Positions 1 to 64,000 of a DNA stretch of 64,000 bases are shown in pieces. Below the pieces are notes generated by a model. That model saw only the letters and a program-made list of their open reading frames with translations, searched no databases and was not told the origin of the DNA. Position 1 is the first letter of the stretch. Every line of letters starts with the position of its first letter. The translations under genes and the position numbers were made by a program. Location: assembly GCA_030849805.1 (NCBI GenBank), contig JASANZ010002232.1:22598-86597 (forward strand), read 5' to 3'. This DNA comes from Sergeia podlipaevii. Taxonomy: Eukaryota > Euglenozoa > Kinetoplastea > Trypanosomatida > Trypanosomatidae.

Positions 1-674
1 ACCTCTATTCCTTGAGAGTGGCCTATTATACTGAGCACGCCATGAGGACGCAGAACGCGATGCGCAAGGGAGATGTGCCATGGCGCGTCAAATAGCATTT
101 CCTCCCCAAACACATTACTAGCGAAGACCACCACGTCCATAGACTGAGGTGGAAGTGTCTCCAGTGGAGAAGTGTAGGCAGTCTTGCGGGGAATAAGAAA
201 CGGCACCAGAGAAGAAGCCTCTGCAGGCGTCGGCTGTACAGCCAAAGGTGAGCTCGTGCTAGCACAAGTGGATGATGACGCGGCTGATGTTGATGAACTC
301 TCTATAGACGCTTCAGTCGAGCACATGCCTGTTGCAGTAGTTGAAGAAAAAGCTGCACGCTCGCTGGGCCGCAGCGGTGCAATGTGTGCTCCTGGAAGAT
401 GTGCTGCGCCACGACGCAGTAGCGTCTGTGTATGTTCACGAGACATGTTTGAGGGACAGACGATGAAGCTGTCTTTGTAAAAAGGAGCGCAATCGGCTAA
501 GGTAGCAAGCCACGCATCCACAGGCTCAGCAGGGTGTGCCTGAGGCCCACGGTGGTAACCATGAAGTGCGGGACTAGAGGCAGAGGGAAGCCGCTGCCTC
601 TGGGGCTGCTTGATACGACGCTGTTGTAAGGTGCGGGTGGTACGTAACCATCCAAGAACCTGAGGAGGCCACAT
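1..674 (-). CDS. Methyltransferase-like protein, 3'-truncated by the window edge
   Basis: The frame is open from an ATG at 674 to the left edge without a stop, giving about 224 codons with the C-terminus outside the window. A good trans-splice acceptor AG lies at 723-724 after a pyrimidine-rich stretch, and no other ATG lies between it and 674, which supports this start. The N-terminus (MWPPQVLGWLRTTRT, then many Q and R) looks like a mitochondrial presequence. The last ~50 residues before the edge contain MDVVVFASNVFGE, then APWHISLAHRVLRPHGVLSI. This resembles motif IV and the following helix/strand of class I SAM-dependent methyltransferases of the trans-aconitate methyltransferase/Methyltransf_11 type (consensus W, then E.RVLKPGG.L). 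The usual glycine-rich motif I (GxGxG) is not visible upstream, and the middle is Ser/Thr/Ala-rich, so the protein is divergent or the cofactor motif is degenerate. The family call is an inference; the reaction is unknown. Confidence 0.55.
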   Translation of the reverse strand, partial: MWPPQVLGWLRTTRTLQQRRIKQPQRQRLPSASSPALHGYHRGPQAHPAEPVDAWLATLADCAPFYKDSFIVCPSNMSREHTQTLLRRGAAHLPGAHIAPLRPSERAAFSSTTATGMCSTEASIESSSTSAASSSTCASTSSPLAVQPTPAEASSLVPFLIPRKTAYTSPLETLPPQSMDVVVFASNVFGEEMLFDAPWHISLAHRVLRPHGVLSIIGHSQGIE

Positions 675-1207
675 GCTTCCTTTTCTGGTGTCGCGTACAA
701 GCAGTCACAAGTGAACAAATCTCTACGCAAAGCAAGCAATGATAAGGGCAGAATAATAGTAAAATATGATAAGAGGGCAAGAAGCACTTTGATTTTAAAA
801 AAAAAAATTGAAAACTGATTTCAATCTGCTAGCCGTTGAAAATACAACAGTAAACGTGGTAAGCACGTCACCACACCATCCCCCTCCCGTTTATCTTCTT
901 CATAGCACAGCTACTAGTGCAACAAAAAACTTACGATAAGTGTTGCTTCATCTGTTTTGTTGTTTACTGATACGATTCTTCAAGAATTCAACATATGAAA
1001 AAAAAGAGCCTCTTCATTCAGCAAAAGCGGCTCGCCACCAAAACAAAGGACACCACCAACCATCCTCAGCTACCTTGTCCCGATATAGACAACAGCATAA
1101 ATGTGAAACAGGAAAAAAAACGTGATGTAGATAGAAGAGGGTCAACCATCTGCCGCTTTCCCCTCCTCCCCTCCTTCGGCTTGCAACGTCCACTCCCGTA
1201 TAGAGCG
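675..1207. other. Intergenic region (5' leader of methyltransferase-like gene, 3' UTR of next gene)
   Basis: No gene recognised. On the minus strand a pyrimidine-rich tract at about 725-760 leads to the acceptor AG at 723-724, so the leader of the left-edge gene is about 48 nt. A-runs near 797-807 and 1110-1120 are typical spacer sequence. Confidence 0.6.
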
Positions 1208-2095
1208 TTAAGGAAAGGGCGCGAGAAAGCTAATCTCTGGTACGGCCTGCTGGGGTGACTTCTGCCAGCTACTGTGAGTGTGCACGCCATCGTTCATCTC
1301 GTTGCGGCGAATTGTCTCACGCCAGATACCCTGACGAAAAAACCGCGTGTGCTGCGAGAAGCGCCATTGCGTTCCACTACGAGGGTTATAGCCAACAAAT
1401 TCCGTCATCTTAGGACCGCGCTGCAGCTCATCAATAAACATGTAGCGCATGCGCGTCCATGTGCGCGGTACAAGAGGCGATTCGGCCAAACCACACTTCA
1501 TGCCGTAGCGTTTGAGCACGTCTTGCACCGGTTCCATGGCACTCCGCACGCTGGCATGGGGCAGCTTGCTGTACAAGAGGCCGCCAGGTCGCATCTCTGC
1601 GAACAGTGAACACTGCCCAATGGCATCAAGACCAACGCGGAGATCAAGCTCGCCGTTTGAGGAGGGCACTATCAGCCCCCAATCTGCGTCTGGCACAAAA
1701 ATAGGATTGAGAACCACTGGAGTGCTCTGGCCTGTGATATACATGACAACAGGCCCCGCTCTCACCGCATTCAACTCCTTATTGTCAGCGCTATCTTTAC
1801 CATTACTACTAGCATTACTATCCTTCTTGCCACTTCTATTGCTTCTAACCCGATCGCCATATGAAGGGGCGGCATAAACCACCTCCTCCGTGTGAAACCC
1901 ATTGGGGAGACGCACAGAGGGACTGCGCAGCTGCTCTAGCCAGCTGAGCGGCGCCACAGTAACAGGGAGCAAGGGATCCACTAAGGCTTCCTCCACACGA
2001 ATTGAGCGACGATGATCTCGAGAAGTGACCTTATAGTCAACAAACATGTCACCATACTTCATATAAAACAGAAAAAAACGACTGCGACGCAACAT
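1208..2095 (-). CDS. Conserved-type protein of unknown function, possibly mitochondrial
   Basis: An ORF of 295 codons with an ATG start. I do not recognise the family. The N-terminus (MLRRSRFFLFYMKYG) is basic and hydrophobic with no acidic residue in the first 15, consistent with a mitochondrial targeting peptide. The body has a low-complexity Ser/Asn/Lys insert at about residues 88-108 between two globular-looking parts. The C-terminal part has a dense aromatic/basic segment (FVGYNPRSGTQWRF, then RFFRQGIWRETIRRNE) such as is seen in trypanosomatid mitoribosomal or RNA-binding subunits, but this is only a compositional resemblance. A splice acceptor (pyrimidine-rich stretch then TTTAG) lies within about 40 nt upstream of the ATG, so the start is well supported. 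Confidence 0.75.
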   Translation of the reverse strand: MLRRSRFFLFYMKYGDMFVDYKVTSRDHRRSIRVEEALVDPLLPVTVAPLSWLEQLRSPSVRLPNGFHTEEVVYAAPSYGDRVRSNRSGKKDSNASSNGKDSADNKELNAVRAGPVVMYITGQSTPVVLNPIFVPDADWGLIVPSSNGELDLRVGLDAIGQCSLFAEMRPGGLLYSKLPHASVRSAMEPVQDVLKRYGMKCGLAESPLVPRTWTRMRYMFIDELQRGPKMTEFVGYNPRSGTQWRFSQHTRFFRQGIWRETIRRNEMNDGVHTHSSWQKSPQQAVPEISFLAPFP

Positions 2096-2524
2096 TCTAG
2101 AGCGTTTGTAGAGGAGGGTAGGCTAAAGTAAATGAACAAAGGAAACAGCAGTAACCCCTTTGAACTGTAAAAAAAATCTGTGACTACTCAATTATGAAAA
2201 CAACCACGTGTAAAAAAAAAAAGGAGGGAAAAAAATGCATAAAGGTGTATAAGTCTAAACAAGTAGGTTGAAGACATCAGCAAAGTAAAAAAAAAAAACA
2301 CACATGCTTCCCATTCTAGCTCAATACACGCATCCTATTTGATCAAAAGAAAAAAAGGCCATCACATCGAAATTGTTGTATCTGAATATTCGTAATCATA
2401 ATCATAATAATAAAAAAAGGGAAAACAAATAGTGAGCGCTTGCTCCGTGCGTGTATATTACATAAAAAAAAATGTCTGAGGTATCTACAGCGGGCAACTT
2501 TGCTCAAAAAGAAAAAATTATGCT
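2096..2524. other. Intergenic region, A-rich
   Basis: Contains the splice acceptor region for the 295-residue protein on its left and the 3' UTR of KMP-11 copy 1 on its right. A-runs at about 2211-2221, 2287-2298 and 2464-2472 read as T-tracts on the sense strand. No ORF of interest or RNA gene seen. Confidence 0.6.
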
Positions 2525-2803
2525 TTACTTGCCGGGGAACTGGGCGTTCTTCTGCTGCTCAAGGAGCTCAGAGAACTTCTGCTTGAAGTGCTCGGAGTGC
2601 TCGCCCATCTTCTTGTTGAACTTATCAGTGTGCTCCTGGATCATCTTCTCAAACTTCTCGTAGTGCTCCTTCATCTCGGGGGAGAGAGTGGACTCATCGG
2701 GCTTGTCGGCGAAGAACTTCTTGTTCTGCTCCTCCATCTTCTTGGCGAACTCGGCATCGAGGCGGTCGAGCTTGGCGGCGAATTCTTCGTAGGTGGTAGC
2801 CAT
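2525..2803 (-). CDS. KMP-11: Kinetoplastid membrane protein 11, copy 1
   Basis: A 92-residue protein, the usual KMP-11 length, beginning MATTYEEFAAKLDRLDAEFA and ending QKNAQFPGK. KMP-11 is an abundant, highly helical, amphipathic protein found only in kinetoplastids. It is associated with the flagellum, flagellar pocket and basal bodies and is required for flagellar attachment and cytokinesis in trypanosomes. The sequence is almost all charged helix, predicted as two helices separated by the PDESTLSP loop (about residues 35-42). There is no signal peptide or hydrophobic membrane span. Residue 67 is Gly, where Trypanosoma and Leishmania proteins have His. It is the 3'-most member of a five-gene tandem array. 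A pyrimidine tract and AG at 2844-2845 predict a 40-nt leader. Confidence 0.97.
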   Translation of the reverse strand: MATTYEEFAAKLDRLDAEFAKKMEEQNKKFFADKPDESTLSPEMKEHYEKFEKMIQEHTDKFNKKMGEHSEHFKQKFSELLEQQKNAQFPGK

Positions 2804-3363
2804 GGTTGAAATTGGAGGTGTTGAGAAGTATTAAATGAAAATCCTAGAGTAATTTGTAATTAACATCATAAAAAAACAAATAAGACAGTAAAGCGGAGGA
2901 TATTAAATCAATGAACGCATATTCGCAAGAGAGAAACATAAGGTAAAAAATGTATATGATACAACGAAAAAGGAAGCTATTGTTATCATAGCAGCCACAA
3001 CACAAGATATGAAGCGGCATTTATACGGGCATGTTCTTTTCTTTTTGTTTTATCATTCTGTTCTAAATAGAAAGAAAAAAGAGAAAAGTAGCGCCTGCGT
3101 CACCTGAACATCCAGCATTTTCTTTAGAGCAACGTACTACTTGAAGTCATCATCTTCCAGTGAAGAGGAAGAGAGGTGTGATGCAATTCCATCTAAGCTC
3201 AGAAATTGTATTGAGCACAAGAAAACACCATTCCGCCAGCATGATGATCTCCCTCTTTTAAAAGATCCCGTAGTATAAATACATGTTGTTGTTACGATGA
3301 AAAAAGCTTTCCGCTTATGCATGTTCAGTAGCGGACAGCGTGTTCTGTAAACGCACGCACGCT
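2804..3363. other. KMP-11 intergenic spacer 1-2 (560 nt)
   Basis: Unique sequence, not shared with the other KMP-11 spacers apart from about 45 nt next to the start codon. It holds the leader and acceptor of copy 1 and the 3' UTR of copy 2. No additional gene is supported; a 61-codon minus-strand frame at 3137-3322 has no recognisable features. Confidence 0.6.
2844..2888 (-). promoter_or_regulatory. Predicted trans-splice acceptor of KMP-11 copy 1
   Basis: Read on the minus strand, a T-rich tract (2866-2888) is followed by the first AG at 2844-2845, 40 nt before the KMP-11 ATG. The leader downstream of this AG is nearly identical in copy 3 and partly shared with copy 4, so homology extends beyond the coding sequence up to about the acceptor. 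This is an inference from the usual kinetoplastid rule (polypyrimidine tract, then first AG). Confidence 0.6.
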
Positions 3364-3642
3364 TTACTTGCCCGGGAACTGGGCGTTCTTCTGCTGCTCA
3401 AGGAGCTCAGAGAACTTCTGCTTGAAGTGCTCGGAGTGCTCGCCCATCTTCTTGTTGAACTTATCAGTGTGCTCCTGGATCATCTTTTCAAACTTCTCGT
3501 AGTGCTCCTTCATCTCGGGGGAGAGAGTGGACTCATCGGGCTTGTCAGCGAAGAACTTCTTGTTCTGCTCCTCCATCTTCTTGGCGAACTCGGCATCGAG
3601 GCGGTCGAGCTTGGCGGCGAACTCTTCGTAGGTGGTGGCCAT
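3364..3642 (-). CDS. KMP-11: Kinetoplastid membrane protein 11, copy 2
   Basis: The protein is identical to copy 1. The nucleotide sequence differs at only a few synonymous positions, such as the GGC/GGG glycine near the stop, a Phe codon and an Ala codon. The 5' leader next to the ATG (TTCAAC shared, then diverging) is less similar to copy 1 than copies 3 and 4 are. Regulation in this family is post-transcriptional through 3' UTRs. The 3' UTR of this copy is unrelated in sequence to those of the other copies, so the copies could be expressed differently. Confidence 0.97.
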   Translation of the reverse strand: MATTYEEFAAKLDRLDAEFAKKMEEQNKKFFADKPDESTLSPEMKEHYEKFEKMIQEHTDKFNKKMGEHSEHFKQKFSELLEQQKNAQFPGK

Positions 3643-4385
3643 GGTTGAAAGACTGTTGAGTATAAAGAAACTTTTAAAATCTTCTATTATTCAAAGCAAC
3701 AAAAAAAGAACAATGAAAAAGATTCAATTTGCAGTTTACTTGTGAAAAGACGCGTCTTCATATCCCGCGTATCTAATACCATGCAAAGGCAGTTGCATAG
3801 ACATACTAGACGGGAAAAGAACAGGAATCTCAGCCACCCGTTCAGCCTTATTTAATCTCCGGCTGCTCAATGAGTAGCACTTGTGTCTAGCTTTCTTTGT
3901 TTGTTTTCTTTGTGTGCGTCTGTATATGTGTGCAACAGCACCCACATATATTTTTTACCCTTTAGCTGTCACCCGCAAAGAAAGAAACTTGAAACAGGAG
4001 TTCTTAGTGAACGGATCAACAGCTATCACACAAAGTCCGGTACCTACTTCCACGGCAGCTACCGAATAAAAACCTCCCCGGGTATGAACTGTTATACATT
4101 CAAAAAAAAAGGGGATAAAAAAATACATACTTAAACTTCTATTTTTCCAATAAAGAAGAAACCAAAAAAATAAAGCCAAAGACACAAACAAACAGCATCA
4201 AGCGTAAAACAAAAAAAAAGGTATCGAAGAATATAATGACGCCCTTTCCTTACCCTGCCTGAGTATCTGCATCTGTCTGCAAGATAGAACGGGTGCAAGC
4301 ACAAGCAACACAGTTAATGCAGAAAAAAAAAGCACATAATACCTGCGTCAAACTATGCATGCAGATGTTCAGCAGAATCTACGCT
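3643..4385. other. KMP-11 intergenic spacer 2-3 (743 nt)
   Basis: Unique spacer. The left part holds the leader of copy 2, the right part the 3' UTR of copy 3. A 69-codon minus-strand frame (3736-3945) was considered and not accepted as a gene. A-runs at 4101-4108 and 4210-4219 are typical. Confidence 0.6.
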
Positions 4386-4664
4386 TTACTTGCCGGGGAA
4401 CTGGGCGTTCTTCTGCTGCTCAAGGAGCTCAGAGAACTTCTGCTTGAAGTGCTCAGAGTGCTCGCCCATCTTCTTGTTGAACTTATCAGTGTGCTCCTGG
4501 ATCATCTTCTCAAACTTCTCGTAGTGCTCCTTCATCTCGGGGGAGAGAGTGGACTCATCGGGCTTGTCGGCGAAGAACTTCTTGTTCTGCTCCTCCATCT
4601 TCTTGGCGAACTCGGCATCGAGGCGGTCGAGCTTGGCGGCGAATTCTTCGTAGGTGGTAGCCAT
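4386..4664 (-). CDS. KMP-11: Kinetoplastid membrane protein 11, copy 3
   Basis: The protein is identical to copies 1, 2 and 5 (92 residues, Gly67). The 5' leader immediately upstream matches copy 1 over about 45 nt up to the probable acceptor (TTTAG near 4708), the longest non-coding match in the array. This suggests that copies 1 and 3 are the most recently related or most recently converted pair. Function and localisation are as for copy 1. Confidence 0.97.
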   Translation of the reverse strand: MATTYEEFAAKLDRLDAEFAKKMEEQNKKFFADKPDESTLSPEMKEHYEKFEKMIQEHTDKFNKKMGEHSEHFKQKFSELLEQQKNAQFPGK

Positions 4665-5155
4665 GGTTGAAATTGTAGGTGTTGAGAAGTATTAAATGAA
4701 AACCCTAAAGATATTTTTTCATTTATTTTCATTTTGTTTTTGTTTTGAATTGTAGTAAAGCGTAAGGAAAAATATTTAAATGAGTAGAGAAGAAAAAAAA
4801 AAAATGAGTACTGCTTCAACAGCTAATTGAATAAACGGCACAGCATGAGCGCGCACATGCACAAAAAGAGATAACTCTTGAATTGTCTGCGCAATCCATT
4901 GAAACTCAATGGCAACAAAGGCCCTCTCAAGCATTTGCATTGCGCTGTATAGACGTATAGTTGTTTTCGCTTTGCTTTTTTTTCTTTTGCATAATGATCC
5001 ATTTGTTCTCTAGATCAATGCATATATATACTTTGCATTATTACTTTTTTTTCATTCACTCCCAAAGGAAGTGTATGTACTGTTCTACGGAACAAGAAAA
5101 AAATTGGGGAGGGAGAAAAACATCATCACAAAACTGCATAACGTAAACAATCTCT
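4665..5155. other. KMP-11 intergenic spacer 3-4 (491 nt)
   Basis: The shortest spacer in the array. It contains the leader of copy 3, a T-rich sense-strand tract opposite the A-run at 4793-4804, and the 3' UTR of copy 4. Nothing else recognised. Confidence 0.6.
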
Positions 5156-5434
5156 CTACTTGCCGGGGAACTGGGCGTTCTTCTGCTGCTCAAGGAGCTC
5201 AGAGAACTTCTGCTTGAAGTGCTCAGAGTGCTCAGCCATCTTCTTGTTGAACTTATCAGTGTGCTCCTGGATCATCTTCTCAAACTTCTCGTAGTGCTCC
5301 TTCATCTCGGGGGAGAGAGTGGACTCATCGGGCTTGTCGGCGAAGAACTTCTTGTTCTGCTCCTCCATCTTCTTGGCGAACTCGGCATCGAGGCGGTCGA
5401 GCTTGGCGGCGAACTCTTCGTAGGTGGTGGCCAT
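5156..5434 (-). CDS. KMP-11: Kinetoplastid membrane protein 11, copy 4 (Gly67Ala variant)
   Basis: The only copy whose protein differs: residue 67 in KKMxEHSEH is Ala (GCT) instead of Gly (GGC). That site lies in the second helix, where other trypanosomatids have His. Two neighbouring nucleotide changes sit in the same stretch (CTCAGCC against CTCGCCC on the plus strand). All other residues match. The leader next to the ATG is partly shared with copies 1 and 3. Ala is a better helix former than Gly, so a mild structural effect is conceivable; this is inference. Confidence 0.97.
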   Translation of the reverse strand: MATTYEEFAAKLDRLDAEFAKKMEEQNKKFFADKPDESTLSPEMKEHYEKFEKMIQEHTDKFNKKMAEHSEHFKQKFSELLEQQKNAQFPGK

Positions 5435-6115
5435 GGTTGAAATTGTAAGTGTTGAGAGTTTTTATAGATATTTCTTATTAAATGAGAAAAAAAGAATTTG
5501 CGAAGAAATAAACAGAAAATAAACAAACAAAGAATTTATAGTCAGCAAAAAGTGGTTAGCCACACATGGTAACTAAAACATAGATAATAACAAAACCAAC
5601 GGCAAAAAAAAGGTAGAGTTAGGGAGGCAAGAGCTCCGTGCCAATATCGCCTGGACATTTTCTTTTGGTATTGAGTTTTTCTTTTTAAAAAATTCCTTTT
5701 TTTTTGTCTGATTTGTACGTCTCCAAAAAAGAAAAAAAAAAAGAGATGCACGGGAAAGTAATATTTAAAGTAGGTGCATCTGGTACACACACACATACAG
5801 CACCACTCTAATGAATGCGGCAACTACTAAATAGCACAAAATTCGTACTATTTTGAAACAACGAAACTCACAAGCTCACAAAGAAAAAAAAAAATGACAG
5901 CATTGAACAATATCAAGAAAGAAAAATAATAATAACAATTGCACACTCGCACTCCACCCTGTTAGGCACTAAAGAAAAAAAAAAGGAAGGAAGGACGGAA
6001 GGCATACCTACACAAGTGGGAAGCGTGCACAAGTTATATCTATCGTTCACCCAATAATGCGCATTTCTTCTTTTGTTGTTGTTATCATAGTCAAAGGCAT
6101 TTTTATGTATACATA

Positions 6116-6147
<32 letters not shown>

Positions 6148-6224
6148 AAGAAGAGGCGTCTGCTCCATTGCGTTAAAGCAGTGAGCGGCGGGCTAATGCG
6201 AACGCACACACACACACAATCTCT
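5435..6224. other. KMP-11 intergenic spacer 4-5 (790 nt)
   Basis: The longest spacer of the array, unique in sequence. It contains T- and A-runs around 5695-5740 and a CT/TA dinucleotide stretch near its right end (annotated separately). No gene recognised. Confidence 0.6.
6113..6147. repeat. CT/TA dinucleotide microsatellite
   Basis: About eight CT units run directly into about eight TA units in the 3' UTR of KMP-11 copy 5. On the sense strand this reads TA-repeat then GA-repeat. Only this copy carries it. Confidence 0.85.
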
Positions 6225-6503
6225 CTACTTGCCCGGGAACTGAGCGTTCTTCTGCTGCTCAAGGAGCTCAGAGAACTTCTGCTTGAAGTGCTCGGAATGC
6301 TCGCCCATCTTCTTGTTGAACTTATCAGTGTGCTCCTGGATCATCTTCTCAAACTTCTCGTAGTGCTCCTTCATCTCGGGGGAGAGAGTGGACTCATCGG
6401 GCTTGTCGGCGAAGAACTTCTTGTTCTGCTCCTCCATCTTCTTGGCGAACTCGGCATCGAGGCGGTCGAGCTTGGCGGCGAACTCTTCGTAGGTGGTAGC
6501 CAT
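6225..6503 (-). CDS. KMP-11: Kinetoplastid membrane protein 11, copy 5 (5'-most copy)
   Basis: The first copy in transcription order. The protein is identical to copies 1-3. The frame stays open for 33 codons upstream of the ATG at 6503, but that stretch is pyrimidine-tract-like (MFFFLFDALSLRSLF). All other copies start at the equivalent MATTYEE, so the shorter start is used here. The leader next to the ATG (TTCAGCC) differs from the other copies, marking this as the array boundary. Confidence 0.97.
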   Translation of the reverse strand: MATTYEEFAAKLDRLDAEFAKKMEEQNKKFFADKPDESTLSPEMKEHYEKFEKMIQEHTDKFNKKMGEHSEHFKQKFSELLEQQKNAQFPGK

Positions 6504-6870
6504 GGCTGAAATTGGAACTGTGTATGTAAACTGCAAATATAAGCGAAGCTTTCGTCTGAAAAGAGATCTTAGTGAAAGAGCGTCAAAAAGAAAAAAAAAC
6601 AAAAAAAAGCAAATTTGGCAAAGGAGAAAAGAAGAAGGTATACTGAAATCCCTAATTTCTTTACTGCAAGCAAAAGTACACTAAAATAACGCAAGACTAC
6701 CAGCCCTCTTCCTCAAAAAAAAAAAAAATAGAGTGAGCAAAATTGAAAGTGTTGTGTTTGTGGTTCTTCATCTTTTTTTTTTTTGGATTGATTTGTTCGT
6801 GCTCTGCTTGACATTCACCCACCACATCAGACAAATGCATGAATGACAATTTATCCTTCTCCCTCTCCGA
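6504..6870. other. Intergenic region upstream of the KMP-11 array
   Basis: A/T homopolymer-rich. It holds the leader and acceptor of KMP-11 copy 5 and the short 3' UTR of the RRM-like gene. A-run at 6716-6729 and T-run at 6771-6784. No gene seen. Confidence 0.6.
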
Positions 6871-7974
6871 TCACCACTTGGGAAAACAAATGTTGCCGTA
6901 GGCATCACGCAGAGCCCCATATCTGCCACCACTATGCGCCATCATCGCGGACATCGCCTCCAGCACTTCATTCTTCTTTGCCAACTGCACACTGGGCTCC
7001 TGTGGAGCTCCCTCTGCAAGCTGAAAAAAGGCAGGAGAAAAAGGGGAAGCTCCCGTTTCATGTAAGTGAAGGAGACGATGATCAATGCGAGGACGTGGGC
7101 ACACCGCAACCGTCCACGACAACTGACGGCCTCCGTCATCGCCAGTGCTAACGCGCGTTCGCTCCATGAGTTGTGCTGCAGTGTGTGCATCAACAATCAC
7201 ATGAACTTCGTTCTCAGAGATACGCTGCAGGGACCGCACGTGGCCAAGAGTGGCTCGGCGGATGGCATTGGCAACATCTTCGAACAGACTCACAGCGGCG
7301 CCAGAGGGCAAAGAGAGTTCACCCGAGCGGCTCAACACGCTGAATGGCGCGTACAAATGTTTCAGGTCCTTGTCTCGGCATATCAGTCGCACAGTCACCT
7401 CCACATCCGCACCAGGCTGTGCAACAGGGCTAGACGCTGCTGGCTCGTCCCTCTTCGTCTCATCCTCATCATCGCTAATTAAAGGTAGTGCGTTGCTCGC
7501 CGTCATACTCGATCCCACCCCCTTTCCATCACGTTTGTTCTGCTTTCTCCTCCTCCACAGCGTGTAGCCTTCCCTCCCTCTCTTCTCTGCCGCTTTTGCC
7601 GCCTTGGCGTCTGCCACAGACGTGGAGCCAGATGCAGGCACAACAGGCCCCACCAACTCGCAGGTGAGGAGCGTGCCATTGAGATAAAAATCCGCGCGAA
7701 TGGCGTCATCTGCCGCTGCCTTGCTTGTAAAGTCAATCAGCGCTGCGCCAGTATTGACCACATCACCCCTCTCTTCTGATTGAATTGCTGCTTTACCCGT
7801 TTCAGTTGCTTTTGACGTGCCATCGCCTTCGCTACCCTTATCTGTCACACTGCGGATAATGAGTGCGTTGTGTACTCCACGGCCACCAGCGGTATAGCTG
7901 CGCAGAGCATCGTAGAATGTTTCGAGTGACACATCTAAAGGGATGCCTGTGACGAGGACTCTGAAGGCTACCAT
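6871..7974 (-). CDS. Putative RNA-binding protein with N-terminal RRM-like domain
   Basis: 367 codons, ATG start. Residues 1-115 can be read as a divergent RRM: beta1 with RNP2-like FRVLVTGIP, helix DVSLETFYDALRSY, beta2/3 region with GAALIDFTS at the RNP1 place, helix KAAADDAIRADF, and a final strand LLTCELVG. An insert rich in Lys/Glu/Gly separates beta2 from beta3. A basic linker (about 125-150, WRRRKQNKRDGKG) follows. A second alpha/beta region (about 190-300, with GADVEVTVRLICR and EVHVIVDAHTAAQLM) may be another degenerate RRM. The C-terminus ends GNICFPKW. The RRM assignment is from pattern only; the RNA target is unknown. Confidence 0.7.
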   Translation of the reverse strand: MVAFRVLVTGIPLDVSLETFYDALRSYTAGGRGVHNALIIRSVTDKGSEGDGTSKATETGKAAIQSEERGDVVNTGAALIDFTSKAAADDAIRADFYLNGTLLTCELVGPVVPASGSTSVADAKAAKAAEKRGREGYTLWRRRKQNKRDGKGVGSSMTASNALPLISDDEDETKRDEPAASSPVAQPGADVEVTVRLICRDKDLKHLYAPFSVLSRSGELSLPSGAAVSLFEDVANAIRRATLGHVRSLQRISENEVHVIVDAHTAAQLMERTRVSTGDDGGRQLSWTVAVCPRPRIDHRLLHLHETGASPFSPAFFQLAEGAPQEPSVQLAKKNEVLEAMSAMMAHSGGRYGALRDAYGNICFPKW

Positions 7975-10900
7975 TTACACCTGAATGCAGGTGATGCTAG
8001 CGTGTGGGTGAGTGGAGATGTGGGTGGGAGTGATTGTGTGATATTTATGTGTTGTGGCTGTAAATGATCTTATCGAACTTTAATAGCGCTACAACTGTCT
8101 CTAAACTTTAAACTTATGCGGGTAAATAAATATTGATTTTTAAAAAAAAGAGGGAGAAGTTAGAGGAATTGAAGAAAGACAGAAACATAAGTAATCATGA
8201 ATTTTTTCCTATGATACATAAAAAAAGAGACAATCAAGCAAAGGAAAGAAATCTCAAAGCCGCTTTACTTTCATGAATCATTGTTTGAATGTCTCTCTCA
8301 CTCTCAACTCTCACACGCAAACATACTGCAACTACTAAACCAACGTAAGATGTCACGTTGCAGCTACGGTACTTACAGATGCCGTCCATGTTTATTCTTG
8401 TTTGAAATTTGATTGAGTGTTTGTTGATGCACTATATTTTTTCTTTGCATATAGAAATGGGGGAAAATAAGTTTAGAATGTAACCAGCTGTCAAAAATAG
8501 TAACAAACAGAAACAAAATCGCAATATGTGCTTTCTCACTAGTCAAAATTCTTCCGATTTTCCCCCCTACTTCTTCCTTTCAATCCGCCCTCTTCAGCGC
8601 ATGTATATATAAACGTATATATAAAGTAAAACTGCTGCGTGCTTCTGCATGTGACAGAAAATGGAGAAAAAAAATGTTGACCCTCTTGCTTTATCAGCAG
8701 ATACCATCAAACCGACTAGCCTTTTACAACTTCCCTCGCTTGCTCTTCTGGATTTCTCCAGTCGCCTTCACATGTGCGTGTGTGTGTGTGCATTCACAGA
8801 TTCATAGGTGTACACACACATACACACACACACCAAATTTCAACACTAAATGAGCTTAGCAGCAAGTTTACATTCATGCAGAACCACAGCTTTCTTTTCT
8901 CTCTCTCTCTCTCTCTTTCTCTCCCTCTCTAACTCTTTCATATATATGCGAACCTTTAGTATTTCCCCTATATATTCCCCCCCCCCCACACACACACACA
9001 CCTTATCGACTACTTCTTTACTCACCTGTTTTCATGCGCGTCTGTGCGCATGCATATTTCCTTGCAAGTGCGTTGCCTCGTGTCCGAATCCCCCCTCCCC
9101 GCGCAACATATAGAGGCATGTCACACATCTCCTCACCTCTCACAGAATCCTTTTGTTAGTTATTGTTTGTTTTTTTTAATCTTCGTCAATAATAAAAAGA
9201 AGTCGAGGCGGGACTTACATTGCGCACACACACACACACACACACGCACACAAACAAACTCATATCTAGTCGCATCAACATAGCAACAGACTAAGTAACA
9301 ACTGAAAAGTAAAAAGAAAAAAAAAAAGAAGGGAAGATGTATTCGGCTCGTATAGCAGAAAAAAGTAGAATTCAATGGAAAAAAAAGAAGCGTCCCGCAA
9401 GAAAAAGCCTGAAATTTTCTTTTTTTAAATAACAAAAGAGGAAAGAATGCCACAGCAGCACCTTGACTAAAGCAAGCAACACAAATGTAACGCATTGTGT
9501 GTTTCTACAAGAAATTAAAAAAAAAGAAAACGTCAAATGCGTGCATGGTATAGGGCAGTAAAAAAAAAAAAAAGGAGCATAGCAATCAAACGCCTCACCC
9601 CTCGACTACCCACGCCAAAAAAAAGAGAGATAAAAGTGTAGATCTACTTTTTTTTGCTTTTCCTTCAAGAACAACAAAAAAAAAAAGACACCACTGACAC
9701 AAATACCCTCCTGTCTCAAGTTCCTCCTATTTTTTCCCATCTCTACATACCACATGCAGAAGCACACATACATGCACACACAAATATATTCTCTCGAACG
9801 CGACCACTCCAATTGTTTCTTCTCGCGCTTTCCTGCGCAAATTTCCCCTTTTCCTCTCTCATCTTTCTCAAACCTTATTCTCCTTTTTTATGGAGAAAGG
9901 GGGAAAAAAAACAATGGTACCTTGAATCAATAAATAAAAATCTCAAAAGAACAACAAAAAAAACAGTAAAACGCTTAGTATTACGACATGATAATAATGA
10001 TAAGGAACAGTGTGGCCACACATGTAAGTAGCCCATAATTCCGCACACAAACAAGGAGGAAGAAGAGAAAAAAAAATGCGGCAAATGTCTATTCATCCCA
10101 CATTACCATCACTTTCCCTTTATCCATCAAACCTTTCCTTCATCATCTCCATATTTTTTTTATATTTTCTTATATATATATAGTCTGCTACATTCGATTC
10201 CGAAAAAAAAAAGGAGAAGGCCAGAAACGCATCTTCCATCCCTTTTCTTTTATCAACTCCCGCTTGTTTTTTTTTCTCTCTCTTTTCTTTCTGTGTTTAT
10301 GCAAAATAAGCGTTGGATTCATCCATCTACACTGTTCCATCACTCTGGCCAACGCTGCTGATACACTCTTCCTTTTTCCCTACCTATATGGATGTCATTT
10401 CGCCTTCTCTCATTGAAAGGATGAACTCATATAAAGATGGATGAATCAATACATATATACTGCTTTAAGAAAAAAAAAAATAAGAAAAAAAAACTGCAAA
10501 AGCGATACGTCGGCGAAAACTAAAATTGCACACCGTAAAACTATATATAAACAAGCATATATATTATTTGTTGTTGTTTTTTTTTACCTTCTTCCTCTCC
10601 CTTTTTATGCGCATCACAATGAACGGTCACAGATACGCCCCGTTTTTGGGTTTGAGTGATAACGTTAAGAGCTGCTCTTTTCACTCACTCTCTCTCTCTC
10701 TTTCCACTTCTAAAAATTTCACAAAATGCCTGTGATTTTTTTTTTTTTTAGAGGGGAGAGGGGAGAAGAAGGGACAAACTACCCCTCAGAGATGCCCGCA
10801 GACTCAATCGTGCTTTCTCTCGGTAACAAAAAAGAAGAAACTCGCATTCCGCACTTCTCACCACCGTATAAAGTGTCCGCTTTTCCTCCATTTCATACTT

Positions 10901-11246
10901 TCACCTCTATTGCTGAGATAAAGATGCGCACGTGCGTGATTTTTTTTTTTTTGAACGTTCTTTTTTTTACTCCCCCTTTCGCTAACTGAAGCAACAAAAT
11001 GATCACCACTCTGTCGCAACCGCTATGCACTCCACATACACGTACATAGAAAACTGCGTCCATGCAAGCAAATGAAACTCCCTTGTCTTCCACGCACGTG
11101 TATATGTTTCCACCAAGTAATCAAGCAGAAGCACAAAAAAAAAAAGATAAGATATTGTTGCTTTTGCCATGATTTACTAAAGAAGGAGAAGAAGAAGAAG
11201 AAGAAGAAAAAGCGATAAGATGAGAAAAAAAAAAGTATATGCGCAC

Positions 11247-11284
<38 letters not shown>

Positions 11285-11672
11285 TCATTGAGAAACCAAT
11301 GGGAGAGGGGGAAGGGTTGTTCCTTGTCACGCCTTTGTGCGCAAAACGCAATATCGTCTGCGCAGTGCTAGCATAAACTTGAAAACACATTCCCTCTATC
11401 TCTGCCACGCTCATGCAGCCTCCCCTCTTCCTAAGTAAAACTACTTCTTTTTCCCTAACGGAGATATTAAAAAAAAAAAAAAAAAAAATGAAAGTAGCAG
11501 CGGAGGGCACTGTTCAAACAAAGCTGATTGGAGTCACTCTACATGTTCAGCCCTAACCGTCTCACTCCACGAGAAAAGAGCACCTTCCTTCCTACGTGGT
11601 TGCTGATATGCACGCGCGCGCTCACACACCAAGAGGGCGAGAGAAGAAGAAGAAAAAAAAGATAGTGATCGT
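7975..11672. other. 3.7 kb gene-free region: probable long 3' UTR of the two-RRM protein
   Basis: No convincing gene in 3.7 kb. The plus strand is pyrimidine-rich over long stretches (for example 8540-9000, 10090-10430), so the sense transcript would be purine-rich. It carries CA/GT microsatellites (about 8810-8832, 8989-9001, 9225-9246, 11257-11284) and many A/T homopolymers. The right end must contain the 3' UTR of the gene ending at 11673 and the left end the acceptor of the gene starting at 7974. Trypanosomatid RNA-binding protein mRNAs often have unusually long 3' UTRs, which fits. Confidence 0.6.
11257..11284. repeat. AC dinucleotide microsatellite
   Basis: Fourteen AC units on the plus strand (GT on the sense strand) in the 3' UTR of the two-RRM gene. 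Confidence 0.9.
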
Positions 11673-12518
11673 TTACTGGATCTTGTTGTCAAGGCGCACG
11701 TTCATGGCGCGGCTCGCCATCTCAATGCCATCAAACTCTGCAATTGCCACACGAGCCTCCTCCTGCGACTTCATGACCACGATACCCATGCCGCGGCTCT
11801 TGCCGTTGCGGCCCATGATGATTTCCGCCCGCTCCACCTCGCCAACCTGCTGAAAGGTTTCACGCAGAGCGTTGCTGGTGCAATCGAAGGGAAGATTAGA
11901 CACAAAGAGCTTGCGGCCCACCTCCGGCACCTGCTGACTGCGCGGCTTGGGGACCTGATCGGGGTTGCCGTCATGACCCATTTCATCGCCCTCGCCGCCG
12001 TGGTAGCGGCCATAGGGAGCACGAGCGCCATAGCCGTTGCCGCCAGCTACATTGCTCTGGTAGTATCCACCGGTGCCATTGTTGATAGCTCCACCAGCAC
12101 CAGCTGCGGCAAACTGCGGGCGAGTGCCGCCAGCGCGCATGCCAGTTCCCGAGCCGTATGTGGGCATCATGTCGCGCTGCACCAGAGGCGGGCGTGGGCC
12201 ATCGTCAAACTTACGCACAATCAACAAGCGGCCTTCAAACTCCGTCTCGTTGAACATGCGGATGGCGTTCTCAGCGCCATCAGGGGTCATCATCGTCACC
12301 AACGCGGAGCCCTTGGGTCTGCCGCTGCGATCAGCGATAAGGTCGGTATAGCGGACCTTACCGGCGTTCCGGAAGTGGTCCTTAACGTGCTGCCACGGGG
12401 TCTGGAAGGGGAGGTTGCCGACAAAAAGAATGGTGCCCTGATTGCGGCGGAAGCGGTCATAGTTGTCGGCCATCTGCATCTCTTCGCCAGAGTTCTTCGA
12501 GTGGTTCTCTTCCATCAT
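11673..12518 (-). CDS. RNA-binding protein with two RRM domains
   Basis: 281 codons. RRM1 spans about residues 28-105, with RNP2 ILFVGNL at 30-36 and RNP1-like KGSALVTM about 40 residues later. RRM2 spans about 200-278, with RNP2 KLFVSNL and RNP1-like SRGMGIVVM. Between them is a Gly/Tyr/Asn-rich linker (about 125-190) typical of hnRNP-like proteins. The organisation resembles trypanosomatid DRBD18- and GBP2-type proteins, which control mRNA stability, splicing or export. I cannot decide the ortholog without a search, so no symbol is given. RNP1 motifs lack the usual aromatic residues at the second RNA-contact position, so binding may be atypical. Two ATGs are adjacent (codons 1 and 2). The very long downstream non-coding region suggests 3' UTR-based control. 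Confidence 0.85.
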   Translation of the reverse strand: MMEENHSKNSGEEMQMADNYDRFRRNQGTILFVGNLPFQTPWQHVKDHFRNAGKVRYTDLIADRSGRPKGSALVTMMTPDGAENAIRMFNETEFEGRLLIVRKFDDGPRPPLVQRDMMPTYGSGTGMRAGGTRPQFAAAGAGGAINNGTGGYYQSNVAGGNGYGARAPYGRYHGGEGDEMGHDGNPDQVPKPRSQQVPEVGRKLFVSNLPFDCTSNALRETFQQVGEVERAEIIMGRNGKSRGMGIVVMKSQEEARVAIAEFDGIEMASRAMNVRLDNKIQ

Positions 12519-13243
12519 GACGGAGGAAACTTTACGTATATATAAAGGCGAGCAAAATAGAAGGGAGAAAAAAATGATAATGGTGTTTCCTTACCCACTC
12601 TCTTTCAGTACAAAAAAGGAAGATGTGATAGATTTCTTTTTCTTCTAAAGAAAAAAAAAAGTGCTCTGGTGAAGAAAAAAGAGGGGTTTACTCAATAAAA
12701 GTATCAAATGTGCCGAGAACCGTGTTGAAAGATGCAGCTATTTTTTTTTTCCTTTTATAGTGTGTGCTTCTGCTATAATAAAAAAAAAAAAAGGCTTGCC
12801 TAGTTAATAATTATACGCTGAAAGTAGTGATTGATGATACTCTAGTGTAAAGAGGAGTTAATGATTCGAAGAAAAAAGTTTAAATGGGAAAGAAAAGGAT
12901 TAAAAAAAAAAAATAGAAAAGGCAATAGAATATAGTGCTGGCTCTGTTAGGCAAGCGCGAATCGGCAAAAAGAAAATAAAGAATGGAAGCCGTGCGTGAT
13001 GATTAAATCCGTTCACCAAAAGTTTAGCATGCACAGCAGGTAAACCCAAGCGCCAGTTCTAGGGAGCTGTGATAAATGCATGAGCTTGCATGCAAAAAAA
13101 AAAAAAAAATCTTCTTTTAACAAGTCTAAATGATAAGTGACGCTTTAAGAACAACTAACGACAGTTAAAACGTCACAAAGAAAAACAAAGCACTACACAC
13201 CAATAATGGCGAAAGTGGAGCTATGAAAGTCCACGTTCACATC
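12519..13243. other. Intergenic region between the two-RRM protein and RPL12
   Basis: 725 nt of A/T-rich spacer with A-runs at about 12781-12792, 12901-12911 and 13095-13109. It contains the leader of the two-RRM gene and the 3' UTR of RPL12. No gene or RNA recognised. Confidence 0.6.
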
Positions 13244-13738
13244 TTAGTTGGGGACCTTGAGCTTGCCCTCGCGAACTTTGTCCTGGATGTCCATGGGGCT
13301 CTCGCCATCCACGGTGCAGCCAATAGACACGGCAGTGCCGAGGACCTCCATCACGACGGACTTGAGGTTTGCACCCATGGAGTTGGCACGGCTCTCCTCG
13401 GCGATCTTAAGGATCTCGGAGAAGGCGATGTTGCCGTCGTGCTTGACGTTCTTCACCTTCTTGCGGTCACGCGGGGGCTCCTTGAGAGCGCGGATGAGGC
13501 GAGAAGCCACGGAGGGGGTCACGACAACGGTGGCAACGCGGTTCTTGACGCGGAGCTCGCAGGTGACCTTGAGACCCTTCCAGTCCTTGGTGCACTTGGC
13601 AATGTCCTCACCGATCTTCTTGGCGTTGAGACCAAGAGGACCGACCTTGGGGGCCAGGGAGGCGGTTGCGGCCACCTCACCACCGACGGCGCGGACGACG
13701 ACGATGATCTCCTGGTTGGGGTCAAATTTCGGGGGCAT
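13244..13738 (-). CDS. RPL12: 60S ribosomal protein L12 (uL11)
   Basis: 164 codons, the normal eukaryotic L12 length. Residues 1-70 form the N-terminal uL11 domain (MPPKFDPN, then LAPKVGPLGLNAKKIGEDIAK, with the conserved PLGLN). Residues 75-140 form the C-terminal rRNA-binding domain (TPSVASRLIRALKEPPRDRKK, then HDGNIAFSEILKIAE). The protein binds the GTPase-associated centre of 28S rRNA together with the P-stalk base. The start is fixed by a clean trans-splice acceptor 10 nt upstream. Confidence 0.97.
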   Translation of the reverse strand: MPPKFDPNQEIIVVVRAVGGEVAATASLAPKVGPLGLNAKKIGEDIAKCTKDWKGLKVTCELRVKNRVATVVVTPSVASRLIRALKEPPRDRKKVKNVKHDGNIAFSEILKIAEESRANSMGANLKSVVMEVLGTAVSIGCTVDGESPMDIQDKVREGKLKVPN

Positions 13739-14121
13739 GTGTACGTGCTAACAAGAAAAAAATAAGACAACAAACATGGAGTTAAAAAAAGAAAACAGTA
13801 GCAAGGCATAGAAACAAAAAAAAAAGGCACCCTATGCATTACTGCATGAAAAAGGAATACTTGAGTGCATGATTAAATGCACCTGAAAGTCTGAAAAGAG
13901 CATGATAATAATGAGCACACAGCTGGGCATGTGATAACATGGAATCATTTCTTTCAACAAATCGTTAGAAAGAGAAAAGAAACAAGAACAGTGATTTGCA
14001 ACGATGGTACAGAACGCAAGAGGTTGGAAATATATACACCCCATGATGAAGGCATATTCTCGTTCCCTCCCACCCAGCACACACACACCGCACATGCACG
14101 CAAACTTCTTCGCAACGTTGT
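13739..14121. other. Intergenic region between RPL12 and the 774-residue protein
   Basis: 383 nt. Apart from the RPL12 splice acceptor at its left end it contains only the 3' UTR of the upstream gene and an A-run at 13817-13825. No gene seen. Confidence 0.6.
13748..13775 (-). promoter_or_regulatory. Predicted trans-splice acceptor of RPL12
   Basis: On the minus strand, GTCTTATTTTTTTCTTGTTAG ends with AG at 13748-13749, leaving a 9-nt leader before the ATG. The very short leader is common for highly expressed ribosomal protein genes in trypanosomatids. Inference from sequence pattern. Confidence 0.75.
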
Positions 14122-16446
14122 TCAAGTTTTCGGCGGTATAATGGTGACTGGCGCCAAGTACTCCCGCTCACACACCGCCTGAGACGACTTTTCCACAAAG
14201 CTGCACCGCGCTGCCTCTAAACTGGAGTCGTACGTGGTGGCAAACCCGGGATACACCTCCTGCACCCAGTGCAGACGGAACCGCGTGAAGCGAGTGTAGT
14301 ACGGGGGATCCTTCGTGACAGCGTTGTGCGTATTCAGTTTTACAAAAACAAAATGAAGCGGCGGGAAGTCCTCCGCCACCGCTTCTGCCCTGTCATCCTC
14401 CACAGATGCGGCGCCATCACTGTCGCACTTCACCTTGGCGAGGTACGCCTCTGTGCGGATTGCAACAGAATGAATCATGCTGACAAGTGTATCATGCAGA
14501 TACGTCCACGCGTACTTTGGAAAGTCGTCAGAGGTCAAGTAGCGGCTGCGTGGCTCACTCGACATTGCAGACCATGCACTGCGATCCAAAATCTCAGTCC
14601 GCACAACGGTCGCGGCGTACGCATGCACTCGGTAAACGTACACCTTTGCCGACGGAAAGCAATTAAACAGCATCGTCAGTATCATGGCTTCCCGCGCACT
14701 GAACCTCTCGCGCAGCAGCATACTGGATTCACCTTCGGTTTCTGGAGAAAGAGGTCCCGTGTGCGCAGTGCCCTTGTTCACGTACTCTACTTTTATCATA
14801 CGGAACACAGGCTGGCCATCACGCGCATCGAACGTTGCATTGGAGACCACGTGGAAGCCTAGCGCTATAGTAGCGTCGACGGTGCGAGTAAGTCGCACCT
14901 CGGAACAGCACTTGGAGCGCTTCAGCCTTGCGTTAGGCGCGGCACAAGGTGCAGCAGAAGCATCGCCTTGCCATGTTTGTGCCGCTGCGGGTGCGGTTGA
15001 CACAGAGAGCGAGGCATCTGTGTCCACAAGGTGCTTCATACTATTGGTGACGCAGCAGCGCCGCGTGACGGTCTCCTTAGGGAGTGGCTTTCCAATTTCA
15101 ATATGTGCACAGTATCTAGTGGGCAGCCTCTGCTTCACAGAAGAGACAGTGGAGGTAGAAGTGGTCATTGGTTTCAGGCGCTCCAGTCGTACTACCAATG
15201 GCAAGCGGAACGCGTTCTGTTCTGGCTGGGGCATATTTACTGGAGCCATCATCAACTCCATGAGAGCGCCCTTGTTGATGCACAGAGAGTACTGCACCAC
15301 GCGATGCGCACCAGTGCCGTGTGACGCCTCGCGCTCGCCGTGCTTTGGTGGAATACGCATTGCCCTCCGTGTGTGAAGTGCAAATTCGCCATCCGCGCCG
15401 CTGTCCCAACCGACCTCGGCCTGATTACCTTGTTGCTCTTCCTCGCCTGATGCTACCTCCTCGCCCTCCACTTTGTCACCCTTTGCAATCCTCTCATTTT
15501 TATTGAAGTTATCCAGGTCGCCTAGTTTAAGTGCATGCGCGAGGGTCTGGAACGCAGGAGCTGACTGGTGCGCTAGAGAACTCATCACGACACTTGTCGC
15601 GTCACCTGTGGCACGCGCAGGCGCCATAACACAGTGACTTGCGAGTGACTGCGTAGCGGGTGTGAGTTCTGCCTTTACGCTTGATATGTATTCTGGATTG
15701 TTTCCAAACTCACCCAGCCACTTGTCGGTCATCCAGAAATCACTTGCCTTCGCCTCGGCATCGTTACACTCGGGGCTAGCCTCGCTCTCAGCAGCGTGAG
15801 CGAGGTACTTCTCTAGGCGCTCGCGGGCATGATACATGCGGTGGCGTTGCACAAAAGGTCGCACATGCTCGCGCTCCATATAATTGTGTGTTTGGCATTG
15901 ATGGCGAGCCTGCTTCCTAGATCCATCTGCTGCCTTATCGCAATGCTCCTTCTCATCTTTACCGTCACTGGGGTGACTTCTGCTTCTGCACTCCAGGCAT
16001 GTGGTAACTTCCTCGCGTACCTGCTGCAGCAGGGCAGCAAATTCCTTTTGTCTAGCCTCATTATTAGTTTCTAGCAGCAAACGCAGCCGCTCCTCAGCAT
16101 CCTGTGCAAGCTCCTGCCCAAGAGTGGTGGTGATCCCGCCACTGCTGGAGGCACAGCTGCCACCCTTGCTAGCAAGAAGACGCTGAACGCCATCCACGCA
16201 GTCCTGCGAAAGTTGAAGAGTAGGGCAACTATTAAGCAGTCCCAAATGCTGTTGGGAGCCATTGGTGTTGCCAGATGGGCTAGGGAGTGAGCCCGGGACT
16301 GAGGCATCGCTCTCATACCGTGCGCGCTGCCTTGATGGAACTAAGATGGACGTTGCATCCATAAAAGGTCTGCCGGGTGGATGGTGTGGAAGCTGAAAAT
16401 GAGGAAACAGACGAGCATCCCCTCCTTCCGATGAGGAATGAGGCAT
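14122..16446 (-). CDS. Large protein of unknown function
   Basis: 774 codons. No family recognised. The first 90 residues are Pro/Ser/His-rich and probably disordered. A short coiled-coil-like segment follows at about 115-155 (AQDAEERLRLLLETNNEARQ), then a Cys/His/charged segment. The region from about 385 to the end looks globular, with alternating beta-type segments (LPLVVRLERLKPM; DATIALGFHVVSNATF; AKVYVYRVHAYAATVV; LHFVFVKLNTHN), and may be one large domain. There is no signal peptide or membrane helix. A strong acceptor (T-tract then CAG, AG at 16520-16521) 73 nt upstream supports the ATG at 16446. Confidence 0.8.
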   Translation of the reverse strand: MPHSSSEGGDARLFPHFQLPHHPPGRPFMDATSILVPSRQRARYESDASVPGSLPSPSGNTNGSQQHLGLLNSCPTLQLSQDCVDGVQRLLASKGGSCASSSGGITTTLGQELAQDAEERLRLLLETNNEARQKEFAALLQQVREEVTTCLECRSRSHPSDGKDEKEHCDKAADGSRKQARHQCQTHNYMEREHVRPFVQRHRMYHARERLEKYLAHAAESEASPECNDAEAKASDFWMTDKWLGEFGNNPEYISSVKAELTPATQSLASHCVMAPARATGDATSVVMSSLAHQSAPAFQTLAHALKLGDLDNFNKNERIAKGDKVEGEEVASGEEEQQGNQAEVGWDSGADGEFALHTRRAMRIPPKHGEREASHGTGAHRVVQYSLCINKGALMELMMAPVNMPQPEQNAFRLPLVVRLERLKPMTTSTSTVSSVKQRLPTRYCAHIEIGKPLPKETVTRRCCVTNSMKHLVDTDASLSVSTAPAAAQTWQGDASAAPCAAPNARLKRSKCCSEVRLTRTVDATIALGFHVVSNATFDARDGQPVFRMIKVEYVNKGTAHTGPLSPETEGESSMLLRERFSAREAMILTMLFNCFPSAKVYVYRVHAYAATVVRTEILDRSAWSAMSSEPRSRYLTSDDFPKYAWTYLHDTLVSMIHSVAIRTEAYLAKVKCDSDGAASVEDDRAEAVAEDFPPLHFVFVKLNTHNAVTKDPPYYTRFTRFRLHWVQEVYPGFATTYDSSLEAARCSFVEKSSQAVCEREYLAPVTIIPPKT

Positions 16447-16824
16447 TAGATACTCTGCTTTCTAGTATTCTGTATGTAAACTATAGCAAATCCTCGTCAG
16501 TGTTTATGGGTGGGGTGCTCTGAAAAGGAAAAAAAAAAACAAGGAAAACGTATAGCAAAAGAAAGCAAATGTGATCAGTGATGCTATCGAAACAAACTAT
16601 CATCTCCCCTCCTCATCAGCCCTCGGCACATAATAATAAAAATAAAAAATAGTAATTGTAATGAAGTATGAATGCTAAAAGGAGCGCATGTTAATGTTTC
16701 CTTTGTATATGTCCGCGTATATGTAAAAAAAAAAAAAAAAAATCTCCTTACTAGCATGGCAGCGCACACACACGCACGCAAATATATATAATGAGAGAAA
16801 GCAGCGATACCACCTATCCCAGTG
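16447..16824. other. Intergenic region with splice acceptor of the 774-residue protein
   Basis: A sense-strand pyrimidine tract opposite 16523-16545 ends at AG 16520-16521. The rest is the 3' UTR of the dehydrogenase gene, with an A-run at 16726-16742. Confidence 0.65.
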
Positions 16825-18267
16825 TTATTGATCTGAAGCTGCTGCCGATTTCTCCTCCGCCGTTGTTGATATTGTCGGAACCGGCGCTGGTAGTTTGGCC
16901 ACAAGCCACTCGCGGTACCTGCGCTCCTCATCCACATTGGTGGCGTGCTTAGAGAGACAATTGACTCCGCTATCAAGGCCATACTCTCCACCGCACATGT
17001 AATAGCCCCCGTGTATCATATTGGTATCCTCCACCGCCGCTTTTAGCGCGCTCTGCGCTCCCTCCGTCCACGTCTTGCCGAGAAGCAGTGAGGGGAGGTA
17101 GATGAAGTGATCAAGGACCCAGATAGGGAAGAGTTCTCGATACAGGTGTGTGGTAATGATGCCTGGGTGGCAACAGGCAACAAACACCCTATGAGACTTC
17201 CTAGAGTCCTTCTGTGCTTGCTGGTTCTTCTCCCTCTCTTTCCTCTGTTCCTGAGCGCTGCCACGCCGCTTTGTTGATGTCGACTTGCTGGCGGCTTGCT
17301 GCTCTTCCTGCTGCTCATGCAGCTGCGAAGGATCAGCAAAGGTCCAGTTCGCCACCTCGCGGGCAAGAATACGTGTATTCCACACCACACACAGTTTGGA
17401 GAGACCGTAGTAACCAATGAAATTGGAAAAGGAAAAGTCTCTTATGCGATACTTTTCATCCACCATCTGTGACTGAACTGCGGCGGCATCGGTGCTGGCT
17501 TTGCGCACCACCGGTGCGCCTTCCTCAAGTCCCCTGAGCATCTGTATCGGATCGTACTGCGACTGCTTACTGAATCCAAGAAATGTGTGACACGACGACG
17601 CCACATTCACAACACGAGATGTTACCCCAGTTCTTTCCGCGGTCCGTCCAAGCGCTGGCATGAGAAGCAGCGTCAGCAGAAAGGGGCCCACTGCGTTGGT
17701 CGCAATCATGCTCTCAAGTCCCGCCCAGTTTGTGTTGGAATGACAAAAGCGAGCACGGCGATGAATCACTCCGGCTGCGTTGACCAGCAATGCAATAGGA
17801 TAGCGCTCCTGTGCATCCGCAATTGTCTGTGCAAAGCTCCGCACTGAGCTTTCAACGGAAAGGTCCACAGTGCCAAGCACCTTTGTTGTGCCAGTTGCCC
17901 TGTGGAAGGCAAGCTTTCTGACTATACGACGCTGTGCTAGCAGCAAGCGCGTGGCATCACGCCCGGCCAGTATCACCGTCCAGCCATGCATGGCAAGCTC
18001 CTCCGCTACAGCGTAGCCCACGCCTGAAGAGGCGCCGATGACCAGAGCAACGCGACCTGTGAAGTCCACGCCCTCAGGCCACTTGCAATTCGCTCCTTTC
18101 GCTGCCATTCGGCAGGAGAAAGCGCAGCCCAGGAGCATCACACCCAGCTCAAAGCGTGAGAGACGCTGCCACCATTCAAACTGGGCTACATTCACCAAGA
18201 GGAAAAAGAGAAAAAGCAGAACAAGTACAATAAACGCTGTCACCTCAGAGGAATAGAAGTGAATCAT
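16825..18267 (-). CDS. Membrane-anchored short-chain dehydrogenase/reductase 1
   Basis: 480 codons. The N-terminal hydrophobic helix (about residues 8-28, TAFIVLVLLFLFFLLVNVAQF) is a signal anchor. The Rossmann domain follows: GRVALVIGASSGVG is the nucleotide-binding TGxxxGxG motif, with Thr replaced by Ile and the final Ile by Val; LVNAAGV is the NNAG motif with the first Asn kept and the second replaced by Ala; a serine in NVASS and YYGLSK provide the catalytic Ser and YxxxK. C-terminal ACCHPGIITTHL is the PG motif. The layout resembles retinol dehydrogenase/WWOX-like SDRs. A charged insert of about 40 residues (EEQQAASKSTSTKRRGS) interrupts the fold before the PG motif. NADP(H)-dependent oxidoreduction of a lipophilic substrate at a membrane is inferred; the substrate is unknown. 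Acceptor AG at 18281-18282 gives a 13-nt leader. Confidence 0.85.
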   Translation of the reverse strand: MIHFYSSEVTAFIVLVLLFLFFLLVNVAQFEWWQRLSRFELGVMLLGCAFSCRMAAKGANCKWPEGVDFTGRVALVIGASSGVGYAVAEELAMHGWTVILAGRDATRLLLAQRRIVRKLAFHRATGTTKVLGTVDLSVESSVRSFAQTIADAQERYPIALLVNAAGVIHRRARFCHSNTNWAGLESMIATNAVGPFLLTLLLMPALGRTAERTGVTSRVVNVASSCHTFLGFSKQSQYDPIQMLRGLEEGAPVVRKASTDAAAVQSQMVDEKYRIRDFSFSNFIGYYGLSKLCVVWNTRILAREVANWTFADPSQLHEQQEEQQAASKSTSTKRRGSAQEQRKEREKNQQAQKDSRKSHRVFVACCHPGIITTHLYRELFPIWVLDHFIYLPSLLLGKTWTEGAQSALKAAVEDTNMIHGGYYMCGGEYGLDSGVNCLSKHATNVDEERRYREWLVAKLPAPVPTISTTAEEKSAAASDQ

Positions 18268-19227
18268 TGTATATATATGGCTGAAGTGCGCGATGCATCC
18301 AAAGAAATGAAAAAAAAAGAGAGTTAAGTCAGCGCAATGTGTTCTATTTCTTTTTTTTTCCTCTCTCTTTTCAATTTGAGAGTCAAATTATCTTTTTTAT
18401 TGTGCTTCTATCTTTGAAGGGGATGTAATTATGGGGAGAAAGAAAGAGAGGAAAACATTTTTTTAAAAGAAAGTGAATATGGTATGGGCACTTAAAAGGG
18501 GGAAAATAGGACACGTTCGTCATAGCACACCAGAGAATGAAGGGATGAAATGGATTAAGAGAAACACATCTATTTATATTCATGGAGGCGCATCGAATAG
18601 TTTCATTGGAGGGGGGACTGTGGCGCAGTCTTCAGTGATAAAATTCATAAAGTGTGTGCTTTCACAGGCCAAATATATGTGTTCATATATCCGCACAGTA
18701 CAATATTTATGATAAAAGAACGAAGTAGTCAAATACGCGTCACTGTACAAGGTACTTCCGCATGATGTGGCAAGGGGTGTGTAAAAGCAAACATAAGCTG
18801 ATAAGATATAAAAACAAAAGAAGATGGAAGCAACAATACATATATATCCGAACGTTTTAGTATCCGTTTTTTAAAAAAGTATATATTATTAATATTGCTT
18901 TCCGAATGCCGGAAATATCATCGTCCTAAAGAAGCCGACCGGAAAGAAAGAAAGCAAAAGAACACGGGAAGGAGGAATACAATTGTACTAATTGTTTGCC
19001 TTGGGGTTTTTTCTTCTCTCCTCTTTCTTAAAGGAAATCAGGAGAAATAGATGTTGAAGCCCGTTGGTGTGTAGCAGAATACAAACATACACAATATATT
19101 CCAGTGTTCCTTTATTATATGTAAAATATTTTTTTTTGAAATTTTTGCCCCAACCTTGCTTCACCAACTACAGCCAAAGGCTCGCCCTCTTGAAATATCG
19201 TGTTTGTATGCTTTTGTTGTTGTTTTT
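18268..19227. other. Intergenic region (960 nt)
   Basis: AT-rich. Its left end has the T-rich acceptor of the dehydrogenase gene; the remainder is the presumed 3' UTR of the deaminase gene. A 79-codon plus-strand frame (18473-18712) has no supporting features. Nothing else recognised. Confidence 0.6.
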
Positions 19228-20313
19228 TTAGTGTGCGTAGTGCTTCCTGTACGCGGCATCCACGGCGTCGCAATAAGCCTTCTTCTCTTCCTTTGCAATG
19301 AAGCTGGATTCAAAGGAGTTCTTTGCGAGCTGCACAACATCTTCGGGTGTCAGCTCTCCGCTCTTCATAAGCATTTTGTAATTGTTGTTGATGTATCCAC
19401 CAAAGTAGGCCGGATCATCGGAATTGATAGTAACACGGAGACCGTCGCGAAGAAGTCCCATCACTGTCTTGGCACACGTTTCCTCGCTGTCGAACACCTT
19501 CAATTCCACATTCGACAAGGGGCACACTGTAAGCGGCATTTCAAGTTCACGCAAGTGTGCGCGGAGTGCGGGGTCGGTGCAGGATGCAACACCATGATCC
19601 ACGCGCTGAACGTGGAGCACTTTAATTGCGCTCCAGATATACTCCGCTGGACCCTCCTCGCCAGCGTGAGCCACGGCGAGTGGCACCTTCAGCACTTCGC
19701 GGCAGTACTTGAAGAGACGCTTAAAGTTCTCCGGTGGATTACCAAGCTCTGAGGAATCCAGCCCAATCGCCACGAAGGCCTCCTCCGCAAACAGTTGGCG
19801 GAGGCATTCGCCATCGTCGGTTTCCGCTTGCAGCGCCTCCAGACACTCCGCTTCTGTGCAGTGGCGCAAGAAAGAAATAATAGGCTTCACAGACACTCCA
19901 TACGCTATCATGCCCTTACGAAAGCCAGTCATTAGTCCATCGTACACCGTGCGCATCGGCACACCGCGAGAAACGTGACCCTGGAAGTCAAAAAAAGGCT
20001 CAGAGTGCTTGATGTTATTGCTGTCCATATGGCGTGTGTAGGCAAAAGCAAGTTCGGCGAAGTCAGACTCCGTTTGGAGCACCGACATGCCCTGGTAAAA
20101 AAGATCAAGGAACGACTGGAGGTTGTTGAACCTGTAGGCCATCGCAATCTCCTCAACGGACTTGTATGGAATGGGAATTTTGTTCTTCTGAGCAAGGGAG
20201 AAGAGAAGCTCGGGCTCAAGACTGCCCTCAATGTGCACGTGCAGTTCAGCCTTGGGCACCGCGTCGATAAACTTGATTAGTTTCTCCATATCATGGCTGC
20301 TGGATGAGCTCAT
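19228..20313 (-). CDS. Adenine/adenosine deaminase family enzyme (adenine aminohydrolase type)
   Basis: 361 codons. A zinc-dependent hydrolase of the metallo-dependent superfamily that deaminates adenine to hypoxanthine (or adenosine to inosine) in purine salvage. Zinc ligands His25 and His27 lie in ELHVHIEGS; His216 and the catalytic Glu219 in AHAGEEG; the catalytic His in RVDHGV; and the zinc Asp in NSDDPAYFGGY. The SDDPAYFGGY signature and short length match the adenine deaminase (yeast Aah1, Leishmania AAH) branch better than classical adenosine deaminase. Leishmania has this enzyme, whereas T. brucei is reported to lack it. Start: Met1 is followed by a Ser run; Met9 (MEKLIKF) is an alternative, because the first AG after the T-tract lies inside codon 2. 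Confidence 0.93.
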   Translation of the reverse strand: MSSSSSHDMEKLIKFIDAVPKAELHVHIEGSLEPELLFSLAQKNKIPIPYKSVEEIAMAYRFNNLQSFLDLFYQGMSVLQTESDFAELAFAYTRHMDSNNIKHSEPFFDFQGHVSRGVPMRTVYDGLMTGFRKGMIAYGVSVKPIISFLRHCTEAECLEALQAETDDGECLRQLFAEEAFVAIGLDSSELGNPPENFKRLFKYCREVLKVPLAVAHAGEEGPAEYIWSAIKVLHVQRVDHGVASCTDPALRAHLRELEMPLTVCPLSNVELKVFDSEETCAKTVMGLLRDGLRVTINSDDPAYFGGYINNNYKMLMKSGELTPEDVVQLAKNSFESSFIAKEEKKAYCDAVDAAYRKHYAH

Positions 20314-20695
20314 ATTTTGTCAAAAAAAAAATGTGGATGTATCGTGATTCTTCTTTTGAATTTCTTACTACTATTCAGCTATATAGGGAAGAACAAAGAA
20401 ACAAAAACAGAGAGGGTAGACGATAAAGAATTTTTAAAGTGAATAACAATAGGGATAAAAGAAGACAGTAAAGTGACGACTTGGCCTACATTTTTTCTTT
20501 TAAGCAAAGCATTTTTAAATTGAGCATTTTTGTGCGCTAGATGTGTTTCCCTTTTTTTAAAAGTTAGTTGCTCCAGTGTGTGAAAAGTCAATCATTGCTC
20601 TGACCTTTGAGAATCATGGTTCCCTCTCCCCTTCTCCCCTAGCGGTCTTCCACGCTCGTTCTCTTCAGTCTTTCCGCTGCTCATTCGCCGCTGCC
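20314..20695. other. Intergenic region between deaminase and lipase-like gene
   Basis: 382 nt. A sense-strand T-tract opposite 20320-20330 lies immediately before the deaminase ATG. The remainder is the 3' UTR of the lipase-like gene. Confidence 0.6.
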
Positions 20696-22453
20696 TTACA
20701 ACGGTCCCTGCATGTCACGGTGTCTGCGCTCCTCTTGCGACACATACGGTTCCTGGCTCACCTTTTGGCGCATTGCAGCATACTCGCCATCATCCCATAC
20801 CTCGTCTCCCTCCGCATAGGTCAGTTCAATGGCAGAATTTGAGAGATGACGTATGTAGTGCTCAACAAGAAAATGCTTCTTGTATCGCTCTTCAGCGATG
20901 CGCAAAAGTTCAGAAATATCCTCATCGTCCTCCGCCTCCTCTTCTTCAAGCCCCTCGCTCCTCTGAGCTGCATCCCCATTGTCCATTGCCGTATCTGCAT
21001 CATTCAGAAACTCAGTCAGCGACTCCGCGTTTAAGGCAGGCTCTTCAATCTCCAAGCTATTCTCTCTGCTCTCAACAGATGGTGATGTCGACGACATAGA
21101 TGCCGGTTTTTCGGTCTGATCTGCCGTACCTACAGCGCCGTGTGGGTTCATAATCAAAATCTCTCCAATGTGCACGAACGGATCTCCATCAGCGCCGGTA
21201 ACAGGCAACTCTACTAAAGGGTCACCAGCGATCACCACACGGATAGGGTTAACAGCCGCCGCGTAGCGCTCCAGTGTCCCCAGAAGCGCCTTTGGGGCAC
21301 CAAACGTTACCACGTTACTTACTTCAAATCCGCGCTGCGTGAGTAGTAAGCCCAGCACTAGCGAGACAGCGCCACCAACGGCGTGGCCTGTGATAACGGT
21401 GCGCCTAGTCGGGTGAAGCGGTGTCTCATGCACCAGTGCATCGCACAATCGTGTGGCGATAACGAGAAATTCGGCGTGAAAAAGCGTACGAGGGACCTCT
21501 TCGCTCTCACTCACGTCAACGCGTTCCACCTCCTGCTGCCAGTGATAGCTTCCTGTGTCAACCTCTGCAGAGCTCGACGCGGACGACGACGGTGTCTCAT
21601 CCACATCATGTTGTCGTGTGCAACAAACATAGATGACTTGCTTATTGTACGTCTCGTCAATCTCTACAACCACGTGATCACGCCCAAGTTGCAGATGATG
21701 TGCAGTGACGTTGCTACGCGTTCCAACAATTGACTCCGTCACCTGCCATGGAGACAAATAAGAAAGACTAGATCTGTGAGCGCTGCTGCCGCCCTCATCA
21801 ACTGTAGTACGGTGGACAAGCAGAAGGCGCTCGCCATATGGTAGCAATGCTTGCTGCATAATGCGATTCTGGCGCTCGCTCGTTGCCTCCTCAGCTGCCT
21901 CATCCCGCGCGGCTCTCTTTTCCTCATGCGCAAAGAACGTCAGAAAGCGCTCGTGCAGAAGCACTTGATACGCATCGTTTCCCACACCAGCGGCAAGAAC
22001 CTGCAAAATTGATGTCAAAGGCCCGTTGCCAGCAGCTAAAGGAACCATTGCCGCGACGTCCCGTGTATAGTTAATGCGATCTGAAACAAACCCCTCGTAG
22101 TGACGAAGTAGTTTCCGCCGCTGCTTGGCAATATCACGCTTCACCGCGGTGACAGCGGCTTTTTGCCTAGAAGACGTTGTTGCAGAGTTCGACTCTGAAA
22201 ATGAAGCAGAGGGTGGTGGTGGTGGTGGTGCTGCTGCTGCAGCTGCTTTTAAAATAAGCCTCTGTTCTTTCTCTTCCAAGTCGCGCAACGCATGAAGCAG
22301 CTTTTGACGATGCACCTCAGCCGACTGCGCAAAACGCAATGAGATGTATTGCTGCAAGCCTGTTTGATTGTATAGAGAGCATTGAGTTGTTGCCTGATAG
22401 GCACCGCGGTACAGAGCTCTGTATGCCCGTATCGATTCTGTCCTCAAGGACAT
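20696..22453 (-). CDS. Class 3 lipase-like protein lacking the nucleophile serine
   Basis: 585 codons. The central region (about residues 190-440) has the alpha/beta-hydrolase plan of class 3 lipases: a strand with VVVEIDETYNKQVIYVCC, the nucleophile elbow TRRTVITGHAVGGAV (356-361 = GHAVGG), then VSNVVTFGAPKALLG, and a late strand IRVVIAGDPLVELPV with the candidate acid Asp near 411 and His near 427 (FVHIGE). In active enzymes the elbow is GHSxGG; here codon 358 is GCC (Ala), so ordinary serine esterase chemistry is not expected. The N-terminal 180 residues carry a Pro/Ala-rich insert with an Ala run then a Pro run. The C-terminal tail has a very acidic stretch (LEEEEAEDDEDISE). There is no signal peptide. 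It may be a pseudoenzyme or lipid-binding protein. Confidence 0.8.
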   Translation of the reverse strand: MSLRTESIRAYRALYRGAYQATTQCSLYNQTGLQQYISLRFAQSAEVHRQKLLHALRDLEEKEQRLILKAAAAAAPPPPPPSASFSESNSATTSSRQKAAVTAVKRDIAKQRRKLLRHYEGFVSDRINYTRDVAAMVPLAAGNGPLTSILQVLAAGVGNDAYQVLLHERFLTFFAHEEKRAARDEAAEEATSERQNRIMQQALLPYGERLLLVHRTTVDEGGSSAHRSSLSYLSPWQVTESIVGTRSNVTAHHLQLGRDHVVVEIDETYNKQVIYVCCTRQHDVDETPSSSASSSAEVDTGSYHWQQEVERVDVSESEEVPRTLFHAEFLVIATRLCDALVHETPLHPTRRTVITGHAVGGAVSLVLGLLLTQRGFEVSNVVTFGAPKALLGTLERYAAAVNPIRVVIAGDPLVELPVTGADGDPFVHIGEILIMNPHGAVGTADQTEKPASMSSTSPSVESRENSLEIEEPALNAESLTEFLNDADTAMDNGDAAQRSEGLEEEEAEDDEDISELLRIAEERYKKHFLVEHYIRHLSNSAIELTYAEGDEVWDDGEYAAMRQKVSQEPYVSQEERRHRDMQGPL

Positions 22454-23012
22454 GGCGATGCAGTTTCTTTCTTCAAATTAAGCCGAAGGAAAATAAAAAC
22501 GAGGTAAGATTTACAAAAGAAAAAATTGATGTGAAAGGCGATAAAAGCATACGATAATATAAGCAAAGCATGAAAACGCCAAAAAAAAAAGGTGGCAGTC
22601 GTGGCGCTCCCTTGCTCCGCATGCATTGTGCATGATTATGTCCCGCGTCGCGTATCCTTATGTAAAGGTGATGAGAAATACACAACTACATAGTATGCAA
22701 GGTACATTTATATATCTATAGCAGCAGCTATGCGAAGATGAGGGCATTTCGTTAATGAGTCATCTCTATATCGCGGCAAAAAAAAAAACACTAAATGCCA
22801 TTGAAAGAAATGAAATATGTGACTTCCCCCTCCATTTTTTCCACCCGTTACCTGCATACATATACAAGTTTTGATAATCCAATAGATACTGTGCGCGTAT
22901 CCAAGATCCACCGTCTGTCTTTTTCTTTCACACACACACAAAAAAAAAAAAGATGAACATCGAAAGTTGGACTCCGTAGACCAACTCTCGATATATCCCA
23001 AAGCCTTGCCTA
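22454..23012. other. Intergenic region (559 nt)
   Basis: Contains the leader of the lipase-like gene and the 3' UTR of dehydrogenase 2. T-tracts on the sense strand lie opposite A-runs at 22580-22590 and 22939-22951. No gene recognised; overlapping short frames here are translations of pyrimidine tracts. Confidence 0.6.
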
Positions 23013-24335
23013 CTACTTCAGTGCAACAAGCTCCTTACCCCATGCAACAATCAGCTCCGCTTCCCTTGCATCCCAGCCGTACCCTAGCAGCAGGCTATTC
23101 GTTTTCTCAGCACATTCAGCGAAATATGGACTGACTGAAGCTTCTGTAGAGGTTGGGTTAGACGCTGGAGCGACAAGTTCGAGCTCTTCAATAGGGCACA
23201 TAGCACAATGTAGAGTTGTCTGCGCACCTTCCTCGGGTGTCTTCAGCCACAGCAAACTAGCCCACTCAAATGCCTTCTTTAAGATGTCAAAAGCAAGAAG
23301 ATCCCTCGAAAACTGCGTTGCTACACAGCCCGGATGCAGCGAGCAGGCATACACGCGCTTCCTTTTATCTGTCACATTGGCGTACTTGCGAGCAATATGG
23401 TGAGCATGATAAGAGTTGAGCAGCTTACTGGTGCCATAGCGAACAAAGTCATCACGCAATGCCCTTGTTGTCAAAGGGCCGTGAGCATTTTCCTCGCCGC
23501 AATTCAATTCCTTCAGCGCAGTTAGTAGGCGACCATTCACCTTTCCAAGCGCGTTGTCCTTATCCAGCTCGCACCAAAGCGCCCCAATCATGCCTCTCTC
23601 CAGCACAATTTGAGGAAACCGATGAGCCGCACTTCCGACGTACACAACCCTGCCACCATTCTTCTCAAGAAGAGGCAGTAGCAGCTCGGTAAGTAGCATT
23701 GGTCCAAGGAAATTGACCGCAGTGTGGAATTCCAGCAGAGGGTTAAACTGAGAAAAAATTACACCACGACGCATGCCACCCGCATTGTTCACAAGAACCT
23801 GAAAGTTGTAGTCGCCGTAAGTAGAAAGCACCCACTGCACAAAGATTCGCACGCTCTTAAAATCGTCACACTCCAACGGAACCTGACCAATCACGGTGAC
23901 TGTCTCCGATAAATGAGCATATCGCTTGGGGTTGGCTCGACGCTGACGCTCAGCCTCGTTACGAACACGATCCGCTGTTTGTTGTGTTAGAACAGCAGAG
24001 CGGCAAGTGATAATAACAACGTAACCTTCAACAGCAAGACCAACAGCTGTGTAAAATCCAATACCACTATTTGTTCCTGTCACAATAGCCATGGGACGCT
24101 CCTTGATAGATAGCTCTGGACCCATAACGGATTGCGAACCCGTCTTTACTTTTTCGGAGCCAGTCGTCCTTGGCGGGAAAGCATGATTCCGTCCTCCGCG
24201 TGAAACAAGCCTACTTGCCACCATCCACAACGGAATAGCCACGAGGCGGCCTTTCATGGAAAGAAATGGCATTGCGGCTGCAGCTGCGACACTGAGACCA
24301 ATTGCGCCATGCTCGCTTAGATACCCCAATTTCAT
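23013..24335 (-). CDS. Short-chain dehydrogenase/reductase 2 (retinol dehydrogenase-like)
   Basis: 440 codons. An N-terminal Ala-rich hydrophobic segment (about 8-40) may anchor the protein to a membrane. The cofactor motif MAIVTGTNSGIGFYTA is the canonical TGxxxGIG and is followed by a basic residue (TCRS), typical of NADP preference. LVNNAGG is the intact NNAG motif; Ser in VYVGSAAH, and Tyr and Lys in YGTSK, are the catalytic residues; SLHPGCVATQF is the PG motif. The region LWLKTPEEGAQTTLHCA matches the C-terminal helix of retinol dehydrogenase/WWOX-like SDRs, as in dehydrogenase 1. All catalytic residues are present, so an active oxidoreductase is expected. Substrate unknown. About 4.7 kb separates the two SDR genes, with the deaminase and the lipase-like gene between them. 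Confidence 0.88.
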   Translation of the reverse strand: MKLGYLSEHGAIGLSVAAAAAMPFLSMKGRLVAIPLWMVASRLVSRGGRNHAFPPRTTGSEKVKTGSQSVMGPELSIKERPMAIVTGTNSGIGFYTAVGLAVEGYVVIITCRSAVLTQQTADRVRNEAERQRRANPKRYAHLSETVTVIGQVPLECDDFKSVRIFVQWVLSTYGDYNFQVLVNNAGGMRRGVIFSQFNPLLEFHTAVNFLGPMLLTELLLPLLEKNGGRVVYVGSAAHRFPQIVLERGMIGALWCELDKDNALGKVNGRLLTALKELNCGEENAHGPLTTRALRDDFVRYGTSKLLNSYHAHHIARKYANVTDKRKRVYACSLHPGCVATQFSRDLLAFDILKKAFEWASLLWLKTPEEGAQTTLHCAMCPIEELELVAPASNPTSTEASVSPYFAECAEKTNSLLLGYGWDAREAELIVAWGKELVALK

Positions 24336-25671
24336 TATTTAGAAAAAAAATGAAAAGAAACTTTATTTTTCCTAAAAAAATTAAGTCAGCTATACTTAAA
24401 TTTCTTACAAAACTTGAAAAAAATATTGTAGAAGTACGGTAACAAAGAGAAACAATAATACCAGTGCATGCTTATATATACAACAATTGCGTAAAAGCTT
24501 GACTATTAGCAAGACATCACATATAGTTATACCCAGAGGTTTGTATGATTTGCACTTAGTGCGAACGCCTATAGTGTTCCCTCCCCCGGTAGCCAATCAG
24601 CTTTTTTTTCCCCCAAAATTACCCAGCATGTGCTAGGCGAAAATAAAAACAAGGCTTCACCACATGCTCGCAGTCAGTTTCGCCAAAACAACAATAGCAG
24701 AGACTGTTTTCATCATTTTCAAGAAATAACAATATAAATACTAATAATAATAATAATAATTATAATAGCATAAAGTAATGATAAAAGTAGTAAAACGGAA
24801 GAATGTAGCAAACACACCCAACTTGCCTGGTTAGATATATTGAATAAACACTTGAGTTATAAAGCTATCAAGTTTTGAATCATCAATAAACCTTTCCGGG
24901 GGAAAATATAGCTTCCTTACACTTGACTTTTCTTTCACCCGACTTTTTACATTTAACAAGTTTCTACATCTCACTTGCATATGCTCCCGGTAAGCGCAAG
25001 AGCAACAAGAAGAAAAAAAAAATACGAATGTTCGTCCTTTCGATTTACAAAGCACAAGTCAGCTAATGTTCCACAGCAGCAGAAAACTCTCAGTACTGAC
25101 TAGGGCCACTTATGTACATTTTTAGTCATACAGAATAACCCAGAAGTTAGGAAACAACCTGCAGAGATAGAAAATGCACGCATAAATAATATTATATCAA
25201 TTTTTTAAAAAAAATGCGTAATATAAAATAGAAACTTATATAGAAGAACAAAGCACATTTCCATGAAGTACTGTACTGGGATCCTCACAAAATGTGATTT
25301 AAGCATATACGAGCTTAGTCACAAAAAAAGTCCAAGCTTTTAACTGGCAAAAATATAAGGGAAGAAAATATAGCCGTATATGTATAAAAAAGGTACTGTC
25401 TCATTCAAGCCAACACGATTTTTTTTTCTCTCCTTTTAATAATGATGACCTGTGCGTTTCTCGATATTGGTATATTCAAATAAAGATCATTTCGATTTAC
25501 GTGTGACAGACTGTTTAATGTAGAATGCATAATGGTTCGTCTCAGTAAAAACGGCAACACCAATAAACAATAGAAATCCGAGCTCTCATTCCATTAAACG
25601 CTATTCCATAACGCATTTGTTTTCATTTTGCGGAACGAAGAATGATTATGGGTATGATATTCTCAAAATAG
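24336..25671. other. AT-rich gene-free region next to the kinase pseudogene
   Basis: 1.3 kb of strongly AT-rich sequence, including AAT repeats near 24739-24760 and poly-A/T runs. No intact gene. A 74-codon minus-strand frame (24831-25055) could be a remnant, but I see no recognisable motif. Together with the pseudogene it forms a decayed interval between dehydrogenase 2 and the 474-residue protein. Confidence 0.6.
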
Positions 25672-26770
25672 CTACGAATACGCAACCGTTGCGTACGTTA
25701 TGGAGCTCATCATATCCACTAAAGTAACTTCCATGTCCACAAAGCTGTCACCATCATCTATCGTGTTAACACATATAATTTCTTTTGGTACAAGCCAATC
25801 GTACTCAAGAATCTTGCGGACCCCCCAACAAAAGGCAGGGCCCTTTTGAAGCATCTCGCGTACCGTTTCTTTAAATTCCGGCGATGGCACAATAGTAGAT
25901 CCTTCGACGACTTCGTCAGGAAATTCAAGGGGCCGATTGATGATAAACTTGTTGAGAATGTATGGCGTTGAAGCAATAAATGGCAGGCATCCATACATGA
26001 GCTGAAACAAAGGAATGCCAAGAGCCCAAATATCCACAAGATGCGCTGTTACTATTAAATCATTGCGACACAGCTCTGGTGGCATAAATGCGGAGTTTCC
26101 TTCAACACCAGTTATACCCCCTTCCGACAAAATTTCGCTAACACCAATGTCTGAGAGGAACGCGGTTCCTTTGTCAACAACTGAGATATTCTCCGGCTTG
26201 ATATCTCTGTGTATGACACGGTGTACATGTAGATATTTAAGAGCACTGACAATTTGGCGCGTGCGCTTGCGCAGCGCGTTTTCCTTAATCGAAACAATGG
26301 TTTTGTCTGTCAATTCCTTTACAATTTTGCCCTTGTTGACATATTGTATCATCAAATACATTTTTTGAGTTTCTGTGTTCCCAAGTACCTCGTACAAGTG
26401 AACCAAATGCGGATGAGAAATACGACGCATGATAGCAACTTCTCGCATAATTGCTTGTGCACGGCGCCATTTGTTTTATCCTTGTTGAATGTAAAGTTTT
26501 TTTCATTGCATAATGTACGCCAGCGCATATGTGTTCAACTAATTTCACCTTGCTAAAGGCGCCTCTACGAAGTGCATTTAAATCAATGTACTCATTGACA
26601 GTTTTATGGCCGCCTAATTGCTTGCTCAGTATATCGTTATAAGTGTCGACAACATCTGGCGCGTCTACAAATATCGAACCGTCCTTCGTCACAAAACTCC
26701 TGTTTCATTGGGTATACGCGGTCGTGCGATACCGCATCTTGTGAGATTCGGGGATAATTTTTGTATTTAG
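25672..26770 (-). pseudogene. Protein kinase pseudogene (CAMKK-like), several frameshifts
   Basis: A serine/threonine kinase domain is readable only in pieces. The largest piece (25672-26448) has kinase subdomains III-XI: REVAIMRRISHPHLVHLYEVL, VIHRDIKPEN (catalytic loop), then LSDIGVSEIL where DFG has become DIG, GNSAFMPPELC (activation segment end), DIWALGIPLFQLMYG, and a terminal EYDWLVPKE. The N-lobe is in another frame (to 26692): LRRGAFSKVKLV, a glycine loop whose first Gly is Arg, and HYAMKK with the VAIK lysine. Between the two, FNKDK sits in a third frame. Another shift separates DRVYPMKQEF from TKDGSIFVDAPDVV near 26690. That is at least three frame breaks plus two motif losses. The sequence resembles the calcium/calmodulin kinase kinase-like group of trypanosomatids. 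Traces of the N-terminal region may extend to about 27190. Confidence 0.85.
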
Positions 26771-27194
26771 TGCGAAATGACCTGGTATACTTCGCGATGT
26801 GGAGAGCGCATGCTATTTTTTTTTTTTTGCGATAAGCGGTTGATATTATAAGCGCTTTTCTGGTGCCCCTCACAGTATGAGCTTGCCTCATTTCTCGGAA
26901 TTGTTGAGCGCGGATGAAGAGCTGAGTTTTCCGCGTTATCCGAAGATGGTACAACCAGTAAAAAAAAAAAAAAAAAGCATCTCCTGCTTCAGATGTATCT
27001 TCTAAAGAGTGGTGGATGGCCTCGTTTGGCGCTTCATATATTGAAAAGTTGCCGCCATAACAATACGGACATGGACATTTATTGCATGTAAACAAAGGCG
27101 CAAATCGCGATCTCTCAGTCTTCTGATGTGCACTGGCTGACCCAACCACATCAATGTCAATTGTAGACCAGCTACGCGAATGCATGCTGAACAC
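26771..27194 (-). pseudogene. Possible N-terminal remnant of the kinase pseudogene
   Basis: A 27194-26975 stretch on the minus strand encodes a non-repetitive peptide with CNKCPCPYCYGG and NEAIHHSLEDTSEAGDA, then runs into a 17-nt A/T homopolymer (26959-26975) and changes character. It is contiguous and co-oriented with the kinase fragments and could be the decayed N-terminal extension. This is inference only. Confidence 0.35.
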
Positions 27195-27913
27195 AAAAGG
27201 AAAGTACCTTGTAGATCCCTAGTTGCTCTGAATAACAAAAAATAATAGTTTTCCAAAATAAACTTTCGCTATATTTACCACAATGCAACTCAAAAAGAAA
27301 AAAGAGAAAAGAAACATCTTGCAGCATTAAGATAATTAGCATGTGGAAATTCGAAGCCACAAACACGAAGCGGTGAAAAGAAGATAACTATAAGAATAAT
27401 TATGTTTGCTCTTTTTTCCGAACCAGCAACAACATGAACAACAAAAGGAACGCTTTGCTTCTGCAATTCCATATCCTTTCATCTTTTTTTTCCCCATGCG
27501 CCGCCGCCAAGGTCCCCCCCCCCCCCCCCGGCGTGGGCCGGGGGTACGCCGCCCCGCGAGGGCGAGGGGGGGGGGGCTCCAGGCGACATGAGGGGCCCCG
27601 AAAGAGGAAGAAAAAGGCAAGAAAGAAAAGAGGGGAGAGGAAAAGAAGATGCCGCTGGAGTATGTAGTGGGGAAAGGAAATGAAAGAGGAGGGAATGCTA
27701 AAGGCGGTATTGTCTACCGCAAAAATTCAGTCAGAATATTTTTGCTTTGTCTTTGAAGAGCACGGGAAGAGCAGGTAAGAGAAAAAAAAAGATAAGAAAT
27801 AAGCACCAACGTACGCACACATACCTGTGCATACGAAGATAAAAAATATACTATGATATGTTATGAAGCATCCCCCCATGCTTTTCCACATCTCGCCGTG
27901 AGAGGCGAACTGT
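27195..27913. other. Intergenic region with GC-rich homopolymer island
   Basis: Mostly AT-rich spacer containing the C16/G11 island (annotated separately) and the 3' UTR of the 474-residue protein. The plus-strand purine-rich tract 27598-27690 follows the island. No gene. Confidence 0.6.
27514..27576. repeat. C16 ... G11 GC island with hairpin or quadruplex potential
   Basis: A run of 16 C (27514-27529) and a run of 11 G (27566-27576) flank a 36-nt, almost pure G/C core inside otherwise AT-rich DNA. The runs are complementary and could form a stem. The core also has several G-tracts. Confidence 0.8.
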
Positions 27914-29338
27914 CTACGATTCGGCACACTGTGTTGGTAGGGTGGGTGTTGGCAGGATACATGCTCGCAGCAAAGCCCGCTCACCGCGTCGCTGCTGCAG
28001 AGGTATCTCCTGGGGCCACTTAGACCAAAAGGTTGAGCTGTGCATGACCCTAAATGGCTGCGTATCTTCGTTGGGGTTCTTGATGAATGAAATCAGGTGC
28101 GGGTGGTATTCACTAAGCACACACATCGCTACACCAAGCAGAGAACGCAGCACAGTGAAGCGGACGCCAAAGTGGTCCTCATGCGACGGAGAAGGCCTCG
28201 CGTCGGGAGATGCAGCAGTTGGAGGACTGAGCGCGGGGGATGCATCGAGTAGCGTTACAAAGCAGTGCCTTCGCATCCACTTATGCTGCTCATCCCGCAA
28301 AGCAGTGGGGTTATCAACCGTGGAGACTTCGTTGATGGGGTACTCGCGACACGCGCACGCCAGCGGGCCGTTGAGCAGAAAATTCCACTGTGCCGGACTG
28401 CAGCCAATCACGAAGCAGCACATGGGAACATTGTCTGCAAAGGGGATGCTTGAGACTGACGTAGTGGCAGGCACGGAAGCACAACTCGCACACCGCACTA
28501 CAAGTGTATAGGTGAGCAACGAGGACAAGTCCTTGTGAATGGGCACCCACAATGCGTAGAGTTGCTCATACACCTGACGGCAGAACTTGTGCGATTGCAT
28601 CCGCGCCTGCTGTGCGGCGTAGAGAACTGTGTCCTTGTTATCGCTGGTGCTGTGCCCTGGCGCTACACCAAGTTGATTTGGGGTACTAGGGGCAAAGGAG
28701 TGAGGAAGGGTGCTTCGTCTCCCAGTACCGTAATCGGCCAACATTTTAGCGGAGGTGGTGTCCACACTGCAAGAGAAATCACTGTTACTCTCTGAAAAAT
28801 GATCCGAACGGTTTGTGACCGAGCCGCACTCGCTGTCATCCTTGCTTGGAGTGGCAGGATCCTCTCCGTCCTCTTGATGGCCTCCGTCCCTCTCTGTGCA
28901 AGTTGCGCAGGTGCCAAGTGTAAGGAGCTGCTGTCTGTCTTCTACCCACGTCTCAAGTGCTGATGCCACCACATCAGGTAATAGCGCACGACACTCGCCT
29001 CGCTCCTCATAATTGCGGCGCATGCGAGCGGCGTCATCAAGCACAGAAATGACGTTCTCCTTCCACAGTGAATCAAAGTCTGAGGCAGCAGAGTCGGCAA
29101 AGACATCAAGCGGTGACGCACCAAGATCGCTCGCTGTCACAGAAGAGAACTGCACGCTGACACGGCTGAGTTTCACCTCGTCAGGACGCACAACGGGCTC
29201 CTCCAGCAGCGTGTTGATAATCAGCATATTGGCGATTTCAAGGCCGTCAGTAATGTTCACGTTAGCAATGCGCTTGTGGAGTTCCTGGAGAATGAAGCTC
29301 ACTTTATCGCCGACGCGTGGTGAGTAAGGAATTGGCAT
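27914..29338 (-). CDS. Protein of unknown function (474 residues)
   Basis: 474 codons, ATG start. No family recognised. Residues 1-160 look helical and globular (VGDKVSFILQELHKRIANV; LEIANMLIINTLLEE). Residues 160-240 are acidic, Ser-rich and probably disordered, with CATCTERDG at their start. A second folded region (about 245-400) contains HKFCRQVYEQLYALWVPIHK, LTYTLVVRCASC and VPMCCFVIGCSPAQWNFLL, then HCFVTLLDASP. There is no signal peptide or transmembrane helix. Cys-rich strands suggest a cytosolic fold, but function cannot be inferred. Confidence 0.75.
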   Translation of the reverse strand: MPIPYSPRVGDKVSFILQELHKRIANVNITDGLEIANMLIINTLLEEPVVRPDEVKLSRVSVQFSSVTASDLGASPLDVFADSAASDFDSLWKENVISVLDDAARMRRNYEERGECRALLPDVVASALETWVEDRQQLLTLGTCATCTERDGGHQEDGEDPATPSKDDSECGSVTNRSDHFSESNSDFSCSVDTTSAKMLADYGTGRRSTLPHSFAPSTPNQLGVAPGHSTSDNKDTVLYAAQQARMQSHKFCRQVYEQLYALWVPIHKDLSSLLTYTLVVRCASCASVPATTSVSSIPFADNVPMCCFVIGCSPAQWNFLLNGPLACACREYPINEVSTVDNPTALRDEQHKWMRRHCFVTLLDASPALSPPTAASPDARPSPSHEDHFGVRFTVLRSLLGVAMCVLSEYHPHLISFIKNPNEDTQPFRVMHSSTFWSKWPQEIPLQQRRGERALLRACILPTPTLPTQCAES

Positions 29339-29602
29339 GGCTACACGGCTTTATAATAGTGATTGTATATATATATATGTATGCGTACGTACACTGTATT
29401 CACAAATATATGTTGAGAAATAGAAATAAAGAGAAAAATCAATTGATGAAGCTGTGTGCAGCTTCTTTAAAAGAGAAAAAAAAAAGTTGGTTGAGAAAGG
29501 GAAAAAAAAGTAATAGGACCGCTAGCAATGTTGACTATTCAGTAAGAATATAAATAAGTTTTATGAAAGGACTGAAAAATAGAAAAAGGGAAAAGAGTGA
29601 AT
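29339..29602. other. Leader region of the 474-residue protein
   Basis: Contains a short TA repeat (29366-29379) and T-tracts on the sense strand opposite A-runs at 29475-29485 and 29502-29509 that could serve as splice signals. No gene seen. Confidence 0.55.
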
Positions 29603-29761
29603 TCAGTAGATAACTTGCTTTGATGGTCCAGGAGATATGCTAAGAGGCTTGAACAAAGTGAATCCTTGTTTTACTTCTTTCAGCCTCTGCTGATACCATT
29701 TCATACATTTTTTGGATGTATCGTTGTCTTCACCATTCCATCGAGAGGGGCACACACACAT
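29603..29761 (-). CDS. Candidate small protein (52 residues)
   Basis: 52 codons starting MCVCPSRWNGEDNDTSKK and ending SISPGPSKQVIY. The frame extends 20 codons further upstream, but that part (MPLFFLVVAAF) is the translation of a polypyrimidine tract ending in AG at 29772-29773, so splicing would leave a 10-nt leader before the ATG at 29761. The composition is protein-like (no homopolymers, balanced charge), with CMKWYQQRLKEVKQGF as a basic amphipathic helix. Against it: only about 94 nt separate the stop of the upstream gene from the putative acceptor, which is tight for a 3' UTR. Family not recognised. Confidence 0.35.
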   Translation of the reverse strand: MCVCPSRWNGEDNDTSKKCMKWYQQRLKEVKQGFTLFKPLSISPGPSKQVIY

Positions 29762-29866
29762 AGGCTCGCTTCTTTCAAAGTGGAGTCCAAATGCAGCAAC
29801 AACCAGAAAAAAAAGGGGCATGCGTTCCCCTCAACCATCACACTACCGCTTATAGCATCAGTAGCA

Positions 29867-31042
29867 CTATCGATCAGAGAGCAAGCTTCTCAGCTGTTGA
29901 TCCATTGTACGAGTAGGCAATACCAAGCTATATCGACCCAGCAGCAGTGCAACATCTACATCTTCATCGCCTGCACTCTTTGGGATCTGTTTCTGCTGCT
30001 GCTGCTGCCGGCTCTGAGTGTCACTGCTGAAGTCAACAAACCGAGGCGGAGCCACTGACGTCCCTTGTTCGCTATACATGGCAGCAGCCGTTGGTAGGGC
30101 ATTGTTACTAGTAGCAGTGGTCGCTTGACTAATCACGGTAGAAGTAGTAGTGCTGGAGAGAGCGTTGGGTGCCGGTATGGGGTTGGCAGGCGCAGCACTA
30201 AACAAGGGGAACGTCTTTGGGGTCGGTGAGATGGATGCCACTGCTGTCATGCTACTTGTTGCTGCTGCTGGCTTTGGTGCTGCGGTGAGAGAACTGGTGG
30301 CGCTGGTGGTGGCGGCGGCTGTAGGCAAGAAACTGCCACTAGTGCCGCTGTTAGCTCCACCTACACCCGCATTAGATCTTCCTCCATCCAGCATGCTCCT
30401 AAACAGCGCCGGCGCTGAAAAAGTGGTGCTCATCGCTGAAGCAAAAGAAGAAGAGCCAGTAAGAAATGCTGCGGCAGTGGCGCTAGGCAACTTGTCCTGT
30501 GGTGTCGTTGTGAAAGAGGTCGAGAAGACAGTTGTGCCTTTTGCCGGAGGCGGTAGCATAATACCGCTTCCACGAGCGGGAAGTGCGCTGGTGGCACTTT
30601 CAACGTGCCTCAGTGCTTCCTCATGTTCGCTCTTCTCCTCGTGCTGTGTCTCGCCCTCTTCCTCTACGTCTCCTTCATCGATTTGGCCTCCTTCTTCCTC
30701 TTCTCCTTCTCTTTCTTCACCCGAGTACTCTTCCTCCTCGTTCTCAATGCTATCCTCTTCACTACCATCTTCCTCCTCGTCCTCGTCTTCTCCTCCTTCA
30801 CAGTCCTCGCCATACTCTTCGTCCCCGAGTGCCTCCTCTTCCTCCTGCTCATCGAAGGCACCCTCACTGCCACTCGCCTCTTCCTCTTCACTGCCGCTGG
30901 GAAAACTACCTTTAGAAACCTCAGCGGCACTATCCTGCTGGTACGAAGCACCACTGCCACCGCCATCGCTATCCAACGCGTACCTCTCATCTCCGCCAGA
31001 TGACTCGTCTATCGCAAATCCATTATCGTCTGTAAAGCTCAT
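29867..31042 (-). CDS. Acidic low-complexity protein of unknown function
   Basis: 391 codons. Residues about 50-145 are an extreme Glu/Asp/Gly/Ser tract, followed by a Ser/Thr/Ala-rich, mostly uncharged region to about residue 340, then a Gln run and a short conserved-looking C-terminus (DVDVALLLGRYSLVLPTRTMDQQL). Most of the chain is probably disordered. The acidic tract could bind histones or basic proteins and the Ala/Ser/Thr region resembles linker regions of nuclear proteins, but there are no FG repeats or known motifs. A long plus-strand frame over the same DNA is a by-product of the GAG/GAA repeats. Confidence 0.7.
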   Translation of the reverse strand: MSFTDDNGFAIDESSGGDERYALDSDGGGSGASYQQDSAAEVSKGSFPSGSEEEEASGSEGAFDEQEEEEALGDEEYGEDCEGGEDEDEEEDGSEEDSIENEEEEYSGEEREGEEEEGGQIDEGDVEEEGETQHEEKSEHEEALRHVESATSALPARGSGIMLPPPAKGTTVFSTSFTTTPQDKLPSATAAAFLTGSSSFASAMSTTFSAPALFRSMLDGGRSNAGVGGANSGTSGSFLPTAAATTSATSSLTAAPKPAAATSSMTAVASISPTPKTFPLFSAAPANPIPAPNALSSTTTSTVISQATTATSNNALPTAAAMYSEQGTSVAPPRFVDFSSDTQSRQQQQQKQIPKSAGDEDVDVALLLGRYSLVLPTRTMDQQLRSLLSDR

Positions 31043-31707
31043 TCAGTACATATATACCGCCTAACTTTAATATATGTACCACTTGAGGGGAAGGAAACTT
31101 TTGATTTTATTTTTAAAGACTTCCCTAATCAATAAAATAGAACCACAGAAAAAAAAAGAGGAGAGAGAGCGATGCAATGAGTGGGGGTGAGGGAAAGTCG
31201 TTCATATACATCCAGTTTCGTCCGCTGCTAAAAGTGTGTGTGTGTGTGTGAGAAAGAAAGAGCTCTTTCGCTGTCACAGGTGTACAAAAACATATTTCTC
31301 TCCAAAATGAAGAAGAAAGGTGATTAAAAGATAACAGGAAGCATGTGTGTGCATGCACGCTGTCATCCGTATGTATGCCTTTTTTTTTCTCTCCTGTTTG
31401 TTTTCATTTTGCAAACACTGAATATAATAAAAATGGGAGAAGAAATAATGCTAAGAAATCGAATGGAAGAAACTTCCTCTAATCAACCGCAACAACAAAG
31501 CAAGTAAGCAAACAGGGGCGTGATTTTTTGATAATAGAGGCCATGAAATCAACACAACTCCTCGCATTTACGCCTGAGCGCTGCTCTTAAGTTTGTGCGA
31601 CTTAATGTTCTATCCTAATCCTTCTTCTTTTCATTCTCTTCGTCCTCACCTCTCATCACACACACACACACACACACCTTTCCTGCCCAGTCAGTGTGAG
31701 CAAATGT
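31043..31707. other. Intergenic region upstream of the acidic protein
   Basis: 665 nt with GT/CA repeats near 31236-31251 and 31660-31678 and A/T runs. It comprises the leader of the acidic protein and the 3' UTR of YKT6. No gene seen. Confidence 0.6.
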
Positions 31708-32325
31708 TTACATGACTGTGCAACACCCAGAGTTGGTCTGCTTCGCCTGGGAGTAGAACGTTTTGCTCGCCACGCCTAGGTCCTCGCTCTGTGCTACCAA
31801 GTCGTCAATCTTCTCACCACGCTCGATCATCTGGTCAATTGCGTTGTACATGATCACTTTAGTGTCTTCAATGTCACGCTTTATTTTTAAAATCTTGTCC
31901 ACCTCCTCTGGCTTCTGGTACTTCTCAAGCGTCTGCTGCAGGTACGGCCATGCTAAAAAGTTGTCTGGCTGGCCGTCAATCACGTCGTACTTGCCACGGA
32001 ACGTTTGTTGGAACTGCGGGACTAGCTCGGTGAGAAGTGTAAAGGCAACTCGGGAGTTGTACTCAATATCACTCACTGCAATGCCGACGATGCCGTCAAG
32101 GGTGGCGTATGCATAGACAACGTTTCCGTTTTCAGTAATCTGGGTCTTGGCACCGAGGGCAACCCGCTTTGCAATGGTGCGAGAGAGAAACACAATGAAC
32201 TCGCGTGCTGAGTTTCGCTGAAAGAAGCCAAAAGAGCTCACGTCAATGGCTTCAGAGCAGATAATGGGGTTCTTGTCAATCCCTTGCCTATATGGCTTCA
32301 GGATCAGCAAGCCATATAACTTCAT
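31708..32325 (-). CDS. YKT6: R-SNARE YKT6
   Basis: 205 codons, matching the family length of about 200. Residues 1-130 form the longin domain (MKLYGLLIL, FGFFQR, ARE, YAYATLDGIVGIAVSD), which folds back on the SNARE helix and regulates it. Residues about 140-195 form the R-SNARE coiled coil, with the zero-layer Arg in MIERGEKIDDL. The C-terminus NSGCCTVM has a farnesylation CaaX box (CTVM) preceded by a palmitoylatable Cys, so there is no transmembrane anchor, as in all YKT6 proteins. It acts in ER-Golgi, endosomal and vacuolar/autophagic fusion. Confidence 0.96.
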   Translation of the reverse strand: MKLYGLLILKPYRQGIDKNPIICSEAIDVSSFGFFQRNSAREFIVFLSRTIAKRVALGAKTQITENGNVVYAYATLDGIVGIAVSDIEYNSRVAFTLLTELVPQFQQTFRGKYDVIDGQPDNFLAWPYLQQTLEKYQKPEEVDKILKIKRDIEDTKVIMYNAIDQMIERGEKIDDLVAQSEDLGVASKTFYSQAKQTNSGCCTVM

Positions 32326-32687
32326 TCTCAGCTAAACACGGTATAGTTAAATGTATTTAAGTGTATGTACAAGCAAAAGGGAAAAAAAAAGATGTTTATA
32401 TATAAAGAGAGCTGCTCTGCTGTATGAATATGTGTGTATGTAGGTGACCTATGTATGCGTAGTCGCAGCGCGTTTGGGGGGTGACCAAGGCTATTTTTAC
32501 AGCTCAGGAACAAAAGGTACGTTTTTTTGTATTTTAAAAGGCACATGTGAGTTAACAAGAGAAAGAGAGAGAGAGAGAGAATAAGAAAGAGACAAGGCAT
32601 TGTGTACAAAGTTGCCTCCTCTTCAAAAGGAGTTCGTTGTGTAGAAATAAATCCAATCAATGCGTGCTACTTCTTTTTTTTTTCCTT
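32326..32687. other. YKT6 leader region
   Basis: On the sense strand a T/C tract opposite 32377-32395 precedes a first AG only 6 nt from the YKT6 ATG. That is unusually short, so the true acceptor may be elsewhere. GA repeat near 32563-32581. The possible microprotein gene lies at the right end. Confidence 0.55.
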
Positions 32688-32756
32688 TCACACATGGTCG
32701 CCACACTCGCTGATGGTGAGCTTGCCTTGTGATTTATCGGTTGCAATTTCAGCCAT
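32688..32756 (-). CDS. Candidate 22-residue microprotein (or YKT6 upstream ORF)
   Basis: A complete mini-ORF of 22 codons: it begins MAEIATDKSQ, ends TISECGDHV and stops at TGA. It is unlike the surrounding AT-rich spacer in base use, with coding-like third positions (AAG, CTC, ACC, ATC, AGC, GAG, GGC, GAC). A strong pyrimidine tract (opposite 32771-32800) and acceptor AGs at 32763-32764 and 32757-32758 lie immediately before the ATG. Either it is a separate small gene between YKT6 and the 845-residue protein, or it is an upstream ORF when YKT6 is spliced at this distal site. No homology recognised. Confidence 0.45.
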   Translation of the reverse strand: MAEIATDKSQGKLTISECGDHV

Positions 32757-32762
32757 CTAAAC

Positions 32763-32800
32763 CTGTGTACGCGCAAAAGAAAAAAACAAAAGGAAAGAAA
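32763..32800 (-). promoter_or_regulatory. Predicted trans-splice acceptor upstream of the 22-codon ORF
   Basis: On the minus strand, TTTCTTTCCTTTTG followed by a T-run and CTTTTGCGCGTACACAG forms a typical polypyrimidine tract, with the first AG at 32763-32764. It lies about 440 nt upstream of YKT6. Confidence 0.65.
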
Positions 32801-33213
32801 TAATAATAAATAAAAGCCGCATCATCAAAGGAAAAAAAAAACTCATAGAAATAGTAACGAAAAGAGTGACATCAATAATAGTAGTAATAAAGAAATGCGT
32901 GCGCCTGTATATAAGAACAGGTTTGCCTGCAGCACACGGCTGACATGCGTACGAGTGTGTGTATATAGCTCATACCAGCACCAACAGAAGAAGAAGAAAC
33001 ATATAAGCAAAAGAAAGGCATGTAACCGTGACGCTCTCATGACACCTTTCCAGATGTTCCTTCTTTTAAAGTCCAGTTTCGTTTGCAAAAGAAAGAAAAG
33101 AAAAAAGAAGCCCCATGACAATAACAAAAACATCTAAGAGCTGCCTTCACACACACTTTTAATTCACACCACTCTTCAGAATGCTCTTCACAGTGCCTCA
33201 CCCCCAACGTCAC
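32801..33213. other. 3' UTR region of the 845-residue protein
   Basis: A-rich spacer with no recognisable gene. Overlapping short frames are translations of homopurine and homopyrimidine runs. Confidence 0.6.
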
Positions 33214-35751
33214 TTAGTAGTAGGCTGAGCCCATGTAGCTTGGAGAGGACGCGTCAGGGTAGTGCTGCTGCTGTGGACCCCGTTGTCTCGTCATGACCTT
33301 AGCTCGAGCTTCTTCCATGCTCATCAGCTCTACCCGCTTCTTCATGATGTCCAGTTCAGAAGGCACGCCCACATCGCCACCACAGCCATAGTTGCCGGGG
33401 CGTGGCATGCAAGGTGACGATACAGGCGATGAAGAGCGATAGGGGAATGTGGGGTCAAAGCTCAACGGTGAGCGTGGCTGCTGCTGCTGCCGCTTTGGAT
33501 GTGGGTGCGCACGGTATGGAGCCACACGCCTCAGTCTGGCAGCGGTATCCGCATGCAGACGTTTCTGATGTGCCTCGAGATCGCTCACGTAGCGCTCAGC
33601 TTCCTCCATTGCCGCCCGAGCTGCTGCGGCGGCGACAGTCTGCGAGCTTTCCCGCTCTCCAAGCTGGACAAGGCAATCGCGATACTCCCAGGTGCGTCGC
33701 AGTGTGGCGGCTTCGTGCCTGGCGCGATGAAGTCGGAGATCCTCGCGCACGCGCAGACACTCGTAGTCACGCACTACTGCCTCGTAGTCAACCTCGTTCA
33801 GACGCACTTGTCCGTTGTAAGGGATGTAAAAGTCGCTGCTTGGGGGACAGCGAGGGTGAGATGAAGGCAGCTGAGAATGACCGAAAAGGAATGTGCGATG
33901 CAGCGGGCGAGGGTAATAAGATGAGCGCATATGTGATGGAACCTGTTGTTGCTGCTGCTGCTGCTGTGGTCGCCACGCAAACTGATCCTCCCCCATCGGT
34001 GGAGCCGAGTCATCGCCGTCAGCGCTATCAAGCGCAGCTTCGCCGCTCACATCGCCACCAACACGACGAGCACCCGCGTAGTACAACGGATCTCTTTCAT
34101 GCTGCTGCTGCACAGCAGCCCTCATGCTTGACTCATTCCGCATCTGGCGTTGTCGCGTGCGGCGCCGCATTTTGGCTCGGTATGATCCCGCTCCAGCGCT
34201 TCCCATAGAAAGACGTCGGTCGCGACAGCTACCGCTCATTGCAGGGAGCTCATCCATGAGGAAGTCAACATCCTCCTCGCCGTCGTCTTCTTCTTCGTTG
34301 AGCTCACGAGATGTGTAGCTACCCTCGTCAAACGCACGACGGGCAGACGAGTGAAGCGACTGTGCGCAGCTTGTGCTCGCACGTGTGCGGCTGCACACGT
34401 GATCGTACAGATAGTTGATCGGATTGGTCGGCTTTTTGGCAAAAAGTGAGACTAGCAAGTTTACTGCGAGCGTGTACCCTGGTGAGCTGACAGGAATTTC
34501 TCGGAGCAGTGCTGACATGGCAGCGTCTTCCGGTACCGCCACAGAGGCACCATCCTCGGCCGCATACAAGAGCGCATTCGACGCAGCGGCCTCGTCTCCA
34601 AAGCTCCGCCCTTCCATTCGTATCCATAGAAAGTGCTCTGGATCGTCTGGTTTGCGATCCAACAGCAGATGCGCAATGTCAAGCAGAATGGCACGAGCTG
34701 GGCCTTGTGTAGGAGTCTCAAAAACAAGGCGCTCCTTTACTGTGTCACCCACAGGTGCAAAAGTGAGGGTTTGCTGTGACTGCGCACAGTCACTGTTATT
34801 TGTCCTGTCCTCTGTGACACCGCCTACAGTGGAGACGCCGCTGACTGGGCTACCGCAGCCGACCTTGTTGCTGCTCAGCCCATCCTCCACCGCCGCCCCA
34901 GCCTGAGAAGCCATGTTGTGGCTAGTAAAGCGATCAACGAGAAAGACGTCGGGTTCCTTGGGCTTCATTGCAAGAAGGATTGCCGCTAAGTGTAGCAGCA
35001 TAGGACGGAATCCGCTTCCACAGGCCCCCAGATCCGCCAGCGCAGATGCAGTCTCACTGCCATGCGCCTTGTTGTAGCACTCGACGCTAGGAGACTTGGT
35101 ATCTTCATCCTCGCCAAATGTCACAGGCTCGATGTAGAGGTCTGGCGTGGGGTTCACCTGCACCTTGAGGTTCTCGACACCGCTCACACTGACTGCTCCC
35201 TCGGACGCACGACGACCAAAGCGGCTACTGGAGGGTCCTTGAGAGGTTGGAGAAGACTTGAGCGCAGAGCGGCAGGTCTCAGAGGGAATGCGGTAGACAC
35301 CGCATTCGGTGGGGGCGATGGCGGCGGTCGGTGCTGAAGAGAAAGAAACGCCACTGCCACCACTGGCGACTGTGCCAGCACCGGCGCCAGTAGCATAATC
35401 ATTAAAGCGGAGTTTCTTCGCAGAGGAGGCGCGTGTGCTGCCCGCCTTGCTCGTAGGCTGAGCGCCGACAGAACCAGTTGTAGCGGCCGAAGTTGACGCT
35501 GCTTCACAAACGCATACAGTAGCGAGCGGTGCAACGCCCTGTGACTTGAAGGTGGCATCGTTGTCAAGAGGAGTGCTGGGATTGCCTTCTATGTCGCACG
35601 TAAACAGAGTACAACCGCCGAGAGAGTCGAGCTGAAACGCCTTGGTGATGATTGACATCACAGCGGGAAGAGGAGTTGTGGTATCTGGGACGTCAAAGGA
35701 GACCCGACGAGTGCCAGTGGCATCAGTCTTAATAGCAAAATATGTGGGCAT
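33214..35751 (-). CDS. 845-residue protein with three RIIa/Dpy-30-like motifs and coiled coil
   Basis: 845 codons. Residues 1-85 may be a beta-grasp (ubiquitin/PB1-like) domain (MPTYFAIKTDATGTRRVSFDV). Three similar helical motifs follow: about 248-276 (MLLHLAAILLAMKPKEP), 349-377 (ILLDIAHLLLDRKPDDP) and 424-451 (LAVNLLVSLFAKKPTNP). Each has the pattern LLxxLAxLLL, then (R/K)KPxxPxxFL, which recalls the RIIa/Dpy-30 dimerisation-docking motif. Acidic and basic low-complexity stretches surround them, including a Gln run near 600. The segment from about 655 to 750 (YEAVVRDYECLRVREDLRLH) is a coiled coil; a second short helix (ELDIMKKRVELMSMEEARAK) lies near the C-terminus. RIIa-type motifs are common in flagellar axonemal proteins, so a cytoskeletal or flagellar role is plausible but inferred. 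Confidence 0.78.
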   Translation of the reverse strand: MPTYFAIKTDATGTRRVSFDVPDTTTPLPAVMSIITKAFQLDSLGGCTLFTCDIEGNPSTPLDNDATFKSQGVAPLATVCVCEAASTSAATTGSVGAQPTSKAGSTRASSAKKLRFNDYATGAGAGTVASGGSGVSFSSAPTAAIAPTECGVYRIPSETCRSALKSSPTSQGPSSSRFGRRASEGAVSVSGVENLKVQVNPTPDLYIEPVTFGEDEDTKSPSVECYNKAHGSETASALADLGACGSGFRPMLLHLAAILLAMKPKEPDVFLVDRFTSHNMASQAGAAVEDGLSSNKVGCGSPVSGVSTVGGVTEDRTNNSDCAQSQQTLTFAPVGDTVKERLVFETPTQGPARAILLDIAHLLLDRKPDDPEHFLWIRMEGRSFGDEAAASNALLYAAEDGASVAVPEDAAMSALLREIPVSSPGYTLAVNLLVSLFAKKPTNPINYLYDHVCSRTRASTSCAQSLHSSARRAFDEGSYTSRELNEEEDDGEEDVDFLMDELPAMSGSCRDRRLSMGSAGAGSYRAKMRRRTRQRQMRNESSMRAAVQQQHERDPLYYAGARRVGGDVSGEAALDSADGDDSAPPMGEDQFAWRPQQQQQQQQVPSHMRSSYYPRPLHRTFLFGHSQLPSSHPRCPPSSDFYIPYNGQVRLNEVDYEAVVRDYECLRVREDLRLHRARHEAATLRRTWEYRDCLVQLGERESSQTVAAAAARAAMEEAERYVSDLEAHQKRLHADTAARLRRVAPYRAHPHPKRQQQQPRSPLSFDPTFPYRSSSPVSSPCMPRPGNYGCGGDVGVPSELDIMKKRVELMSMEEARAKVMTRQRGPQQQHYPDASSPSYMGSAYY

Positions 35752-36435
35752 CAGAGGGAGAAAGTGTCAAAAAAGAAATCTTTTTGCCTCTTTAAAAAAT
35801 GCTGGTTGATAGTGATGTCGTTGTACTATCAGCGTTTTCCACCCTTTTCCAAAATACTGTGATGTCCTATAATATACGATAAGATCCTAATGAGATAATA
35901 AGGGAAAGATGAGAGGGAAGAGGGGAGGTTGAAGCAGCGAAAGTTGGACACTCAGCACGCATGGCACAAGGTAATGGGCCTTTTTTCTCATTTATTTTCT
36001 TTTGGGCCAAGTGCTCATTAATATAAATGTTAATGTGTGCCACTTGCAATTTGGCAATGCCAGATATATATACAAAAAGAAAAAAAGAACAGTAGTAGAT
36101 GCCTCTCCTTCTTTATTTTGCCTCTTATATGCATTGGACGAAAATTCATTTTAGAAAATAAAAACATCAATTGACATGAAAAATTATCCTGCTCTATATA
36201 GAACACGAAAGAGACAGCAGACATGTAAGTGAATTGAGTTTACGTGGCACTTACTTGTTTGTTTGTTTGTTTGTTTGTTGTTGCCCTCCACTACCATTTC
36301 TTTCATCGTAGAGTTGTGCCAGTTCCATCTTATCGTCTTTTTTTTTTTTTAAATCTCCCCTTGTGTGCTGCTGCTCAGCAGCGTTACTGTTTGTAGCACT
36401 GTGTCTCATGCCCCCCCCCCTCTCCCTCGCCCGCG
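35752..36435. other. Intergenic region downstream of the giant gene
   Basis: 684 nt. Contains the acceptor/leader of the 845-residue protein at the left and the short 3' UTR of the giant gene at the right, with a TTTG tetranucleotide repeat and a poly-C run at 36412-36420. No gene recognised. Confidence 0.6.
36255..36280. repeat. TTGT tetranucleotide repeat
   Basis: About six TTGT units on the plus strand (ACAA on the sense strand), some 160 nt after the giant gene's stop codon. Confidence 0.85.
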
Positions 36436-39400
36436 TCACCGGTATTCCCGTCGCTCTGGCGGTGGAAACGATTTTTCGTTCCCTGTTGTTGGTAAAGCTG
36501 CAAAGGAGACCTTGGGTCTCAGCGAAATACTCATCAACGGCGCTGCTGAGTTACCCACATTAGGCGAGCTGAGAATTGGGGGTTGCCGTGCTATTGCACC
36601 AGCGCCATCCTTTTCGTCAGAGTCTGCCGCGGCCATAACAAACGAAGGTGCGATGTGTCGTCTACCGCCTTCGCCAACAGTCGTGCCGCCTCTCGGTGTG
36701 TTTGAGGACAACTGTGCGTCCTTCTTCAAACCAACTGGGATGGGCGTGACCCCAGATGCTTCGCCTTGAGTCCCAGCGTCACCTAACGCGTCATACAGAG
36801 GTCTAATGGGGGGGTTTCGCTGTGCCTGGCCTCGACTTAGCGACACCGCTAGACCCGACGAGGCAATTCTCTCCCCACCTCTTGGACTCAACTGAAAGGA
36901 CTGCAAGGGCATGTGCAACGGCGAAGCGTGCAGATAACTACAAAGCGAATCATCAGCAAGTTCACCACCACCGCCTCCAGTGCTACCTCCTGCCACATCC
37001 CCGCTTTCCCTCTCTATCGTGTGTGCAAGCGCGAGCGACGTAAGGGCCTGAAACCGCAGCGGATCCACTCCCACACGCCATTCCTCTGCGTATCTATGCA
37101 CAGCAAGCGACTCGGACACGTCCACGTCAGCAGACGAAAGCCGCAGGCCGCGCGTGCTTGGCAGTAGTCGCAACATGTGAGTTTCTGTCTCCTCCTCGTG
37201 TCGTTTGCGCTTTCCGCTCTTGCTGCTAGGGCGTCTTCCTCCACGATCCGGCACATCATCTCCACTGTCCCTCTCTGCCTCGGCACTGCCATCGATGACG
37301 CTGCCGCTTTGCTCCTTCTCACTACCGCATCTATCATCATCATGTCCTTGCATTGCTGTACGATCATTCGCCCCCTCAGTCACGCCGCCACCGCGATCAC
37401 CGCCAAAGTGAAGAAAGTTTAATGCCGCCGTCCAAAACTTGCGAAGCAACAGCAGCAACGAGAGTGTAGCGACACGTGCACCCTCATGACCCTCAACATC
37501 GTCTCCAGCATCAATGACCTCTTCAGTAGCATTCGCGGTGCCGCTGCCGCCGATGCTAGAGGCGCCAACAAGCTCTGGGAAGCGGGCCTTGAACGCTTTG
37601 CGCAACCGCCAATGAACGATGCGCTGCACAATGAAGACCAGAAGCAGCACCACAAGTGCAGTCACACACAGGACAACGTGCCACCTGATGATGCCACCGT
37701 GAAATTGTTCAATAGTGTGTGCAACTTGAGCTGCATAATCAGCTTGGTACTCCGCGGGGGTGTAAGGATATTCAATGATGGCTACGTAGTATGTTGCTCC
37801 ATCTCTAAGTTCGATGTGAGATATTTTATCCATCTCTTGAATTTCATCACCAAAACCGAGAGCCTCTTGTAGTACCGAGGTTTTCGTCATCGATGAGTGT
37901 AGAGCAAAAAGTGATAAGTACTCCCGCACTCTCTGATCTGCCAGGGCGACATCATATGCGACGGAATCGCGCCACCCCACGCGAAAGGACACGCGCGAAG
38001 GTTGCACTTCATACACTAGAACCTCCACATCTTTGTGTGGTGATGATGATGCGAGGGCCAGCTGGAGCTCAACCATCTGCTGCCACATGCTTTGCGTCGT
38101 CTGGGAGGTGTACAGCGTTAGTGTACCGTACACCAGCTGGCTCACGAGAATGTAGGTATTATAACTCAGCACAAAGCGCAGTTGCCGTACTCCTGTAGCA
38201 GCAAGCGCTGTGGCAGATGGACTAGCCTCACGTATGCCGGCCTGGCAAGTCTGAGACCACGATACAAAAGTGGGCGTGCCTAGTGGAGAAAGGGTATCAG
38301 TTCCCAAGGGATCAAAGGTTGGCAAAGGCTCAAGGCCAGCTGGTACCAATTTTTCACCGAGGCAAACGGACGCACGCCGTGTCGCGTCTGGCACTGTCAC
38401 TTCAATCGTGGCATGCAGCTTGTTTGCGCTTGGATTCTCCTGAGAAATACTACCTTTCGGTTCAAAAGTCAACTCTTCTACAATCAGTTGAAACGCGTCA
38501 GGGTGGACGTCAATGGGGAGCTGCAGCTTTAGTGTGCCCTTTATACCAGGTACGGTGCGCACAAACGTGAGGGGAGCCATACAGGTCTTGCCGTGAACGT
38601 ACTTGGTGCATACCGTTGTAGTTGCAAAGACTACGGGTGAAGCCAAGGGAGAATGCGCGCTGAATGTGCTTTCCTTGAGAGTGCTGTCGATGCTGCTGCC
38701 AGGACGGGAAGGTGTGGTCAACTCTGGAGTAAAAGATATAGTGAAGTTGGGCATAGGGGGTAGACGGCTGTCCAAGTCCTTTAGAAACAGCTGCACTGCC
38801 GTGAGCCCTGTACAACGAGAGAGGGTAGAGCAGTCAGGCATGAGCTGGCACATAGCCGTATCCACAGTGCTAAATAGAGGGTCTGTCATCATGTACGTTA
38901 TGGGCCGCAGCGGATCGCTGATATTGGCAACAAACAACGTGTTGTCGATATCGCAGACGATGGTGTCGCGCCACGGCAAAAATCCGTTCGATGATGGGAT
39001 CGGACACTTCTCGCTGAACAGCCACAGCACATGCTCTCGACCCCACTTCCAAGGGGAAGCAGCAGAAGCAGCGAATTCGAACGCGTCACGGCCAACATAC
39101 GCAATCTGTTTGAAGTGAATCGTGGCCAGCGAGGACGAGCTGCGGACCCCGACAGAGCCCATCACTGCTGCGGCAAGAAGTTGTACTCCAGGCTTCGTGC
39201 TCTTGTCGACATCTTTCCCTATGGGGGCACACTCCTTGGTGCCAACAGAGCCAAACAGAACCTTGGATACAGAAATTTGGCCAGCGACACGGTACTCGCT
39301 ATCGGCTACTGGCCGCGTGATCACTGTCGCACGGTCGTAGTCCAGATATACTGACCCATATGAGGGAGAAACGAGTATCCCAGCGTAGTGGTACCGTGAG

Positions 39401-42400
39401 CTTAAAAATGACCACGCCCCGCAGCCCACGTCGTCATTGGCGTTACCAGAGCGTGAGAAGAGAACACTAGGTTGGCACGGCGCAAGCGCAGCGTGCTGAC
39501 ATGACTGAAACGCTGATACATACGACTCCTCAATGTTCATGAGTCCGGTGCTGTGCGCTGGGGTAAGCGATAGAGCCAAGCCAATTGGATTTGCAAAAAT
39601 GTCACAGTTGACAATCAACAGGGTGTTTACACTGTAGCTAAACACACCAACAAAGCGGTTTAGATACACACTCAAAAATGAAAAGGCTTCGTGAGGAAGC
39701 ACTTGCAAGCTTTCTTTAGTATGCCTTACATCGTCACCACTTGCCTCTTTCTCTCTCGTGACATAAAGATCGTCTAATGCTAACACGAAGAGACCAATGA
39801 AGTTGCTATGTGCGACAAGTCGTATGGTGCGGGAGGAGCCGATGTATGGAAGGCACAGGCCCTCACTTTCAGAGCCGGCAGCAACAAAATCACAAATTAC
39901 CGCTTCTCCAAACCCCCGATTGAAGAGACTACAGAGTGACTCCACAGACGCCTCTGAGGGTGACACCGCATCGGCAGACCCCGGAAGCAGCATTTCTCTT
40001 CTCCTATCCACTTCTATCTCATTCGTGATGGTGGTGGATGTGCTACTGCCACCGCTCTCCACATCAGCATCATGAACGCGGTTTCGATAATAGCGAGTGC
40101 CAGCCACGATGGTACCACGTATGTGACTCAAAATGTGCCCCTCCAACACCAACCCTCCACCAAAGCTTTCCCACACCACACTATCGAATATATAGAGAAC
40201 TTGGCTTGCAGCAGGGGTATATAGCGCGGGGCCGTAGCTGTGCTCAATGACTGTGCTGGCAAAAGAAACGTGCCCGTGAAGGGGCACGTTAACGTACACC
40301 GCGGGCACAAAAAAGAGCTCCGCGCCGATGCTGCCATCAGTAGCCCCTGCGGGGGCTTCTTTGACGGCTTTGCTGCTGTAATTAGTCGATGACGCTTTCA
40401 TGATGCCACCTTGGCCAAAATAACGAAAGGAGATACCCTTTGAGGTAAAGTTGGTAGAGCCAAAGGTAGGCTCGAGATAGCTGCGCGAGGCAACAATCAC
40501 TCGGCATGGTGGCAGCTTCACGCCATCAACAACAGTGCTACCGGAGTAGTGGCGCGACATACACACAAATTCAACCGTCTTGGTCAGACTCACCACCTCA
40601 CTAAACACGTCAGGCGAGCTTGTACGCAGCACGTCGCGGAGTCCGCTCACACCATGAGGATGTGACCACCCTTCCCCAGTAAGAGGTGTTCGTGTGTCAA
40701 TGTTAACCTCATAGCCACCTTCTTCAGGTATTGGCAAGTTATCAGATAGCTGTACAGGCTTCACAGAAAAACTGACGTTTGATGCTGTCACACGTCGTAC
40801 CTCGGCCTCATTAAGATCACTCGAGCTGCTTGTGATGCCGACCAAATCTCCGTTTCTCCATGGGTGCTGTGACGCGTCCCACTCACTGGGTGGCACAAGC
40901 TGCGTTTCTCCTCCTTGCCCATCTTTATCAAACGTCCACTTAAACCACTCTGGCTGCCACCATACAGTGCCGTTAGCTGTGGAAAGTGTACCATTCTCAT
41001 CAATGAAGGGGTGCATACCGTCATGATGATAAAGACTGCGTAGCGGCGGCAAATGCGCATCCCCCGCCCTCACCACCCCTGCTGCCTTCCACGTCGTTGG
41101 CGCATTCGTCAAACCCTCCAGCAGCGCAGTTCCGGGGACGAAGAAGGTACCGCATTCAAGAAGCGTGTTTTCGTCTAGGCGCAAGGGTGCAAGTCGATTC
41201 ACCTCGCCATCGCTTGTTTTCTTCAAGCACATGGACCCACCAAGCTCGATGCGGACGGGCGAATAAGAAGCGTTAGAGGCGCGTATAGAAAACGACCCTA
41301 TCACCACAATTGTCTCGGCCTTCAAGACGATGCCCGTCTGTTGATATGAGTCAAAAGTCGTGTTGAGATAAGAGATGGTGAGGGTACCATACACCAGCAG
41401 CGCACCTGGCACCGTTGCGTTCTCACACAACTGTACACTGTGCCCCACTGGGATCACAAACTGTCGGCGGTCTATGTTTATGACAGAGCTATCAGAGTCC
41501 TCTTCAAAAAGCCATGGTGCTCCGCTTCCCTGCCACGCATCCTCATCGTACCAGTCATATGTACCATCCTTCTGAGGTTGTCGACTTTGCTGAAGAGAGG
41601 GGAGTTTGGAACCACTGCATCGCTCCTCGAGCTGCTTGCATCTATGAGTTTTGATGTACGTCGTCACTTCCGGCATCTTCCACAGTGTATTGGGCAAGGC
41701 ATAGCCAGGCTGCAGGCGCGACAAAGAGGTCGCTGGCACGGAAGCCCTGGAAGAGACATCGTTCACATCGATGGAGGAAACGTCATTGAGACGCAGCGCA
41801 ATACTGGCCAGCGCCGGATAGTACCCCTCGACGTCTAGCAGCGCTTCACCCACAATGCCAGAGCCTCTACTCTCTACGTACGTCAAGAAAGCCGTCGTTG
41901 CTGTTTCTGTATCATGCTCATTGATGCTGCGGACGTCAAAGGTGAGAGGGCTGATGGCAAAGTGGAACAGCGTGTACACAGATCCCTTTCCCTCGTGCGC
42001 AGTGAAACGCGCAGCTACCCCCTCCGGATAGCAATGATATCCATCTCTATCGCGGTAGGAAAACGTAGCATTGTGCTGAGAAGTGCTCATGAGCTGCTGC
42101 AACTTGGTGTAAAGGGTGCCTGCTGCGCTGGAGATGCCTTTAGTGCTGTCTTTAGAAAAAGGAATGAACTCAAATGGAGGGGGCTTACGTGGCCCTGACG
42201 GGGTCTCATCCACGAGAAAGAACAGAGATAATGGGAGCATAACAGTGCCGCCACGTGCACGAGATCTGACAAAGTAGGACTGCATTCGCACATCAAAGAC
42301 ACCCTCTGGGTAGCCAAACGTTGCAAAAAGAACGTTGCATTGCGCAGGTCCTCCGGTGCCCGCTGTGTCGAGGGTAACAGTTAGAATCGTTGGTATGTAC

Positions 42401-45400
42401 GACGGCGCGTGGCATGTGATAACGTCGGTAGCGCGTCTGTTGGTTTGATCTATGATAACGCGAGCGCCTTCGGGGTCGGTGTACCACACGCGGGTGTAGG
42501 ATGCCTCGTACTCTGATAGCTGCGCCACACGGCACCACGGCGCATTCGCAAGGTACGGTGCCCCGACGAAAAGGTGTGTGTCTCTCTTGGTCTTGAAGAG
42601 CACTCCGGTAAGGTCATGCACAGTCACCGTGTCGCCTAACACAACGTACTTCCCGTGAATATTTGTATCGGAGTGAAACAACTCTATAGAGATAATGCGG
42701 ACAGTGAGAAAGTACGCTGCAGCGGTTCGCTCACAGGCGGAGTTAGACACCAACGGAACCGCCGCCAGCATGATGGCTGCCGTGGTCGAGTTATCTGCAA
42801 AGTCTCCCACTAAGAAAAGATTCGTAATATCAATGTGGCCGCCATGGATTGCCTGCAGTCCAATTCGTTGACTCACCCTCGCAGAAGTGTCATTATTGCT
42901 TCTGCTGGTGTCGTGATTTAACTTCGGTACATCCCATAAAACAACGCTCTCAAATCGGTGTGCGATGTTGGAAAAATCAGCGAAGATGTGTGCCCTACCA
43001 CAATCTGCCACTATCGCATTTGTCACCCTGTATCCAGACGATGGCGGCAAGTAAAGGCCATGCAGAGCAACTGAGGAGATAAACAGATTGTCAAACTTTC
43101 CAGCGCGCTGCACGTTCGGACCCACCTCATCGGCTAGTGGCATCTCTGTCTCTTCTCTGTATGACTGTTCCTCCTGTTCACCATCGGTGGCACAGTCATC
43201 GTCTGCAGATGTGTCAAAACCTTGGTTGCCTTCTTTCTTGTCAATCGCATCATCTGCAAACGGAGAAGTCATTAAGTCACGTTGCGAGCATGTGCCCCCA
43301 TTGCTGCTTACATGCAGAGGAAAGATGAAAATGCCGTGCTCCGAGGTGCCGTAAATGTAGATGTACAATACTCGCTCTAAGCTCTGTGAGGAGGAGCAGA
43401 TGTGTGTTGTCGAAGGTGTAAAGAGACGTCGTAGAGAGATCCATACTCCATGCCCGCGCGTATGCAATAGCATTAACTGCTCCAACATCACGGACGCAGA
43501 GGAAAGAAAGATACCTGCAGCAACGGTGTCAATGCCACCAGTATGCAGGCCGGTTTCTACCGTGTACATTCCAAATAGAATGAGCTTTTCATGCCGCGCG
43601 CCAATGACTGCGATACCAGTTCCTTCTGTCCTTAGAACAGACACCTCGGAGAGAAACAATTGCTGAGTCTCGGTGAGTGTTATACCGCGATGATACGTGT
43701 CGTGTACGACGCACATCAACATCGCGACTGTAGCGGTAGGGTAGTTAACCTTGTCCACCCATATAGCGGATCCGTACCGGGTGCCGCGCTTGCCAGCTCT
43801 GTACACCTCGACGGAAGCCAAATCATTGCCGCTACCTTGCAAATGAATAGTAGCACCAACGCCGGTAGACTCAGACTCGGCATCGCCACGAATGACAATT
43901 GTACGTGTCAATAAGACTACCTCAATGCCCCACATGTTATTTAATAGAGGCACCGTTTGATTCATGGTGTACGCGTTTCGTGGCATCCCATTCAACTTCC
44001 CGTTACTAATTGAGGGAAAAGGGGAGTGTGTGTAACGTAGCGGCTCATCAAAGGAAATTATCGAGTAACTACTGCCATCCACGCGCTTGGTAATGCGACG
44101 CACCTCCGTCTTGAAACTCTCCACCTCGTGCTTGCCTCCATCCCTTCCCCAATCCTCCGCGTCACCTCCATCATCGGTAACGACGCCGCTAATGGCAATC
44201 TCATCCCCTACTGTCCAGCTGACTGCGGCGGAGACAGATACAGACGTCTCGCCAGCATACGTAACATTCCTTAAAGAAGCACGTGCAATCTTAGGCACAG
44301 CACCGTGCAACTGAATACTTCCACCTTTTTCAACGGAGAGATGCTTCACCTCCGTCACCCCACTACCGCGTGCTCTATCGAAGACCAGAGAGGTGGAGGT
44401 TTGGACAGGGTCGCCAAACGTAATTACTTTGCCGGCGGTGCTTCTCGCAGCAACCTCATCGGTGCCCGTACGATCGCGCGCAAAAACGGCCTTGTTTGCA
44501 GCAAAGCCTTGTCCATCAAAACCATCTCCGCTCCCCTCACTGTCCTTCAGAAGCGCAACTTCACCAGAGTGTCCAGTGAGGGTAATGATAAAGCGATACG
44601 GAAGCGGCGAGTACACGCTGCCAGCAATCAAAGACCCGTTGGTGCCAATAGTGATGCGCCGCGCGATGAGTTCGATAGAGGTTTCAGAAGTTTCAGGTAA
44701 GATGAGAACGCCATCCACAAGCAAAGACCGCAGCGGAGGAGGTGAAACGTCAAGCAGCACGCGCATCTCTGAAGCAACGTAAACATCACTGCCGAGAGTA
44801 GGAATGTCTGAGCCAAGCCACGCCAAAAACGCTGACCACGCCACCGCAGCGTAGAAAGGCTGAGCAGCCAAAAAAAGCGCATCTCCGCGGGGATTGTCAT
44901 CGCGCCAGGCGATGCCGTTAAGCACCTCGGTTGCTACGTGTCCATCCAAGTGACACACTATATTGCTTCCATTCAGAAATTTGGGAATACATGCAACGCC
45001 ATCCAGCACAATTCTCTCAATGGCATCCAAGCTATCTCCAAAGGACTTTCCAACAATGGTCACCGAGGTGCCGATGGCAGTAGCAAGAGCCGCCAAAGGA
45101 TTGAAGCCCATCACTAACGGTGTCTCCTCTACCACATAGCGGTAGGAAGCACAGCCCACGCCAGTGATACTAGGACACGAATGTAGCTCCTCCTCCGCGT
45201 TTTCTCCTTTCAATTTCGATGGAATGGAAATCAAATCTACGGGGCACATCCCATCCGCATTGAGGCCAACTTGGTACCCGCTCACCTCAGTGCCTGTGAT
45301 GGCAATAGAATCGTCCGTGGGAAATCCCTTGCACCGCAGCATCCAATAAGATGAGGAGATCAGCCTCTCTTCAACACTATCATATGGGATGTCAAATGTG

Positions 45401-48400
45401 TTGATGCCTATACTCAGCGGGCGCCAACGATAGGCGGCGCTCACAGTCAACTTGCGATACCCATTTTCCTCATCGATTTCATATCTAAATAAACCGCACG
45501 TCGCATTTGCAACGGTAAGCTCGCTGCCTTCAGGGTTGGAAGCTTTCGCCTTCCTATGATCCAGCCGAAGAGAGATATCGTGTAGGTAAAGGCGAGAGTG
45601 TTGCATTGCAATGAGTGCTATCGCAAATTCGCCGGTCGAAGATGGCAGCACCACATCTGGTTCCTCATCAATCATTTTCCCAAATGGCACTGCCGTGTCC
45701 ACCGAGGTAGTGGCGTAAACCTGCTCCCTTCTTGAACTCCCAGTGGAGTCTGTCACGGTTGTTGTCGTGAAGTGGTTCAGTTTCTTCCATGTGGCCTTCA
45801 GCGTATTCAGCACTTTCCTGGGATCAGATTCTGATTCAATCATTTCAACAAGGAAGCGGGGCGCGGTGCTGTAGAACGCTGCAAAGCCTGTACGAAGTCG
45901 TGGAAAGAACAAAACATTCATGTACTCACGCAAAAACCACGAAGAAATATGTTCGGGCACCTTGCACTGTATTTCGCCTTGCGCATTGGCACCCAAAACT
46001 TCGCATGGGCGGCCGCACACGTTGATGCGCAACACATCTGAGAGTGCACGCCCTTCCATGGAGCGCACATTGGTGCCGACCAAGGTAATGACTCGGCGCG
46101 CAAAGTAACCGCCACTTTCCGGTTGCACCACGGCAGGTGTGACAGTGAGCGAAAATGAAATGGCCGAGGGTGCGGAGTTGCCATAGTTCCTTGAGTGCAA
46201 CGTGATGTGATCCGTCATAAGCAAATGCGAGGAGGAGGAAGTGTCAACAATGAGGAGCTCATCCGACATCACCAGCGACTCCAGTACATCAGAGCCGTAG
46301 AGAACAAAGAGAGAGGTGAAGATGGAATTATCAGTCGCGACTTCAACGAAGCCATCTTGCGTCAATTGATGCATCTCTTCCCATGATAATTGCAATGGTG
46401 ACGCCAAAGCGCTGTTCTGAAACCGAGTACCAACTATTGCCACGTGCGTGTTCACAATACCCTCATTTGGCGACACAGATAATATTTTAGGAGCCACCCC
46501 AGCAAGATATCTGTAAATGCAGCATGACGCCTCCATCTTCGTAGCAGTGTTGCGCACGGTCACGACCCCTTTGATATCCCCATGTCCTACAGCGGAAGTG
46601 GTGGTGCACCAAAGCTCCGTTGCAGAGGCGGCCGTCACCAAACATGGGAAGCCGCTCACCGTTACCTCGAGTACGCTCAATCCCACAGGAAAGCCACTTC
46701 CGAATAGTCGAAGCGCTTGGCCTCCTTCAGCAAAACCTTTATTGTGCGAGATCCTGTGCAGACTCATCGTACACGTAAAGTGCAAAGAGGATGGGCCACC
46801 CTCTCCGAGAGTGCTGCCATACTCGTCAGTGACGAGCCTCACGGTGGTGTTGGGAAAGGTATTGTAGCATGGCTTCAATAAAACGCATAGGATCCTTGTG
46901 TTCGTCATCTTTACAATTTCGCATCGGCCGTTCCCCACATCGATGTGGGCACCAACGCGCAGGTCTGGCGAGTAACGCAGACGCGTAAAGCCGGCGCCGT
47001 ACACCGCAATCAACATCGGGGCCTGCCCAAAAATTGGAGATATGGAAGTGATGGTAGGGATGCTCGACTGTGGAAGCACACGCACCTGGCAGAGGGTGGG
47101 AACGCTAATACTAATTGATACCGTGAAGTAGCCGCCACGTGTCATAAACGACAAGTCTGGGGAGGCGACAGTGATACTGGTTTCGGTGTACTCAAGAATT
47201 GGCACTGAGAGAGCCAACGGGTCGATTGGTACTTGCGCAATTTGATCGCCCTCCTGCACCATGGCCTCCACTTCAATGGGGTGTTCGGCGTCGCGCTCTA
47301 TTGCAGTGTAGGCGAGAACAGTTGCTCTAGTGTGCGACCATGGATAGAGCGAGCGGCCAACAAGAGTAAAGTTGAGGTTACCGTGCTGGTACACGACCTC
47401 GGAGCCACACGAATCGATCTCGCAGTCTGACATGATAGAGAACGGCGCTCCGTTTTGATGTGGTTTCTGTGAAACAAAAACATCGTACCTGCCGCGGGGT
47501 AGCACATCAGACACGCGGCAGTCAATCGTAGTACCGGAAAAGCGAATGGGCAGGCACTGCACGCACGTGCTTGTTAGAGCAGCAACGTGGACAAAGGTGG
47601 ATCCAATGGCGTTCTTCTTTAGGCACACGAGTACTGTGTGCGAGTTAAGATTTTTGCCCGTGATGACAAGCACTGGAGATGGATCCAGGCACGACACAAC
47701 AGCCGGGGTGACCGATTCGATCGTGGCAATAATGTTTGTGTATGGCACGTATAGATCCATATTCCCATCGGTCCCCGTACCGGTGGTGATAGATTGAGAG
47801 AGCGTTTCTCTACCCGAGAAATCATTGTAGTGCACTGTAATGTTGAGAGGTATGTGGTAGAAGCCAGTGAGAGGGTTGGGCCCATGGTCAAGTGATAATC
47901 GCTCCAAAGCGTGTAGTGGAAGCTTTGGTGTTTTGCACGTCATAGTTCTAGCAGTACTCGTGATGATTTCACATACGTACGTCATCTCTTCTTCAAGCAT
48001 GTCAGCGGCACGCCCAAGGCGAACTGTGAGTGTCTCCATGGAAGCCAGCGGGAGGTTATTGCCTCTAATCACCAGCGTTGACGCGCCAGCGACCGTAGAG
48101 GCGGGAGATGTGCTGTAGTCAGCAAGGGTGACGGAAATGACGCGCGAGGACACGTGTATAGCGAGGCCGCACAAAACTGAAATGCTGCCGTAGTCGGGAG
48201 ATGACACAATGACACCCAAGTCCCCGCCAGGGACATCCTTCGTGATGGATAAGAGGGCTAGATCGCTCGAGAGCAGCTCAGCAGTGATAGCAGAGATGGG
48301 TGCGCCTGAGATACTACTAAACGTGTTACTAATTATGTTTCGTAGGCACCTGATGCGTCTAACAGGCCCAAGGTGTACCTGCAATGTAGAAATGGCGGTG

Positions 48401-51400
48401 GGCACAAACGCATTGGGCAATCCATCTTGCACATGCTGGCTACGATAGGCATTGTACCAGAAAGAAGAGCCGTGAAGGTACAAGTGCTCGTCTGATGAAG
48501 GATTCAGTTCATTATTAGTTACCTTGGATATTAAGTTCACACTCGGCTCATGCCGTAACTTGGCCAGCGATGTGTCCACAATGGTGAAGATTAGTAGCTC
48601 ACCAGTGTGCACCGCAGCCGGCATCCCCTCGCCTCGTCGCGTCCCGTCTACTACAACATCCACGCAATACTGGTAAATCTGCTGCTCGGGTTCTGTATCT
48701 ACCATAACTAGGGCGTCGAGGTCGGTCATGGCGATGGCGGCAGCCAGTGGAACACGCATCTGCAAAGCAGAAATAGGATCCATAAAGCCTGAGCGGGTGC
48801 CACAGTACACCTGGTGTACAGCAATATTGTGGCTGTCGATCCCCACATCCTTTGTTCTATCACTGAGCCCTGCGCCATCCTCCGGTAGAACGGAATATGT
48901 AGTGTGTGCACAGAGCGACTTCAAGCTTTTGTGATGGGTCATATCGGCGTTGAACGAGTAGGCAGCAAACCAGTGGCAGCGACTGTTTTTCACGGTGCCG
49001 CCGCCGCTAAAAAAGCTGCTGCCGTCCCGCCAGCGGCGGCCCACATCGCTATCCGAGAAGAGAAGAAGATCAACGTGTGAGTTCACGCACTCCTCCTCGG
49101 TGGCTACAGAAGAAACAAGCAATGAGGAGTCTGGGTAATAAAGATCTGAGCTGACGTTGAAGAAGATGCGGAGCGGGTGGAGATGCCGCGGCATCTTCTT
49201 TGTCATCCCAGTGTAGTTTTGCGAAGCCCTCTTCACATCTGCTGAAAAGAAAGATGGGGAAGGATCATGCAATGCCCTGCTGACCTCCATGATAAGCGCG
49301 CCGGGCAGATCGCGCGACGAGCGTGTGGGCGGCCCCCAGTTTGCCGATGATGATGATGATGATGATGATGATGTATCCAACGACGCGGCAGCAACAAAAA
49401 GAGATTCTATTGTTTCGTTTTGTTCACTGTCGGCTTCTAACACGCGCGCCTCCAGCGCCACACCGCAGGAGGAGAAACGGAAGCGAGTGATGTTTGACAC
49501 TTGTGAAGCGCTGTAAGTGCAGGAAACGTTAAAAAGAGCCCGAGAAAGATTTGCCATCTCGTACACGCTCGTAACATCACGAAATGGTGAGTCAACAACG
49601 GGCACCTTGCACGCAGTGAACGTGTCTACTGTACTTGTTCGTAGTAACGGGCGTCCGTTACGCAGTCGTGTGCCATCGTGCGCTACGTCCACGACGACCT
49701 GATCGCTATCGCCAAAGCAGTGCGGCCGATAGGTGCCGTTGAACATTGCCTGAAATACAAAGCTGTACACAAATGTGAAGCGCGTAGCTGGCGCTGATAA
49801 CGGTGTTTCTGACCGCGCCATCCAAGGCTCAAAAAGATTGCTGTACTGCTCATATATGTGCACAGGACGAAAGCGTGAGCTATCCACAATACGGACTGGA
49901 AATCCAGGGATCGGCGTTGTGTTGTCATCAGCGAACACGTAAACCGCCACGCCGGAGCCACATGATTCAACTGTGGCCTTCGTTGCGTCGTCCTCACTGC
50001 GCGTGCCTCTTCTCCGAGACGTTGCTGCCTTCCTAAAGGCCACAGTGCATGATACCTTTGAGGATGAAGCGGAAGTCACCACACAGTCACCCTCCGCAGT
50101 GTCATTAGTCTGAAGTTCAAAAAGCGGTATGCTTTTGTTGCTCTCGCGAAGCTCTTTAGACGCAAAGGTGGTGCGTACAGGACGCAAGTACACGCGCACC
50201 TTATACTCCTCCTGTTCCTGGTCCTCTCTAACGTCGCCTAGCTCATCAGTGCTTACGTCAATCAAGGACGACTGCAGCGCCATTCCACGAGGAAATGCGC
50301 CCTCTATGCTTAAAGTATAATCCCACTTAGCGCGCGAGTCTGCCGAGTTGGCTAAACGCAGCCCTTTGTTGTGACAAATGCGATGCACGGACGGTAACAC
50401 AGTGGTCATGGCCGTCTTGTCCAGCTGAGGGAGTACTTGGAACAGGGAGTACGCATCCTTTGGTGCGTACAGAGATCGTGCTAGTACCGAAGTTTCCATG
50501 TCCCCGGTCACCTCTCCTAGCGACCACAGGGCAGACACATTGGCGGCAAAGCCCTCATCTGGCACTAGCGTGTAGTGGGCCAGAAGCACATCCTGCAGCA
50601 GGTGTGCTGTGCTGGCTGACACCTCTCCAGCTGAGCCCTGAGTAGAGGTAGCCGCCATCCTCCCTTCCTTCTGCTCTTCCTGGTCGTAGTGTTCATCTAC
50701 TAGACGGATCATCTGAACCGGTGCGTAGGTGATGCTGCCCAGTCGTGCGCTATAACGCTGAACCAACGCCTCACGCTCCTGCAAGGCCTGGTCTGCACCA
50801 ACCTGCGTGTAGTTTTGCTTGTTCATGATGACAAGACACTGGCGGGGGAGTGAGGCAGATGATGATGATGGTGGTGGTGGTAGATGAACAGCAGTCTGTG
50901 CTGAATCCACACGAAGCCGCGACGCGAATGGCAAGCGCGCTGTGAGGGCAGGCCATTCTGAAACCGGCAGGACGTCATCCAGTAATGGGAGCACCCGCAC
51001 ACGAGTCTGCATCACCGCCACTGGCGCTGTCACCCCAAGCAGAACGGGAGTAAAGTCTGAACGGCGCATGAGAAAAGGCCGTCCTTCATTCCCATCTAGA
51101 AAAAACGTGACCGTTTGCTCTCCTGCATTTGCAAGCGATATCACAGTGTCTAGCACGCCGTCGGCGTTGCTACCAGCAGAACGTGGACTTACCGCATAGG
51201 CTGATGGAAGTACTGAGATCTTTAAAAATTGCAAAGACAGTGTAACGGGAGTACTGACTCCCTTCGCACATGCGGCAGCAGCATTGGTAGAGAGCGTGCA
51301 CCAGTTGGTAGGAAGTTTTTCTGGACTTTGCGGGATGTAAGGAAGTTTGAGCGTGTAGCCATCGTTTTCAACCCTAAAGCCATGTACCTGCACACCGTCA

Positions 51401-52185
51401 ATAAGCACGCTGTCTGGATGCCTCAAAAGACTATCAATGATGAAGGTGGCCCCAGATAGCGTGGTACCGTATCCAATGTACCCCGATGGCTCTGCGGATA
51501 GAATGACGTAATTCGGGGTATCAATATTCATTAACCTTATGTCGCTGGTATTTATTGAGCTACTAGATCTCGCCTCAGATGCCACAGGCTCCTTCTTTGA
51601 AGAAAGCATTGCCAAGTTTATCGAAGAAGAAGGAGAAGAAGGAGAAGAAGGTGTCTGCAACACTGAGGCAGAGGTCATAGAAGGTGACGAAAGCGACGCT
51701 GTAGTGGTGGTACGGGTAGCGGAAAATTGTAAAAGCAAATTTGCATCTGCCGCGGCTATCTTCTCAGACATGAGGTGTGGTTTCAACAACATAATGGCCG
51801 ACTGCCCAGCGTTAGATAAGGATCTCGGCAAGTGGTGACCTATATTATTATCGTCGAGGGGCTTCCTCGAAAATGTGGAAGCACCGCCGTCTTTCCTAAC
51901 TTGCTGGTTGCCTGATGCCGTGCGTAAAGAAAAAAGATTCGCGTACAGAGACTCACGTGCTTGCTCTAGTACATCAGATAAAACAGAAGCGTCACCTTCA
52001 TGGCTTCTTCGCGCGTCACCCAAGGAAGCCGGACAGCTATCATCATTAACTTCAAGTTCCGTTGTGTCCATGAATGATGCTGCAGTTGCTAGACCGCAAG
52101 AGTAAAGCTCGCTCCAGGGCCACGATAGACCCAGTAGAAGCAGCAGCACTACAAAAGCGTGAAGGCGTACTGAAGGAGACCTCAT
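36436..52185 (-). CDS. Giant fibrocystin-L (PKHD1L1)-like type I membrane protein
   Basis: 5249 codons without interruption. The frame is open to 52203, but the first codon there is GTG and a splice acceptor AG sits at 52203-52204, so the ATG at 52185 is the start. Domains: signal peptide (1-35, FVVLLLLLGLSW); a large N-terminal ectodomain; IPT/TIG domains in about 1345-2435, recognisable by starts such as TITSISPIFGQ (about 1705), KILSVSPNEGIV (1900), LTVTPAVVQPESGG (2015) and VMGFNPLAA (2357); G8 domain 1 at about 2449-2538 (GSDVYVASEMRVLLD); beta-helix/PbH1-like sequence; G8 domain 2 at about 3545-3652; a second beta-helix region (about 3970-4030); a transmembrane helix at about 4836-4858 (VVLCVTALVVLLLVFIVQ); and a 390-residue cytoplasmic tail. 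The order and number of G8 domains match animal fibrocystin-L and polyductin (about 4000-4250 residues), which are ciliary or stereociliary surface proteins. A flagellar or pocket surface role is inferred. Confidence 0.9.
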   Translation of the reverse strand: MRSPSVRLHAFVVLLLLLGLSWPWSELYSCGLATAASFMDTTELEVNDDSCPASLGDARRSHEGDASVLSDVLEQARESLYANLFSLRTASGNQQVRKDGGASTFSRKPLDDNNIGHHLPRSLSNAGQSAIMLLKPHLMSEKIAAADANLLLQFSATRTTTTASLSSPSMTSASVLQTPSSPSSPSSSINLAMLSSKKEPVASEARSSSSINTSDIRLMNIDTPNYVILSAEPSGYIGYGTTLSGATFIIDSLLRHPDSVLIDGVQVHGFRVENDGYTLKLPYIPQSPEKLPTNWCTLSTNAAAACAKGVSTPVTLSLQFLKISVLPSAYAVSPRSAGSNADGVLDTVISLANAGEQTVTFFLDGNEGRPFLMRRSDFTPVLLGVTAPVAVMQTRVRVLPLLDDVLPVSEWPALTARLPFASRLRVDSAQTAVHLPPPPSSSSASLPRQCLVIMNKQNYTQVGADQALQEREALVQRYSARLGSITYAPVQMIRLVDEHYDQEEQKEGRMAATSTQGSAGEVSASTAHLLQDVLLAHYTLVPDEGFAANVSALWSLGEVTGDMETSVLARSLYAPKDAYSLFQVLPQLDKTAMTTVLPSVHRICHNKGLRLANSADSRAKWDYTLSIEGAFPRGMALQSSLIDVSTDELGDVREDQEQEEYKVRVYLRPVRTTFASKELRESNKSIPLFELQTNDTAEGDCVVTSASSSKVSCTVAFRKAATSRRRGTRSEDDATKATVESCGSGVAVYVFADDNTTPIPGFPVRIVDSSRFRPVHIYEQYSNLFEPWMARSETPLSAPATRFTFVYSFVFQAMFNGTYRPHCFGDSDQVVVDVAHDGTRLRNGRPLLRTSTVDTFTACKVPVVDSPFRDVTSVYEMANLSRALFNVSCTYSASQVSNITRFRFSSCGVALEARVLEADSEQNETIESLFVAAASLDTSSSSSSSSSANWGPPTRSSRDLPGALIMEVSRALHDPSPSFFSADVKRASQNYTGMTKKMPRHLHPLRIFFNVSSDLYYPDSSLLVSSVATEEECVNSHVDLLLFSDSDVGRRWRDGSSFFSGGGTVKNSRCHWFAAYSFNADMTHHKSLKSLCAHTTYSVLPEDGAGLSDRTKDVGIDSHNIAVHQVYCGTRSGFMDPISALQMRVPLAAAIAMTDLDALVMVDTEPEQQIYQYCVDVVVDGTRRGEGMPAAVHTGELLIFTIVDTSLAKLRHEPSVNLISKVTNNELNPSSDEHLYLHGSSFWYNAYRSQHVQDGLPNAFVPTAISTLQVHLGPVRRIRCLRNIISNTFSSISGAPISAITAELLSSDLALLSITKDVPGGDLGVIVSSPDYGSISVLCGLAIHVSSRVISVTLADYSTSPASTVAGASTLVIRGNNLPLASMETLTVRLGRAADMLEEEMTYVCEIITSTARTMTCKTPKLPLHALERLSLDHGPNPLTGFYHIPLNITVHYNDFSGRETLSQSITTGTGTDGNMDLYVPYTNIIATIESVTPAVVSCLDPSPVLVITGKNLNSHTVLVCLKKNAIGSTFVHVAALTSTCVQCLPIRFSGTTIDCRVSDVLPRGRYDVFVSQKPHQNGAPFSIMSDCEIDSCGSEVVYQHGNLNFTLVGRSLYPWSHTRATVLAYTAIERDAEHPIEVEAMVQEGDQIAQVPIDPLALSVPILEYTETSITVASPDLSFMTRGGYFTVSISISVPTLCQVRVLPQSSIPTITSISPIFGQAPMLIAVYGAGFTRLRYSPDLRVGAHIDVGNGRCEIVKMTNTRILCVLLKPCYNTFPNTTVRLVTDEYGSTLGEGGPSSLHFTCTMSLHRISHNKGFAEGGQALRLFGSGFPVGLSVLEVTVSGFPCLVTAASATELWCTTTSAVGHGDIKGVVTVRNTATKMEASCCIYRYLAGVAPKILSVSPNEGIVNTHVAIVGTRFQNSALASPLQLSWEEMHQLTQDGFVEVATDNSIFTSLFVLYGSDVLESLVMSDELLIVDTSSSSHLLMTDHITLHSRNYGNSAPSAISFSLTVTPAVVQPESGGYFARRVITLVGTNVRSMEGRALSDVLRINVCGRPCEVLGANAQGEIQCKVPEHISSWFLREYMNVLFFPRLRTGFAAFYSTAPRFLVEMIESESDPRKVLNTLKATWKKLNHFTTTTVTDSTGSSRREQVYATTSVDTAVPFGKMIDEEPDVVLPSSTGEFAIALIAMQHSRLYLHDISLRLDHRKAKASNPEGSELTVANATCGLFRYEIDEENGYRKLTVSAAYRWRPLSIGINTFDIPYDSVEERLISSSYWMLRCKGFPTDDSIAITGTEVSGYQVGLNADGMCPVDLISIPSKLKGENAEEELHSCPSITGVGCASYRYVVEETPLVMGFNPLAALATAIGTSVTIVGKSFGDSLDAIERIVLDGVACIPKFLNGSNIVCHLDGHVATEVLNGIAWRDDNPRGDALFLAAQPFYAAVAWSAFLAWLGSDIPTLGSDVYVASEMRVLLDVSPPPLRSLLVDGVLILPETSETSIELIARRITIGTNGSLIAGSVYSPLPYRFIITLTGHSGEVALLKDSEGSGDGFDGQGFAANKAVFARDRTGTDEVAARSTAGKVITFGDPVQTSTSLVFDRARGSGVTEVKHLSVEKGGSIQLHGAVPKIARASLRNVTYAGETSVSVSAAVSWTVGDEIAISGVVTDDGGDAEDWGRDGGKHEVESFKTEVRRITKRVDGSSYSIISFDEPLRYTHSPFPSISNGKLNGMPRNAYTMNQTVPLLNNMWGIEVVLLTRTIVIRGDAESESTGVGATIHLQGSGNDLASVEVYRAGKRGTRYGSAIWVDKVNYPTATVAMLMCVVHDTYHRGITLTETQQLFLSEVSVLRTEGTGIAVIGARHEKLILFGMYTVETGLHTGGIDTVAAGIFLSSASVMLEQLMLLHTRGHGVWISLRRLFTPSTTHICSSSQSLERVLYIYIYGTSEHGIFIFPLHVSSNGGTCSQRDLMTSPFADDAIDKKEGNQGFDTSADDDCATDGEQEEQSYREETEMPLADEVGPNVQRAGKFDNLFISSVALHGLYLPPSSGYRVTNAIVADCGRAHIFADFSNIAHRFESVVLWDVPKLNHDTSRSNNDTSARVSQRIGLQAIHGGHIDITNLFLVGDFADNSTTAAIMLAAVPLVSNSACERTAAAYFLTVRIISIELFHSDTNIHGKYVVLGDTVTVHDLTGVLFKTKRDTHLFVGAPYLANAPWCRVAQLSEYEASYTRVWYTDPEGARVIIDQTNRRATDVITCHAPSYIPTILTVTLDTAGTGGPAQCNVLFATFGYPEGVFDVRMQSYFVRSRARGGTVMLPLSLFFLVDETPSGPRKPPPFEFIPFSKDSTKGISSAAGTLYTKLQQLMSTSQHNATFSYRDRDGYHCYPEGVAARFTAHEGKGSVYTLFHFAISPLTFDVRSINEHDTETATTAFLTYVESRGSGIVGEALLDVEGYYPALASIALRLNDVSSIDVNDVSSRASVPATSLSRLQPGYALPNTLWKMPEVTTYIKTHRCKQLEERCSGSKLPSLQQSRQPQKDGTYDWYDEDAWQGSGAPWLFEEDSDSSVINIDRRQFVIPVGHSVQLCENATVPGALLVYGTLTISYLNTTFDSYQQTGIVLKAETIVVIGSFSIRASNASYSPVRIELGGSMCLKKTSDGEVNRLAPLRLDENTLLECGTFFVPGTALLEGLTNAPTTWKAAGVVRAGDAHLPPLRSLYHHDGMHPFIDENGTLSTANGTVWWQPEWFKWTFDKDGQGGETQLVPPSEWDASQHPWRNGDLVGITSSSSDLNEAEVRRVTASNVSFSVKPVQLSDNLPIPEEGGYEVNIDTRTPLTGEGWSHPHGVSGLRDVLRTSSPDVFSEVVSLTKTVEFVCMSRHYSGSTVVDGVKLPPCRVIVASRSYLEPTFGSTNFTSKGISFRYFGQGGIMKASSTNYSSKAVKEAPAGATDGSIGAELFFVPAVYVNVPLHGHVSFASTVIEHSYGPALYTPAASQVLYIFDSVVWESFGGGLVLEGHILSHIRGTIVAGTRYYRNRVHDADVESGGSSTSTTITNEIEVDRRREMLLPGSADAVSPSEASVESLCSLFNRGFGEAVICDFVAAGSESEGLCLPYIGSSRTIRLVAHSNFIGLFVLALDDLYVTREKEASGDDVRHTKESLQVLPHEAFSFLSVYLNRFVGVFSYSVNTLLIVNCDIFANPIGLALSLTPAHSTGLMNIEESYVSAFQSCQHAALAPCQPSVLFSRSGNANDDVGCGAWSFLSSRYHYAGILVSPSYGSVYLDYDRATVITRPVADSEYRVAGQISVSKVLFGSVGTKECAPIGKDVDKSTKPGVQLLAAAVMGSVGVRSSSSLATIHFKQIAYVGRDAFEFAASAASPWKWGREHVLWLFSEKCPIPSSNGFLPWRDTIVCDIDNTLFVANISDPLRPITYMMTDPLFSTVDTAMCQLMPDCSTLSRCTGLTAVQLFLKDLDSRLPPMPNFTISFTPELTTPSRPGSSIDSTLKESTFSAHSPLASPVVFATTTVCTKYVHGKTCMAPLTFVRTVPGIKGTLKLQLPIDVHPDAFQLIVEELTFEPKGSISQENPSANKLHATIEVTVPDATRRASVCLGEKLVPAGLEPLPTFDPLGTDTLSPLGTPTFVSWSQTCQAGIREASPSATALAATGVRQLRFVLSYNTYILVSQLVYGTLTLYTSQTTQSMWQQMVELQLALASSSPHKDVEVLVYEVQPSRVSFRVGWRDSVAYDVALADQRVREYLSLFALHSSMTKTSVLQEALGFGDEIQEMDKISHIELRDGATYYVAIIEYPYTPAEYQADYAAQVAHTIEQFHGGIIRWHVVLCVTALVVLLLVFIVQRIVHWRLRKAFKARFPELVGASSIGGSGTANATEEVIDAGDDVEGHEGARVATLSLLLLLRKFWTAALNFLHFGGDRGGGVTEGANDRTAMQGHDDDRCGSEKEQSGSVIDGSAEAERDSGDDVPDRGGRRPSSKSGKRKRHEEETETHMLRLLPSTRGLRLSSADVDVSESLAVHRYAEEWRVGVDPLRFQALTSLALAHTIERESGDVAGGSTGGGGGELADDSLCSYLHASPLHMPLQSFQLSPRGGERIASSGLAVSLSRGQAQRNPPIRPLYDALGDAGTQGEASGVTPIPVGLKKDAQLSSNTPRGGTTVGEGGRRHIAPSFVMAAADSDEKDGAGAIARQPPILSSPNVGNSAAPLMSISLRPKVSFAALPTTGNEKSFPPPERREYR
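49343..49371. repeat. GAT trinucleotide repeat inside the giant gene (poly-Ser)
   Basis: Nine to ten GAT units on the plus strand read as TCA/TCATCA on the coding strand and encode a Ser run near residue 938. It is a likely length-polymorphic site. Confidence 0.85.
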
Positions 52186-52202
52186 TGCAAAGCGTTTCCG
52201 CA

Positions 52203-52232
52203 CTGTGAATAATAATAAAAAAGAAATAATAA
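52203..52232 (-). promoter_or_regulatory. Predicted trans-splice acceptor of the giant gene
   Basis: On the minus strand, a T-rich tract (TTTCTTTTTTATTATTATT) ends in CACAG with AG at 52203-52204, leaving a 17-nt leader before the ATG at 52185. It excludes the six-codon GTG-initiated extension. Confidence 0.7.
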
Positions 52233-53187
52233 TGTCTGTATAGGCACCTGTGTCTTCAATCGTCTGAGTTTGCTCTGCAGAATTATTGGTTTATTCCCCT
52301 CTCCCCCCTCACGCCCTTTACAGATTAGCGTATCTGAAATATATCGGCTTCCTTCAGCAGTACTTTCTGATTTCAAGATTCAAATAGTTACGTTGCACAA
52401 AGCGATAGGGAGGGGGGAGCATATAGCAAGCAAATGTATTTATATATATATATTCCAGCAGTTTCGCTTGCTGAATGTCTAAACCGTAATCAACAACAAG
52501 AACAACAAAAAAAATGTATAATAACAAAAAAGAAAATTTTGTAGGGAACACTTGAATAAAAAAAAATTCCAGAGAAAAAAATATATACAGCAAGTAATAA
52601 ATAAAAAAAGATAAGAAAAAGGTGGGGGTTAATATACGTATCTGTAGGCTTCTTGTATCTACAGCTTTGGTGCTAGTTCGAACACACGCCGGCAGTGAAG
52701 GATATATAAAGATTTTAAAAAGCAAGAGGATGTAAGAGTTGATTACAAAATTGAGAAAAGGTAAACGAGAAAACACTGTATGTATGCAATAATGATTGCA
52801 AGTTGATAACAAAAAAAAAAAAGAGAACCTTGAACTGACGCTCTTAGGCATGAGATCAGCACATCTAACAAAGTGAGGCGCACTCCTCTGACAGGCGCTT
52901 TTTTCTCATTCTTTTCGTGACATATAAAACAACACATTTTTTTAAAGTTCTCGTTTCTTTTTTCGATATAAAAGCTATAAAGAGTAATATTGCAAACGCA
53001 ATAACGAACACACAGCAAAAAAAAAAAGGGAGAGAAGGGAATAACAAGCAACTAAAGGCTTCTCTCGACTTGTATACAGTGGTAACACAAACGTATGCTT
53101 TCTTTTTCTTCTGTTAAAAGGTTGCGTACACACGTTCAGAAAAAAAAGAGTATCCCAAAATGGCACAACCTCAACACCGTATTTGAC
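52204..53187. other. Intergenic region upstream of the giant gene (984 nt)
   Basis: AT-rich, with many A-runs (for example 52507-52514, 52810-52821, 53018-53028). It contains the acceptor of the giant gene and the 3' UTR of the Cys-rich protein. A sequence near 52672-52682 vaguely resembles a tRNA T-loop but has no matching arms. No gene. Confidence 0.6.
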
Positions 53188-55443
53188 CTACGAAAACAGA
53201 GTATCTAGCTCACCATTTGCGCTTGGGTCAATATGAGTAGTGCGAGAGGGTACTGGATTCACGCTCATCCCTTGGACCCTAGAGTTGCTGTTGCGAGGGA
53301 AAGCATCAGCTGAAGTAGTAGTAGCACCAGCACCAGCATCACTGGCCTTAAACAGATCCACGGCCGCCCCCGCTGGTCGCACACTTGTGTCTCCGAAAAG
53401 GCTCACCATCGACTGTCCAACAACCACTCGTGTCTCAGCCTGCAATGCCGCTGGCGATAACGCGGCATCCCCTTCTGGGGCGATCGTGGAAGAGGAAGGA
53501 GGGACATAAAGGGGCTGCACGGTTACTGGGAGAAGCTCAGGGTCTACCACCTGCACCTGGAAAAGGTTCGCTTCCTGCACAGGTCCAAAGAAATCTGTTT
53601 CCGCAGTGTGCACCTCAGTTTGTGGAAGCTGCCTTAGCTCCTGCTGCACATGAACGCGTGCGTAGTAGCGAGAGAGGTCGTAAAGAAGGTGAGCGCAGTC
53701 CGTGTGCATGGGCTCATCGTTGATGCATATAGCGTTGTCTCGGTAGTGGCGGTCGCGAGCGCAGCAAAACTGGCACAGAAACAAAACACTGTCGCGCTCA
53801 AAAAAGCAGCTCTGGCGACGTTGGCAAACACCACACTTGACGTGGGCACGTAGTCCAAATATCACGCCGTCCTCCAGTGTTGCTGTCGCTGTGGTGTTAG
53901 TAGATGAGGGAGAGCAGCCAGCAGTTGCGGGGTCTGTACCTCGCTGCCTGTTGGCATCGCCATCTCCTACGGTGATATTCGCAGCCGCTTCATCTGCCAA
54001 GCTCTCTCCACCGCCGGCAGGAACACAAGAAGACGCACCGTTGCCAACTTTGTCCAATGAAGAGGTACCATCCGCACCAGCTAGTCTTTCACCACCTCCA
54101 TGACTTACTGCTCGCCGCGCGTCCCGCACCGCGTGAGCGCTCAGCACACTCTGCACCAACGGTAGACGCAGCGCGATTCCCTCCCCGTTTCCACCCGCCC
54201 CTCCCATCGTTGTCGTCGCGCCGCCTGTGCTAGTCCCCAGACGAACAGAGCTCACAGCTGCCATAACAGCCGTGGTAACCTCCGCCTCTGTCACCTTGCG
54301 CAGCAACGGATGCTCAGCACGAAACAGAACGGCGTGGATCTGCTGTGCGAGGGCGTCCATGCGTCTCTGTGCGCTTCTATAGCACTCTACGCACAAGTAC
54401 CCATGTACAGGGCGTTGAAAAAATTGCTGGAAGGTGTCGATCTCCGACTCCTCAATCATCATGAGACCGCGATCTTTGTGCACTGCCACATGTTTGCGCC
54501 GCGTCTTCTCTTCCTTGTTGAGCATCGCGTGATGGATCTTGTACATCATGTGCTTGATCTCAAGAGGAGGCACGCGATTGGGGTCAATCAACGCCGAGAC
54601 CTCCGCTGTTACTGCAGCCTCCTTCGCGTCTGCATCTTCGCCGATGCCGTTATCACCCCTCGCAAACCCCTCGCGTCCCTTAGGTGCCTGAGTCAGCGAA
54701 AGAGAGCGTGCACTGTTACCAATAGATGCGCAAGTGGTGCTGCTTACCCGGCTCTGAAGCATACTCGCTGTCCTCTTGGCGCCACCAGCATCATCATCAT
54801 CACCCTTTGCGTCCTCATCCGCGGCCTCTGTGGCTTCCCGCGAGGTCGTCACTGGTGCGCCACTTGTGTTCTTCCTGGAGCCACCGTGGCGCCGCCTCTG
54901 CGCTCTCTCACTCGCTTGTTTTGCTGCCACAGCGCTACCCACGCCATCGTTATCGTCATCGGAGCTATCATAATACCCAGAAACCTCACGCGATGCCACC
55001 CTTCCGCTACGCACAGAAGATCCTGCCAAGCTTGAAGTGCGAGACCCACGAGTGAAAGGACGTGCATCAAAATTGTTTCGTTCTCCCACCTTCCTCTGCT
55101 TGGCCTCCAACTCAGCACGTACCAAGGCGGTTTCACGGCGGGCAGCAGTCTCGACAACACCTCGGCTTGGGAGGCGAATAGTAGAGTACGTGTCGTATAC
55201 AATGTTGTCATCCTCGCGCGCCTCCCCCGAGCGACCACACACACAGCAAAGATACTTCTCCTCAAGAGAATCAAGATGCAAACGTATTGCCCTCTCACGC
55301 ATCTCACGTTCACGGCGGTTAGACTGTTCCCTCCTCTCCTTCATCTTCTCTGACACATCGTCGACAAAACGTTTTTGTATTGACACAACTGCCGAAAAAG
55401 GGGTCGAGCACCAGTGCAGAAGGCCTGAGCACATGCACGACAT
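53188..55443 (-). CDS. Cys-rich, probably zinc-binding protein of unknown function
   Basis: 751 codons. The N-terminus (about 25-60) is a highly charged coiled coil (EKMKERREQSNRRERE). Cys clusters: LCCVCGR near 66; YLCVECYRSAQRRMD near 355; and CGVCQRRQSCFFERDSVLFL, then CQFCCARDRH, near 540-575. The last has C-x2-C-x6-C spacing with a further C-x2-C about 13 residues later, consistent with a zinc-ribbon or treble-clef site. The pairs near 66 and 355 lie about 290 residues apart, and a disordered Ser/Gly/Asp insert between them may interrupt one domain. An LLYDLSRYYARVHV helix follows the last cluster. The C-terminal 120 residues are low complexity. There is no signal peptide or membrane span. 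Function not inferred. Confidence 0.75.
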   Translation of the reverse strand: MSCMCSGLLHWCSTPFSAVVSIQKRFVDDVSEKMKERREQSNRREREMRERAIRLHLDSLEEKYLCCVCGRSGEAREDDNIVYDTYSTIRLPSRGVVETAARRETALVRAELEAKQRKVGERNNFDARPFTRGSRTSSLAGSSVRSGRVASREVSGYYDSSDDDNDGVGSAVAAKQASERAQRRRHGGSRKNTSGAPVTTSREATEAADEDAKGDDDDAGGAKRTASMLQSRVSSTTCASIGNSARSLSLTQAPKGREGFARGDNGIGEDADAKEAAVTAEVSALIDPNRVPPLEIKHMMYKIHHAMLNKEEKTRRKHVAVHKDRGLMMIEESEIDTFQQFFQRPVHGYLCVECYRSAQRRMDALAQQIHAVLFRAEHPLLRKVTEAEVTTAVMAAVSSVRLGTSTGGATTTMGGAGGNGEGIALRLPLVQSVLSAHAVRDARRAVSHGGGERLAGADGTSSLDKVGNGASSCVPAGGGESLADEAAANITVGDGDANRQRGTDPATAGCSPSSTNTTATATLEDGVIFGLRAHVKCGVCQRRQSCFFERDSVLFLCQFCCARDRHYRDNAICINDEPMHTDCAHLLYDLSRYYARVHVQQELRQLPQTEVHTAETDFFGPVQEANLFQVQVVDPELLPVTVQPLYVPPSSSTIAPEGDAALSPAALQAETRVVVGQSMVSLFGDTSVRPAGAAVDLFKASDAGAGATTTSADAFPRNSNSRVQGMSVNPVPSRTTHIDPSANGELDTLFS

Positions 55444-56215
55444 TGTTGTTTAAGACCAGAGTTCACCGGGTTCAATAATCACAATAATAATAATAATAAT
55501 AATATAGTAAAAGAGGTGTATAGTCAATGGAAACAAATGTAAATGCAATAAGAAGCTACTCAAGATTCAAAATATAGTGTATATATTTTTTTTCTTAAAA
55601 AAAAACAGTGGTTGCTGTGGTTTCCTTTCTTTTCACTAATATACGTAACAGTAAATATATATATTCAGAAACAAACAAAGAAAGAAAAGGTTCATTGTAT
55701 CTCGAAATATCCACTGCAGTAGAGAAAGCGAAGAAAATCAGCAAAATACTGAATACTAATAAAAGCAAAGCTGCTTGTTGTAACTTTATTCATTGCAGTA
55801 TTGAATGCGTTCCTTTTCTTTTTCCTGTTTCTCCCTTGCTCTTCTTTATCATGATACAGAAGAAGAAAAAAACAGGACCAATTAAACCATAAAACGACTG
55901 TATAGCACAAATCATATATGGCACACACACGCACACAAACTGCAAAAAACGCAAGTTTTGAATATTTATCATCTCGTATCTTCAACGATCCGTTGCAAAA
56001 AGTTACAACGCGTGAGGCTTATATGCATGCTCAAAAGAAAAAAGAAGGACAAAAGCAAATACCGTGATAGCAAAGATAACCACAATATATACCTTCTCCT
56101 TTGTTGATATGCCTTGAAAACGTTGTATATATATATATATATATTATGATACCTCCCTTTTCACTTTACTGCTCTACTGCTTTGTACATATATTTTTTTT
56201 GGTCGCCCTCTCCCT
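55444..56215. other. Intergenic region between Cys-rich protein and ArfGAP
   Basis: 772 nt, AT-rich, with ATA repeats near 55486-55503 and a TA repeat near 56127-56144. Contains the Cys-rich protein leader and the ArfGAP 3' UTR. No gene recognised. Confidence 0.6.
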
Positions 56216-57436
56216 CTACAAGTCATCAAGAAAGTCCTTGATGACTGCACCCCAGGACTCCTGCGCAGAAGCAACAGACTCACGAATTCCCCCCAGCACC
56301 TCCGACGCGCGCCACATCGCATCCTCCATCTCATGATCACCGTCATTGTAATTGTTCGTCTCCCTCACATACGGCTCACTGCCCATGCCTCCAAAATCAG
56401 GCCCAGTGCGTGGGACAGCTGGCGAAGCAGCAGTGGCGAAAGTGGGGGCGCTAACCCCTTGTTGCCGCGCATATGTGTCGCTCGAAATACCGCTGTATCT
56501 GTTGGCATTGTTGTTCGCTAATGCGGTGGCAGTTGCGACTGGAGCCGCCGGAGTGCTAAAAATATCGCCGTTTGTATTTTCATAGGGAGCGGTCACCATC
56601 ATCGTACGCTCATTGGCGTTCTTGATACCCGTCGCATCTACTTTCTTCTGTTCCTCAAGCATCCGAGCCTCCTTCTCCTTGCGTTGTTGTTCCTCTGTAT
56701 CAAAGAGCAATTCTTCAGGGACGGGCTCTACAGACTCCTGCACCTCACCCTCAGTCACACGCGCTATTCCACCAAGACCCTTCTTCTTTGGCTTTCCAGC
56801 ACCAGCTTTCTTTCCTGCGCCAAGCAGAGAGGGCTTGCTGGAGATGGCGGCAATGGATGGAGCCTGTGATACGGGGCTCCCATGACTACTGACCTCAATG
56901 GTAGGGCTGCTAGGCTGACGTGGCAACGGCACTGCTGCCGCCGGTGCAGCCTCAGATTGAAGTTGCCTTTGCTGCTGCTCCTGCATCTGAATAGCCAGCG
57001 CAGCTGCTTGACCGCCACGCATAAAGTCTTGAACCAGTTTGTCTAAGTGACGCTTGTACACCTGAGCAGCCTGTGAAGCGTAGCACGCCCTAGGATCCGT
57101 TACGCCGTGCTGACGGAAGAAGAGCCTTGCCTTCGCGTTGCCACCAAAGGCCATGCGGAGTGCTTCGTCAGGCCTCCAACTGTCCAACTCTGCTGACCGC
57201 ATAAAGGAAATGTGCACGCCAAAGCCTCGGTGACGACCGCAGCAGTCCATACACAAAAAGATTCCGTATGTCACGCTGCACCAGCTGGGGCTTTTCTGGG
57301 GGCAGTCAAAGCATACCTTGTTCTCAGGGATAAGGCGAAGAGAAGCAACGAGGGCTTTGGCCTCCTCCTCGCTTGCGGGTACAGAGAGCCCCGGACGGCC
57401 GGTGACAGGAGAGGAATACTGCGTAGCAACGGACAT
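56216..57436 (-). CDS. ADP-ribosylation factor GTPase-activating protein (ArfGAP2/3-Glo3-like)
   Basis: 406 codons. The ArfGAP zinc finger is at residues 42-65 with exact C-x2-C-x16-C-x2-C spacing (Cys42, 45, 62, 65). It is followed by [20 protein letters not shown], in which Arg70 is the catalytic arginine finger equivalent. The segment [21 protein letters not shown] is the typical ArfGAP helix region. The remaining 250 residues are Ala/Gln/Pro-rich and probably disordered, with a basic [16 protein letters not shown] patch near 205 and a final amphipathic segment ([17 protein letters not shown]) resembling the C-terminal ALPS/Glo3-type motifs. It stimulates GTP hydrolysis by Arf1 on Golgi COPI vesicles. 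Confidence 0.93.
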
Positions 57437-58313
57437 TACTGATCAACTTCGATATCTATGGTGTAAGCTGCTAAAACACTTCTTTAGATACCTTTGCTTT
57501 TATTCTCTTTTTGAGTAGCTAAGCGCTATAAGAGGAGAGAGGATATATAAAAGCAAGCAGGTAATCGTACGTACACGCAACACTATTTTCCTCTCTTTTC
57601 AAAACAAACTAACTAGCTAACAACAACAACAACAATTGCTTTATTTATTTGTTTTTAAAGGAAAAAATATTACTTTAATAAAAATGTATAAAAGATTAAA
57701 AAGAAGAAAAACTTCCACGCTGTAGGCACACACACAAAAGGAAAAGAAGGGGGGATCGTATTCCTCAATAACGCATTGTAATGAAACAACTTGGAGAAGG
57801 GAGGGCATGCAACACTTATCATCGGACAGTACAAACGTAAAGTGCTTTTAAAGAAAGGACAAACAAGAAAGCACCCCTACCTTCTTTTGTATGAATAAAT
57901 GTTGTGTCATGTTTCGGCGTAGAAACATCGAAGACAGATTTATATTTAAATATATATGTATTTCACTTCACATAATGATATGTGTATTTGGTTGTTAAAT
58001 GGAAGGGAGGAATGATATATGTATAATATTAAAAAAAGTGCCAATGTGTAAAACTCTCCCTCTATAAAAATAGAGCGTTTGTTTCATTTCCTTTTTTCCC
58101 CTGGCAGCAAAGAAGTATATATATATAGTGAATTGATCTACCGGCGTAGATATCGTCGTTGATAGTTGTTGTGTGTGGGATACAACACCCTCTCTGGTAT
58201 CCCTGTAAAGACGCACTTTCCTACCTCGTTTTATACTCTCTTTTTTTTTTTCTATCTACAGTTCTCCTTCCTCTGTCGTAACATGTTTGTTTGACGCAAA
58301 AGCAGAAAAGAGA

Positions 58314-58340
58314 AATATATATATATATATATATATATAT
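58314..58340. repeat. AT dinucleotide microsatellite
   Basis: About 13 AT units, self-complementary, in the putative kinesin 3' UTR. Confidence 0.9.
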
Positions 58341-59947
58341 TAAACAAAGGTTCACCCGCCACAAAAAGACATACTCTTGTGTCTCTCTGCACGTGCATTT
58401 CAACAGTTGAATCTCATATGTGGCCGCGCTCGTACACGTGTACATAAATACACGTTTGCTAAAATTCTGACCTTCAAGAAGGAATAAAGCAAATGTACGC
58501 ACGCACACGTTTGCACCCATCACAGTGCGGAAAAAAGGAAAGAAAAATAAAACCACGTACAGAAAAATGATGAGAAAAAGAAAGGTTAAAACAATGCAGC
58601 TACATCCTTCACAGCGACCTTTTTTTTAAGAAAAAAAAGGGACGTAAAAAAAAAAAAAAAACAATAGAAATAGAAATAAACAAACAAACTATGTAAACTG
58701 GAGGCATAAGCCAACAAACACAGACTCTAAGAGATGAACCCCATACAGACACACACACACACATGCACAGCGATTGTGTTGGTGCATAGGCGCCTTCTAC
58801 TTGAGCACACTTTCATCTCCCCCCCCCCCTTACTAAATGAAGGAAAGGGGTGACCAATCCAAGGAGGAGCGCGCAGTTATGCATATGCCTTCATATACAT
58901 ATATGAAAGATCTTCTCCTTCCCTCGCTCTCTTCCTCGTCGTTTTCTCCTTTTTTTTCTTGAGTGTATCGTCGCTGTACGAGGCACTCCCTCCATCCACA
59001 AATTCACGTATACAGCTGTGTCTCAAATGTCACTAGTAAGGGAAAACTGAACCAACAACAACAACAGTGACGCAAAAATATATATATATATACAGTGAAC
59101 ACAGATAAAAGTGCCTCGATAGACTATGATAATAAGGCAGTAGCCGTTCAGCCAAATAGTGTCAACAAAAAAAAAAATTGAAGAATAAATGGCAAAAACT
59201 TTTGTCCGCTGCTGTACACAGCCATCTCTACACCCTCATAGACATACGCACACTCATATATATATATAAAGAAGAGAACTACATACGAACCGATACAAGG
59301 ATAGTTGCATCTGCTTTTTGATGAGAAAACAACAACAGCAAAAAAAAAAAATTCCTTCACTCGTCGCATTTCTTCCCCCTCCCAGTTCATCCACCTCTCC
59401 TATCTTTTCTACCCCTAACAAAACAATTGACTTATCTCTCATCCTACCCTTCTTTTACGCTCGCACACAGGCACAGCATCAACGAGCTCGGAAAGGGGAA
59501 GGCATGAAACAAAAATTGGATAATAAAAAGGAAAGTAAAAAATAATAGAAGTAGTAAGAGAAAAGAAAATGGAAAGAAAAAAAAAACGATACCATTTGTA
59601 TCGTACAGTGCCCGTATATTATCAGTTCAGTAGTTCTACAAGCGGTCCCCCAAAATAGGTTGGGCAGTTCCTCACCCACCGTAAGCTCTACCTCTGTATT
59701 GAAGTGCTATTTCTTTTTTTTTTTCTGACGTGTGTGTGTGTGTGTGTGTATGGAAAAGGGGAGGCGAGACATGTGCAGAGTTCTACTCTACATCAATTTA
59801 GCAACAAGACATACGCAAGTGAAGCGCTGTAGTGGCAATCCGCATTCACCGCGTACTCTTTTCAAAAAATTTCCCTTTCTTCTTTTCCCTTTCAGCAAGA
59901 TATGCCTCCACCGCATTCATGCACGTTCAAGAGAAGAGCACACACGC

Positions 59948-59951
<4 letters not shown>

Positions 59952-59996
<45 letters not shown>

Positions 59997-60019
59997 AGCA
60001 TATATATATATATATATAT
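59952..60019. repeat. Compound CA/TA microsatellite
   Basis: About 19 CA units (59952-59989), a short interruption, then about 10 TA units (59999-60019), 130-200 nt downstream of the kinesin stop codon on the sense strand. Confidence 0.9.
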
Positions 60020-60148
60020 GTATCTTCGTGTCGGATCTACTGTGTCTATCCCACCTTTTTTTATTTTCTCGTCATTCCCATCGGAAGCCAGGAAAGCAAA
60101 AGCTCTCTCTCTCAAAAAAAAAAAAAAACTTTCTCTTCTACTCGATAG

Positions 60149-62263
60149 TTACGCGTTGTCCTTGGCAAACTTTTCAAGCACTGCCTTATTGTCGACCTGC
60201 CACTTCTCTAAGGCACGGTTGCCTCTCACGTAGTTCAGCAAGCACATTTGGCGCTCACGCTGTTCCATGCAGTCGGAGAAGAACCGCTTTGCCGTGCAAT
60301 GACCCCACATGGACAGAGCGTAAACACAGCCATCCTCGATAGTCTCCGGTAGCTCAGTGGAAGCAGCAGCCAGACGAATCGTGTTGACTTGCTTGCAGAG
60401 GTTTTCGTACCTGCTGGAGCTCCCACCCAACTCAAGCTCGCACACCCTACGGTGCTGCTCCATATATTGAGTCATGAGCTCTGCCCACTCTGCCTCCTCC
60501 TCCGCGACAATCTGGTTCCCCATCGCCGACGCAGATGCGATGAGTCGCTGGCCTGCGTGATGCCTACGGAGATCGATCTGCTCTTGAATCTCCTGCTTTG
60601 CCTCACCCATCCGGGTGCGGTGCTCAACGATAAGGCTATTGCGCTGCTCAGCAACCGCGTCGTTATTCCTCTTTGTTTCCAGTGCCTTTTCAGACTCCTG
60701 ATGAGCCAGAATAGCCGCACGCTCCTTTTCAGCCTCAGCAGTGCCGCCCATGGCATCTACTGCTGACTTGCGATCGCGCAAAGACACTTTCGGCCCGCGG
60801 CCCTTGAACTGTCCCACCGCAGCATCGAAGTAAAGCCCATTGTTCTGCGTCACCTTGCGGCGAATCACCGCAGGGTTGGCGTACATCTCCACCGCGAAAA
60901 TGTGAAGGTCGGCGAGGAGGGAGTCGTACGTCTTCTCCACCTCGAGATAATCAAACTGGAGCTTCTCGGCTTCGGCGCCGGTCGTTGTGGTGACCTTCAT
61001 CGCCTTCACTTTGTTGGCAAAATGCAAAGTACTGATGGTTTCGTTAAAACTCAGCTGTGTAGGCGAGCACTGCGCGAGCAGCAGCACACGAGAAGCAGGC
61101 TGAGAGAAGGTAGGCTTAAGCAGACGCGTGAGGTTGGATGTACGATAGCTGACATAGGTGCCCTCGTGAAGGCTGTGCACCACGTTGCCAAGTGCAGTCA
61201 GACTGCTGTTGATCGAGGTTGCCTCTGCCATTCCATCCCCCGTGACGCCCGTGATGGCGCAGCGTTCGCTGCCAGCCAGATCAGCGAGAATGATCTTGCT
61301 ACTGTAGACAGGCTCCTTCTGCCCTGGAATGCGAAACACCGCACCCTGGAAGGGCATTTCATATGATGGCAGGTTATTGAGGTCGGAAACTTTTGCCGCT
61401 GTGGGAGAACCAGGGTTCTTGCCTTTGGTCGTGGTTGGGCTCGCCGCGCCCGTACGACGGGCTTGGGGTTTGCCTTCGTCGACTCCTTTCTTGCCGCTCT
61501 GCTCCAGCAGACTTAACGAAGGCGGTGGCGCTGTGTTAGCCTGCTGCAAAATGTCAATACTAAACAGGCAGTGACTACGACTGGAGGAGCTGTTCGCATC
61601 AGTGGCGCGGCTACGACGGCGCGAGATGGCAAGCTGGATTTCGTTAAAGACGGCCTGTAGAGAGGTCATCTCCTTGATGATCAAAGCTGGCAGAAGCACC
61701 TCCTCACCAATCATAACCGCCTTCAGCGGAGGAGGAGGCGTATTCGGCTTGCCGCCAAAGAGATCTCGGATGTTTTCATTGTAGATCTCCGTGCAGCTCA
61801 AGCCCACTACTACATGCCACCCCTTCTTTGCCTGACGGATCTTGTACTCCATCAGGTCGCTCAGCACGCGCAAGAACATGCCGCTCTCACTTGTCAGGAG
61901 ATCGTTCTCTAGTGGGTTCGGCTTCACATCTCCGAGAACGGTGAACGTCTTACCAGATCCAGTCTGCCCATAGGCAAGGATGGTGGCGTTGATGCCAACA
62001 AGAGCGGCGTCCACCATGTCCACTACAGCATCCTCGTACACCTCCAGCTGGGTGCTTTCTTGATCAAAAATGTTGTCGAACGTGAACATGCTGCTCTTGG
62101 CGGGCTCACCCGGCTTGGTAAGCTCGACCCTGAGTGAGTTATCACCGGTGCGGTAGGCGGACTGAAGTTCAAACTTCTCCTGAGCCTGCATGCGAGCACC
62201 CTCTCGCAGCATTGGGCGTACACGCACCGCCACCATAACACGTTGAACACCGGCGCTGGCCAT
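60149..62263 (-). CDS. Kinesin motor protein
   Basis: 704 codons from the ATG at 62263. The frame extends 34 codons further to a TTG (62365), but that segment contains the pyrimidine tract and splice acceptor, so it is leader. N-terminal motor domain, residues 7 to about 395: VMVAVRVRPM; P-loop GQTGSGKT near 99-106; switch I NSSSSRSH; switch II LADLAGSE; and LHFANKVKAM at the end of the motor. An insert of about 50 residues rich in Pro/Lys/Ala/Gly (near residue 265-310) sits between switch I and switch II. Neck and stalk are modest: a coiled coil from about 530 to 640 (AEKERAAILAHQESEKALE) and a helical tail. The subfamily is not clear from motifs alone. A plus-end, N-terminal-motor organisation is expected; the cargo is unknown. 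Confidence 0.93.
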   Translation of the reverse strand: MASAGVQRVMVAVRVRPMLREGARMQAQEKFELQSAYRTGDNSLRVELTKPGEPAKSSMFTFDNIFDQESTQLEVYEDAVVDMVDAALVGINATILAYGQTGSGKTFTVLGDVKPNPLENDLLTSESGMFLRVLSDLMEYKIRQAKKGWHVVVGLSCTEIYNENIRDLFGGKPNTPPPPLKAVMIGEEVLLPALIIKEMTSLQAVFNEIQLAISRRRSRATDANSSSSRSHCLFSIDILQQANTAPPPSLSLLEQSGKKGVDEGKPQARRTGAASPTTTKGKNPGSPTAAKVSDLNNLPSYEMPFQGAVFRIPGQKEPVYSSKIILADLAGSERCAITGVTGDGMAEATSINSSLTALGNVVHSLHEGTYVSYRTSNLTRLLKPTFSQPASRVLLLAQCSPTQLSFNETISTLHFANKVKAMKVTTTTGAEAEKLQFDYLEVEKTYDSLLADLHIFAVEMYANPAVIRRKVTQNNGLYFDAAVGQFKGRGPKVSLRDRKSAVDAMGGTAEAEKERAAILAHQESEKALETKRNNDAVAEQRNSLIVEHRTRMGEAKQEIQEQIDLRRHHAGQRLIASASAMGNQIVAEEEAEWAELMTQYMEQHRRVCELELGGSSSRYENLCKQVNTIRLAAASTELPETIEDGCVYALSMWGHCTAKRFFSDCMEQRERQMCLLNYVRGNRALEKWQVDNKAVLEKFAKDNA

Positions 62264-62276
62264 TTTGTCTCCTTTT

Positions 62277-62325
62277 CTAAGCGAAGAAATATGGGGAAAG
62301 AGGGAAAGAGATACAAAGAAAGGAG
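62277..62325 (-). promoter_or_regulatory. Predicted trans-splice acceptor of the kinesin gene
   Basis: On the minus strand, a long pyrimidine tract (CCTTTCTTTGTATCTCTTTC and following) ends in CTTAG with AG at 62277-62278, giving a 13-nt leader before the ATG at 62263. It decides the start of the kinesin. Confidence 0.8.
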
Positions 62326-62744
62326 CGTAAGCAATGCTTCTGTGCGTAGCGTACGGTGATGTCAACTACCTTACGCGGTTGTGTTTTGTGGAAGTGAATA
62401 AAAATAGTGAATAAAGGCTTTAAAAACGAATAAAAGCAAAATTCTGAAGATAAAAAAAAGGCAAGTGGGTGAGCACTATACAGATGATGAGCCTTTGTGC
62501 TTTATGTTCTACAAAGGTGGCCTAGCTGGGGGCAGATCTTTTCTCTAATAGGGCTCTGAGACTTACTACGGCAAAGCGGTAAATACAAAAAACATAAAGA
62601 CAAAAAAGAAAACATGAAAAAAAAAATCAGATAACTCGAAAATAAAGCAGGGAGATGAAAAGTTCGAGTGCAATTCATTTAATGCACATGCTGAGAGAAA
62701 TCAAAGATGGCCTCTATCAGTTTCTATTTTCCACAGGCAGGGCT

Positions 62745-62760
62745 GGGGGGGGGGGGGGGG
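62745..62760. repeat. G16 homopolymer
   Basis: Sixteen consecutive G on the plus strand, next to a GGCAGGGCTG context; C16 on the sense strand. A likely sequencing or replication-slippage hotspot. Confidence 0.85.
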
Positions 62761-63197
62761 CTTCGTCAAGGTCAAGAAAAGCTTAATCTTCGCTACGCTG
62801 TGTATGTTTTTTTTCCGTTGTTTTCCGTCTGTATTTTGTGTCCTTGTTGTCCAAAAGGAAAAACATTTTCACAAGCATTAAGTTTGGATGTCCTCGCCTC
62901 TTCTCCGACGTGTCCGATACGCCTCCATATGAAGCACTTCATCTCCCTCTTCTCTCAGACTTTGGGTTTCTTCCCTCCTCCTCTGCTGCTGTTGGAAAAG
63001 GCAATTTCAATGATCTCTCAGTCCAGCTCTTCATGAAGCACAGCTATACTTCTCTCTCTCTCACACACACACGCCACTTCTTGGCTATAGAAAAATACGT
63101 ATACTATCACAACATACAACGACAACAACAAAAAAAAAACCATTGCTTCCTTCCATTTTTTTTTTGTTATGTCAAAAAAGGTGAGGCAGCACTCCTT

Positions 63198-63199
<2 letters not shown>

Positions 63200-63238
<39 letters not shown>
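63200..63238. repeat. TTA trinucleotide microsatellite
   Basis: About 13 TTA units in the non-coding right end of the window. Confidence 0.9.
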
Positions 63239-63239
<1 letters not shown>

Positions 63240-64000
63240 TGTAAAGCGGGGCAGAAAAAAACAAAAAAAAAAGCGCAATGGACGTAAGACGTAAAGTAGC
63301 GTCATTCAGCAGGCACAAGACGCATGTAAGTATATAGTCGCCTTTTCCCAGATGCCAGTCACGCTGAGCGCTGTTCTCTCCAGGACTGCATCTCCTCCTT
63401 CCCTCTCCCTCCTCCCCGTTCACTCACTTAACAACACCATTTTCACTCGTGCGTACAAGAAAAAAAGGGGGGAAGCAAAGAAAAAAAAATAATAATAAAT
63501 AATAAAAAGAAAGTACGCCTACGTACACCAAAATGAACATACGACTCACTCTTCATTTTTACATGGATATAGAAAGCCAGTAGTCTCTCTTCTATTTCTC
63601 TCTCATTGCTTTCCCCAGACTTCTTTCTTTCTTTCTATCTTTCTCTCTCTCTCTCTCTTTTGCTTTACTATAAACAAAGTGTACTCTCAGTACATCAGAA
63701 GACATAATACGCAAAGTAGCCAGTCCGCACTTGCTACTTCCAAAGCAGGAGAACGAATAAAAGCAAAACACCACTACGAAAAGGAAAGAAAAAGAAAACA
63801 AGAAAAGTGGAGTGTGCAAAGAAGCACCAATGATGCAACAAGTTTTCTTCTATATATATATACATGTTTCCCTAAATGAAAACAAAACATGCACAAAGAA
63901 AAAATGGCACAGCAAAAAACAAAAAAAGAAAAGAGGGGTAGCTAAATAGAGCGAGTATGTACAACAATTGAATAGTCTGAAAAAAAAAAAAAAAAAAAGG

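Follow-up and report, generated by a model that had tools for sequence, protein, structure and literature searches.

A giant fibrocystin-L-type protein of the trypanosomatid Sergeia podlipaevii without the conserved polar cluster of its first beta-helix

Trypanosomatids are unicellular flagellates and include the sleeping-sickness parasite. We identified a gene for a 5249-residue protein of the fibrocystin-L/PKHD1L1 architecture family in a 64,000-nt stretch of the Sergeia podlipaevii genome (hereafter the window; GenBank assembly GCA_030849805.1, contig JASANZ010002232.1, positions 22,598 to 86,597 of the forward strand). This protein and its four closest relatives lack a polar cluster of the first beta-helix, marked by the motifs RYPxHxH and GxxFxEDGxE, that is kept by nearly all of 54 other giant relatives. 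The best reading of the alignments is that the cluster is a putative metal site that was dismantled in the trypanosomatid group, with the fold and part of the surrounding scaffold kept.

A review already mentions putative orthologues of the fibrocystin family in organisms ranging from green algae to vertebrates (PMC13424714), and for a marine flagellate the listed annotations include fibrocystin-L and G8 (PMC7852580). The family is thus known, as are protist relatives in general, and what we describe is a new, derived trypanosomatid variant. Among the matches listed by a full-text literature search, most of them judged by title, none concerned a G8 or fibrocystin protein in a trypanosomatid. 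In the opened matches that name fibrocystin together with trypanosomes, the terms stood in unrelated passages, and terms for the giant protein were not found in the main texts on kinetoplastid structure annotation, Diplonema proteomics and Porcisia genomes. As far as the sequences indicate, the new elements are the loss of the cluster in the trypanosomatid variant and its possible dating by a Diplonema protein and an environmental protein, P0030.

Gene and domain architecture

The initial annotation had proposed an uninterrupted giant gene, and the frame is indeed open for 5249 codons from its ATG under the standard code, with zero inner stops (Table 1); a chance open reading frame was rejected as an explanation. 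A pyrimidine-rich tract with CACAG at its end, 17 nt ahead of the ATG, would fit a trans-splice acceptor and makes an in-frame GTG just upstream an unlikely start. The start of the protein is hydrophobic by eye, and its N-terminal hydrophobic run stays under the hydropathy cut.

Table 1. Positions of the giant gene, its upstream signal and the domains of its product within the window.
Feature	Residues	Window positions	Strand	Basis
Pyrimidine-rich tract and CACAG, probable trans-splice acceptor		52203..52227	-	Sequence reading; function inferred
Whole gene, single uninterrupted ORF, 5249 aa		36436..52185	-	ORF reading and collinear relatives P0004-P0007
Signal-peptide-like N terminus (MRSPSVRLHAFVVLLLLLGLSW...)	~1-38	52072..52185	-	Sequence judged by eye
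TIG/IPT array, about 7 divergent domains	1360-2418	44932..48108	-	Pfam, TIG profile, profile-profile
G8 domain 1, insertion at about 2545-2611	2449-2655	44221..44841	-	Pfam, G8 profile, profile-profile
TMEM2/CEMIP-like beta-helix 1	2656-3081	42943..44220	-	Profile-profile (P 3.9e-51) and structure model
W-V-D, aligned with His-x-His of RYPxHxH	2809-2811	43753..43761	-	Alignment with relatives
Degenerate G8 domain 2	3539-3712	41050..41571	-	G8 profile, profile-profile
Beta-helix 2 region, with AGSESEG motif	3713-4223	39517..41049	-	Profile-profile
Single transmembrane helix	4835-4853	37627..37683	-	Hydropathy
Cytoplasmic tail	4854-5249	36439..37626	-	Hydropathy and alignment of the five

Several IPT/TIG domains had been predicted, and about seven were recovered. 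Pfam detected TIG in five stretches (E 3.1e-25), and a TIG profile made with the other 54 giant relatives gave eight rows above 3 bits, compared with a best value of 1.1 bits among 21 controls (one reversed and 20 shuffled); a 20-residue row at 700-719 (3.2 bits) was left out of the count. The TIG part aligned at a profile-profile P of 8.1e-35 with N-terminal parts from 11 of the 54 relatives, a subset of our choosing. The first ~1340 residues, a very divergent region, had no profile-profile match in the N-terminal parts of the same 11 (best P 0.086). PA14, for which Pfam gave zero matches in the giant protein at E<=10, is an accessory, non-defining feature of the fibrocystin-L family, listed for 18 of 58 relatives.

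For the first G8 domain, Pfam reported one stretch at residues 2456-2540 (E 2.3e-16), and a G8 profile made from segments of 74 prokaryote loci and two metagenome proteins (P0002 and P0003) matched residues 2449-2544 with 42.3 bits, so that the original placement at about 2449-2538 was a good estimate. Past the insertion, the end of the domain (2612-2637) scored -2.2 bits on its own; the profile-profile alignment extends to residue 2653. The prokaryote loci (L005-L078) are bacterial and archaeal G8/CEMIP-type loci that include Gammaproteobacteria, Planctomycetota and Alphaproteobacteria.

The beta-helix that follows was compared between the Sergeia protein with its four closest relatives and 25 of the 54 others, also of our choosing. 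Repeat 1 of the five matched repeat 1 of the 25 with the P value given in Table 1 and their repeat 2 at P 2.5e-38. A structure model of repeat 1, computed from 16 sequences that we selected, matches TMEM2 (8c6i; Foldseek TMq 0.44, rmsd 8.4). Seven alginate-epimerase rows reached a Z slightly above that of TMEM2 over about 300 residues, and the beta-helix fold of the model is common to polysaccharide lyases, epimerases and hydrolases. The beta-helix-type sequence of the initial annotation is therefore modelled for repeat 1, though it stays under the Pfam cut-off.

The second G8 had been placed at 3545-3652, a good estimate of a domain that Pfam misses even at E<=10. The G8 profile matched it weakly at 3575-3639 (2.8 bits; best control -2.3). 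When a profile of the second G8 from the 54 relatives was aligned to that of the five sequences, the span given in Table 1 was its second-best place (P 1.4e-4, with an HHalign probability of only 52%). G8 domains above 20 bits number two in each of the 54 other giant relatives (54/54), while P0004-P0007, the closest relatives, have one each (54-62 bits). On the same kind of comparison, the whole second repeat is firmer than its G8 by itself: repeat 2 of the five matched repeat 2 of the 25 relatives at P 4.8e-20 and their repeat 1 at P 7.7e-7, compared with 0.0065 or worse for reversed and column-shuffled controls. Within beta-helix 2, 127 of 537 full columns are invariant among the five. An AF2 model of the second half was unusable (mean pLDDT 30), and zero matches came from BLAST between the two halves of the protein or from a PDB sequence search with its second part.

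The transmembrane helix is the sole hydropathy peak above the cut and is followed by 396 residues, in agreement with the one helix and ~390-residue tail first proposed. N-terminal of the helix, the protein contains 33 N-glycosylation sequons and 82 cysteines. All five related proteins have a long tail and share a short YxxxWR-type motif (RYAEEWRVG in the window); beyond residue 4870, this comparison covers the five proteins of the trypanosomatid group. A profile-profile comparison of residues 4310-4870 with C-terminal regions from 25 relatives gave no match (best P 0.2), and Pfam gave no SEA match in the giant protein.

At 2525-6503 (-), a tandem array holds five genes of a 92-aa protein, which we take to be KMP-11; four of the proteins are identical and one (5156-5434) has a single Gly to Ala change. 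The L12 protein in the window has 4v8m, the T. brucei ribosome, as its best solved match. The array and the L12 protein both support the trypanosomatid host first proposed. A protein kinase ORF at 25672-26448 (-) starts at position 46 of the Pkinase profile, the domain start being missing from the first ATG, and is possibly a truncated gene in an AT-rich stretch. The long ORFs flanking the giant gene (53188-55443 and 33214-35751 (-)) had no Pfam match at E<=0.001. Other neighbours include a kinesin, an ArfGAP, a longin/synaptobrevin SNARE, an adenosine-deaminase family member and a class 3 lipase.

Relatives and descent

A search with residues 2440-2760 returned 58 proteins at E<=0.01. The top hits were Porcisia hertigi JKF63_01203 (P0004, 4937 aa), which already carries the database name 'G8 domain-containing protein', and P0005-P0007 (5386-5559 aa). 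These were followed by fibrocystin-L/PKHD1L1-type proteins of fishes, amphibians, echinoderms, a mollusc, tunicates and rotifers, with one protein labelled Mayorella (P0033) and Diplonema papillatum DIPPA_26072 (P0058) also among the matches. P0004-P0007 are collinear with the Sergeia protein from about residue 219 to 4315 (P0004 from 546), with 28-29% identity over 4166-4677 positions and 45-58% identity among themselves. Because they group with Porcisia (support 100/100 for the five), we take P0005-P0007 to be trypanosomatid proteins.

The match to the fibrocystin-L/PKHD1L1 architecture, as originally suggested, is upheld by the alignment of the two halves to repeats 1 and 2 in order and by the TMEM2-like model. 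The protein has a TIG array before the first G8, a G8 with a TMEM2-type beta-helix and a single C-terminal transmembrane helix, and its second G8 and beta-helix repeat is seen by profile-profile comparison only. A profile search of the species' own genome (23.4 Mb, 576 contigs) gave at least one G8 match and at least three TIG matches, all TIG matches falling in the giant gene, and a second copy was not found in this assembly.

In a tree of 33 rows chosen by us, which carries a long-branch warning and a window branch of 1.6, P0030 adjoins the five (99/98) and, with the root placed outside, Diplonema and P0049 follow as the next branch (80/72), which weakly favours a euglenozoan grouping of the giant proteins. 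P0030 is an environmental protein of 2980 aa that ends about 330 residues past its second G8. It is possibly a free-living kinetoplastid intermediate; though maybe kinetoplastid, it stands with the 54 'other' relatives in our counts and appears in several comparison sets. A homolog search with residues 1750-4750 gave no match and one with a 1001-residue piece gave only two metagenome proteins; given these results for longer queries, the absence of Leishmania, Trypanosoma and Bodo names from the 2440-2760 match list is only suggestive, and we claim no loss.

The Porcisia protein is among the closest counterparts of the Sergeia protein: its collinear part has 23.5-30.9% identity per piece, the cluster is lost, and a transmembrane peak near the C end precedes a long tail. 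It differs in an apparently short N terminus and in sequence (28% identity over 4166 positions). Diplonema P0058, from a free-living euglenozoan, has a TIG array, a gap, a further TIG, two G8 domains, a CEMIP beta-helix, one transmembrane peak and a C-terminal tail, but is 3688 aa long with 11 TIG matches, two full G8 domains (99.0 and 71.8 bits) and an intact RYPIHFH and EDGVE. Animal fibrocystin-L/PKHD1L1 proteins (Perca P0010, scallop P0029) share the order TIG, G8, beta-helix, G8, beta-helix and a transmembrane peak near the C end, whereas they have 13-14 TIG, two full G8 domains, two CEMIP_beta-hel stretches and an intact cluster. TMEM2/CEMIP2 (8c6i) and CEMIP share the fold of the first G8/beta-helix, and TMEM2 differs in keeping HxH. 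TMEM2 and CEMIP have one G8/beta-helix unit, no TIG array and another topology. Human PKHD1L1 differs in its very short tail of 9 residues (PMC13424714). Polyductin/PKHD1, as described in the same paper, shares the broad domain order but has PA14 and SEA domains, and its ciliary-targeted tail is termed unique among vertebrate proteins (PMC13424714).

The polar cluster of the first beta-helix

As a loose pattern, RYPxHxH occurs in 48/54 other giant relatives versus 0/5 proteins of the trypanosomatid group. In the alignment, the first and second His are each present in 50/54 of the others, and the Glu, Asp and Glu of GxxFxEDGxE in 52/54, 52/54 and 53/54, respectively, compared with 0/5 in the group at every one of these columns. 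In the order of these columns, the residues of the five are W or L, D or Q, I, G, and H or D. Also changed in all five are the glycine of EDG and the glutamine of GQ (54/54 in the others), and near the cluster two glycines and one arginine are kept in 5/5 and one histidine in 4/5. P0030 is without the cluster, yet has a near-canonical G8.

One or both motif histidines are also changed in proteins from a rotifer (P0023, YPIYFR), a tunicate (P0059, YPIYFN) and a frog (P0032, YPINFH) and in P0050 (YPIHFY), perhaps as independent partial losses. Among 76 prokaryote-type proteins (the 74 loci plus P0002 and P0003, some ending at contig edges), YPxHxH occurs in 52.

His2479 of PKHD1L1, the counterpart of TMEM2 His552, is described as part of a nickel-finger site with possible catalytic use (PMC11043200), while the paper on the TMEM2 structure was unable to assign the active site (PMC10206443). 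Judging from chain numbering, TMEM2 His552 would be one of the two RYPxHxH histidines. A conserved PKHD1L1 histidine is changed in a family with hearing loss, with an effect that the paper calls unclear (PMC11043200).

Possible roles and significance

We consider it probable that the giant protein is an inherited, non-catalytic type I surface scaffold or adhesin in which the cluster has been dismantled. It would descend vertically from a euglenozoan fibrocystin-L-type ancestor, its TIG stack and two TMEM2-type G8/beta-helix units standing off the cell surface, one helix anchoring this ectodomain and a cytosolic tail of ~400 residues sorting or anchoring the protein. In trypanosomatids, the cluster of the first beta-helix would have been dismantled and the second G8 eroded with the fold and part of the scaffold kept, and we infer that the protein may now work as a glycan- or matrix-binding coat, adhesin or scaffold without catalysis. 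Binding or coat building is likelier than catalysis because the family's polar cluster is missing, and a structural role seems a better fit than one in antigenic variation because no second copy was found, unlike for the surface families that trypanosomatids have amplified.

The initial annotation had gone further, inferring a conserved ciliary coat and an ancient flagellar-surface function. A coat of the flagellum or flagellar pocket with such an ancestral ciliary function, to which the tail would direct the protein, appears doubtful. The tail motif common to the five could be a sorting signal and surface traffic in trypanosomatids runs through the flagellar pocket, but no match to the juxtamembrane part was seen in the 25 other relatives. 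G8/CEMIP-type proteins also occur in prokaryotes, in the 74 loci noted above. Stereocilia are actin protrusions, not cilia, and Mayorella is an amoeba without flagella; the family nonetheless includes the Mayorella-labelled protein, whose name is a transcriptome label for which prey contamination is possible. One family member, PKHD1L1, coats stereocilia and is required for mice to hear normally (PMC6707252), and one vertebrate paralog, polyductin, is ciliary, but the ciliary targeting motif of polyductin lies in its C-terminal tail, which PKHD1L1 does not share (PMC13424714). The ancient ciliary function was accordingly not borne out.

The protein is still less likely to be an enzyme acting on surface or host glycans through an active site independent of the lost cluster. 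Its beta-helix fold also occurs in polysaccharide lyases, epimerases and hydrolases and the active site of TMEM2 is unassigned (PMC10206443), which both favour this idea, but the most conserved polar cluster that we noticed in the first beta-helix is gone in 5/5 proteins and in P0030.

A TIG-G8 protein that was gained horizontally from bacteria or arose convergently, and that shares no ancestry with animal fibrocystin-L, is highly improbable. G8/CEMIP-type proteins are common among prokaryotes, and the two metagenome proteins matched by the 1001-residue query are of this type; these two, P0002 and P0003, which were the ones scanned, have one G8 each, however, whereas the repeats of the Sergeia protein match eukaryote-type repeats 1 and 2 in order and the TIG-G8 order is common to the Diplonema and Mayorella proteins. 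An ordinary CEMIP-type enzyme gained from bacteria was rejected as well. A decaying gene without function would fit the fast divergence and eroded second G8, but was rejected as scarcely credible in view of the 5249 open codons, four collinear long relatives and the invariant columns found even in beta-helix 2.

Within the preferred reading of a non-catalytic surface scaffold, we tentatively entertain, at somewhat less than even confidence, a more specific history: an ectoprotein of the euglenozoan ancestor that handled glycans and metal may have passed to kinetoplastids, where it became purely a surface scaffold, either before parasitism arose or early in that transition. The shift is placed there because P0030 adjoins the trypanosomatids and, with its near-canonical G8, is already without the cluster.

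A lineage with the giant scaffold but without the cluster separates the scaffold from the site. With the fibrocystin-L family reaching trypanosomatids, in which genes are easily tagged and removed, its coat function becomes directly testable. If the proposed history is true, the protein would offer a natural 'site-dead' control for the function of the cluster conserved in PKHD1L1 and TMEM2 and would, through the common tail motif, be a candidate for organising the matrix of the trypanosomatid surface or flagellar pocket.
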